Shown here piece after piece: positions 1 to 38,262 of a stretch of 38,262 bases of DNA. The notes under the pieces are model-generated. The model did no database searches. It was not told the DNA's origin and worked only from the letters and a program-made list of their open reading frames with translations. The stretch covers positions 1-38,262 of the forward strand of contig CANOEC010000036.1 in the NCBI GenBank assembly GCA_947564735.1, given 5' to 3'. The translations under genes and the position numbers were made by a program. Position 1 is the stretch's first letter. The number at the start of each line of letters is the position of its first letter. This DNA is from an uncultured Lachnospiraceae bacterium (GTDB taxonomy: Bacteria; Bacillota; Clostridia; Lachnospirales; Lachnospiraceae).

Positions 1-218
1 CCATCCTTATCATAGCGGCTCATCCTGTTTTTGATTGCCTGAACATTTGTGTACCCGACACCAGAACACGCCGCCGACATACTTCCCATTACTGCCTGAT
101 ACTGCTTGCTGTTTGTGTCAATGCCTACCTTTTTCAGCATATTCTTCCCGCTCTTGCTGTTAACGGGCATTCCCGATATCTGCTGGAACCTATTGCTTAA
201 ATCTCTTACTATGAGCAT
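1..218 (-). CDS. Hypothetical protein, C-terminus outside window
   Basis: A reading frame starts at an ATG at 218 with a good ribosome site (AGGAGGTAGTGAT just upstream) and stays open to the window edge, giving at least 72 residues. It begins MLIVRDLSNRFQQISG and is rich in Ser, Asn and Lys, with no signal peptide or membrane segment in the visible part. It lies 13 bases after the stop of the 232-987 gene on the same strand, so the two are almost certainly co-transcribed and would share the LytTR-box promoter region at 1093-1129. I do not recognise the family with certainty; similar small Lachnospiraceae proteins carry DUF names only. Function unknown. Confidence 0.7.
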   Translation of the reverse strand, partial: MLIVRDLSNRFQQISGMPVNSKSGKNMLKKVGIDTNSKQYQAVMGSMSAACSGVGYTNVQAIKNRMSRYDKD

Positions 219-231
219 ATCACTACCTCCT

Positions 232-987
232 TTACGCTTCTTTATTAATACCGAACATACCGTTCAGCATAGATAAGACTTTCTCCATGCCGCCCTCTTT
301 GGAGCCGGAAACCTTATAGGCATCCTTCCAAGCCTGAGCCAGCGTCACCAGCTTCTGACCCACATTCTCCTGCACCTGCTTTTCTTTATCTGCATCCGCA
401 GATAACTTCTGCCCGCTTTTCAGCTTGGACATCCTCTCCTTATACCCATCCAGAATCCTTGATGCCTTTGCATCCACCTCCGCCTTGTCAGCCACACTCT
501 GGAACGCCTTATCCAGATTGGCCAGTTCTTCTTCCATCGTCATCCTGCGGAAACCCGTTTCAGAGCTTTCATCCTCCACATAACACTCTATTGTGCCGTC
601 CTTGTAGCCCTGCACGATCTCATCGTAAATATTCCCATAAGCCTTTACATAGTCCGCCGCCCTGTCTGAAAGGCTGTATGCAGTGCCGCTTTCCCTCTGC
701 TCTTTCAGCTTTCCGGCCTCCTCGGACAGGCGGTATCCGTAACTGGTCTGTATGGACTTTGCCGCCTGCCTTATGGATTCTTTCTGTTTCATCACGCCTT
801 CATAGGTTCTCACCTTGCCGCCGTTTTTCAGGCTTTCAATCCCCTCCTTTGAGATCGTGACATTTACCGCCCGGCCAGCCTGCGGCGGCTGTGCTCCCGC
901 CGCTTTCTCATCGGGCTTTTGTAGCTTCATGTTTTGGAACCATTTGGTTCCCGTCTGCTGTGTGCTTCCATTCACATTCATAGACAT
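232..987 (-). CDS. Hypothetical protein in LytTR-controlled operon
   Basis: The protein has 251 residues. The frame is open for 17 more codons upstream, but AAGGAGG sits 8 bases before the ATG at 987, so that start is chosen. It opens with MSMNVNGSTQQTGTKWFQNM, followed by a Pro/Ala/Gln linker and then a long charged, mostly helical region with many Lys and Glu (about residues 50-220), and a hydrophobic end (LSMLNGMFGINKEA). There is no signal peptide and no clear membrane span. It is the first gene after the LytTR box pair at 1093-1129 and is followed after 13 bases by another small gene. It may belong to the DUF6033-type group seen in Lachnospiraceae, but that is from memory and unsure. A secreted or cell-envelope role cannot be inferred. 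Confidence 0.7.
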   Translation of the reverse strand: MSMNVNGSTQQTGTKWFQNMKLQKPDEKAAGAQPPQAGRAVNVTISKEGIESLKNGGKVRTYEGVMKQKESIRQAAKSIQTSYGYRLSEEAGKLKEQRESGTAYSLSDRAADYVKAYGNIYDEIVQGYKDGTIECYVEDESSETGFRRMTMEEELANLDKAFQSVADKAEVDAKASRILDGYKERMSKLKSGQKLSADADKEKQVQENVGQKLVTLAQAWKDAYKVSGSKEGGMEKVLSMLNGMFGINKEA

Positions 988-1092
988 ATTGCATCCTCCT
1001 TGACTTAATATTTTTATGCTGTTTTGTTCTATTCGCATATTTTACTGCTTCATAAAATCTGTCGGCAGGTGCACCCGGTTTTCAAACCCAAA

Positions 1093-1129
1093 TTGCACCA
1101 AGTGACTATTTTTTGCACGAAATGACCAT
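1093..1129 (-). promoter_or_regulatory. Paired LytTR-type binding boxes upstream of the 987 gene
   Basis: Two 17-bp units, TTGCACCAAGTGACTAT (1093-1109) and TTGCACGAAATGACCAT (1113-1129), are spaced exactly 20 bp apart. The same pair occurs upstream of the response regulator at 3174-3210. Direct repeats about two helix turns apart are the usual target of LytTR response regulators. On the minus strand a TTGAAA lies 7 bases beyond the proximal box, a plausible -35, with no good -10, as expected for an activated promoter. Binding is inferred. Confidence 0.65.
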
Positions 1130-1134
1130 AAAGT

Positions 1135-2424
1135 TTATAACATCACCACTGCCTGGAACTTATTCCCGTCACAGGAGATGGCAAAATCGCCGCCGTATTT
1201 ATCCACCACTGCCTTTACGTTCATAAGGCCGACACCGTGCATCCCTCCATTGGAATCCAGCACGATGGCGTCCGTGACCTGCACTTTTTCTACCACAGGG
1301 TTCTTTACGGAAAAGATCAGTTTCCCACCCTCCTGCACCAGCTTGATGTTTATGACAGCCTTCCTCCCCGCCCACACAACTTTCACGCACTCATGGATGG
1401 CATTGTCCAGCAAGTTGGATAGCAGGATCACCGTTTCCTCCTCATCTAACTTAAACCCACTCATATCGCTGACCTTGAATATCATAGACACCCCCTGCTC
1501 CCTTGCGGCATGGAACTTCTGGTTCAGCACCGCATCCACGATGGAATGGTTCGTATTGACCGCCGCCATCTCCACCGATATGCTCTCCGTCAGCCGTTCC
1601 GCAAGCGCCGCAGCTGCCTGTGCATCGCCCTCCTTTAACAACACCTGCATCGTCCTGATCTGGTTCTTATAGTCATGCATCTTCCGTCCCTGACGCTCAT
1701 AAACGGCCTGCATATCCCGGTAATGTGCAAGCTGGCTCTCTTTCTTCTGGTCTGTCAGTACACTTTCCCGCAACAGTTCCCCATTTACAAGGATATCCTG
1801 CATCAGCATCAGTACAAGGAAGTTTATCATAATTAGCCCCGCCGCAAGGAACAGGTAGACCGCCTGCACCTTTTTCTCACTGCTATAGCAGAAATACATG
1901 AGCAGCGTGGATGCCACTGTGAACAGCGGCACCATGCCAAATTTCCGCCATTCCTTATTGGAAAGTTCACCATAGCTGCTCTTTCCTTTCCATATTCTAC
2001 GGAGCATAATAAGCAGGAGAATCCAGAGCAATTTTGCGGGCAGTGCCAAAAAAGCAAGTTTAGACGTATAAGTCTCATCCTTGACTATCAATATGTTTTC
2101 AACCTGTAGTGAAAATAAATCTATCAAAAATAACAGTGAATAATTCAATACAGGAAAGAAAATGCACTGCTTCCAGTCAGACCTATAGAACGCCATGCAG
2201 AATACTATACAAGCCCAAACTACCAACAACGCCTTGATTCCCATTGAGTCAATGTCTGCCCCAAGCAATGTCAAGGCAACATAAACAAGGTACAAAACAA
2301 TATATCTGCATTTATCAACCCATCCCGTCCTTTTTCTTTCCATGAAAATATCAAAAAAGTACACGCTCCCCCATGCCTCTATCGCCATGATACAAAATGA
2401 AAGTATCCATTTCCCCATAATCAC
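1135..2424 (-). CDS. Sensor histidine kinase, GHKL/AgrC type
   Basis: This is a membrane sensor kinase of 429 residues (427 if the ATG at 2418 is used). About six hydrophobic segments fill residues 1-215, followed by a linker and the phospho-acceptor box HDYKNQI with His near residue 250. The ATPase part has an N box (LLDNAIHE, about 335-343) and a glycine box (HGVGLMNVKAVVDKYGG). The short HPK10-type kinase core and multi-pass sensor resemble AgrC-like peptide or cell-envelope sensors, so an extracellular signal is likely but unidentified. The GTG at 2424 overlaps the stop of the response-regulator gene (GTGA), and an ATG lies two codons later behind GGGGGCGGAG, so translation is coupled. 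No accessory peptide gene (agrB/agrD) is visible nearby. Confidence 0.92.
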   Translation of the reverse strand: MIMGKWILSFCIMAIEAWGSVYFFDIFMERKRTGWVDKCRYIVLYLVYVALTLLGADIDSMGIKALLVVWACIVFCMAFYRSDWKQCIFFPVLNYSLLFLIDLFSLQVENILIVKDETYTSKLAFLALPAKLLWILLLIMLRRIWKGKSSYGELSNKEWRKFGMVPLFTVASTLLMYFCYSSEKKVQAVYLFLAAGLIMINFLVLMLMQDILVNGELLRESVLTDQKKESQLAHYRDMQAVYERQGRKMHDYKNQIRTMQVLLKEGDAQAAAALAERLTESISVEMAAVNTNHSIVDAVLNQKFHAAREQGVSMIFKVSDMSGFKLDEEETVILLSNLLDNAIHECVKVVWAGRKAVINIKLVQEGGKLIFSVKNPVVEKVQVTDAIVLDSNGGMHGVGLMNVKAVVDKYGGDFAISCDGNKFQAVVML

Positions 2425-3116
2425 TCCGCCCCCTTAAACAATGTGTACTGCCGCTTTACTTCCGGATACCTGGACTTCGGTACGGATATCTCCTTCCCCG
2501 TGGTCAGAACCATAACATAGCTGCTAATCCTCTCGATGTACTTCATATTGATGAGGAAACTCTGGTGTGTCCGCACAAAGCCCATCCCCTTCAAGTCCTC
2601 CTCCAGCTCATCCATCTTTTTGTAAATGCTGTACATCTGGTCTTTCGTGTAGAACACATTCTTGTGCTTGCTCGTTTCGATATAGATGATGTCATCCACC
2701 CGGAGGCGCAAATTCCCCTCCACAAAGCCGAACTCCACCACCCGTTCCTCCTGCCGTATCTCCCGCAGGATATCATCCATGCACTCCTGCAGTGTCTGTT
2801 CCAGATCGTCCTTCAAGAGGAAACGGCTCGCCTTTACCTTGTACCCATCCAGCGCATAGTTCACATAGGCAGTCACCAGCACGATATGTACCTTCGGGCA
2901 TTCCGCCTTTATCTGCTTTGCCGCCTCCAGACCGTCCATGCCATCCATGTTGATGTCGAGGAATACGATGCCGCATTCCCGTATATAATCCATATCCCCG
3001 CACAGGCTTTTCCCGGAGCCGTATTCCTTTATTTCAAAATCCTGCCCGTAGGCTTCCAGCAGCGCCTTAAGTGCGCTACGGTCATCCTCCCTGTCATCGC
3101 AGATTGCTATCTTCAT
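2421..3116 (-). CDS. LytTR-family response regulator (AgrA/VirR-like)
   Basis: 231 residues. The N-terminal receiver domain (1-120) has the acidic pair DD at 8-9, the phospho-acceptor Asp54 in FLDINMDGMDG and Lys102. The C-terminal half (about 130-228) is a LytTR DNA-binding domain, with IIYIETSKHKNVFYT and the typical RTHQSFLINMKYIERI segment. It is the partner of the kinase that overlaps its stop codon. GGAGG sits 8 bases before the ATG. A promoter and paired boxes lie directly upstream, so it probably regulates itself, and an identical box arrangement suggests it also controls the 987 gene. Confidence 0.95.
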   Translation of the reverse strand: MKIAICDDREDDRSALKALLEAYGQDFEIKEYGSGKSLCGDMDYIRECGIVFLDINMDGMDGLEAAKQIKAECPKVHIVLVTAYVNYALDGYKVKASRFLLKDDLEQTLQECMDDILREIRQEERVVEFGFVEGNLRLRVDDIIYIETSKHKNVFYTKDQMYSIYKKMDELEEDLKGMGFVRTHQSFLINMKYIERISSYVMVLTTGKEISVPKSRYPEVKRQYTLFKGAE

Positions 3117-3137
3117 CGCACCAACCTCCTATCATAC

Positions 3138-3167
3138 ATAATATCGGATTATGGGGTATCTTATCAA
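3138..3167 (-). promoter_or_regulatory. Promoter of the response regulator-kinase operon
   Basis: On the minus strand a TTGATA -35 (3162-3167) and TATTAT -10 (3138-3143) are separated by 18 bp. The -35 lies 6 bases from the proximal LytTR-type box, which would place a bound regulator next to RNA polymerase. Confidence 0.6.
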
Positions 3168-3173
3168 ACGCCA

Positions 3174-3210
3174 TTGCACGAAACTCCCATTTATTGCACC
3201 AAACGACTAT
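3174..3210 (-). promoter_or_regulatory. Paired LytTR-type boxes upstream of the response regulator
   Basis: The units TTGCACGAAACTCCCAT (3174-3190) and TTGCACCAAACGACTAT (3194-3210) have the same 17-bp pattern and the same 20-bp period as the pair at 1093-1129. They lie just upstream of a good promoter. Autoregulation by the encoded LytTR protein is the simplest reading. Confidence 0.65.
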
Positions 3211-3213
3211 AAG

Positions 3214-3235
3214 GCATATTACCTCTAACCTCCCC
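3214..3235. repeat. 22-bp direct repeat, copy 1
   Basis: GCATATTACCTCTAACCTCC-CC matches 6883-6904 at 21 of 22 positions in the same orientation. A second shared block (ACCGCCGCGTATGG) follows at 3276-3289 and 6960-6973. The two copies bracket the XRE, lipoprotein, oxidoreductase, tautomerase and MerR block. Confidence 0.55.
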
Positions 3236-3325
3236 AACTGCCAAGCAGATAATCCAGTGCGGGGGAAAAGGGCAGACCGCCGCGTATGGGGCGATTTCCC
3301 ATATCTACAACAATGCCAAAACTGG

Positions 3326-3348
3326 AAAAAGGACTGCCCAAGCAATCC
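3326..3348 (-). terminator. Rho-independent terminator after the lipoprotein gene
   Basis: On the minus strand GGATTGC, a TTGG loop and GCAGTCC form a 7-bp stem with one G-U pair, followed directly by five T. It lies 34 bases beyond the lipoprotein stop. Confidence 0.75.
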
Positions 3349-3381
3349 TTCCCCATCCCATAAACTCAATTATCCGCATTA

Positions 3382-3873
3382 TCACTTATTAAATTCAGTT
3401 AATGACAAAATAAAGTTTTTATCTTCATCTGATACCATGCTGTAAAAAACCAGATATTCTTCCGGGATATAGCTCCCCTTTATGCTTTCCTGCACCACCT
3501 GTTCCCTGACGATATTTGAATCCTCATAAACTGTAATCTCCATCAATTTCTCCAATGCCCCATTATTATGGACAGCGGCTGGTTCTTTGTAGGAAACAAT
3601 TGTGTATAACACAGTAAGTTTATCCGTCTCACTTTCCAACCCATCTTGTTCCGAATCCGTATCGGATGAAATATCTGTAAAATTTAAACTGTTAAACTGT
3701 TCAAGAATATCTTCGTCCGTAATAGTGTTGATCAAGTTTCCATCACTTGAATATACTTCTATCTGCGCAAGCCTCTGTAAATCTTCCCCGGCATTGTCCC
3801 TGTCTGCACCGCATCCGGTCAAAGCCATAACAGACAAGATGCCTGCCATTAAAAAATATAATATTTTTTTCAT
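3382..3873 (-). CDS. Small lipoprotein, DUF5301-like
   Basis: 163 residues. The start MKKILYFLMAGILSVMALTG followed by Cys is a lipoprotein signal with a lipobox (ALTGC), so the mature protein should be anchored outside the membrane at about Cys21. The rest is acidic and contains IEVYSSDGNLINTITDEDIL and a run of strand-like segments, resembling DUF5301 lipoproteins from Firmicutes (family name from memory). Its ATG overlaps the stop of the upstream XRE membrane regulator (ATGA), so the two are made together. A pair of a membrane-tethered HTH protein and a lipoprotein suggests a sensory or envelope-stress role, but this is inference. A terminator closes the unit. Confidence 0.75.
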   Translation of the reverse strand: MKKILYFLMAGILSVMALTGCGADRDNAGEDLQRLAQIEVYSSDGNLINTITDEDILEQFNSLNFTDISSDTDSEQDGLESETDKLTVLYTIVSYKEPAAVHNNGALEKLMEITVYEDSNIVREQVVQESIKGSYIPEEYLVFYSMVSDEDKNFILSLTEFNK

Positions 3874-4769
3874 TTAGACTCCCTCTTTTCTATCAACAGT
3901 TTACACACAGTTACCAATAACACACAGAACAGGAACATAATTGGGAAAGCCGGACTCCACGCATTTGTGAAAAAACCTATCGCTACAGCCAGAGCCGTTA
4001 CAGGCAGCGCAACATATACCCACGCAAATCTGCCGCGTGCATTTTTCTTTTTCACATACTCCGCATTCTGTGCAATAACATTTTCCGCATGGATTGACAT
4101 GCCCGCCATAATCAAAAGCATAACTGCCGCGGCATCTATCAGCCAGTCCAGGGCGTTGCACACTTCGCTGCCCATGATATCTTTTGCCATAAATATAAAT
4201 TCTGATCCAAAGAAGAACAGCAGGACGCTTAAGACAATCATACCTGCATATCTTTTCCGGTTCCGGCTGCTATCCTCACGAAAAGACTTTATGATTGCCT
4301 CATCAAACAGCAACGGGTTTGAGCAGATTTCCCTATAATGCTTTGGCTGCAAAAAAGTCCATACCAATATGGCTATGCCTATTGCCATAGTTCCCCAATA
4401 TAGAGGGAGCAGCAGGTGCCTGTAATCGGAAAAGCAGCCAAAAATATCAGAACCAATCATCAGCCCTACCCCAATAGCAATGTTCTTCGCCCGATGCCGC
4501 TTATAGGAAAGGAACCCATCAATAGTCTCCCGGCTTACATAATAACCGCCGTTCTGATTATTCTCATCCGGACTTTCACTTTTCAGCAGATAATCCAATG
4601 TCACACCAAACATACTGCTGATCTGCAATAATTTATCAATCTCCGGTATCCCCCTGTCACTTTCCCATTTACTTACTGCCTGACGTGACACATCCAACAT
4701 CCCTGCCATCTCCTCCTGAGAATATCCTTTCTCTTTGCGGAGGCCTTTCAGTTTTTCTCCAAAAGTCAT
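3870..4769 (-). CDS. XRE-family regulator with a C-terminal membrane domain
   Basis: 299 residues from the ATG at 4769, chosen because AGAGAGG lies 9 bases upstream. Residues 1-62 form a clear Cro/C1-type helix-turn-helix (KLKGLRKEKGYSQEEMAGML, SRQAVSKWESDRGIP). After a short linker come five or six hydrophobic spans (about 93-115, 120-140, 175-200, 212-232, 252-290), so the DNA-binding head is tethered to the membrane. Such proteins usually respond to envelope or membrane signals. It overlaps the lipoprotein start by ATGA. A TATAAT -10 lies at 4805-4810 and two 12-bp direct repeats lie where the -35 would be. The target genes are unknown. Confidence 0.85.
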   Translation of the reverse strand: MTFGEKLKGLRKEKGYSQEEMAGMLDVSRQAVSKWESDRGIPEIDKLLQISSMFGVTLDYLLKSESPDENNQNGGYYVSRETIDGFLSYKRHRAKNIAIGVGLMIGSDIFGCFSDYRHLLLPLYWGTMAIGIAILVWTFLQPKHYREICSNPLLFDEAIIKSFREDSSRNRKRYAGMIVLSVLLFFFGSEFIFMAKDIMGSEVCNALDWLIDAAAVMLLIMAGMSIHAENVIAQNAEYVKKKNARGRFAWVYVALPVTALAVAIGFFTNAWSPAFPIMFLFCVLLVTVCKLLIEKRESK

Positions 4770-4804
4770 CTTAAACAACCTCTCTTTCTGTTTTTTCTGT
4801 CCAG

Positions 4805-4871
4805 ATTATAGAATCAAAGCTGTCTAAATGCCACCACCTTAGCGTGTCATTCTGTCAATTTAGCGTGTCAT
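4805..4871 (-). promoter_or_regulatory. Activated promoter with twin TTAGCGTGTCAT repeats
   Basis: A TATAAT -10 (4805-4810) precedes the XRE gene with no good -35. Just upstream, TTAGCGTGTCAT occurs exactly twice (4839-4850 and 4860-4871), 21 bp apart, on one face of the helix. This is the layout of an activator or autorepressor site. The binding protein is not known. Confidence 0.5.
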
Positions 4872-4926
4872 CCCTGTTTTTATGCCTTAATTCCGCTTTG
4901 GGACCGGGTAAACAAATATCAAACCA

Positions 4927-5952
4927 TCATTCCATCTCCCTGAATGTGCCAGCCATCCCTCCCACAAGGCTCCATTGGCGCTGCATATAGGATTTCAGAT
5001 TTTCCGTGCCTTGCCGATATGCTTCACAAGCCACCTGCGGATTATCAAAATGCTCCATGATTGCGGAAGCGGCACAGTACCCGCTCTCCATTCCGGCAGA
5101 TATCCCTTCTCCCATAGGGTTCAGAAATCCGGCAACCTCCCCGGCAAAAAGGACACGCCCCACACCGTAGTCCACATGGCATCCCGGACGGATATGCGGC
5201 ATCAGCCACTTCTCGCTCCTGGTCTGCCTGCTGATACACAGGTGGTGCTTCTCCTCCATGCAGGCAATGAAGCGTTCATAATAATGGCTGATCTTATCCA
5301 TATCCTTCACGAACACGCCAAGCACCAGCAGGTCATCCTTTACATTGAACCACGCATCATATTCCGACAGTTCCGGCTGCAGGTACGCATAAAAGTAATG
5401 CGGGTCTAAATCTATGCTGCCCTCGTTGAATGTCTGGAAGGTGGTTATATATCTGGGAGCCTCTCCGGTAATCTTCCGCTTCAATGCCCCAACAACACCC
5501 TCGCAGTCCAGGACATACCTTGCACTTTCCGTATAATTATTTTCACCATGCAGGCTGACTTCCACAAATCCATCCCGTTCTGTACATGAAAGGGCAGACA
5601 CGCCATCCCTGACCTCCGCGCCGCTCTCCTCTGCCTTTTTAGCAAGCCATCCGTCAAAATGGCTGCGCCATACATTAAGACCTTCCTGCTCGAAACGGTA
5701 TTCCTTTCCCTTGTCATCCGTGAAGATCATGCCCCTGTTATCTGTCGGGGTACACATAGCAGACTCCGGCACATCCTCCCCGAAATAAGTCTTCACAAGC
5801 TCCATTGATTTCTTTATCAGAACGCCCGAACAGGACTTATACCTCGGCATCTTGAACTTCTCTACCAGAAGAACCTTATAACCTTTTTCCGCTAAGACCT
5901 TAGATGCCGTGCATCCTGCAGGTCCCGCCCCAACCACTATCACATCATACAT
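4927..5952 (-). CDS. FAD-dependent oxidoreductase, geranylgeranyl-reductase-like
   Basis: 341 residues. The N-terminus MYDVIVVGAGPAGCTASKVL has the dinucleotide-binding GxGxxG at 8-13, followed by an acidic strand end (LLVEK) that would hold the FAD ribose. A second FAD contact, GRVLFAGEVAGFLNPMGEGI, lies near residues 275-295. The CSGVL segment near 41-45 is typical of the geranylgeranyl reductase/halogenase group of flavoproteins. It is cytosolic, with no signal peptide. The substrate cannot be told from the sequence. It follows the tautomerase on the same strand after a 160-base gap, so joint control by the MerR protein is possible but not certain. Confidence 0.85.
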   Translation of the reverse strand: MYDVIVVGAGPAGCTASKVLAEKGYKVLLVEKFKMPRYKSCSGVLIKKSMELVKTYFGEDVPESAMCTPTDNRGMIFTDDKGKEYRFEQEGLNVWRSHFDGWLAKKAEESGAEVRDGVSALSCTERDGFVEVSLHGENNYTESARYVLDCEGVVGALKRKITGEAPRYITTFQTFNEGSIDLDPHYFYAYLQPELSEYDAWFNVKDDLLVLGVFVKDMDKISHYYERFIACMEEKHHLCISRQTRSEKWLMPHIRPGCHVDYGVGRVLFAGEVAGFLNPMGEGISAGMESGYCAASAIMEHFDNPQVACEAYRQGTENLKSYMQRQWSLVGGMAGTFREME

Positions 5953-6112
5953 CTGCTTTCCATCCTCTCTGCTGTTTCCTATTACTTCGGCAGAATGTCG
6001 TTCCTGCTAAAGCGAAAGTCCCCTCTGAAGTATACTGCGGAAAGATTTCGGAAGAATTTCGGAAATGGAATTTCTAAGTTTTCCGCAACTTTGTCTACCA
6101 GAAATTAAGATA

Positions 6113-6322
6113 TCACTTATGTGTCTGCATATACTCCGCTTTCACTTTATCAATCGTCTTACCGCCAATTCCAAAATTTTTGTCCGGCACTTCCTTAATT
6201 GTCGTAACAAAAAATTCCTGCGGTACTTTCATAATCTCGGAAGATACTTCCGTCAACCGTTTTATCAGTTCCTCCTTTTGATCATTTGATAAAACTCCAC
6301 TTTCAACTGTAATGTAAGGCAT
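6113..6322 (-). CDS. 4-oxalocrotonate tautomerase family protein
   Basis: 69 residues, the usual size for this family. After Met removal the catalytic proline would be the first residue (MPYITVESG). The rest follows the family: QKEELIKRLTEVSSEIMKVPQEFFVTTIKEVP with a GIGG loop. Members assemble as hexamers and use the N-terminal proline as a base in tautomerisation or related reactions; the natural substrate here is unknown. AAAGGAGG precedes the ATG. It starts 14 bases after the MerR gene, so both are read from the MerR-type promoter at 6778-6808. Confidence 0.9.
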   Translation of the reverse strand: MPYITVESGVLSNDQKEELIKRLTEVSSEIMKVPQEFFVTTIKEVPDKNFGIGGKTIDKVKAEYMQTHK

Positions 6323-6336
6323 TTCCTTTTCCTCCT

Positions 6337-6756
6337 TTAATCTCCTCCATGATTAAATAACTTCCATTCTTCGCTATATGACATATTTTTATAAGAAGAA
6401 TCCTCTAAAAGTTTTTCATAAAAAGATATTTTTTTCTGTGTTAAAATAAATGCATTCTGTAGATTAGTTATTTGGTTTTTAATATCCTTCATGTGGTTTT
6501 GTACCATAATATAGCGCTGTTCCAGAGTTTCTCCACCTTGTATCAGCAATGCGACATATTCCTTAATAGATTGAATTGGAATATTTGCCTTACGCATACA
6601 CTGTATCATTTTAATCCACTCAATGTCCTCCTCTGCATATTGTCTATATTTTTGGTCGTTTCTGGCTATCTGCGGTAATAGCTGTTCCTTTTCATAATAC
6701 CTTAGTGCTGCTGTTGATAAGCCTGTCATTTCTGCTGCCTCTTTTGCTGAATACAT
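6337..6756 (-). CDS. MerR-family transcriptional regulator
   Basis: 139 residues. Residues 1-70 form the winged helix-turn-helix of the family (YSAKEAAEMTGLSTAALRYYEKEQLLP and RYAEEDIEWIKMIQCMRKANIPIQSIKEYV). A long coiled-coil helix (about 75-120) then makes the dimer. No cysteine cluster for metal is seen at the C-terminus, so it more likely senses an organic molecule or redox signal. It is first in an operon with the tautomerase and sits behind a promoter with the 19-bp spacer typical of its own family, so it probably controls itself and the downstream genes. Confidence 0.92.
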   Translation of the reverse strand: MYSAKEAAEMTGLSTAALRYYEKEQLLPQIARNDQKYRQYAEEDIEWIKMIQCMRKANIPIQSIKEYVALLIQGGETLEQRYIMVQNHMKDIKNQITNLQNAFILTQKKISFYEKLLEDSSYKNMSYSEEWKLFNHGGD

Positions 6757-6777
6757 ATAAATCCACCTTTCCCTGCT

Positions 6778-6808
6778 ATTATAAACTATGAAGTGCGCTT
6801 CAAGTCAA
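6778..6808 (-). promoter_or_regulatory. MerR-type promoter with 19-bp spacer and dyad
   Basis: On the minus strand TTGACT (6803-6808) and TATAAT (6778-6783) are both near consensus but are 19 bp apart instead of 17. The spacer holds an imperfect dyad with cores GAAG and CTTC around CGCA. This overlong spacer is the signature of promoters that MerR proteins activate by twisting the DNA. Confidence 0.85.
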
Positions 6809-6864
6809 CAACAATATTATAGCATACTTTCCTTATTCTTTTTGGAATATGCGTATGAGTAAAT

Positions 6865-6904
6865 GAGGTTAAAGCCGTGTCCGCATATTACCTTTAACCT
6901 CCCC
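6865..6904. repeat. 10-bp inverted repeat overlapping direct repeat copy 2
   Basis: GAGGTTAAAG (6865-6874) and CTTTAACCTC (6892-6901) are perfect inverted repeats around 17 bases. The right arm lies inside the 22-bp direct repeat shared with 3214-3235. Confidence 0.55.
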
Positions 6905-6959
6905 TCTATCCAAGTAATTTCCGCTATCAGGCCGCCCGAACCTCCTATGAAAATGGAAT

Positions 6960-6993
6960 ACCGCCGCGTATGGAATAAAACCATAGCGGCGGT
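6960..6993. terminator. Strong hairpin, possible terminator or repeat-associated stem
   Basis: ACCGCCGC (6960-6967) pairs with GCGGCGGT (6986-6993), and the inner arms TATGG and CCATA extend the stem around a 7-base loop. No long T run follows on either strand, so its role as a terminator is uncertain. Confidence 0.45.
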
Positions 6994-7102
6994 CTTTGCA
7001 TGATTAACAGCCCCATTTCCAGCCTTGCCACATTTATTTCATCATGAATATCGTAACCCTGGTTCCAAAGCACCTTTACACTTTCATTATTCTATCTAAT
7101 TT

Positions 7103-7200
7103 CCCTTTGGAAAATCGTGTTTTCCACAGCATGCCAGCATCAGTTTGAAGGCTCATGCCAGACAGCTTCGTAAATCTGTTCTTTTGTATAGGCAATGCAA
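7103..7200 (-). pseudogene. Remnant of an OmpR-type response-regulator C-terminus
   Basis: Reading the minus strand gives IAYTKEQIYEAVWHEPSN, then a stop, then a stretch like AVENTIF. This is the well-known pattern of the winged-helix domain of OmpR/PhoB regulators (TKEQLYEAVW, then a VxxxIxxLRKK helix). No start, receiver domain or intact frame exists, so this is a decayed fragment. The rest of 6994-7215 holds nothing else I can name. Confidence 0.4.
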
Positions 7201-7215
7201 ATCTCCTGAATTCTA

Positions 7216-9360
7216 TTAGATCACGATAAATATTTTGTTCACCATATCAGTCATAATCTGATTTAACTCGTTTATAAGAATTCTTGTGAAGTCATCACTT
7301 CCAAAAAATTCCTTAAAAGAATTCTGAAGTTTTCTCATTGCCCCATCGTATCCAGGAGTAGTGTTATAAATATTTGTAAGATACCGCTTCAATTCAGAAT
7401 TTCCGTATGACAAATTATATGCGGCACGATCAATCAATGAAGCAAATCTTGACACATCCATGAAATAATCAACATAGAACTCATATAAACGCTGAAGCGC
7501 AATATTCTTTTCTCCAAGCGCCGGATTCATGCCAGTCTCAATGTCATCACCATCCAGTAATGTTTTCAAAACATCCATAAGCACATCATCTGCAAGATTA
7601 TTTGCAGTAAAGGAAACTGCTCTGTTCTCATCAAACTCTGCAAATGAAGAAAATGTATCTGTAAGCATTCTCTTAAGAAGGCCTTTCATATTAATTGAAA
7701 AGTTACCATATACGGATGCTCTGGTTTTATGTCCAAGTCCGATAGTCAGGTTATGCCAATAAGTATATACACTCTTTCCATGAAGCCTTGGGGTATCTTC
7801 CCCAATAACATATCCATTCACAATATCTTTTTCCTCACAGAGCTTGTACTGCATCGCGTCAATCTCAGCCTTTATTTTTTCTGAATCTACAGATACCTGA
7901 ATTGACGGTTTATCTGGATCAATTGCTGTAACAAATAATGGATCCTTGACGCCTGTTGGTAAAGTATTTCTGAGAGTTTCCATTGAATAATCAACTATCT
8001 TCTCGAATAACCCTTTCGGTTCAAAGTGCCGCTTACGATCGTCACCTTCCAATGACTTCAGAATATAGCTGTCTTTTAAATACCTCATTGACAGCCAACC
8101 AACCTCTTTCTGCGGAAGCATATCAGCATATTCATTTACCATTTTTTCAAGGTCAGAAAGGACTTCCTGAATATTTTGTACATAGGTTTCTTCATCAATA
8201 TAAAGGCCACCAGTATTGCGCTTATTGATAAGGTTCTCAACCTTTCTATCAGCCTTAGTAAATAATACATAAACAGAAATATTAAGATGGCTCTTCTTCA
8301 TAAGTTCTGCCTTCTTTTCCACTAAAGCCCTACAGCACTCTGCCAAGCTGTCATCCCTATCCTCAAGGTTCAAAAGAAAAAGAATTGCATCAGCTTTACA
8401 GTTTAAAGCCGCCTCCATTGCATCCTTTGTACTTGCAGTATCAATGCCTTTCTGAGTAAGTCCCATTGTATCTCTGATGCAAAATCTAAAAGGTAACCCT
8501 GGCGATTTAATCTGTGCAGTATCGATTAGTTCCTTTCTTGGCCTACAGGCAATCGAAATATGATCAATAACAAGGCTATATGGCGCATATGGATCAAATA
8601 ATGCTTCTAATACAAATGTTCCATTGTTTTCTCCATTTAAACTATACTGAACCATTTCCTGTGAAAACACAACCTCACCGATTGAATTTTGAAGCCTCTT
8701 TTCAATAACTGCACCCATTTTATTAAGCCATTCAACATAATCTGACTTAACCGCTTCTGGCATTTCCTCGAACATTTCTTCAAAAACCAACTCGCGGACC
8801 TCTGGTAGTTTAACTTTTTTACTTTTTAACTCGTTACGGCGCTGCTTAACCTTTGTCTTAAAATCGTTATCAACCATATAATCAAGAACAGGTACAAGAG
8901 CCTCTCTAAGTTCATCAAGCGAAATATCATTTCTTATCTGGCCAAGATGGTAATGAGCTTCTTCTGGCTCAATAATCTGCTCTAACACTTTCTCATCAAA
9001 GGCCTCCATGGTGTCTTCTGTATCACAATCATTTTTACCAAACAAGTCCATAAGAACCGTAAGAATTACCATATGAATGTCCTTTGATGAATAATCTTTT
9101 TTTGTAATCTGAATTGCAAAAGTTTCCTCTTCAGAAATACGTTCATCAAAGCAAAATTCACAAGGAATTATTGTGGTTTGACTCTTTTCACCAATACCAA
9201 TCTTCATATAAGGAATCAACCGATGGTTTAATAAAAGATAAATCAATGTACTCTTTCCAGCGCCCGAAGGTGCCACTACAACTAGCTGTGGTGCGGAGCT
9301 GTGGCGCTTAAGCGCTGACAACGCTGTAACTTTATTGTTTCTAACTTCATAAAACTTCAT
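7216..9360 (-). CDS. Large P-loop GTPase, dynamin-like in motif layout
   Basis: 714 residues. The Walker A/G1 motif is APSGAGKST (30-38), a possible switch-I threonine pair lies at 62-63, the G3 motif DTMG is at 297-300 after a hydrophobic strand, and the G4 motif TKAD is at 368-371. About 230 residues of mostly helical, charged sequence (about 85-290) separate switch I from G3, unusual for small GTPases and for classical dynamins. There is no membrane span; the C-terminal 330 residues look helical and end in a hydrophobic tail (MVNKIFIVI). It stands alone with its own promoter and operator between degraded mobile DNA. Stand-alone large GTPases in such positions are sometimes defence proteins, but that is only a suggestion. 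Exact family unknown. Confidence 0.7.
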   Translation of the reverse strand: MKFYEVRNNKVTALSALKRHSSAPQLVVVAPSGAGKSTLIYLLLNHRLIPYMKIGIGEKSQTTIIPCEFCFDERISEEETFAIQITKKDYSSKDIHMVILTVLMDLFGKNDCDTEDTMEAFDEKVLEQIIEPEEAHYHLGQIRNDISLDELREALVPVLDYMVDNDFKTKVKQRRNELKSKKVKLPEVRELVFEEMFEEMPEAVKSDYVEWLNKMGAVIEKRLQNSIGEVVFSQEMVQYSLNGENNGTFVLEALFDPYAPYSLVIDHISIACRPRKELIDTAQIKSPGLPFRFCIRDTMGLTQKGIDTASTKDAMEAALNCKADAILFLLNLEDRDDSLAECCRALVEKKAELMKKSHLNISVYVLFTKADRKVENLINKRNTGGLYIDEETYVQNIQEVLSDLEKMVNEYADMLPQKEVGWLSMRYLKDSYILKSLEGDDRKRHFEPKGLFEKIVDYSMETLRNTLPTGVKDPLFVTAIDPDKPSIQVSVDSEKIKAEIDAMQYKLCEEKDIVNGYVIGEDTPRLHGKSVYTYWHNLTIGLGHKTRASVYGNFSINMKGLLKRMLTDTFSSFAEFDENRAVSFTANNLADDVLMDVLKTLLDGDDIETGMNPALGEKNIALQRLYEFYVDYFMDVSRFASLIDRAAYNLSYGNSELKRYLTNIYNTTPGYDGAMRKLQNSFKEFFGSDDFTRILINELNQIMTDMVNKIFIVI

Positions 9361-9403
9361 ATCCTTTACCTGCCCTTCACTAACCTATAGAATAAGTATT
9401 ATC

Positions 9404-9433
9404 ACTATAATATGTAACTTGGTACTTACCAAG
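9404..9433 (-). promoter_or_regulatory. Promoter and palindromic operator of the GTPase gene
   Basis: On the minus strand TTGGTA (9427-9432) and TATAGT (9404-9409) are 17 bp apart. The -35 lies inside a palindrome (9418-9433) with arms CTTGGTA and TACCAAG around two bases, so a dimeric repressor could block the promoter. The regulator is not encoded next to it. Confidence 0.55.
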
Positions 9434-10079
9434 AGTACGTGAGTCCTTCTTTCACTCAAGTAACTCTTTTGCTACCTTATGTTTCCAGTCATCAACCTTT
9501 TATCAACTCATAAAAATACCCCCTTACCAGATAGTTTTATAGCAAACTAATCCAACAAGAGGGAACAAAAAAACTGTGCATATATACACAGCAACAGTTC
9601 GTATTTCACGTTTGTCGCATATACATTTCAACGGTATTCGAAGAAACTATATAAGGATCTGATTATCAACTCATCGCCCCAATGGAACGCATCTTGTCGG
9701 TCAGTTTTCTATAGCCTTTACTGTATCAGACCTTTTCCGAAAAGTCAATATGGAATTTACATTTTTTTATTTAACAATAGCCCTTCCCCGGCCAGCCTTT
9801 TCTTTGTGAACATAAATTCCCCTTTTGAATGTTTTAACGATATGCTACAAGATTTTAACGATTACTGGCAATCGTTAAAAAGAGGTGCAAATTTGCCGGG
9901 CAGAACAACCCATGTAACGCAGCGGCAGACCAAAAAGACAGAAAACCACACTCACCAAACCCGCAAAACGCCTTATTTTCAGCCATTTCAGCATTTCCCC
10001 ATTGTATCAATTTCGTTGTTGCGATGTTCACTTATGCCTGTGGGCACATTCCAGATAAACGCCTTAAATTCCTATCGTT
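9434..10079. other. Gene-poor region with TTTTAACGAT motifs
   Basis: No convincing gene is seen over about 650 bases. The motif TTTTAACGAT occurs at 9832 and 9853, inverted at 9871-9880 and again inverted near 10074. The pair 9853-9863 and 9870-9880 forms a perfect 11-bp hairpin. A short T-tailed hairpin (9567-9591) may be a weak minus-strand terminator. Short peptide-like stretches near 9665-9720 suggest a decayed gene end but cannot be assigned. Confidence 0.4.
9853..9880. repeat. Perfect 11-bp inverted repeat
   Basis: TTTTAACGATT (9853-9863) and AATCGTTAAAA (9870-9880) flank six bases. Further half-copies lie 21 bp to the left and about 200 bp to the right, so it may be an operator or recombinase site. 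Confidence 0.5.
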
Positions 10080-10111
10080 AAAAAATGCACCCAAACTTAT
10101 GCTTGGGTGCA
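10080..10111 (-). terminator. Rho-independent terminator downstream of the zinc-ribbon gene
   Basis: On the minus strand TGCACCCAA pairs perfectly with TTGGGTGCA across an 8-base loop and is followed by six T. It lies about 120 bases beyond the zinc-ribbon gene and is the likely end of that transcript. Confidence 0.8.
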
Positions 10112-10180
10112 TTGTATCAAATTGTGATACGCAAGCCAGTAAGAGGATATGCCAACAAATATTTATAGATAATTTAATGC

Positions 10181-10232
10181 AGATTCCTCATAAATATTTA
10201 AGCCATAAGGTTCAAATACTTATGAGGAATCT
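10181..10232 (-). repeat. Long stem-loop overlapping a stop codon
   Basis: AGATTCCTCATAA (10181-10193) pairs with TTATGAGGAATCT (10220-10232), and the stem extends six more pairs on the minus-strand RNA if two U-G pairs are allowed. The stem begins within the stop codon of the zinc-ribbon gene. No T run follows, so it is more likely a 3' stabiliser than a terminator. Confidence 0.5.
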
Positions 10233-11035
10233 CAAAAGATTTCATCTTCTTGCTCAAAATATTCCAGCAAAGAAAAATACAGTTCTTCTGGACGGTCTGG
10301 TAGGCAATCATCATAACTAGAAATATCCTGCACTGTATGATTGCTATATTCCACCTGCACCCTCCATGTCGGGCTGCCCTCTGGTTCATTTATCATGTCT
10401 TCTGTATCTTCTTCCAAATCTTCCATTTCAAAGCGATATTCTGGAAGTAAATCTATCAGAAAATCATCCTGATCTGGAAGCAAAGAGTAATCCTGTTCCC
10501 ACATAAAGATTTCCAATGTATGCACGATATACCGTAGCAGCTTAGCCATCTGCCCGCCCTCCAGAGTGACGGACTGCTCCCCGATGTCTGCATGAAAGTC
10601 TGTCATAGTCAGGACACGGCTTCTCCGGTCAATGATAAAACGTCGGTCTGCCATTTCCATATCACCATACCCGTCATATACCTCTGTATGCACTTCAAAA
10701 GACAACGTATTGATGACAAGCTGCTTTTTCATGGCATTGCGCTCTGCATGGGGAAAGCATACATTGTAGACCTCCCTTGCCGTGTCTGCCACTTCGGGGC
10801 TTTTATCGTGCATTTTAGCTTGCAGCCATTTCTTATCGCTGTCTGAAAGACGCCGCATCGGGAAACTCATCAATCGGTTCATATCCATTGCCTCCGCTTT
10901 TTCGGCGGCGCTTAAACGGGAACAGGCTTTGCAGATATGGGCTGCACGGCCTTTCCCGGAAAACTTTTCATTTGCCTTGTACTCGCCACATATTTTACAA
11001 TAATGCCCATGCGGGCGGTTCTTCTTTTTCGACAT
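10232..11035 (-). CDS. Zinc-ribbon protein of unknown function
   Basis: 267 residues from the ATG at 11035, chosen because GGAGGAG lies 8 bases upstream. The N-terminus is basic (MSKKKNRPHGH) and is followed by two CxxC pairs, CKIC and CKAC, about 24 residues apart, which should bind one zinc and suggest nucleic-acid or protein contact. The remainder has no known motif; it has an acidic helical stretch (MEDLEEDTEDMINEPEG) and a strongly acidic C-terminus (EYFEQEDEIF). Similar zinc-ribbon proteins occur in Lachnospiraceae genomes and mobile elements, but I know no function. It is a single-gene unit closed by the stem at 10181 and the terminator at 10080. Confidence 0.75.
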   Translation of the reverse strand: MSKKKNRPHGHYCKICGEYKANEKFSGKGRAAHICKACSRLSAAEKAEAMDMNRLMSFPMRRLSDSDKKWLQAKMHDKSPEVADTAREVYNVCFPHAERNAMKKQLVINTLSFEVHTEVYDGYGDMEMADRRFIIDRRSRVLTMTDFHADIGEQSVTLEGGQMAKLLRYIVHTLEIFMWEQDYSLLPDQDDFLIDLLPEYRFEMEDLEEDTEDMINEPEGSPTWRVQVEYSNHTVQDISSYDDCLPDRPEELYFSLLEYFEQEDEIF

Positions 11036-11155
11036 ATTAGGCTCCTCCATTTCCACCTCTTATTATACTGTGGATCAGGGAAACCGCAAAGAATATCATG
11101 GATTTTTCATAGATTATTTATATCTACATTCCCCAGACTGACAAAAGCAACAGAC

Positions 11156-11205
11156 AAAAAACAGGCTTCCCATACCCACGTTTTGAATGGGTAAGGAAGC
11201 CTGTT
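11156..11205 (-). terminator. Strong terminator at the end of the ICE operon
   Basis: AACAGGCTTCC (11160-11170) pairs with GGAAGCCTGTT (11195-11205), and an inner stem ACCCA/TGGGT extends it. On the minus strand six T follow directly. On the plus strand a TTTTCATTTT tail follows, so it may work both ways. It marks the downstream end of the long minus-strand operon. Confidence 0.85.
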
Positions 11206-11216
11206 TTCATTTTAGA

Positions 11217-11423
11217 CTATTCTGCTTCAATCAGTTCAAGCTGTCCAAATTCTTCATCGGTCATGTTCCGCAGCTTTCCGATTATCCTGCCAGACAGTTC
11301 CACCATATCCGTATCATCAAGGTAAGGCAAGGCTTTTTCAATATCCGCTATGACCTCGCCCCTGCTCTCTCCTGCAAATATGCAGATTAAATTTGCTTCT
11401 TCCACGGTAAAATTATGTTTCAT
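11217..11423 (-). CDS. Transposon-transfer assisting protein (TTRAP family)
   Basis: 68 residues, the normal length of the family. It shows the pattern NFTVEEANLICIFAGESRGEVI, then a central helix pair and MTDEEFGQLELIEAE. These small acidic proteins are named for their constant presence in conjugative transposons; their molecular action is not established. Its ATG follows the stop of the large polyvalent gene by four bases, with GGAT between, so translation is coupled. The operon terminator follows at once. Confidence 0.8.
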   Translation of the reverse strand: MKHNFTVEEANLICIFAGESRGEVIADIEKALPYLDDTDMVELSGRIIGKLRNMTDEEFGQLELIEAE

Positions 11424-11427
11424 ATCC

Positions 11428-14400
11428 TTACATCTCCCTCTGGTTATTTTTTATGTTTTCCTGTGCTTCACGGTCTTTTCCCTGACCGGAAACAAGCGCC
11501 TTTTTCTCTGCAAGGCGGGCTTTTAAGGAAGCCTTTGCCGCAGGGTGCTCCTGCTCTTTTTTATTTTCTTCCTTCTGCGCCTTTTCCCCTGCACCGTTAT
11601 TCAGCACATTATCGACCATGTTGTAGTTCTGTTCTTCTATTTCCTCAATCTTGGCAAGGGGCTTGTACTCTGTCAGTTTTTTAAGGAGCTCCATAGCCTT
11701 CTTTTGTTCCGGTTCTGTTCCCACTGAAAACACATCAACAAGCCACAGTGCAATGTCATGGGTATCTCTCTGATTTAAGGCTTCTGCAATCTCTGATACA
11801 TTCTCCGTCATGCTCTGGGAATTGTCACGGTAAAGAGCGGTATCATAATCATATATAAAACGGTCAATCTCTACCGCAAACTGTTCTGCAGGTGTCAGAT
11901 CAGGCATACGCTTCTCCCATACTTTCGCTTCAAATCCCTCGCTCATCCGTCCGTCTATCTCCATCTCCGGCAGCTTTGCCACAAGCTCCGCAATCACTTC
12001 CATTGCCTGCGGATTTTCCTTGATATCAGGGATATACTCTAAAATATCCAGGTCAATCCGATTCCCGGTTAAAATATCAATCCCCACATCCTCAAATGCC
12101 TCCGTTCCCGGTGTATGGATATTGACTCCGATTGCAGGGATACCATTCATTCGCTCTGGCGGTATCTGTTTCCAGATTGCGACAGCTTCCTCCACTGTAG
12201 GGATATTCTCATAAAATTCGCCTAAATTGTGGAACTCACCGCACTCCGCAACCGTCAGCGTTACTTCTGGTTCTGTTTGCTCCGGGAACAGGCTTTTTTT
12301 CTTTTCTTTTTGTTTTTCCTCTCTGGAAATGCTGGCGGCCTGGTCTTTCTCCCTTGCTTCACGCATCCCCTCCAGATAGTCCTCCACCTGCGGAAGATAT
12401 GTTTCAAGGCTTCCCGTCCTCTGTGCTGTGATCGGGTTAATATCTACCTTTACCCCGCCGATATGAAGCCCGTTCTCATTAAATGTATCAAACAGCACAT
12501 CTTCACGCTCATTTGTGGAAAGCTCCACTACCACATCAAGGTCAGAGCCTTCCTGCTCCAATCCCCGGCATCGGCTCCCGACTACTGCCACATCCACAAT
12601 CTCCGCATCTATGCCGGATTCCTCTAATTTTGCCTGCACATGGCATTTTACGGTTTCCTCGATCTCTGCCGGGTTCATTTCACTGATTTCATGGAACAGC
12701 TCATTCGTCTTTGCCTTAAAATCTGCCACCACATCACTCTGCGGCTCGATACGCTCTGCTTCTTCTACCTTTTCCATCAATCCATCATAATCAATCGGTA
12801 TCAGTTCGTCACCGTCACGGATATTCCCCCTTGCGCCATTGTCAAAAGGAATGATCTTCAAATCCTCAATTATGTCATTAAGGGCTTCCCTGATACCCAT
12901 ATCAGGATTGTCATACACACCACCGTCTATCACCTTATAATCTGTCCCCATAATGGAATAGTCATAGCCGCCCTCCGTTTCCTGTATGCTGATGTATCGG
13001 TCTGCGATCTGGAAGGCAAGCTCCGTTTCCCGCTCCCCTGCTAAAGACTTTTTCATTTCTGCAAGCACCTGATCCTTTTCATCTCCCAGGTCTATAATCT
13101 CATCTTCATCCTCCATATCCTCAAATTGCAGGGTTTCCGCTGACTTCTCCGGCTCTTCCTGTTCTGGCTCTTCTTTTGCCTGCTCTGCTTCTGGCTGCTC
13201 CGCCTGCTCTGTCCGTTCCATTTCCGACTTCTGGACATCATGTCCAGAAGTGTCCTGCACATTCTCCTGCTCCACGGACATTTCTTTTTCCTGTTCCAAT
13301 ACTTCCCTGCGGAACATGCCAATAAAGCCGTCCAAAACTGCCGGGTGGCTGCTCACGATCAGCTCACGGTTCATATCTATTCCATGCACGATATTTTCAG
13401 AAATGGGAAACTCCGATGCCCATGCCTTATTATCCCTTGAAAAACGCCCGTCCCATGATTCCTTCTGAATCGTATTGGCAAGAATAAATGCCATGCGCTC
13501 TGAACCATACTGCTCCGCCAGAGGCTTTACAATATCATGATTTAAGTGCATACCGTCAAAATTCTGCCGGATTGTTTCCTCAATCGCTCCCTTACATTCC
13601 CTGTCAAATTTGTGGGATTCCATATATACGTCCACTTCCCCATGATCGGCTGCATAACTCAGGGTATGCCCATAGAAATCAGGATAAGGTTTCTGTCCGG
13701 TTTCCGGCTTCTGGACATCATGTCCAGAAGTGTCTTTCGATTCTTCCAGCCCGGCCTTTTCCATATCCTGCCCCTTTATGCCCTCCAATGCCCTTGTAAA
13801 ATGCAAAAGCTCGGTAAAACCATAAGAATCTACAAAGTGTGCGCTGTTCTTCCCGTCCTCATGCAGCACTACAATATCACTGACGGAAAGGGAATGTCCT
13901 CTGTAATCTGCCGGGTGGTCTATATTGAATTTCTCAAAAATGGCATTCAGCTTCCCTCTCTGCTCCTGCCCTTTTATGTCTGAAAGCTCCCCCGTATAGA
14001 CGAGGTTGTAGTTTCCCGGCTGAATTTCCTTATAATCGTCTGACAAAATGTTTCTTCTCAACAGCTCCGCTGTCCCTGCGAAATAGAAATCCCGAAGCTC
14101 TGGATTGTCTTTTAACTGATAGATGCCATACTTGTCCGTGCTGCCATATAAAAGCTGCGCTTCCTTTTCCGGTGCGCTCTCAGCAAGTTCACTCTGCATT
14201 TCCCGGTAATCCCTCTCATTTTCCCAATCTTTCTTTTCTATGCCGAAGATACCCTCATACTCCGTGATCTGTTCCTCCCCCTCTATCAAGGTTTCCGAAC
14301 CGTCCTCATGGAGCTGGTACACAGGCAGGTCATGGGCGAATAGTTCTAATGCCGTTTCTTTTGTAAGCGGCAGCATTTCCTCCCATGTATAGCCGTATTC

Positions 14401-16152
14401 CTCCATTTCCCACAAACCGATCATAGGGTCAGGAAGTGCGTCTATCTCCGCCTGTGCGTCAATGACCGCAAGGGCAGCTCCCTGGTTGCCTTCTGTTTCC
14501 TCATAATAGATATGTTCCGCAAGCTCCCTTGTCTTTTCCATATGATTCAGCTTGAAAGCATAATTGACGATAAGATTACGCTCATCATCGGAAAAAGCTG
14601 TCCTGGCAAATTCCAAGCGGTTGATAATACCCTCTGCCTGCTGTACAGGGGAAAGGTGGTGCATCATCACTACTTCTTTTTTATGAAGGTCAATTTCAAA
14701 ATCATTAAACTGCGGCATTCCGGAATTTCTGCCGCCGCTGACTATGATAGGGATATAGTCAGCCCCATAGCTTTCCAGACAGTCACGGATATTCTTCCTG
14801 TCCTTCTGTTCCAGTTTTGTGAGCGCCGCCATGATCTCCTGCACTTCCTCCGGTGTCTTGTTGGTAATGCGCTCCACCTCAAAACCGTCAGCATGGCTAA
14901 TCCTTAAAATCACATCATCCGCCCCGATAGGCTCTTTTGCTCTCTCGTTCCATGCCATTTCCGCCTTTAGGTCAGTTACCTCGTTTGTATCTGTATTATA
15001 CCGGACATCAAGGTGGTACTCGCCAAATTCCCTTGTCCCCTCATTGGCAATCTCCGTAACCCATGCGCCCCTGCTTTCCAGATATGCAGCTACACTCAGC
15101 CTGTCATCGTCATTCATGGCAGAGAGGGCTTCCACAATCTCCGCCGCATCCATGCCTCTGACGCTGACAAGGCTGTACTCGGTGAGGTCACTGTTCTGAA
15201 TCAGCAGAAGGCTCTCTTTTTCCTGCTCCTGCATGATCTCCCGGTCACGCCGCAATTCCTGGAGCTGCCCCTCAATGCCCGTAATCAGCTCTGATGCGGT
15301 TCTGCGGATTGTGTCAAGGGAAGATTTCAGTTCCTTCATGTCACGTCCTGATGACCACCCCGCAATATATCCAAAGGAATATTCCGATGTGTCTATCCCG
15401 AAGTGGCTGCAGACCGTGAAGGCAATGCTCTCAGCTTCCACCTCTTTCGTATTCCGGTCTTTTGCCGGCGCAAGAATATCGCTGTCTACTTCCTTACTGT
15501 GCAGCATGGAATGTGCGGTTTCATGCACCATTGTTTTCAGTGTCTGGCTCTCGCTCATGCCCTCCTGCACCCCGATCCGGTTCTCCGTGGGGCTGAAAAA
15601 TCCCTTTGAACTGCCGGGAATAGCCTCAAAACTGACAGGGGCAGGCGCAACATAAGTGACTGCCTTGATAAAGTCCTCATAGCCCTCCACCGTGGATAAC
15701 AGCTCCTTTGTTTCCAGTTCCGGGATAGGCTCTCCGTCCGTCTGTGATACGTCAAACACAGATACCGCACGAAAAGCGGGGATTTTTACCTCGACTTCCT
15801 CCGTCTGCGGCATACCTTCCTTGTCAAGCATGACCTCCCCGGTCACAGGGTCTAACTTATCCCGTTCCTCTTTGATGATATAGGGGGCAGGGGCAAGGAT
15901 ACGGATTCCCTTTTCCCCTTTGTTCACATGGCGGTTAAAATTCCTCTGCCATGCCTTGAAACCTGCGACTAAACTGGCTTCGGGCTTCTGCATGGCAATC
16001 AGGAGCGTGTTATTGACACTATAATTATGGAACTTTGACATAGTGGAAAGATAGCTTTTGTACTTCTCGCTCTCAAAAAGCTCTTTTAAGCCTTCCTCCA
16101 GTTTGTCAGTGATCTCTTTTACTTTCTGCTTTTCTGTTTTTGCATCTGCCAT
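11428..16152 (-). CDS. Polyvalent ICE protein: ArdC-like, metallopeptidase, DUF3849 and nucleotidyltransferase parts
   Basis: 1,574 residues. The ATG at 16152 is chosen for the GAAAGGATTG site before it; the frame is open 32 codons further. Residues 1-130 resemble the ArdC N-terminal ssDNA-binding domain (YSVNNTLLIAMQKPEAS, VNKGEKGIRILAP). A zinc peptidase motif HETAH (210-214) and a glutamate-rich segment (EVEAES, 237-242) follow. The middle holds YodL-like and DUF3849-like segments (NFDGMHLNHDIVKPLAEQYG). Near 1190-1215 a nucleotidyltransferase signature, GSRCRG then SDLDVVVE, is intact. Such multi-domain proteins travel with conjugative DNA and are thought to shield it in the recipient. 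Two copies of the SGHDVQK palindrome insert lie in acidic linkers near residues 810 and 970. Confidence 0.85.
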   Translation of the reverse strand: MADAKTEKQKVKEITDKLEEGLKELFESEKYKSYLSTMSKFHNYSVNNTLLIAMQKPEASLVAGFKAWQRNFNRHVNKGEKGIRILAPAPYIIKEERDKLDPVTGEVMLDKEGMPQTEEVEVKIPAFRAVSVFDVSQTDGEPIPELETKELLSTVEGYEDFIKAVTYVAPAPVSFEAIPGSSKGFFSPTENRIGVQEGMSESQTLKTMVHETAHSMLHSKEVDSDILAPAKDRNTKEVEAESIAFTVCSHFGIDTSEYSFGYIAGWSSGRDMKELKSSLDTIRRTASELITGIEGQLQELRRDREIMQEQEKESLLLIQNSDLTEYSLVSVRGMDAAEIVEALSAMNDDDRLSVAAYLESRGAWVTEIANEGTREFGEYHLDVRYNTDTNEVTDLKAEMAWNERAKEPIGADDVILRISHADGFEVERITNKTPEEVQEIMAALTKLEQKDRKNIRDCLESYGADYIPIIVSGGRNSGMPQFNDFEIDLHKKEVVMMHHLSPVQQAEGIINRLEFARTAFSDDERNLIVNYAFKLNHMEKTRELAEHIYYEETEGNQGAALAVIDAQAEIDALPDPMIGLWEMEEYGYTWEEMLPLTKETALELFAHDLPVYQLHEDGSETLIEGEEQITEYEGIFGIEKKDWENERDYREMQSELAESAPEKEAQLLYGSTDKYGIYQLKDNPELRDFYFAGTAELLRRNILSDDYKEIQPGNYNLVYTGELSDIKGQEQRGKLNAIFEKFNIDHPADYRGHSLSVSDIVVLHEDGKNSAHFVDSYGFTELLHFTRALEGIKGQDMEKAGLEESKDTSGHDVQKPETGQKPYPDFYGHTLSYAADHGEVDVYMESHKFDRECKGAIEETIRQNFDGMHLNHDIVKPLAEQYGSERMAFILANTIQKESWDGRFSRDNKAWASEFPISENIVHGIDMNRELIVSSHPAVLDGFIGMFRREVLEQEKEMSVEQENVQDTSGHDVQKSEMERTEQAEQPEAEQAKEEPEQEEPEKSAETLQFEDMEDEDEIIDLGDEKDQVLAEMKKSLAGERETELAFQIADRYISIQETEGGYDYSIMGTDYKVIDGGVYDNPDMGIREALNDIIEDLKIIPFDNGARGNIRDGDELIPIDYDGLMEKVEEAERIEPQSDVVADFKAKTNELFHEISEMNPAEIEETVKCHVQAKLEESGIDAEIVDVAVVGSRCRGLEQEGSDLDVVVELSTNEREDVLFDTFNENGLHIGGVKVDINPITAQRTGSLETYLPQVEDYLEGMREAREKDQAASISREEKQKEKKKSLFPEQTEPEVTLTVAECGEFHNLGEFYENIPTVEEAVAIWKQIPPERMNGIPAIGVNIHTPGTEAFEDVGIDILTGNRIDLDILEYIPDIKENPQAMEVIAELVAKLPEMEIDGRMSEGFEAKVWEKRMPDLTPAEQFAVEIDRFIYDYDTALYRDNSQSMTENVSEIAEALNQRDTHDIALWLVDVFSVGTEPEQKKAMELLKKLTEYKPLAKIEEIEEQNYNMVDNVLNNGAGEKAQKEENKKEQEHPAAKASLKARLAEKKALVSGQGKDREAQENIKNNQREM
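13227..13251. repeat. In-frame palindromic element, copy 1
   Basis: A 25-bp perfect palindrome with arms ACTTCTGGACAT and ATGTCCAGAAGT around a central C. On the minus strand it encodes TSGHDVQK within an acidic, Gln/Glu-rich linker of the polyvalent protein. Confidence 0.85.
13709..13729. repeat. In-frame palindromic element, copy 2
   Basis: The same 21-bp palindrome (arms TTCTGGACAT and ATGTCCAGAA), again read as TSGHDVQKPE in the polyvalent protein, just before the DUF3849-like segment. Confidence 0.85.
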
Positions 16153-16221
16153 ATTTTCAATCCTTTCTCTGCAATATAAAAAAAGACAATCCGTATAGAC
16201 TGCCTTTCTCCCTGAAAACAG

Positions 16222-16263
16222 AAAAAGCAACGAACCGTTTTTCTTCAAAACTCAGTTCGTTGC
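16222..16263 (-). terminator. Terminator of the PD-(D/E)XK nuclease gene
   Basis: GCAACGAAC (16227-16235) and GTTCGTTGC (16255-16263) pair perfectly across 19 bases, and on the minus strand five T follow. It lies between the nuclease stop and the polyvalent start. Confidence 0.75.
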
Positions 16264-16293
16264 TTCACTGCATTTGTTATTAAGTTACTGTAA

Positions 16294-17232
16294 TTATGCC
16301 AGCACTGGCTCTTTTTTCTTGATGATAACTCTGACTTCTTCCACGCTTTTCTTTGTGGCGACAGCTATCTGTTCAAGAGTAAAATTATTCTCATACATAT
16401 TCATTATTACATCTACTAAGGTATTATCTCTGATTCCTTGTGACAAGTTACACATGGCGCTCACGTCCTCTCTTATTCTATCATCTACTGCAATATTGTA
16501 CTCTTTTTCCATGATCCCTAATTTTTCATCAACGGAAAGTTCCATTGACAACAGCGTACTCAACAGACGGTGCAGCTCATATTTATCATCATGCTCCGGA
16601 AGTTCATTTGCTATACCGATCAGGACAATATTCAGCAGGTCTATCCCGCCTTTCCACGGATAGGAGCCTAAGAGTTTATCGTCCACCAGATGCACATAAT
16701 CCATACAGTTCTCGTCCATGTTCATACAGACCCAGATACTGAAAACACGTTTGATGTCGTTATAGTTCGTCTTGACAAAATCCCGTTCCTTCTGCGAGGA
16801 AACAAGGCGGCTTACATAGAACACTGCCCTGTTCAGGATATGGTAACTTGTGGGTTCGTCCTTTTGTGCTTCCAAATTTACGATCACCTGTGAAATACCG
16901 TCTTTCATGCGTACATAAAAGATAATGTCAAACCGGATCAGCCCTTCGCCTATCTCCGCACTTTCCGTATTCAGCCCGACAATCCGCTGCCCGCTTTTTT
17001 CCCTTTCGATATTGGTCAGCCCCGGCTCTACCGGAACCACGCTGATGAAAGGCTCTCCCTCAATGTGGGACACCACATCTTCCGGATTCATTCCCTTAAA
17101 TTCATCAACGGTCTTTACCAGTATATGCGCCAGAATGATCTTATTTCCCAGCAGGCGCTTCGCCTTTTCGTCATATTGGGCATCTTCGTCCGCCGCACTT
17201 ACTGCATTTCTTAACTCTGTGTCCACAGCCAT
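16294..17232 (-). CDS. PD-(D/E)XK nuclease family transposase (Rpn/PDDEXK_2-like)
   Basis: 312 residues from the ATG at 17232, which has AAGGAGG only 3 bases away; an upstream frame extension lacks a good start. The nuclease core is visible: Asp102 in IRFDIIFYV, then VIVNLEAQKD with Glu121 and Gln123, the E-x-Q form of the motif common in these transposase-like nucleases. LLGNKIILAHIL at the N-terminus and an HTH-like C-terminus (FTLEQIAVATKKSVEEVRVIIKKK) also fit. Members act as DNA nucleases promoting recombination. It has its own promoter (17300-17328) and terminator (16222-16263) and sits between two genes that are normally neighbours in the ICE operon, so it looks like a later insertion. 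Confidence 0.85.
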   Translation of the reverse strand: MAVDTELRNAVSAADEDAQYDEKAKRLLGNKIILAHILVKTVDEFKGMNPEDVVSHIEGEPFISVVPVEPGLTNIEREKSGQRIVGLNTESAEIGEGLIRFDIIFYVRMKDGISQVIVNLEAQKDEPTSYHILNRAVFYVSRLVSSQKERDFVKTNYNDIKRVFSIWVCMNMDENCMDYVHLVDDKLLGSYPWKGGIDLLNIVLIGIANELPEHDDKYELHRLLSTLLSMELSVDEKLGIMEKEYNIAVDDRIREDVSAMCNLSQGIRDNTLVDVIMNMYENNFTLEQIAVATKKSVEEVRVIIKKKEPVLA

Positions 17233-17299
17233 AAACCTCCTTTTTTCCAGTTGCAGGAAACGCAAAAGCCATTCCCAAAAGGTATATGACCTCAGATTT

Positions 17300-17328
17300 A
17301 TTATACCCTGAAAGCCCTGCTAAATCAA
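17300..17328 (-). promoter_or_regulatory. Promoter of the PD-(D/E)XK nuclease gene
   Basis: On the minus strand TTGATT (17323-17328) and TATAAT (17300-17305) are separated by 17 bp. It lies 68 bases upstream of the nuclease ATG. Confidence 0.75.
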
Positions 17329-17385
17329 TCGGAACTTTCAGAAGCTGAGCCAGACATGACCGGATTTTCATTGATGTTCCGATTG
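17326..17385. repeat. 10-bp inverted repeat after the helicase stop
   Basis: CAATCGGAAC (17326-17335) and GTTCCGATTG (17376-17385) are perfect inverted repeats 40 bases apart. The right arm touches the helicase stop codon and the left arm overlaps the nuclease -35. It may be a 3' hairpin of the helicase message or an insertion scar. Confidence 0.5.
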
Positions 17386-19297
17386 TTATAGCGTTTCCTC
17401 CTTTCCTTTCGCTTTTCCAATCTCCGGCTTGACAGCTCCAGCCGCCCGTACTTTGAACGCTTCCAATTTTTCTCTTAAAGATGTTCTCTGTGCAGGCTTC
17501 TCAGCCATTACCGCCACAAGTTTCAACCCCTGTGGATTGCCATTGTCCACTGCATAATTGTGTCTTGCGTTTTCAACTGGATATGGTATCGGTGCATCAG
17601 AGGCAGTTTCCACCGTTTCCGGCTTCTCAATGGCATGTTCTTCCTGCCCCGGCTTCTGGACATCATGTCCAGAAGTGTCCTGGCCTTTGTTTTCTTCCTC
17701 CCTGGCATTATCAATATCGGCAATATCGTCCATGCCAAGGGCATCGTCCCCTTTTTCATCCATGTTGAGCAGGGCATTTAAGGCGGAAAGCCGTTCCAGC
17801 TTCTCCGCAAGCTCCGCTTCCTGTGCAAAAGGCTTGTTTACCTCCGTTTTTGCGGTTTCAAGCTGCCGTTCTACAGTTTCCAGTTTGGTCTGTGCTTCAG
17901 CAAGCTGTTTCGGCATGGATTCCAGTGCATGGTTGATACGGGCGATGTTGCCCAGCGGGTCAGAGCCGACTTCAAGGTTATGGGAAAGCTGCCCCTTTAA
18001 GTTCATCACAAATTTGTGGTTGAATGAATCAAAGGACACCGCCATCTTAAACCCGGCATATTCCCCCACTGTGGCAGGCACATTGACGGTTTTCATTTCT
18101 TTGCACATCTCCACAAGTGCAGTCCCGGCTTCTTTCCTGTCCGTATAGACTTTATTCCCGACTTTCATGACAAACTGTTCCTTGTCTGCCGGGAGATTTG
18201 CCTTTGCGGTCTGAATATCCGCCGCCATGCCGCTGATCCGCTCCTTCAGGATTGCGATCTGCTGCGGGTAATGCTTTGCGATATTATCCTCCAGTTTATA
18301 TTTCTGGCTTGTGTGGTTTCCTTTCATCAGCTTCAGCTTTGATACCTGGATGTCGAGATCCATCTTTTCCTTTATATAGGGATTGCCTGTCGCAAGGGCT
18401 TTTACCTCCGCATAGGTGAGCGCCGCTTCGTCCACGTCCTCACAGCTCCGCACCGGGGATTTGCTCGTCATGATCTGCCCGATGAATTTCTGCTTGTTCT
18501 CAATGAGCTGCCAGGAATAGCTGTCGAATGTCCCTTCCGTCACATACCGGAAAATCTTCACTTTCGGATTGAGGTTGCCCTGCCTTAAAATACGGCCTTC
18601 CTGCTGTTCAATATCGGACGGGCGCCACGGCACATCGAGATGATGCAATGCTATCAACCTGTCCTGCACGTTGGTTCCTGCCCCCATTTTCTGCGTGGAA
18701 CCCAATAAAAAACGAACCTGTCCGCTCCTAACCTTGCCAAACAGCTCCGCTTTCCTTAATTCCGTATTCGCTTCATGTATAAATGCGATCTCTTCTGGCG
18801 GCACTCCTTTCTCCACCAGCTTGTTTTTTATATCTTCATAAACATTAAATGTGCCGTCCCCTTTCGGTGTCGAAAGGTCACAAAAAATCAACTGTGTGGA
18901 CTTCTGCTCTTTTGTTTGCTCCCATATCTCAAATGCTTTTCCGACACAGGTTGCTGCTTTGGAGTTTTCACTGTCCGGCAGCATATCATTGATAAGCCGC
19001 TGATCCAGAGCCAGCTTCCTTCCGTCATTAGTGATTTTCAGCATGTTATCCTGATACGGCTCCACAAGCCTGTTGCGTACCGCTTCGGCCCTGTCCGCCA
19101 GTGAGGAAACCATGTCCTGCTGGTACTCGCTCGGCTTTAACACTACGTTTTCATATTCTGCTTCCGGCACAGGCAGCTTCAACATATCCGGTGTCTGGAT
19201 GTCGGCGCTCTCTTTGAATAAAGAGATAAGCTCCGGCAGGTTGAAGAACTTCGCAAACCTTGTCTTTGCCCGGTAGCCAGTCCCCTCCGGGGCCAGT
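17386..19297 (-). CDS. 3' fragment of the split SNF2-like helicase gene
   Basis: The frame is open from the recombinase stop through the junction core to 17386; the first Met is at 19185 (599 residues). It contains the C-terminal helicase half: LIFCDLSTPKGDGTFNVYED, FLLGSTQKMGAGTNVQDRLI and the arginine-rich motif HHLDVPWRPSDIEQQEGRIL. Coiled-coil helices and a linker with one SGHDVQK insert follow. It is the direct continuation of the 5' part at 26147-34230. Joined at the TCTATCGC core the two form one frame of 3,332 codons. Alone it lacks the ATP-binding half, and no good ribosome site is seen before Met 19185, so it is probably not made or not active while the insertion is present. Confidence 0.85.
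17654..17674. repeat. In-frame palindromic element, copy 3
   Basis: The same 21-bp perfect palindrome as at 13709. It encodes TSGHDVQKP in the acidic linker near the end of the helicase 3' fragment. Confidence 0.85.
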
Positions 19298-19323
19298 TCT
19301 ATCGCGTTCCATTTATAGATACT

Positions 19324-20946
19324 TTAGTCGATTTGACCTACGAATTTGTAATAGACAGTCAACTTCTGTTCTTTCACTCCGTTGACCATGACTGGATTGT
19401 GTACTTCTATCTTTTCTATCAGCGTATTCAAAATCGTTGCCGTCAGTTTCTTCATGCCCGCACACTGTGCAAGGCTCTCTGTAAACTGCTCCGCATTGGT
19501 AACAGCGACAGACTTCGCTTTATGCTGTCTTTCCAGTTCCGACAGCTTTTCCTCATTTGCGTCCTGTTCCTGCTCATAATGCGCTGACATCATGGTGAAT
19601 TTCTTTTCCGACAGCCTGCCGCCGGAATAATCCTCATACAGCCGGATATACATCTGGTCAAGTTCAGCGTTCCTCTTTTTGAGTTTCTCAATCTCCGCCT
19701 TTATCTTTTCCGACCGTTCCGCACTGCTTTCATTCATGCTTAGAAGTACGTTGTTTATGAATTTCTCTTTGTCTTTCATTGCTTTTACTGCATGTCTGTC
19801 AATGTCCGCTTTTATAGCGTTTTCAATATCCCCTGCGCTGATCCGGTGTGCAGTACAGAAATTCGCTCCCTTTTTGCGGTAAGTGGTGCATTGGTAATAA
19901 GTCTTGTCCAGTAAATCCCTGTCAGGATTGCGGTTGTCCGTATGTATCAGGAGCGTCTGCCCACAATCAGGGCATTTCAGAAGCCCTCTGAAAATGTTCT
20001 CATAACCGGAAGTACACGGCTTGACTTTTGTGTGCCTGTCAATGCTGTCGTTTGCCGTCTGCCATACCTCTTTGGTGACAACCGCCTCATGCACATTTTC
20101 CAAAACCTCTCTGTCAGCCCGCCGGATATATCCCCTGCCTTTACATTTGAATGTCGGCTTTGAAGTCCCATGCACATACATACCACCTTTGTAAACGGGA
20201 TTGCGGATAATCCTTGTGATAACCTCCTGTTTCCAGTCATACCAGTAATCATCGCTGCCCGTATCATGCTGTAAGAAAAACTCCTGCTTGTAATAGCTCG
20301 GCTTGGGGATTTTCCTCTCATAAAGCACCTTGCCGATACGGTTTGTTCCATACCCTTCCAGTGCAAGGCTGTATATCAGTCTGACAGTGGGTGCAGTCAC
20401 TTCATCAACAATCAAGTGGTTTTTATCCTGTGGATCTTTCATGTAGCCGAATGGTGCAGTCGTTCCCATGAATTTCCCTTCCAGTGCCCGTATATGCTTT
20501 CCGCTCTTGACCTTTTTGGAAATATCTCTCGAATAAAATTCATTCAGTATATTCTTGAAAGGCGTGATGTCAAGTCCTCCGCTTTGTTCGGAATCCACAC
20601 CGTCATTGACTGCAATATAACGTACATGGTGCTGTGGGAAAAACACTTCAATGTATGCGCCACTCTCAAGATAATTCCTGCCAAGACGGGAGAGGTCTTT
20701 TGTGATGACCGTATCAATCTTCCCATCTTCAATATCGGCAATCATTCTCTGAAAACTCGGTCTTTGGAAATTTGTACCGGAGTAACCGTCATCCACATAG
20801 AAGGAGTAAGCCGCTTTCCCCATTTCCCTTGCAAATTTTTCAAGGATTGCCTTCTGGCTCTGGATACTCATGCTGTCCCCGACATTCCCATCGTCCTGTG
20901 ACAGTCTGCAATATAAAGCTGTGATTTTTGTTCCGTTCCCTTTCAT
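19324..20946 (-). CDS. Large serine recombinase (TndX/TnpX-like)
   Basis: 540 residues. The resolvase domain has the catalytic serine at about residue 16 in YCRLSQDD, the DGYSGTNFQRPSF segment and DLSRLGRNY with the active arginines. A recombinase domain follows (about 160-290), then a zinc-ribbon region with CPDCG and C-containing partners near 330-365, and a long coiled-coil (about 400-480) used for synapsis control. The length is close to TndX of Tn5397. GGAGG lies 7 bases before the ATG. It catalyses excision and insertion between short core sequences; here the cores are the TCTATCGC repeats. The stop codon is directly in frame with the helicase 3' fragment. Confidence 0.93.
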   Translation of the reverse strand: MKGNGTKITALYCRLSQDDGNVGDSMSIQSQKAILEKFAREMGKAAYSFYVDDGYSGTNFQRPSFQRMIADIEDGKIDTVITKDLSRLGRNYLESGAYIEVFFPQHHVRYIAVNDGVDSEQSGGLDITPFKNILNEFYSRDISKKVKSGKHIRALEGKFMGTTAPFGYMKDPQDKNHLIVDEVTAPTVRLIYSLALEGYGTNRIGKVLYERKIPKPSYYKQEFFLQHDTGSDDYWYDWKQEVITRIIRNPVYKGGMYVHGTSKPTFKCKGRGYIRRADREVLENVHEAVVTKEVWQTANDSIDRHTKVKPCTSGYENIFRGLLKCPDCGQTLLIHTDNRNPDRDLLDKTYYQCTTYRKKGANFCTAHRISAGDIENAIKADIDRHAVKAMKDKEKFINNVLLSMNESSAERSEKIKAEIEKLKKRNAELDQMYIRLYEDYSGGRLSEKKFTMMSAHYEQEQDANEEKLSELERQHKAKSVAVTNAEQFTESLAQCAGMKKLTATILNTLIEKIEVHNPVMVNGVKEQKLTVYYKFVGQID

Positions 20947-21008
20947 CTTCCTACCTCCATAAAAGGGCGGAACACACTAACCACATTATAGCATGACCGC
21001 CCATAAAA

Positions 21009-21185
21009 TTAAACCGTTTTCCCAACGATTTCTTCAAGATTTTTCCTGACCGTTTCCTCATTGATTTTACGGAAAGCATCTTCCATGCTCTGACCGCCCA
21101 AGTAGATATGCTCCACGACAATCCGTGTCGGCATATTTCTGTTTCCGTTTCTGCTTTTGCTCTTGATTTTTTGTTTACTTCCCAT
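21009..21185 (-). CDS. Small protein upstream of the recombinase
   Basis: 58 residues. It starts MGSKQKIKSKSRNGNRNMPT, is strongly basic, and then has a short helical body (RIVVEHIYLGGQSMEDAFRK). GGAGGGAACTGA precedes the ATG. It lies 62 bases before the recombinase gene on the same strand and is probably co-transcribed. Small basic proteins at this position occur in related elements and could help excision, like a recombination directionality factor, but this is only a positional guess. Confidence 0.65.
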   Translation of the reverse strand: MGSKQKIKSKSRNGNRNMPTRIVVEHIYLGGQSMEDAFRKINEETVRKNLEEIVGKTV

Positions 21186-21206
21186 TCAGTTCCTCCCTTC
21201 AAACGC

Positions 21207-21248
21207 AAAAAAGGACAGTTACAAACTGTTACGTTCATAACTGCCCTT
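21207..21248 (-). terminator. Terminator-like hairpin before the recombinase operon
   Basis: AAGGGCAGTTA and TAACTGTCCTT pair (one G-U) and six T follow on the minus strand. It lies 22 bases upstream of the 58-residue gene, in a leader position, so it could attenuate recombinase expression. Confidence 0.6.
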
Positions 21249-21640
21249 ACGCTGTTTTTTACAATCCAAAAAAATTACAAATCCGCTCTCTCTCTTGACT
21301 TTGCTTTGTAATCCAATAAACCCACATACAAGTGGCAGGTCAGTACGCTGCCCACATCGGAATTGCACCGTCATTTTATGACTGAACTTTTTAAAAATTC
21401 AGAAGTATCATTATCACAGATATGCTTCATCGCCCCGCACAACTGCTGTGCATTTTGTCAGGTTCTTATCGCTCCATGCCCTTGCTTTTAGTTCAATTCC
21501 AAACTATTGCAGGCATATCATGGCGCACTTACTTAGTGGCTACACATATCCTCACGTCCTGTATGTTTTGCGATATTCAGTTGTCAAATTTTCTTGTAAA
21601 AAATCCTATATCTGTATGGTATGTTTCCCTCAAAAAACAT
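21219..21640 (-). other. Leader region with two short coupled frames and a possible promoter
   Basis: On the minus strand a TTGACA (21582-21587) is the only good promoter box, with a weak ATACAG 17 bp on. Downstream lie a 19-codon frame (21371-21430) and a 51-codon frame (21219-21374) overlapping it by ATGA; the second ends inside the terminator hairpin. Neither has a convincing ribosome site or known product. The layout resembles an attenuation leader. Confidence 0.35.
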
Positions 21641-21970
21641 CTACAGTTCCAGCTTATACGCCCCGTATTTTTTGAGGACACGTTTCAGGATTTCTTTATC
21701 CTCTCCCTCTGCTGCATCATACATTTTTTTGAGTTTCTCCTGTTCGTAGGGAGTGAGCGTATTGTTGTACGGCTTGTAGCCCTCCATGATGAAAATCCCC
21801 CCGCCTGCTCCCGGCTTTGTATATATGGGATAACCATATGTGAGAGCCGCAACGTCATTTAATATCGTGCGCCTTGCAACACCAAATTCCTGCGCCAGTT
21901 CCCTTGACGTAACATGACCGTTGACCACAAGGATACTGACAATCTCCATTCTGCGGTATGCGGCGGTCAT
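21641..21970 (-). CDS. HTH-domain DNA-binding protein
   Basis: 109 residues from the ATG at 21970, chosen for GGAGGGAACAG upstream. Residues 1-60 form a DeoR/HTH_11-like winged helix (RRMEIVSILVVNGHVTSREL, FGVARRTILNDVAAL), followed by a wing (YPIYTKPGAGGGIFIMEGYK) and a helical C-terminus (LTPYEQEKLKKMYDAAEGED). Proteins of this kind are frequent in Tn1549-like and related elements and probably regulate element genes. It lies between the palindrome array and the recombinase leader. Confidence 0.8.
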   Translation of the reverse strand: MTAAYRRMEIVSILVVNGHVTSRELAQEFGVARRTILNDVAALTYGYPIYTKPGAGGGIFIMEGYKPYNNTLTPYEQEKLKKMYDAAEGEDKEILKRVLKKYGAYKLEL

Positions 21971-22102
21971 GCTGTTCCCTCCTTCCGTCCAGCCCCCTTT
22001 ATTATAGTAAATAGCAAATAGGCAAAAAACCTTCCTATTTACCAAAACTTTTTCAGAATTTTTTTGTCAGAATGGGCAGTAACGCCCGTATTGGTTTTGG
22101 GC

Positions 22103-22213
22103 AGCCTGACTATGCAGGCTAAAACCCGCTTGCATTCCATTTCTGGAATAGCAAGCACTGCCTGTGTCATGACACAGGGCGAAATAGCAAGCACTGCCTA
22201 TGGACGTCCATAG
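22103..22213. repeat. Array of four palindromes with a 17-bp direct repeat
   Basis: In order: AGCCTG/CAGGCT (22103-22120), ATTCCA/TGGAAT (22134-22149), a perfect 18-bp palindrome CCTGTGTCATGACACAGG (22161-22178) and a perfect 16-bp palindrome CTATGGACGTCCATAG (22198-22213). Before each of the last two stands the identical AATAGCAAGCACTGCCT (22147-22163 and 22183-22199), 36 bp apart. A G/C run (CCCCCTAACCCCC) follows at about 22280. This may be an origin of transfer or other cis-acting site. Confidence 0.65.
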
Positions 22214-22606
22214 ACCGAATTTTCACAGATTTTTCCTTGCGGAACATCTGCAAAAATTGGCTTGCGCTAAGGGAATAAATCCCCCTAACCCCCTTTGAAA
22301 AAACTCTTGTTTTTCGTAGAGATAGCTTGTAAAAATGAAGAATTTTTGTGCAGAAAATATGTTTGCTCAGCAACAAATTTTCTCCAAAATATTGAAACCT
22401 TTTTAACAAAACAGCACAAAAATTTACATAAGAAAAGTGTACTGTATCGAAGTTAATTCTCCCATTGCAGTACACCAAAATATTTTGCTATTTTCTTCAA
22501 CATTCAAGTCACATACAAATCATTCAATGATCTCGATCAACTTCATTTTGTTCTTTCCTCTTTTCCAAAACCATTTCCGTAGGAACTGATTTCATTTTGA
22601 TAATAT
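22214..22606. other. Non-coding stretch with an 8-bp inverted repeat
   Basis: No convincing gene. GTGTACTG (22437-22444) and CAGTACAC (22468-22475) are perfect inverted repeats that mark the point where base composition turns AT-rich, so this may be the edge of the transporter cargo. Confidence 0.35.
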
Positions 22607-22747
22607 TTATTTGCGAACATTGATTAGCGTTTCTTGCTTACATTTGGGGCAATACAACGAAAAATATTCAATCACTGTATCTTCTCGAATTATTAGTCGT
22701 GTTTTGTTTTGGCAAACTGGGCATAAAACACATTGAACTGTTTTCAT
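22607..22747 (-). CDS. Cysteine-rich KTR-domain protein
   Basis: 46 residues (50 if the ATG at 22759 is used). The sequence MKTVQCVLCPVCQNKTRLII, then YCPKCKQETLINVRK, is the Cys-rich KTR family: two CxxC knuckles around NKTRL, likely binding one zinc. The family is common on Gram-positive conjugative elements and has no known function. It is slightly shorter at the C-terminus than usual. It starts just after the ABC permease stop and may be its last operon gene. Confidence 0.8.
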   Translation of the reverse strand: MKTVQCVLCPVCQNKTRLIIREDTVIEYFSLYCPKCKQETLINVRK

Positions 22748-22765
22748 TTTTTGAAACATCCGAAA

Positions 22766-23407
22766 TTACGAATGTATTTTGGTATAGAAGTAAACTGACA
22801 GCTTATAAGAAATTGCTCCCATAATCACCAAAATAACTGCCCCTATAATAATTGCATGATTTACAAACCATAACGCTAAACTCGTAAGATCAACATTAGC
22901 TTTCTTTAAGACAAATGCAACAGCTAAAAGCATCATAACGGAAAATATCATTGTAAATGAACCGCCATTGGCTCCCATTAGATAATTCGTTGGAATCGTC
23001 AGCAGACCATAAAAAAGTGAGAGGGCAAATCCAGCTAACGAAAATTTCACGCATAGGTCAAATGTGAGTTCAACATAAAATAATGTCGATACAGTACACA
23101 AGCAGAATGAAATAATTGACATTACAATAGCAATAATCATAAAAAATAAATATCTACTTGTAATGATTGTTTTTCGAGTAGTAGGCAAAGCAATCGCCAT
23201 TTTGTCCCATTTACATTGAGTATCATATACCATAATCGTTTTAGGTATGTCCACTAATAATAATGGTAAAAAAATTGCTACATACATTGCACCTACCGAT
23301 TGAAAATAAATTATCACAGCCAGTGCAATCAAAGCGATAAAAACATAGTTTATAGGACGTATGCGTTCTCTCATAACATAAAAATCTTTTTGAATTAATC
23401 CTTTCAT
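22766..23407 (-). CDS. ABC-2 type transporter permease
   Basis: 213 residues with about six hydrophobic spans (for example 20-50, 84-110, 118-140, 150-170, 185-205), the size of ABC-2 permeases paired with YtrB-like ATPases. The start MKGLIQKDFYVMRERI is typical of this group. Its ATG overlaps the ATPase stop (ATGA), so both are made together as a membrane exporter or immunity transporter. The substrate is unknown; relatives are linked to cell-wall antibiotics and bacteriocin self-protection. Confidence 0.85.
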   Translation of the reverse strand: MKGLIQKDFYVMRERIRPINYVFIALIALAVIIYFQSVGAMYVAIFLPLLLVDIPKTIMVYDTQCKWDKMAIALPTTRKTIITSRYLFFMIIAIVMSIISFCLCTVSTLFYVELTFDLCVKFSLAGFALSLFYGLLTIPTNYLMGANGGSFTMIFSVMMLLAVAFVLKKANVDLTSLALWFVNHAIIIGAVILVIMGAISYKLSVYFYTKIHS

Positions 23408-24267
23408 TTTGTTTCCCCCTTTATATAAAACAGCATAATATCATCAATATTCGCAGGTTCTACTATTGCCTTTGGATAACTTTTTTCTGCTTTATGGCGA
23501 TTACGGACAAGGGCTTTATACTGAAAATCCTGTTTGCGAAAAGCTATGATTTCCGACTTATCCATCTTCTCAAATATTGCAGAACCGCAGATTATAACAC
23601 CATAATTATCAATAATCTCATCTTTGGAATAACTGAAAATCAATTTACCATTGTGTATAAAAGTGACATAGTCAGCCACCTTCTCTAAATCACTTGTTAT
23701 ATGCGTAGAAAACAATACAGAGTGATTTTCATCCTGAACAAAATCAATAAGAATATCGAGAATATCATCTCTAATTACAGGATCAAGTCCACTGGTAGCC
23801 TCATCCAAGATTAATAGTTCTGCTTCATGAGAGAGAGCAACAGCAAAAGCTAATTTGACTTTCATTCCCCTTGAAAAATCTTTAATTTTCTTTTTGAGGG
23901 GCAACTCAAATTGTGTAAGATAATTTTGATACTCGCTGCATTGCCAGTTTGAATATATACCTGCCATGCACTTTCCAAGTTCAACAGGTGTCAATATATC
24001 TGGAAAGTGATTTTCATCAAATATAATCCCAATCTTATTTTTGATAAAGACTTCTTCCGATATATTATCTTTCCCGAAAATAGCAACTTCTCCATCGCTC
24101 ATTGTAATTTCATTAAGTATACAGTTGATTGTCGTGGATTTTCCAGCTCCGTTTTCTCCAATTAACCCCATAATAACACCACGAGGAACTGTGAAACTCA
24201 ATTTATCAAGAACAAAATCCCCATAGTCTTTTGTAAGGTTCTTAACCTCCAAAATATTATCTGTCAT
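23404..24267 (-). CDS. ABC transporter ATP-binding protein
   Basis: 287 residues. Walker A GENGAGKST (about 37-45), the signature FSRGMKVKLAFAVAL (a variant with SRGMK), Walker B LLILDEATSGLDP and the switch histidine in STHITSDLEKVADY are all intact. The C-terminal 70 residues form the extra domain seen in YtrB/BcrA-type ATPases. It directly follows the GntR stop and overlaps the permease start, so the three genes form one operon controlled by the GntR protein. Confidence 0.95.
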   Translation of the reverse strand: MTDNILEVKNLTKDYGDFVLDKLSFTVPRGVIMGLIGENGAGKSTTINCILNEITMSDGEVAIFGKDNISEEVFIKNKIGIIFDENHFPDILTPVELGKCMAGIYSNWQCSEYQNYLTQFELPLKKKIKDFSRGMKVKLAFAVALSHEAELLILDEATSGLDPVIRDDILDILIDFVQDENHSVLFSTHITSDLEKVADYVTFIHNGKLIFSYSKDEIIDNYGVIICGSAIFEKMDKSEIIAFRKQDFQYKALVRNRHKAEKSYPKAIVEPANIDDIMLFYIKGETK

Positions 24268-24645
24268 TTAATCATCCTCCTGATATAATAATGTAAGCAA
24301 CCCAACAAGCTTATCGAAATCAATACCGCTTGCACGTGCTATTTCAATGGCTTCTACAAACCGTTCTTCGATTTTTTTCTGTTGTTCTTCTAAGTAAAAA
24401 TCTTGGTTTTGTGCTGATACATAGCACCCTTTGCCCGCTGTACTTTCTATAAAACCTTCGTCTTGCAGAGTGGCGTATGCTTTTTGAACTGTCAAGACAC
24501 TAATTTGCAATGATTTTGCAAGAGAACGTACAGACGGAATAGCATCACCAGCCTTTAATTCACCACTCATAATAGAAGATTTAACCTGTGAGGCAATTTG
24601 CTCATATAAAGGTCTACTCGATTTATTACTTACGACAATCTCCAA
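24268..24645 (-). CDS. GntR-family regulator, YtrA type
   Basis: 125 residues. The winged helix is clear (RPLYEQIASQVKSSIMSGEL, AIPSVRSLAKSLQISVLTVQ, GKGCYVSAQ). A short helical tail replaces a ligand-binding domain, which defines the YtrA subfamily of ABC-transporter regulators. It is first in the operon. A perfect 8-bp dyad overlaps the -10 of its promoter, so it likely represses the operon until an antimicrobial or envelope signal appears. Confidence 0.93.
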   Translation of the reverse strand: MEIVVSNKSSRPLYEQIASQVKSSIMSGELKAGDAIPSVRSLAKSLQISVLTVQKAYATLQDEGFIESTAGKGCYVSAQNQDFYLEEQQKKIEERFVEAIEIARASGIDFDKLVGLLTLLYQEDD

Positions 24646-24679
24646 AATTTCACCGCCAATCCGTATCAGTGTGTTGCTA

Positions 24680-24730
24680 ACTGTATTGCTATAACAAATA
24701 CAGTATATAGCACATAAACAAAACTGTCAA
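24680..24730 (-). promoter_or_regulatory. GntR operon promoter and operator
   Basis: On the minus strand consensus TTGACA (24725-24730) and TATACT (24702-24707) are 17 bp apart. The dyad ACTGTATT (24680-24687) and AATACAGT (24697-24704) overlaps the -10, a classic repressor position. Confidence 0.85.
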
Positions 24731-24853
24731 TAGAATTCTGTACATTTTTCAATTACGTGAGGAGAAAAATATGAACCCCAAAAATATGTAGAGCGAATCT
24801 TGAGGATTTGCAGGAAATATTAGAATTACAATATCTATCGTAGCTTTTACTGT

Positions 24854-24962
24854 ATTCCGAAAATCAAAATTCTTGAAGTCTATTTCCTCTACTTCTTGAA
24901 TTCCGAAAACCGGAACTCTTGAAGTCAGATTTTTGAACTTCTGCAATTCCGAAAATCGGAAT
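24854..24962. repeat. 46-bp tandem repeats with TTCCGA palindromes
   Basis: The unit beginning ATTCCGAAAA starts at 24854, 24900 and 24946, an exact 46-bp period; the second half has CTTGAAGTC twice. The last copy forms the palindrome ATTCCGA-AAA-TCGGAAT. Translated on the minus strand the repeats look like the FRxSEVQKF linker of replication initiators, so they may be origin repeats inside a decayed rep gene. Confidence 0.55.
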
Positions 24963-25143
24963 GTAACAATACTGATAATAATTAGACTGATTATAGTCAT
25001 ACTGAATCAATCATATCAATCCTATCCTAAATCCTTCCCTTTGCATTGTGGACTATGTGCATAACGCCTGCTACAGCGGAATCTCCCTCATTCCTATCTG
25101 TCATTACAAAAGAAAAATGTTTCTATCCTGCTATTTCCTTCCT

Positions 25144-25512
25144 TTACGCCTGTGAACCACCTACAAAATTCTTGACATAGATAATATTCGGCTTTCCCAA
25201 TCCCTGCCGGACACTCTCAATCAATCCTATACCTTTATCGCTATCAAGCTCCCGCATCAGCTTTACAGCCTTGTCATTGGCGCAGTGAAACTTGTCCTTT
25301 ACCTCGTCAACCGTAAAATATATGTATGCCCTCCCATTTCTGTCAATCCACCCGTTTTTCTGTGACAGTTCCATACGGTCAATCATCATTCCATAGAGTA
25401 GTTTTGCCCCGATTGACAGCGCATCAAACTGTCTTTCCGTAAATAACTGCTTTGGTATGCGGTAAAAAGCATACTGGCTGCTCTGTTTCCCATAAAAATA
25501 TTCAAAATCCAT
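25144..25512 (-). CDS. RepA_N-type replication initiator, N-terminal part
   Basis: 122 residues from the ATG at 25512, preceded by AGGAGAG; the frame is open 16 codons further. It begins MDFEYFYGKQSSQYAFYRIP and contains LFTERQFDALSIGAKLLYGM and YFTVDEVKDKFHCANDKAVK, the DNA-binding N-terminal domain of RepA_N initiators. Full initiators are about 250-350 residues, so this protein ends early; the 46-bp repeats 200 bases downstream may be what is left of the middle of the gene. It could still bind DNA. Confidence 0.75.
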   Translation of the reverse strand: MDFEYFYGKQSSQYAFYRIPKQLFTERQFDALSIGAKLLYGMMIDRMELSQKNGWIDRNGRAYIYFTVDEVKDKFHCANDKAVKLMRELDSDKGIGLIESVRQGLGKPNIIYVKNFVGGSQA

Positions 25513-25675
25513 TACTTGGCTCTCCTTTCCGTCATTAAGTGGCTTTTTATCTGCTTTCATTGTCTGGCATGGAATTATCCCTCTTTTCCTTTTTATTTTA
25601 TTTTTACACGATAATTAACGTGAGTTTTTGAATCAAAATACCTTATCCGTAATAATCTTTATCCATGCACTACAA

Positions 25676-25734
25676 ACAAGGAATTATGCCCACAGGGCTG
25701 TCCGCTACACATATCCTTAAATGCAATTCCTTGT
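25676..25734. repeat. 10-bp inverted repeat between two element genes
   Basis: ACAAGGAATT (25676-25685) and AATTCCTTGT (25725-25734) flank 39 bases that include GCTACACATATCCT (25704-25717), also found at 21539-21552 in the recombinase leader. It may be an RNA structure or shared regulatory site. Confidence 0.45.
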
Positions 25735-25749
25735 ATCTGCATTTTTACA

Positions 25750-26031
25750 TCAATTATCGCTGGAATTTAGCTTTGACATTCTCTGCCTTGCCTGTTCCCT
25801 CTGTTTATCGCTTAATACTCTTGGCTTACGGTAATTAACGTATGTTTTCGGCATAGAATAGGTTTTGTCAATGTCTGTCTGATTTATCAGCTTGTAAGTG
25901 TCAGGGTAATCAGCCACAAGCCGATCCAGTTTGCGCATCACCGATTTATCTCTTGTGTAAACCGTTGCTGTCTGTTCTGCGGTATTGTAATTAACTACCG
26001 TTTCCATCTCATATTTTGTTAAATTCGTCAT
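25750..26031 (-). CDS. Conserved small protein of conjugative elements
   Basis: 93 residues. It starts MTNLTKYEMETVVNYNTAEQ, has strand-like segments (TVYTRDKSVMRKLDRLVADY) and a basic tail (RKPRVLSDKQREQARQRMSK). TAGGAGGATAT precedes the ATG. I recall similar proteins in Tn1549-type ICEs beside replication or regulatory genes; their function is not known. It is the gene nearest the right end of the inserted element. Confidence 0.7.
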   Translation of the reverse strand: MTNLTKYEMETVVNYNTAEQTATVYTRDKSVMRKLDRLVADYPDTYKLINQTDIDKTYSMPKTYVNYRKPRVLSDKQREQARQRMSKLNSSDN

Positions 26032-26127
26032 GCTTCCATATCCTCCTACTTTTTGGTATCAAAAAAGGACTGCCCTCTGCAATCCTCTTTTTCAGTGTGT
26101 TCCTGCCCTGTATTTTGTTTGATGTAC

Positions 26128-29100
26128 CTATAACTGTGACGCAACATCTATCGCTGTCTGGGTTTCTCCAAAGGAAGATGCCCAACTGTCGAAATGCCCA
26201 AGCCCCAGCTTCTGAAGCGTACCGTACTGGAGATAGCGCATATTTGTGTAAAGCTCCGTCATACTGTTAGAGATCGGTGTACCTGTGGCAAAGGTCACTC
26301 CCTTGCCGCCTGTTATCTCATCAAGATACTGGCACTTCGCAAACATATCGCTTGATTTCTGTGCTTCCGTCTGTGCGATGCCTGCCACGTTCCGCATCTT
26401 TGTGTATAAGAAAAGATTTTTGTAAAAATGGCTTTCGTCTACAAAAAGCCTGTCAACACCAAGCTGCTCAAAGGTCACTACATTGTCTTTCCTCGATGTG
26501 TCATTCAGCTTTTCCAGCCTTGTCAGGAGTGATTTCCTCGTTTTCTCCATCTGCTTAATGGTATAGCGTTCCCCATTGTCGGCTTTCGCCTGTTCTATGG
26601 CAAGCTCTATCTCACTGATCTGCCGCTCTATTATGGCTTCCTGCCGCTCTATGGAAAGGGGGATCTTCTCAAATTGAGAATGTCCGATAATGACTGCATC
26701 ATAATCGCCTGTGGCTATCCGGGAACAGAATTTCTTCCGGTTGGCAGGCTCAAAATCTTTCTTTGTTGCCGCAAGGATATTTGCGCCAGGATAGAGCCGC
26801 AGGAAGTCACTCGCCCACTGCTCTGTAAGGTGGTTCGGCACGACAAATAAGCTCTTTTGGCATAAGCCTAACCGTTTGCTCTCCATTGCCGCCGCTGTCA
26901 TTTCAAAGGTCTTGCCCGCCCCTACACAGTGCGCTAATAAGGTATTGTCCCCATATAAAACGTGTGCGACTGCGTTTTTCTGGTGGGGCTTTAGCTCAAT
27001 GTCCGGTGTCATGCCGGGAAATTTCAGGTGCGCCCCGTCATATTCCCTCGGCCTTGTGGAATTGAACAGCTTATTGTATTTCTCCACCAAGTCCTGCCGC
27101 CTGTCCGGGTCACGGAATACCCAGTCCTTAAAGGCTTCCCGTATGGTGTCCTGCTTCTGCGCCGCAAGGGTGGTTTCCTTTTTATTAAGGACTCTCTTTT
27201 CCTTCCCGTCCTCCACAACTGTGTCATATACCCGGCTGTCCTTCAAGTTCAGCGAATCCTCTAAGATCTGGTAAGCGTTCCTGCGGCTGGTTCCGTAAGT
27301 CATGTTCACCAGGGAATTTCCATAATCCGCATTTTTGCCTTTTACATTCCACTGCCCTGTCACGTCAGAAAACTGTATGCCCATGATGTTCCTGTCAAAT
27401 AAGTGCTGCGGTGTTTCAAAGATGTCACGCATGAAATCTTCCAGGTACTCCGGCTTTACCCATGTTGCGCCGATACGAACCTCGATCTCGCTTGCGTCAA
27501 GCTCCTTTGGCTGTACCTGCGTGAGCGCCTGCACATTCACGGTGTATTCCGGGTGCTTCTCCGCATAGATTTTCGCCGTTTCCAGCTTGTCACGGACATT
27601 GCCGCTTAAATATTCGTCCGCTGTCTCCCACTTGTCCGTTACCGGATTCTGGAAGATAACCCCGGTCAGTTCCTCTTTTATTGTATCAATGCTTTTCCCG
27701 GACAGTTCCGCCATATAGTCAAGGTCAACCCTCGCCTTTTCCGACAGCGACACCGCAAGGGCTTCGGTTGCCGTGTCAACGCTTGTGACAACCTCCGATT
27801 TCTTGATCGTGCGCTTTGTAAACATATCCGCCTTGCCGACAAATTTCCCTTCCTCGTCTGTCTTTTCAAGGGAGCATAGCAGGCAGTAGCTGCTGTCCTG
27901 GTTAAATGCCCTCTTGTTGGTCTGTGAATTGATCAGGCCGTACTTTTGGGAAAAAGCATCGTACAGCGAATTTAATTCCGCCTGCTTTTCCTGAATCACC
28001 GAATCCGGATATTCCTCCAACTGCACATTGATCAGCTCCTGCGTACAATCCCGGATGCCTACCATGCCCTTAATGCGCTCCAGCATGGAATCTTTCATGT
28101 CCACAGGCTTCATGACGGAGTTTTCCCGGTAATAGACCTTATCCTCCACAAGCGTATAGCTGTAATTCTTCACATCCGGGTCTGCCGGGATTATCTGCTC
28201 TGAAAGGTCATCATCCGGCATATCCAGCTCCGTTTCCTCAATCTCCCCGTCAATGCGGCTGATGGCTTCCGCAAGCTGCTCCGCAAAGGGTCTTGTGGTG
28301 TCGGGCTGGCAGGTGCTTTCCATACCATAAGGGCCGGAGACCATCTCCATCTTCCCCACGATCATCTCCGGGTGTTCCGCAAAATAACTGTTCATGGCGA
28401 TGCCGTCTGCATCTTCCGAAAGATGCACCCAATCCGGCTCCAGATCCATCACCCGGTCACGTTTCTTCAGGAATAAAATATCGGAAGTGACTTCCGTCCC
28501 TGCGTTCTCCTTAAAAGCGGTATTCGGTAATCTGACCGCCCCTAAAAGCTCCGCCCTCTGTGCAAGGTATTTCCGCACTTCCGGGCTTTTCTTGTCCATT
28601 GTACCCTTGCTCGTGACAAAGGCAACTACACCGCCCGGCCGCACCTTATCTAATGCCTTTGCAAAAAAGTAATCATGTATCAGGAAGTTGTTCTTGTCAT
28701 ACTGCCTGTCAGCCACCTTGTACTGGCCAAAAGGCACGTTGCCTACTGCCACGTCAAAGAAATCGTTTGGATAGTCCGTTTTTTCAAAGCCGGAGATTTT
28801 GATATTTGCTTTTGGGTAGAGCTGTCTGGCAATCCGTCCGGTGATCCCGTCAAGCTCCACACCGTACAGCCTGCTCTCCTGCATCTTCTCCGGCAGACAG
28901 CCGTAAAAGTTCCCGATTCCCATTGCAGGCTCCAATATATTTCCTTTTTCAAAGCCCATGTTCCCTAACGCTTCATAAATGCTGCGGATAATCGTAGGGT
29001 TTGTATAGTGGGCATTTAAAGTACTCTCCCTTGCGGAAGCGTATTCTGCATCCGACAGCAGGCTTTTCAATTCCTGATATTCGCCCGCCCATGCGCTTTT

Positions 29101-32100
29101 ACTCTCGTCAAAAGCATCGGCAAGGCCGCCCCAGCCCACATACTGTGATAAAATCCTTTGTTCCTCTGGTGTGGCGGTACGGTTCTCGCCTTCAATCTTT
29201 TCCAGCGTGCGGATCGCTTCTATGTTCCTCCGGAATTTCTCTTTTGGAGAAAACCCTGTGCCTGCCCTATCCATGCCAGGACTGTCTTCTGTGATGTGGA
29301 AGTTTACGGCATTGGACTTATCAACCTGTGCCGCTTTCTTTGGCTCTGCCTGTTCTGGTTCCCCGAAGTGCATCTTTTCAATAACAATATCATAGGGAAG
29401 CCCATTTTTATCACCCGGATATATCGTCGATTCCGTAGTTATGGGCGTCTCTGTCAGGGTATTCTCTGCTTCTTTTACCAACAGACGCTCAAAGTTCTCT
29501 TTGCTTTCCACCCGTGAAATCGGAAAAGGCAGGTTCAGGTCAAGGAGCTGCACTTCCCTGTCGGAAATATTTTCAATGATATACTTTGATCCCTCAATGG
29601 TTACGGTATCGCCAATCTGATAATCCGGCTTCTGGACATCATGTCCAGAAGTTTCCTGTTCCGGCGCTGACAGTTCACGTTCTTTTTGGGAAAAATCTTT
29701 CCAGACCCTCCCTGAAACAGCATGGAAATAAGAGGATTCATCTTCCATGATCTCATACTCAAGTTCCTTCAGCTCCTCAAGGCTTTCCGCCCCTGCTATC
29801 TTCTCATAGTATTTAAAGTACACCGCTTCCCTGCTGAGGATCACTTCCAGCCGTTCCAGCTCCGGCTCCGCCATACGTTCCCATATATCGTCCTTTTCCG
29901 TATGGATGGTAAATCCTTCCCCATCATCGTGGTATTGCAAGGTGTATTGCAGGGAATCATGCTCCCCACGTATGTCGCACTCAAAGTCATAGACCGTAGT
30001 CCGGGAACCTGAAAAATACTCCCGGTTGACCAAGACCAGGTTCTTTACATCTTCTGCGGTCAACGGCCTCTCTGCGCCCTCCATTTCATCGGCATCAATA
30101 TCCGGATAATAATCGCCCCCTTCAAAGCGTGCGTATACTTCCGCTTCGTGGCGGTCAATATCCCTCATGGCTTCTATATTGAGGTAATCCATCTCTATTT
30201 CTTTCCTGTCTGGCTTATGGTCATACTCAAAATGCGTATTCCCATTTACCTCTGCATAGAAGAAATCCCTGTCACCTACGAAATTGCCAAGCACATATAC
30301 ATCACCGTCTGCTGTCCATTCATCCGTCTTGATGCACTCCTGCCCATCAATGGAAATGGTTTCCGGCTTCTGGACATCATGTCCAGAAGTTTCCTGCCCT
30401 GTCTGCTCCCTTTTATATCTACTCTGTTCCTGCATGGACTGGAATACCATCTCATCATATCCAATCACATCAATCAGATCCGCATGGGTATCTATGTATT
30501 CCTGTGCCAGCTCACGATTGATAAAGAAACGGTTATGCTCCGGGTAAGGCACAAGAAGCCCATCCTCCCCTGGTGTCACAAGGCGGTAGCGTACTCCTTC
30601 CCTGCCATCGGCATATTGGTGGGTGTAAAAACCGATCTCCGGCTCTGAAAAATCCTCTGATGATTCCAGTGCAACCGTAATCTTTTCCACTTTCTCTGCA
30701 TTATCAGCGGCAAATTCTTTTGCGTAATCCTCCCCGTCCTCTTTTGCCCCGTCCAGTGTTTCCGAAACAGAAACGGGGCTTGTGTCTGTACGGTGGGTAT
30801 TGTATAAGGCATACCCCTCCGCTTCCTTATCAATCCAGAGAAATTCCCCATTAGGCAGTTTTGCCGCCCATTCCGTAGGCTGTCCGTTATCATCGTCCAT
30901 CTCATGTACGGTATGCCAGTCTAATTCCCCCTCGTAAATATCCGGACTATCATCCTGTGCCTGTTCTGCTTCTGCCTGCGCCGCAAGCTCTTTCTCACGC
31001 TCGATATATCTCCTTGCTTGGTTGATGAATCCATTCAGGACAGCAGGGTGGGAAACGGCTACTATATCCCGGTTCTCATACATCGCATACGGTTCGATGG
31101 ACTTTGCCCATTCCTTGTTTTCCGGGGAAATCCTGTCCTCCTGGCTGCGATGCATGACCGTATTTGCAAGCACATAGCTGACACGCTCGATACCATATTC
31201 CTTTATGACATCTTCTGCCGTTCCTTTGGGCAGGCGGTATCCGTCGAAGTTTTCAGCGATAGCCCGGTCAATGGCATCCTTGCAGGAAACCTTTGTGTCA
31301 CGCTCTATCTTTGCCTGTGCTTTTTCAAGCTCTTTCTGCTCCTGCTCCACCTTATACTCCGCATAGGCTTCCTTGCCTTTTGGGGATAAATACTTATCTT
31401 CCTGAATGAGCTTGCGGATACGCTTTTCCACCACTTTCCAGGACAACAGGATTTCTGTATACGGCTCCATGATGCTGCCTTTTTCCAGCCTGATTCCTTT
31501 CCCATCATGGTTTTCATAACTATGGTCAGCCCCAGCAAGCGCATGTGTGCTGCCTCCTATCCCATATTCGTTTTTCAAAAAATCTGCCGTTTCCTTGCTG
31601 CTATGCCCTTCCATGAAATAATCATAGATACGAAAAGAACCATGTGCAAAGCCGCTTCCCCTGCCGAGCCTGTGGTCTATCTCGTCCTGCGTGATGAAAT
31701 CCTCTTTTTTCACTTCCACATTTTCAGCTACCGGAAAAGTTTTCTTTTCTAAAAGCAGATTATCAAGCTCTGCCCGCAGTTCTTCTTTTGGCATGACAAA
31801 ACGGACACGCATCTCTTTCTCTCCACTTTCAAGCTGTCCTAATGCCTTATCCATATGTGAAGCAATTAAATCAATACCTTCCGGTGTCGATAACAGTTCC
31901 GTGAGCTTTGCATGGGAATCCAGATAATTTGCCGCTTTCAGTTCCAGTTCTTCCGGCAGCTCCCCCATGCCGTCACGAAAGAAAAAATAAAGGCGATCCG
32001 CAATGCGTCCACGCTCCACCTCGTCCACAAGGTAGGCTTCATTTGCACCCATATATGTGCCGTTTTCCACCTGCGAGCGTATCTGCGCTTCAATTTCCTG

Positions 32101-34230
32101 CCAGCTCATGGTGAACCTTGGATTTTCTAATGCAGATGTGCCATACCCGGCAGTCATTCCCTGCTCATTGAACCATACGGCTACCTGTCTGCCCTCAAAT
32201 TCAAAGCCTTTGCCCGTAGTTCCATATTCCTTTTTCAGAAACGCCGTCATTTCCTCCGTTGTCTTGCCCTGCTGGTACTTGGCATAGATACGCTTGCGGC
32301 TGTCATCCCTGCCGCCCCCGCTCCGCAGGATCGTGTCGAGCTGCTCTTGTGGCAATATTTCCCTTTTCGATTCAAGGTTTGTTTTTTCTGCCGGGATAAT
32401 CCCCTGCTCCGCCTCTTTCATGGCAATGCTGCCTACCTGCTCTGAAAACATGGAAAAAAGGTCAAGCTGCTGGTACATCCCATTTGTGTCGATCTGCTCC
32501 GCTTTCTCCCCCGGAAGCAGATATACATCGTCCTCCATATAAGAGTTGACAAAGAAACGGGCATCCTCCCATGATAAAAGCACTTCATTTTCTGCCCCTG
32601 CCCTGCCGCTCATGTTGATATGAAGCCCCTCATCATTGGCATGGAAGCCTATAGAAGTACCCGCCACATTCAGCCCATAATATGTACCGAAATGGAAACA
32701 GTTCTTAAAATACTCCGTCTGCAGCATTGTATCCTGCTCCATAGCAAAATAGCCTGCGATCTCCGGTCTTTTATGGATAAGGAAATCATCAGAGCATAAA
32801 AGCCCTTTTTGAATCTCCATTGCTTTTTCAGCAAAGTCCAGATTATCCAAAAAAGAGCTGGACAATGAATCTTCTCCATTATCCAGCTTTTCTGTTTCCA
32901 TATTCTGTTGTGTATCGCTGCTTACAGGCTGTAGACCAGCTCCGTCAGTACGGTTTCCTCCGCTGAGTGCCTGATGTTGTTCATCTTCGCCACCCACTTC
33001 ATCTGATCGGACGCTTTCAGGGCTTCGTCCACTCCCTCGGCTTTCGCCATCTGCTCCGTCAGGAAGTCCATCCGTTCCTCTGCCTGCTTCTGTATCTCCA
33101 GACAGTGCGCTTTCAGTCCGCCCGTCATCAGCAGGCCGCTGTAGATCCCCCTCCGGTGTTCCTTCAGGTAATTCTTCCGCATCAGTCCGTACTTGGTCAG
33201 CGGTTCCTCCGGTTCGCTGTCCGGAATCAGGTTGGGTATCAGATAGTTCCCGTTCTTCTCGTATGTCAGTTCCATATGCAATGCCCTCCGTTTCTATGTG
33301 GTTGGTATCTGTTTCCGTTTGTGGTTCGTTTTTACTTTCACGCTTTAAAGCATTATAGCGTGCCTCTGATACATTTGCAAGCACTTTTTGAGGATTTTTT
33401 TCAGTATTGTCGGCCTGTGCCTCATTCGCCTTTTCTTTCGCTTTATTCCGGGCAATCTGGCGGTCATAAGCCGCTACCGTCCTTCCGATCTCCATGAGCA
33501 GGGGCTTACACATATCCGTGGTGGCATTGCCTACCACGGATAAAGCCCTTGTCGTGTTAAATTCACTGATATAGTCAAAATTCAGCTCGTCTTTCCAAAA
33601 GTCCATATCAGCACCACACCGGGACAAAAGGGTGTATGCAATGCTTGCGGAAAGCGTTTCCCGCAGGCGCAGCCCCACATTCAGCTCGTCAAGCTCCTCT
33701 AAGAAGCTGCCCTCTTTTGCATAGGACATCTCCGGAAGAAGCTCACTGTAATAATCTTCCGCAATCCTCCCCGCAATCTCCATGAGCCTGCCTTCAAAGG
33801 AATTGTTCTTATCCGTTGTGCCGTATGTCTTTTCAAGCTGTGCCAGCACAGCGGCCTTGTGTTCCTCCCGCAGTTCCCACAGGTACGGGTCTTTCCCTAT
33901 CCGCCTTGACTTATGCACGTCCGACACGTCAAAGACATATTTCAGCCTTGGACGCTCGCTCTCCCTATCAAAAAGCGCAATCCCCTTTGCCCCACGGTTT
34001 ACCCAGCAGAACATTTTTTCATTCCATATTTCCATAGTGGCGCAGGCTTTTGCATCCGGTCTTTGTGCATAGATGAGCATCTGATCCTCAAATGGGTATT
34101 TATACAGCCTTGCGGCGGTAGTCAGGTATTTTGCCCATTCCTTCCCATTTTTTGACACCTGGTTTGCCGTTTCCCCCGCAAGCATGGAAATCTCGTGGTA
34201 TTTCTTTGAAACAAGATATTCTCCTGCCAT
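26128..34230 (-). CDS. Giant polyvalent protein: methylase and SNF2-like helicase, 5' part of split gene
   Basis: 2,700 residues from the ATG at 34230 (AAGGAGG upstream); codons below 26147 belong to the insertion. The N-terminus (1-270) has KNGKEWAKYLTTAARLYKYP and FCWVNRGAKGIALFD as in related ICE proteins. A low-complexity linker (about 270-450) hides tnpV in another frame. Repeated modules follow (FLKKEYGTTGKGFEFEG; FLKNEYGIGG), then a DUF3849-like part, two SGHDVQK inserts, an N6-adenine-methylase-like domain (ILEPAMGIGNFYG near 1765; VGNVPFGQY, not NPPY, near 1825), Walker A (AHCVGAGKTFE near 2430) and DESH (near 2596). The helicase is cut before its second half, so the present product should lack a complete motor. 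Intact relatives are thought to protect or process incoming ICE DNA. Confidence 0.88.
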   Translation of the reverse strand: MAGEYLVSKKYHEISMLAGETANQVSKNGKEWAKYLTTAARLYKYPFEDQMLIYAQRPDAKACATMEIWNEKMFCWVNRGAKGIALFDRESERPRLKYVFDVSDVHKSRRIGKDPYLWELREEHKAAVLAQLEKTYGTTDKNNSFEGRLMEIAGRIAEDYYSELLPEMSYAKEGSFLEELDELNVGLRLRETLSASIAYTLLSRCGADMDFWKDELNFDYISEFNTTRALSVVGNATTDMCKPLLMEIGRTVAAYDRQIARNKAKEKANEAQADNTEKNPQKVLANVSEARYNALKRESKNEPQTETDTNHIETEGIAYGTDIREERELSDTQPDSGQRTGGTADQVRTDAEELPEGTPEGDLQRPADDGRTESALSGDTEAGRGTDGLPDGADGESRGSGRSPESVRSDEVGGEDEQHQALSGGNRTDGAGLQPVSSDTQQNMETEKLDNGEDSLSSSFLDNLDFAEKAMEIQKGLLCSDDFLIHKRPEIAGYFAMEQDTMLQTEYFKNCFHFGTYYGLNVAGTSIGFHANDEGLHINMSGRAGAENEVLLSWEDARFFVNSYMEDDVYLLPGEKAEQIDTNGMYQQLDLFSMFSEQVGSIAMKEAEQGIIPAEKTNLESKREILPQEQLDTILRSGGGRDDSRKRIYAKYQQGKTTEEMTAFLKKEYGTTGKGFEFEGRQVAVWFNEQGMTAGYGTSALENPRFTMSWQEIEAQIRSQVENGTYMGANEAYLVDEVERGRIADRLYFFFRDGMGELPEELELKAANYLDSHAKLTELLSTPEGIDLIASHMDKALGQLESGEKEMRVRFVMPKEELRAELDNLLLEKKTFPVAENVEVKKEDFITQDEIDHRLGRGSGFAHGSFRIYDYFMEGHSSKETADFLKNEYGIGGSTHALAGADHSYENHDGKGIRLEKGSIMEPYTEILLSWKVVEKRIRKLIQEDKYLSPKGKEAYAEYKVEQEQKELEKAQAKIERDTKVSCKDAIDRAIAENFDGYRLPKGTAEDVIKEYGIERVSYVLANTVMHRSQEDRISPENKEWAKSIEPYAMYENRDIVAVSHPAVLNGFINQARRYIEREKELAAQAEAEQAQDDSPDIYEGELDWHTVHEMDDDNGQPTEWAAKLPNGEFLWIDKEAEGYALYNTHRTDTSPVSVSETLDGAKEDGEDYAKEFAADNAEKVEKITVALESSEDFSEPEIGFYTHQYADGREGVRYRLVTPGEDGLLVPYPEHNRFFINRELAQEYIDTHADLIDVIGYDEMVFQSMQEQSRYKREQTGQETSGHDVQKPETISIDGQECIKTDEWTADGDVYVLGNFVGDRDFFYAEVNGNTHFEYDHKPDRKEIEMDYLNIEAMRDIDRHEAEVYARFEGGDYYPDIDADEMEGAERPLTAEDVKNLVLVNREYFSGSRTTVYDFECDIRGEHDSLQYTLQYHDDGEGFTIHTEKDDIWERMAEPELERLEVILSREAVYFKYYEKIAGAESLEELKELEYEIMEDESSYFHAVSGRVWKDFSQKERELSAPEQETSGHDVQKPDYQIGDTVTIEGSKYIIENISDREVQLLDLNLPFPISRVESKENFERLLVKEAENTLTETPITTESTIYPGDKNGLPYDIVIEKMHFGEPEQAEPKKAAQVDKSNAVNFHITEDSPGMDRAGTGFSPKEKFRRNIEAIRTLEKIEGENRTATPEEQRILSQYVGWGGLADAFDESKSAWAGEYQELKSLLSDAEYASARESTLNAHYTNPTIIRSIYEALGNMGFEKGNILEPAMGIGNFYGCLPEKMQESRLYGVELDGITGRIARQLYPKANIKISGFEKTDYPNDFFDVAVGNVPFGQYKVADRQYDKNNFLIHDYFFAKALDKVRPGGVVAFVTSKGTMDKKSPEVRKYLAQRAELLGAVRLPNTAFKENAGTEVTSDILFLKKRDRVMDLEPDWVHLSEDADGIAMNSYFAEHPEMIVGKMEMVSGPYGMESTCQPDTTRPFAEQLAEAISRIDGEIEETELDMPDDDLSEQIIPADPDVKNYSYTLVEDKVYYRENSVMKPVDMKDSMLERIKGMVGIRDCTQELINVQLEEYPDSVIQEKQAELNSLYDAFSQKYGLINSQTNKRAFNQDSSYCLLCSLEKTDEEGKFVGKADMFTKRTIKKSEVVTSVDTATEALAVSLSEKARVDLDYMAELSGKSIDTIKEELTGVIFQNPVTDKWETADEYLSGNVRDKLETAKIYAEKHPEYTVNVQALTQVQPKELDASEIEVRIGATWVKPEYLEDFMRDIFETPQHLFDRNIMGIQFSDVTGQWNVKGKNADYGNSLVNMTYGTSRRNAYQILEDSLNLKDSRVYDTVVEDGKEKRVLNKKETTLAAQKQDTIREAFKDWVFRDPDRRQDLVEKYNKLFNSTRPREYDGAHLKFPGMTPDIELKPHQKNAVAHVLYGDNTLLAHCVGAGKTFEMTAAAMESKRLGLCQKSLFVVPNHLTEQWASDFLRLYPGANILAATKKDFEPANRKKFCSRIATGDYDAVIIGHSQFEKIPLSIERQEAIIERQISEIELAIEQAKADNGERYTIKQMEKTRKSLLTRLEKLNDTSRKDNVVTFEQLGVDRLFVDESHFYKNLFLYTKMRNVAGIAQTEAQKSSDMFAKCQYLDEITGGKGVTFATGTPISNSMTELYTNMRYLQYGTLQKLGLGHFDSWASSFGETQTAIDVASQL
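29630..29650. repeat. In-frame palindromic element, copy 4
   Basis: The same 21-bp perfect palindrome; read as ETSGHDVQKPD in the helicase protein, between two domains. Confidence 0.85.
30368..30388. repeat. In-frame palindromic element, copy 5
   Basis: The same 21-bp perfect palindrome; read as ETSGHDVQKPE in the helicase protein. The flanks (CCGG before, GTTTCCTG after) also match copy 4, so about 30 bp moved as a unit. Confidence 0.85.
32922..33275 (-). CDS. tnpV: TnpV-family protein encoded out of frame inside the helicase gene
   Basis: 117 residues in the frame shifted by one base relative to the helicase. It begins MELTYEKNGNYLIPNLIPDS and continues LTKYGLMRKNYLKEHRRGIY, then GLLMTGGLKAHCLEIQKQAE and ERMDFLTEQMAKAEGVDEAL, ending MKWVAKMNNIRHSAEETVL. 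This is the full pattern of TnpV, a small protein carried by Tn4451-type and other clostridial transposons, function unknown. It has its own ribosome site, GGAGGG, 8 bases before the ATG at 33275. In the same stretch the helicase frame reads as a Gly/Asp/Glu/Ser-rich linker (about residues 318-436). Both frames are open throughout. Confidence 0.8.
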   Translation of the reverse strand: MELTYEKNGNYLIPNLIPDSEPEEPLTKYGLMRKNYLKEHRRGIYSGLLMTGGLKAHCLEIQKQAEERMDFLTEQMAKAEGVDEALKASDQMKWVAKMNNIRHSAEETVLTELVYSL

Positions 34231-34241
34231 CTGCAACCTCC

Positions 34242-34595
34242 TTAATCATAAAATCCGTTTTCCTCAATGCCCTTTTCCAGAATGGAAGAGATCAGGTCAT
34301 CCAGTTCCACACCATTGACCTCGCTTACCACGATCAGCTTTGCAAGGGTATCTTTCCTTATGGGGATTGTGTACTGTTCCTCATCCGGGCAAAGCTCCCT
34401 CACACAGATGCCCAGCGCATCGGCAACCTTGCAGACCATGGCAATATCCGGCTCACAGACACCAGCCATCACATTCAGCAGGGTATTCTCCGGTATGCCC
34501 GACAATGCCGCCAGCCCCGGTATGCTCATATCCATATCTTTCATCAGATTTAAGATCTTATCGCCTGTGCTTAAAACTCCTGTTCCCATCATCAT
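34242..34595 (-). CDS. XRE-like helix-turn-helix protein of the ICE
   Basis: 117 residues from the ATG at 34595 (GGAGGGCAGGA upstream; the frame extends 10 codons further without a better site). TGDKILNLMKDMDMSIPGLA, ALSGIPENTLLNVMAGVCEP and IAMVCKVADALGICVRELC form a lambda-repressor-like helix-turn-helix. A helical tail follows. It lies 11 bases before the giant helicase gene and so is in the same operon, perhaps as its regulator. Confidence 0.75.
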   Translation of the reverse strand: MMMGTGVLSTGDKILNLMKDMDMSIPGLAALSGIPENTLLNVMAGVCEPDIAMVCKVADALGICVRELCPDEEQYTIPIRKDTLAKLIVVSEVNGVELDDLISSILEKGIEENGFYD

Positions 34596-34605
34596 TCCTG
34601 CCCTC

Positions 34606-34893
34606 CTATTCCGCTTTGTTCCCAAAGGAAAAAACTGTGCTTTCTTTTACTTTTACGGCTGCAAACTTTTCTTTTACCTCTGCCACCTTAGACTCCAGGA
34701 CGGAGAACATGGCTTCCACCTGCTCCGGTGTATAGTCATAAGACGATCTATTAGCAAGGTTCTCAATCCTGCTGATAGCGTCAATCGCTTTGTTGATCCG
34801 ATACTCTCCAAGACGGATAAATTTCTCCGCTTTCGTTTCCTCTGTCTTTTCTGCAGGTGTGTTCACTGTTGCATTTTCCATTGCTTCACTCAT
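34606..34893 (-). CDS. Conserved small ICE protein
   Basis: 95 residues from the ATG at 34893, preceded by GGAGGATTTGAAA. The first 25 residues are Ala/Thr/Glu-rich and probably disordered; the rest is helical (EKFIRLGEYRINKAIDAISR, YTPEQVEAMFSVLESKVAEV). Similar proteins stand next to the topoisomerase in Tn1549-type ICEs; the role is unknown. It is followed after 10 bases by the XRE-like gene. Confidence 0.75.
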   Translation of the reverse strand: MSEAMENATVNTPAEKTEETKAEKFIRLGEYRINKAIDAISRIENLANRSSYDYTPEQVEAMFSVLESKVAEVKEKFAAVKVKESTVFSFGNKAE

Positions 34894-34972
34894 TTTCAAA
34901 TCCTCCATTTTCCATAAATTTTAAAGGCATACAGATGTTTTCCGTATGCCCTGTGTTACAAAATCCCTTATG

Positions 34973-35632
34973 CTACTTTTTCTTTTTGGGAAATTCCAGC
35001 TTTACCTTATACTGTGTGCCTTTGATTTCCTTCCCGTCTTTGGTATAGGAATAATCTTCAATCCCTTCCGGGATAAGGTACGCATCATAGCTGCCTTTCT
35101 TCCCCTTCAAGCCTTTTACGAGGGTCTTTTTCCCCTCCAGCAGACTTTTTACCTGGCTGTCGGTAAGCGCCGCCCCCATTGCCCGTGATACGTTCATGCC
35201 GCATTTACTCTTGCAGTAAGCGCCGAATTTTCCCTTTACCACATCGCCGCCGCATTTCGGGCATTTCCCAAGAGATTCCTGTGTGCCGCCCCCGAACATG
35301 GATTTTTCTTCATCGCTGATGCTGTGGTAGGTCTGCACAAGGTCTTTTACCATATCCTCTATGCCGCCCATAAATTCCTGCATGGAATACTCGCCCTTTG
35401 ACACAAGGGTAAGGGCATTTTCCCAATCGGCGGTAAGTTTGGGGGATTTTACCACATCAGGAAGCACCGTGATGAGCTTTACCCCGTCCTCCGTGGGGAG
35501 CATCTGCTTTTTCTCACGCTTTACAAACCCATCTTTGACTAACTTTTCGATCACGTCCGCCCTTGTGGCAGGTGTGCCAAGCCCCTTGCGCTCCACTTCA
35601 TCGCCCATATCCTCAGCCCCGGCCCTTTCCAT
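34973..35632 (-). CDS. topB: DNA topoisomerase III, C-terminal fragment
   Basis: 219 residues from the first Met, but the topoisomerase reading continues upstream to about 35670 (HHLSEDSLLAAMERAG) before a stop. It matches the end of type IA topoisomerases: KGLGTPATRADVIEKLVKDG and LPTEDGVKLITVLPDVV, then a zinc-ribbon tail with CPKCGG and CKSKCG. A full TopB has about 680 residues with a catalytic tyrosine well before this point, so the catalytic part is missing here and should lie past the right edge, beyond the inserted element. The fragment cannot relax DNA by itself. Confidence 0.85.
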   Translation of the reverse strand: MERAGAEDMGDEVERKGLGTPATRADVIEKLVKDGFVKREKKQMLPTEDGVKLITVLPDVVKSPKLTADWENALTLVSKGEYSMQEFMGGIEDMVKDLVQTYHSISDEEKSMFGGGTQESLGKCPKCGGDVVKGKFGAYCKSKCGMNVSRAMGAALTDSQVKSLLEGKKTLVKGLKGKKGSYDAYLIPEGIEDYSYTKDGKEIKGTQYKVKLEFPKKKK

Positions 35633-35682
35633 AGCGGCCAGCAGGCTGTCCTCTGATAAGTGGTGTAAAGTGTTGATGTGGA

Positions 35683-35847
35683 TTATTTCTGATTTTTTTC
35701 AAGACACTCATTGATAATCAGCTTTTGCACTCTGTCCTTAAATGTTTTGTCGGTGTCCTTGCTGAAATGCACCTTGACGGTGTAAGTGGTGTTCCCTAAC
35801 TTCCTCTTGAAGCTGTGGGGCTGTTGCTCGTTTTTGGTTTCTGTCAT
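35683..35847 (-). CDS. tnpW: TnpW-family transposon protein
   Basis: 54 residues: it begins MTETKNEQQPHSFKRKLGNT and continues TYTVKVHFSKDTDKTFKDRV and QKLIINECLEKNQK. The GxTTYxVxVHFS core followed by a basic helix is the pattern of TnpW proteins of Tn4451-type elements, function unknown. AAAGGAGC precedes the ATG. It ends about 10-20 bases from the point where topB homology resumes, that is, at the very end of the element. Confidence 0.8.
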   Translation of the reverse strand: MTETKNEQQPHSFKRKLGNTTYTVKVHFSKDTDKTFKDRVQKLIINECLEKNQK

Positions 35848-35867
35848 ATTTTCTGCTCCTTTACATA

Positions 35868-35903
35868 AAAATAGAGCGCATAGATTAGATTTCTATACGC
35901 TCT
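35868..35903 (-). terminator. Terminator between the DUF4303 gene and tnpW
   Basis: On the minus strand AGAGCG-ATAGA arms pair with TCTAT-CGCTCT (one mismatch) and ATTTTT follows. It lies 60 bases beyond the DUF4303-type gene and just before the tnpW ribosome site. Confidence 0.65.
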
Positions 35904-35962
35904 GACCGCTGTGTTATTATTTTGTTGTGATTGTGACAATGGTTTGTTAAACAAACTTGAAT

Positions 35963-36517
35963 TTAAAGGTTACACTCCATATCATCAAGCCATTTCTTAT
36001 ATGTTGTGAGAGGATTTAATCTTTCACCGCATTTATAAAACTCCTCACTTTCATCATCTGGAGGGGATTCTTCTGAAAAAATAAAAATTTCATCACGAGT
36101 TTTTCCATGACCAAAAATACCTTTTTGGTCAAGCATTTTCATAACTGCTTCCATAGCTTCAAGCCATGTTTTATACTCATTTTCATATTGGCAATTATTT
36201 TCTGCATCAGCGAACCGTTTTTTAAAAAGCTCCTCAACCTTGTCAAAATACTCATCATAACCATATCCACAATACAACGAATCTGCCCATGACCACTTAC
36301 ATTCTTCCTTATCTTCATCACTCATACCATTCTCTTTGATATATTTATCAAGTGATTCATAGGATTGTGCTGAAATACATGGTGTTGCCGCATCTGCCAT
36401 AACAATAGTGCAATAATAAAAACACTCATCACCATGGTCAGTAAACAGGGATAGAAAACTCTTCTCGGCAGCATCATATAACACTTCTATTATTTCGTTT
36501 TTAGATTTATTGTTCAT
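35963..36517 (-). CDS. DUF4303-family protein, possible immunity protein
   Basis: 184 residues, acidic, rich in Tyr, Trp and Cys. The patterns EVLYDAAEKSFLSLFTDHGD, WSWADSLYCGYGYDEYFDKV, AMEAVMKMLDQKGIFGHGK and RLNPLTTYKKWLDD match DUF4303. Several acidic single-domain families like this act as immunity proteins against secreted toxins, and this one stands alone as cargo with its own terminator; no toxin gene is visible. AAAGGA precedes the ATG. The immunity role is inference only. Confidence 0.7.
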   Translation of the reverse strand: MNNKSKNEIIEVLYDAAEKSFLSLFTDHGDECFYYCTIVMADAATPCISAQSYESLDKYIKENGMSDEDKEECKWSWADSLYCGYGYDEYFDKVEELFKKRFADAENNCQYENEYKTWLEAMEAVMKMLDQKGIFGHGKTRDEIFIFSEESPPDDESEEFYKCGERLNPLTTYKKWLDDMECNL

Positions 36518-36599
36518 GTATTATTCCTTTCACATAAATTTCGATTTGTATTTCTAAATAGAATACCACAATCACGCTCATATTTCTATTGCATTTTCA

Positions 36600-38174
36600 T
36601 TAAATTTCTTCCTCCCTCCGCTTAGTTCTGCCTTGCTGTCTGTCCTGCTGACGGCTCTCGTTCTGTTCCACACGTTCAAGATTGGCTCTGTTGTAGCTTA
36701 TCACTTCCGCAAATGCAAGGTCGTGGCACGCCCTCGCCCTTTCGCTCCGAAGTGTTGGCACTTCCTTTTCAAGCTGTTCTTTTTCTGTCCTCCATGCTTT
36801 CGGTGTGATTTTCTCTCCCTCGGCAAGCAGCGTTTTCAAATCGGCTCTTGTGTTCTCATACATCACAAGTTCGTGTTCATGCTCCTTATCGTATTTTAGT
36901 TTCTTCAGACCACTTAATGATTTGCTCATATCATGCACTGCCTTGTATGGCTCATAGTCGGCATAGGCTTTTGCAAGTTCCTTTAGCTGTTCCAATCTTT
37001 TCCACTTGGGTATGAAAATCTGCTCCCGACTGTCAAACTCTTTCCCCTTATCCGTTTTGAATTTCTCCAACTGTGCAAACGTGGTTATGCTGTTGCGTTC
37101 CAAAAAAATTTTAGCATTGTCAATGTCCTGCACTTTATCCCTGTTGGGGATTTTCGCAAGATACTTTGCACTCACAATCGGAAGTGCAAGCCTGCCCATT
37201 TTCTCCTGCACACGCCCAATCATTTCAAGGACTTCATTCTTTACGCTGACTGCCGCATTTTTAATCTTGGAATACTGTGCGCTGTGTACTTCCTGCTTGG
37301 CAATTTCAAGCATTTCTTTTGCCTGCTCCAACATCATATTGCGCTTTTCGATTTCCCGATTGATGTTCCCCCTCTCGGTCTGTATGCCCTTGCGCTCTAA
37401 AGCGTTGGCGGTTGCCCCGATATGGATTGTTGGCTCTCGGTCAATCCCCTGCTCCTTAAAAGAACGGTGTTCCCAATGCAAATCTATTCCCAACTGCTCA
37501 TTGGTGGCATTGATTGTGTCGGCTAAATCCTTTCGCCACATTTTGGCGTTTTCTTTGCTATTCCAGTCGGTGCTGTCCTCGGTGTGGCATTTCCACTGTT
37601 TTCTGTTCCGCTTGTCTACTTTCTGCTGACCTGTCTTTTTGTCGATAACGGGTATTCTTTCCCCATTTTCATCAAGGTTAAAAACCTTTTTTGATTTTGC
37701 TCCCCATTCCCCGTTTTCTGTGAGAGGGCGCATGGTAAGCAAAACATGGATATGGAGATTGCGCTGTCCTTTGTCGTTCTCGCTGTCATGGATTGCCCAA
37801 TCCGCACACATACCCTTGTCAACAAAATTCCTCTGAACATAATCCCTCACGACTTCCTCTGCAAGTTCATAACTCCATTCGTTGGGGAGTGATGCCTTTA
37901 ACATTCTCGCAAGCTGTGCGTCCTGTCTTTTTTCTGACAGTTCAACAGCGTTCCATAAAGTGGTTCGGTCTGCATACTCTTTGGGTGCATTGGGCGGGAG
38001 AGTGATTTCGCTGTGGACTAAATCTTCATGATATTTTGGGCGGTAGGTCTGCCCATCATACTCGCTCACAAGAATGCTCCTGCTGATGTAGGACGCTTTT
38101 TCAACTGCTGACTGCCCCATGCTCCGTTTGACTATGGAAAAGCGTGTGCTTGCCTGTTTCGTTACATTACCCAT
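36600..38174 (-). CDS. MobA/MobL-family relaxase
   Basis: 524 residues from the ATG at 38174. The N-terminal relaxase domain has the likely catalytic tyrosine near residue 29 (KASYISRS) and the metal-binding HIH at 141-143 in NLHIHVLLTMRPL, which is the MobQ pattern. The C-terminal 250 residues are charged coiled-coil ending in a Gln/Arg-rich tail. It would nick the origin of transfer and lead the strand into a recipient using the conjugation pore of the ICE or another element. A hairpin typical of an origin of transfer lies 58 bases upstream. Confidence 0.93.
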   Translation of the reverse strand: MGNVTKQASTRFSIVKRSMGQSAVEKASYISRSILVSEYDGQTYRPKYHEDLVHSEITLPPNAPKEYADRTTLWNAVELSEKRQDAQLARMLKASLPNEWSYELAEEVVRDYVQRNFVDKGMCADWAIHDSENDKGQRNLHIHVLLTMRPLTENGEWGAKSKKVFNLDENGERIPVIDKKTGQQKVDKRNRKQWKCHTEDSTDWNSKENAKMWRKDLADTINATNEQLGIDLHWEHRSFKEQGIDREPTIHIGATANALERKGIQTERGNINREIEKRNMMLEQAKEMLEIAKQEVHSAQYSKIKNAAVSVKNEVLEMIGRVQEKMGRLALPIVSAKYLAKIPNRDKVQDIDNAKIFLERNSITTFAQLEKFKTDKGKEFDSREQIFIPKWKRLEQLKELAKAYADYEPYKAVHDMSKSLSGLKKLKYDKEHEHELVMYENTRADLKTLLAEGEKITPKAWRTEKEQLEKEVPTLRSERARACHDLAFAEVISYNRANLERVEQNESRQQDRQQGRTKRREEEI

Positions 38175-38231
38175 ACGCAACACCTACATTCTTCCAATAG
38201 GGTAGTTGGGCGCATGGATAGACTTTGTGGG

Positions 38232-38262
38232 CAGATAAAAGCCGCACTTTGGCTTTTGTCTG
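38232..38262. other. Candidate origin of transfer hairpin
   Basis: CAGATAAAAGCC (38232-38243) and GGCTTTTGTCTG (38251-38262) pair with one mismatch around 7 bases, directly upstream of the relaxase gene, where MobQ-type origins usually lie. The window ends at the right arm, so the nick region cannot be seen. Confidence 0.45.

Follow-up and report, generated by a model that had tools for sequence, protein, structure and literature searches.

Introduction

The described members of the TnpV family (PF14198) include the free-standing TnpV proteins of Tn4451/Tn6104-type elements, which have genes of their own, next to a recombinase, a relaxase or other cargo. The copy described here is of the same family and spans the whole Pfam profile, but its gene lies wholly inside another gene. 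The host gene also has known relatives. Its methylase-like and SNF2-type stretches resemble the polyvalent proteins of conjugative elements (PMC5512222), and a term search of the main text of that article returned no mention of TnpV, of an overlap or of an alternative frame. A further relative is the snf2 helicase gene of ICESa2603/Tn5252-superfamily ICEs; the snf2 gene of a streptococcal record belongs to the same helicase family as the host.

When bacterial genes overlap at length, they are often young and orphan, and often doubted. Full nesting on the same strand with internal initiation is exemplified by phiX174 E within D and lambda Rz1 within Rz. In the present case, unlike these pairs, the host gene spans about 8 kb and tnpV also has free-standing relatives. 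The ano and pop genes of Escherichia coli O157:H7 and an overprinted orphan gene are likewise described as one stretch of DNA encoding two proteins, with ano and pop in antisense and the orphan gene of recent origin (PMC5960689, PMC7103648 and PMC4683798, as outlined there). By contrast, tnpV and the helicase are read from a single strand, each is a member of a widespread family, and their nesting extends over at least two classes.

We propose, from comparison of sequences, that tnpV is very probably a gene with its own translation start, lying on the same strand within a giant ArdC-N/methylase/SNF2 helicase gene of Bacillota conjugative elements, and that this is an old and maintained case of dual coding. 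Among the literature matches listed, a coverage outside which most subscription journals and bioRxiv preprints fall, none described a tnpV gene within a helicase gene; the name TnpV itself occurs in 20 papers, several of them on unrelated subjects.

Results

A tnpV reading frame inside a helicase gene

The window, that is, the whole 38,262-nucleotide stretch of Lachnospiraceae DNA that was analysed, contains the following features.

32922..33275, minus strand: tnpV coding sequence, 117 amino acids plus stop, identified by a full-length PF14198 match, a tnpV-frame dN/dS of 0.20 (rough as an absolute value) and a phase flip
33284..33289, minus strand: Shine-Dalgarno-like GGAGGG, with a spacer at 33283..33276 (8 bases) to the tnpV ATG
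26128..34236, minus strand: host ORF, 2702 amino acids from a TTG, first ATG at 34230, with an ArdC-N-like N-terminus, DUF3849, a methylase-like stretch and the first half of an SNF2-type helicase
32925..33273, minus strand: host-ORF stretch overlapping tnpV, a hydrophilic Gly/Asp/Glu/Arg linker at residues about 322-438
17386..19185, minus strand: helicase C-terminal part (Helicase_C), with an inserted element between the N-terminal and C-terminal parts

The first-pass annotation had described a full-length TnpV-like protein of 117 residues, encoded out of frame on the same strand as the helicase. This is borne out by Pfam, where the ORF matches PF14198 with 141.9 bits (E 9.5e-42) over profile positions 1-111 of 111, against a gathering score of 27. 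Both genes are on the minus strand, which that annotation had left unstated; the tnpV codons occupy 33275..32925 and the stop 32924..32922. The ribosome site that it had placed 8 bases before the ATG is indeed read at 33289..33284, and the low-complexity character that it had ascribed to the helicase frame holds for the linker. Helicase codons begin at tnpV codon position 3. The linker motif EGTPEGDL and the YLKEHRRGIYSGLL of TnpV are two readings of the same bases, and it is for this reason that EGTPEGDL recurs.

NCBIfam assigned no family to the TnpV of the window, PADLOC gave no match for TnpV, and a profile search of solved structures in the PDB gave none below E 0.4. In PHROGs, four of five TnpV-like proteins fell into a family of unknown function and the fifth, that of locus L210, into no family. 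The window has 88 ORFs of at least 80 codons, and six window ORFs that overlap larger ORFs were assigned no family in a Pfam scan. For the host ORF, Pfam matched DUF3849 and ResIII/SNF2; Eco57I stayed below the Pfam cut-off, and PADLOC returned weak methylase lines. Homologues of the N-terminus are annotated as ArdC-like or SNF2-related, and Pfam ArdcN had no match there. The helicase chain of the window is interrupted by the insertion.

Predicted translation start of tnpV

In 104 of 107 embedded homologues, ATG is the start codon closest to the expected position, and a Shine-Dalgarno energy of -4 or lower precedes it in 96% of them, compared with 30% of 9356 control ATGs (median duplex energies -8.2 and -2.8, respectively). 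RNA structure at the tnpV start is weak, with a median of -2.7 versus -6.5. Frequent stops, or loss of the start or ribosome site, in homologues, or the lack of any TnpV relationship in a profile search, had been named in the first-pass annotation as evidence that would count against it; the start and ribosome site are instead retained, and profile searches find TnpV.

These data also bear on a scenario in which TnpV is made by ribosomal frameshifting from the helicase frame, as an ArdC-N-TnpV fusion with no internal initiation. A Shine-Dalgarno sequence within a gene can stimulate frameshifting, and in many loci the open stretch of the tnpV frame begins some codons before the ATG. However, the shift would have to be +1, the less usual direction, and in most loci of the window's clade a tnpV-frame stop precedes the ATG by no more than about six codons. 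The conserved ATG, the weakly structured start region and a free copy at locus L217 that has its own AAGGAGG and ATG also argue against frameshifting, which we consider very improbable.

Substitution patterns in the two frames

Within the limits of tnpV, from start to stop, the substitution pattern follows the tnpV frame; outside them it follows that of the helicase. This phase flip is limited to tnpV (4 of 36 windows across 4.3 kb) and is repeated in six of six lineage groups, including the group with the streptococcal snf2 gene. A chance ORF was rejected on the PF14198 match, the helicase-frame stop counts and the flip in all six groups.

The tnpV-frame dN/dS is 0.20 (95% 0.14-0.27), whereas the same pseudo-frame gives 0.71 and 0.58 in the flanking sequence; since control pseudo-frames score 0.58-0.71 and not 1 by this method, absolute values are rough. 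In the helicase frame of the overlap, the ratio at TnpV-changing sites is 1.19 (0.83-1.73), with no signal of purifying selection, and at TnpV-silent sites it is 0.26 (0.18-0.71), with only about 2.6 doubly silent sites per pair. The linker amino acids look nearly unconstrained. The first-pass annotation, which had suggested this comparison of both frames, offered two readings of the locus: true dual coding, which is supported here, and a tnpV gene captured out of frame and turned into a linker, which the purifying selection in the tnpV frame contradicts. According to the latter reading, tnpV was inserted, only its shifted reading is now used and the tnpV frame is a relic. The low complexity of the helicase frame at tnpV would fit such a fossil, as would the existence of free tnpV genes elsewhere, but a relic predicts the opposite of a constrained tnpV frame opposite a nearly neutral linker frame. 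TnpV is, moreover, intact in very divergent loci, with its Shine-Dalgarno sequence and ATG retained, and we give the capture of a now unused gene almost no credence.

Third positions of tnpV codons are 48.8% G and 9.0% T, versus 25.9% G and 27.7% T at helicase position 3, and the third-position G excess is present in 131 of 131 loci, five damaged or doubtful rows having been left out. T before AA, AG or GA occurs in 0 of 4012 cases in nested tnpV versus 169 of 980 in free tnpV, a count that is partly circular because nested was here defined by the absence of stops. The comparison of linked and unlinked genes, given below, defines nesting by upstream homology instead. On synonymous recoding, a mean of 0.06 of draws had zero stops with the codon usage of linked genes and 0.0004 with that of unlinked genes. 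Pooled over homologues, the linkers are 11.8% hydrophobic versus 34.1% in the N-terminal domain.

Nesting in homologues

Among genome contigs 134 relatives were found, and 80 loci were kept. Within the TnpV match the helicase frame is stop-free in 77 of the 80; the remaining three (L024-L026) are free-standing tnpV genes with four to six helicase-frame stops. The third frame has 11-20 stops in every one of the 80. Among the 77, L080 has stops in the helicase frame upstream of tnpV. At six loci (L021, L030, L044, L063, L072 and L077), no more than 1.2 kb of open helicase frame follows tnpV, and at L027 the end of tnpV is missing and the helicase frame breaks soon after. The surmise of the first-pass annotation that the overlap is old and kept is borne out; this truncated copy aside, the tnpV frame is intact in nearly all homologues examined.

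A second sample was fetched by the helicase N-terminus alone (70 loci of 97 places listed). In 62 of the 70, TnpV is nested in this one relative frame and the helicase frame runs through it without interruption; in three, TnpV is present and the helicase frame ends in or before it or the sequence ends, two have no TnpV, and three are not assessable. Outside the class, six of seven further full-length helicases (from four genomes) have a nested TnpV. Plasmids of Cohnella, Virgibacillus, Enterococcus, Listeria and Streptococcus are among the tnpV carriers. The Pfam TnpV cut-off was reached by eight of ten ORFs chosen from remote nested relatives, with L146 (25.6) and L210 (15.9) below it. The Streptococcus agalactiae TnpV copy scores 15.9 against the cut-off of 27, and its best Pfam line is to another family, also below cut-off. 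Locus L207 (Monoglobus) has no annotated helicase CDS and an early in-frame stop in the helicase frame; a pseudogene and an annotation conflict are equally likely explanations.

Of the 136 unique tnpV genes in the linked set, each preceded by a helicase N-terminus, 68 come from the Lachnospiraceae-type set. All except that of L080, the locus with upstream stops, are in one frame relative to the helicase (135/136), and 133 have zero helicase-frame stops. By contrast, 45 of 48 unlinked tnpV genes have 2-16 stops in that frame; the three without stops include two that are themselves embedded. The helicase might conceivably be made in two pieces, with tnpV as the middle cistron of an operon and the long frame accidental. 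The Cohnella gene table, an incomplete one that omits pseudogenes, lists TnpV and no long-frame CDS, as this arrangement would have it. Nevertheless, an operon needs no open frame, and the frame is open in 133 of 136 linked genes versus 3 of 48 unlinked ones. The avoidance of T and the hydrophilic shift are specific to the helicase frame, and other records annotate a single long SNF2 CDS across the region. A helicase in two pieces is, in our judgment, extremely improbable.

Discussion

According to the nested-gene model, some ribosomes would translate the long frame straight through the tnpV region, and others would begin at the internal Shine-Dalgarno sequence and ATG to produce TnpV. Selection preserves the amino acids of TnpV. 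On the other frame it acts chiefly at the third base of tnpV codons, where T is avoided before AA, AG and GA and G is preferred, and so holds the helicase chain open and hydrophilic. The nesting is old and inherited jointly with the helicase. In the weakest step of the model, TnpV is probably a small accessory factor acting on element DNA and made in step with the helicase.

A more specific function, that of an excisionase-like factor aiding a recombinase in removal of the element, is conceivable but rather unlikely. TnpV of Tn4451 has been postulated to act in excision by its similarity to lambda Xis, according to the account in PMC3158075, and the free tnpV of L214 follows a large serine recombinase gene with a 4-base overlap. 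However, a serine-recombinase-like ORF is present on the same strand in just 6 of 48 unlinked tnpV loci, where the flanking DNA is short, and plasmids of Enterococcus, Listeria and Virgibacillus carry nested tnpV as well.

Distances between tnpV genes and between their helicases are correlated (Mantel r 0.853, 0 of 2000 permutations). Repeated independent insertions at one place are disfavoured by this correlation together with the single frame of the linked genes. Free-standing tnpV genes are intermingled with nested ones in the TnpV tree, which has few columns and a midpoint root and needs eight nested/free changes, at least seven of them forced by well-supported branches. Nested-first polarity is not shown by this tree, because of its few columns and its midpoint root. 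Rows labelled as lacking TnpV sit among nested rows in the helicase tree; one of them, L179, reflects a contig end only, and at L176 a contig end cuts the locus 171 bases past the match. The helicases of L177/L218 are without TnpV, as is that of L226, a comparable helicase found in a different class of the phylum. At L217, tnpV is a separate gene upstream of the helicase, and it appears to have left the helicase gene and become independent.

Tentatively, the family may have had its original home in the nested state. Early in Bacillota, TnpV could have arisen or settled inside the polyvalent helicase gene and diversified there as a partner of the helicase, and the TnpV proteins of Tn4451-type elements, mobilizable plasmids and resistance cassettes could be descendants that escaped several times, with one-frame annotation having hidden one gene or the other.

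The pair formed by tnpV and the helicase has persisted in at least two classes of a single phylum, and one of its frames encodes a recognised family. With well over a hundred natural variants, the sharing of DNA between two frames can be tested site by site. In much-studied elements, among them those with a streptococcal snf2 gene and with Listeria and enterococcal plasmid genes, the giant helicase gene would contain an unnoticed second gene, and insertions or knock-outs in the overlap may therefore have hit two genes. The case of tnpV is a concrete route by which annotation can lose a conserved gene.

Nested gene pair

The tnpV gene lies wholly inside the giant helicase gene, out of frame and on the same strand, and gives a whole-length match to the Pfam TnpV model (141.9 bits). 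Codon position 3 of tnpV is the start of host-frame codons, and GGAGGG is read 8 bases 5' of the tnpV ATG.

Features of the nested pair and its surroundings
34236..26128, minus: host ORF of 2702 codons (ORF reading), with DUF3849, a methylase-like stretch and the first part of a SNF2-type helicase
33275..32925, stop 32924..32922, minus: tnpV ORF (ORF reading), inside the host ORF
17386..19185, minus: remainder of the helicase (Helicase_C), separated from the N-terminal ORF by an inserted element
19324..20946: large serine recombinase, between the two helicase parts

The giant gene is in two parts. Its N-terminal ORF stops at 26128, and between it and the Helicase_C ORF (window 19185-26128) are the serine recombinase, an ABC transporter pair and a regulator of the GntR family. 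This split by insertion is reminiscent of snf2 genes, published as integration targets (PMC9815147, PMC12942858, PMC5357655); a nested tnpV is unmentioned in the available parts of those publications. Almost identical ETSGHDVQKP-like pieces are repeated in the linkers of both helicase parts (ORFs 26128-34236 and 17386-19185, minus). A second giant ORF (window 11428-16248, minus; 1606 aa) combines ArdcN, YodL, DUF3849, LPD16 and a nucleotidyltransferase domain, and TnpV was not found in the stretch searched around its N-terminus (locus L231). Other tnpV copies in the same genome are divided over two frames (contig C10), present as two short pieces (C19) or seen as a partial match (C7).

Selection on the two frames

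The first-pass annotation had proposed either a captured tnpV turned into a helicase linker or true dual coding. We compared 66 different segments, drawn from 71 of 78 nested loci after 7 with short flanks were excluded. At helicase positions 1, 2 and 3, pairwise differences averaged 0.28, 0.20 and 0.48 upstream, 0.32, 0.18 and 0.14 in the overlap, and 0.29, 0.25 and 0.49 downstream; since helicase position 1 is tnpV position 3, the overlap changes in the manner of a tnpV gene. At the resolution of 30-codon windows, the phase switches at the tnpV start and stop. In 55 different sequences followed for 4.3 kb from the start of tnpV, the most variable codon position passed from the helicase frame to the tnpV frame in only 4 of 36 windows, all on tnpV. 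The same flip was found in all six lineage groups, which were hand-chosen and two of which hold few differences. They include the streptococcal snf2 group, with 0.26, 0.14 and 0.11 inside tnpV versus 0.16, 0.11 and 0.36 outside. By a two-frame method (931 pairs), tnpV-frame dN/dS was 0.20 (0.14-0.27) at helicase-changing sites. Helicase-frame dN/dS in the overlap was 1.19 (0.83-1.73) at TnpV-changing sites. At TnpV-silent sites it was 0.26 (0.18-0.71), a value based on about 2.6 doubly silent sites in each pair. Flanking sequence gave 0.12 for the helicase frame and 0.58-0.71 for the pseudo-tnpV frame.

The helicase frame in the overlap is also constrained. Among 136 linked tnpV, defined solely by helicase homology upstream, 133 have no helicase-frame stop, whereas 45 of 48 unlinked tnpV have 2-16 stops in the corresponding frame; the stop-free exceptions are L136 and L178, both embedded themselves, and L188. 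Such a stop is possible only at a tnpV codon ending in T before AA, AG or GA, and third-position T is 9.0% in nested versus 26.4% in unlinked tnpV. Third-position G is 48.8% versus 22.2%, and exceeds G at helicase position 3 of the same locus in 131 of 131 loci (5 of the 136 rows were left out). Hydrophobic residues make up 11.8% of the linker reading and 27.4% of the same frame of unlinked tnpV. Together, these data indicate that linker residue order appears to drift, or nearly so, while openness and hydrophilic composition are maintained.

Initiation signals accompany the nested gene. The start codon closest to that expected from the profile is ATG in 104 of 107 nested tnpV, with median Shine-Dalgarno pairing of -8.2 kcal/mol (n=107) versus -2.8 for control ATGs (n=9356); energies of -4 or lower occur in 96% versus 30%. 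Median folding of -25..+20 is -2.7 at nested starts and -6.5 at control ATGs (n=642). In many distant loci the site is GAAAGGA, where the helicase frame reads Glu-Arg.

Distribution of the nested pair

A scan of genome contigs with TnpV found 134 relatives, of which the best 80 were analyzed; by record titles these come nearly all from Lachnospiraceae and related Clostridia, with one viral contig in addition. The helicase frame is stop-free within the TnpV match in 77 of the 80 and in the viral contig as well, and every one of the 80 has 11-20 stops in the third frame; L024-L026 are free-standing tnpV with 4-6 helicase-frame stops. Within the 77, the helicase frame of L080 contains stops upstream, the end of tnpV has been lost in L027, and six other loci (L021, L030, L044, L063, L072 and L077) have a helicase frame that terminates at most 1.2 kb downstream.

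The helicase N-terminus, searched against 245 Clostridia genomes, matched 61 of them at 97 places; 70 of these places were analyzed, the other 27 being short matches (E 6e-9 or worse). In 62 of the 70, TnpV occupies the same relative frame with the helicase open across it; three more have TnpV, but there the helicase frame stops within or ahead of it (L119, L181) or runs to the end of the available DNA (L128). TnpV is absent from L177 and from L185, the second of which is a different ArdC-type protein, and L176, L179 and L184 were not assessable. Of 17 loci obtained from 149 genomes sampled from the phylum, nine are long helicase frames that carry TnpV in the same frame; six of these nine are new and come from three genomes outside the Clostridia class. 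One helicase, from a fourth such genome (L226), lacks TnpV, as do the remaining seven loci, which are shorter or other ArdC-type proteins. The counts from these helicase-based searches make nesting a property of this helicase lineage rather than of ArdC proteins at large; within the lineage it is common, not universal.

Eight plasmid records with the helicase were examined (Cohnella, Monoglobus, Ruminococcus albus, Enterococcus wangshanyuanii, Streptococcus agalactiae, E. faecalis, Virgibacillus and Listeria). Each contains a TnpV-like ORF in the same frame, which scores 25.8 to 157 bits against a profile built in this analysis. Pfam's own model places 8 of 10 remote ORFs over its cut-off; the two below it are L146 (25.6) and L210 (15.9), the latter from S. 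agalactiae. The Monoglobus helicase frame (L207) has an early in-frame stop. The gene tables of L206 (Cohnella) and L207, which omit pseudogenes, annotate a TnpV CDS but leave the long helicase frame without one.

History of nesting

Distances of tnpV and of the helicase N-terminus are correlated (r 0.853 over 56 loci), a value that none of 2000 permutations reached. The tnpV tree (116 rows, midpoint-rooted) requires eight changes between nested and free states. Under that root, L024-L026 and L200-L205 are among the free groups that fall within nested ones. Locus L217 (minus strand, 933-5000) carries genes of the ParA and ParB families followed by a free tnpV (PF14198, 79.5 bits), whose former helicase frame holds 12 stops. 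A helicase lies further on, and the 171 bases from its match to the contig end contain no tnpV; in L175, a relative of L217, tnpV starts 10 bases past the helicase match. L175 and L164 are the best matches of both the TnpV and the helicase of L217, which appears to be a natural un-nesting within one element. Helicases of the same kind with no detectable nested tnpV (L226, L177/L218) may be either losses of tnpV or descendants of a state that preceded its arrival.

Function and significance

The TnpV of Tn4451 was postulated to be an excision factor from its likeness to lambda Xis (PMC3158075). One free tnpV lies directly 3' of a large serine recombinase gene, those of L024 and L026 lie downstream of a relaxase gene, and other free copies adjoin various genes. 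In L213, a free tnpV is just 5' of a tetracycline-resistance gene annotated tet(O), and in L090 one is just 5' of a gene that by eye resembles a tetracycline-resistance gene, with a helicase-like piece immediately before tnpV. The presence of nested tnpV on plasmids as well speaks against excision being its sole role.

Neither TnpV nor the overlap was found by term search in the available part of the 2017 survey of polyvalent proteins (PMC5512222), and the literature searched gave no report of tnpV nested in a helicase gene. We rate the pair as an overlapping gene, a known kind, unusual in its age and breadth. Our best guess is that TnpV would be an accessory factor acting at the DNA level, whose production is kept in step with that of the helicase.
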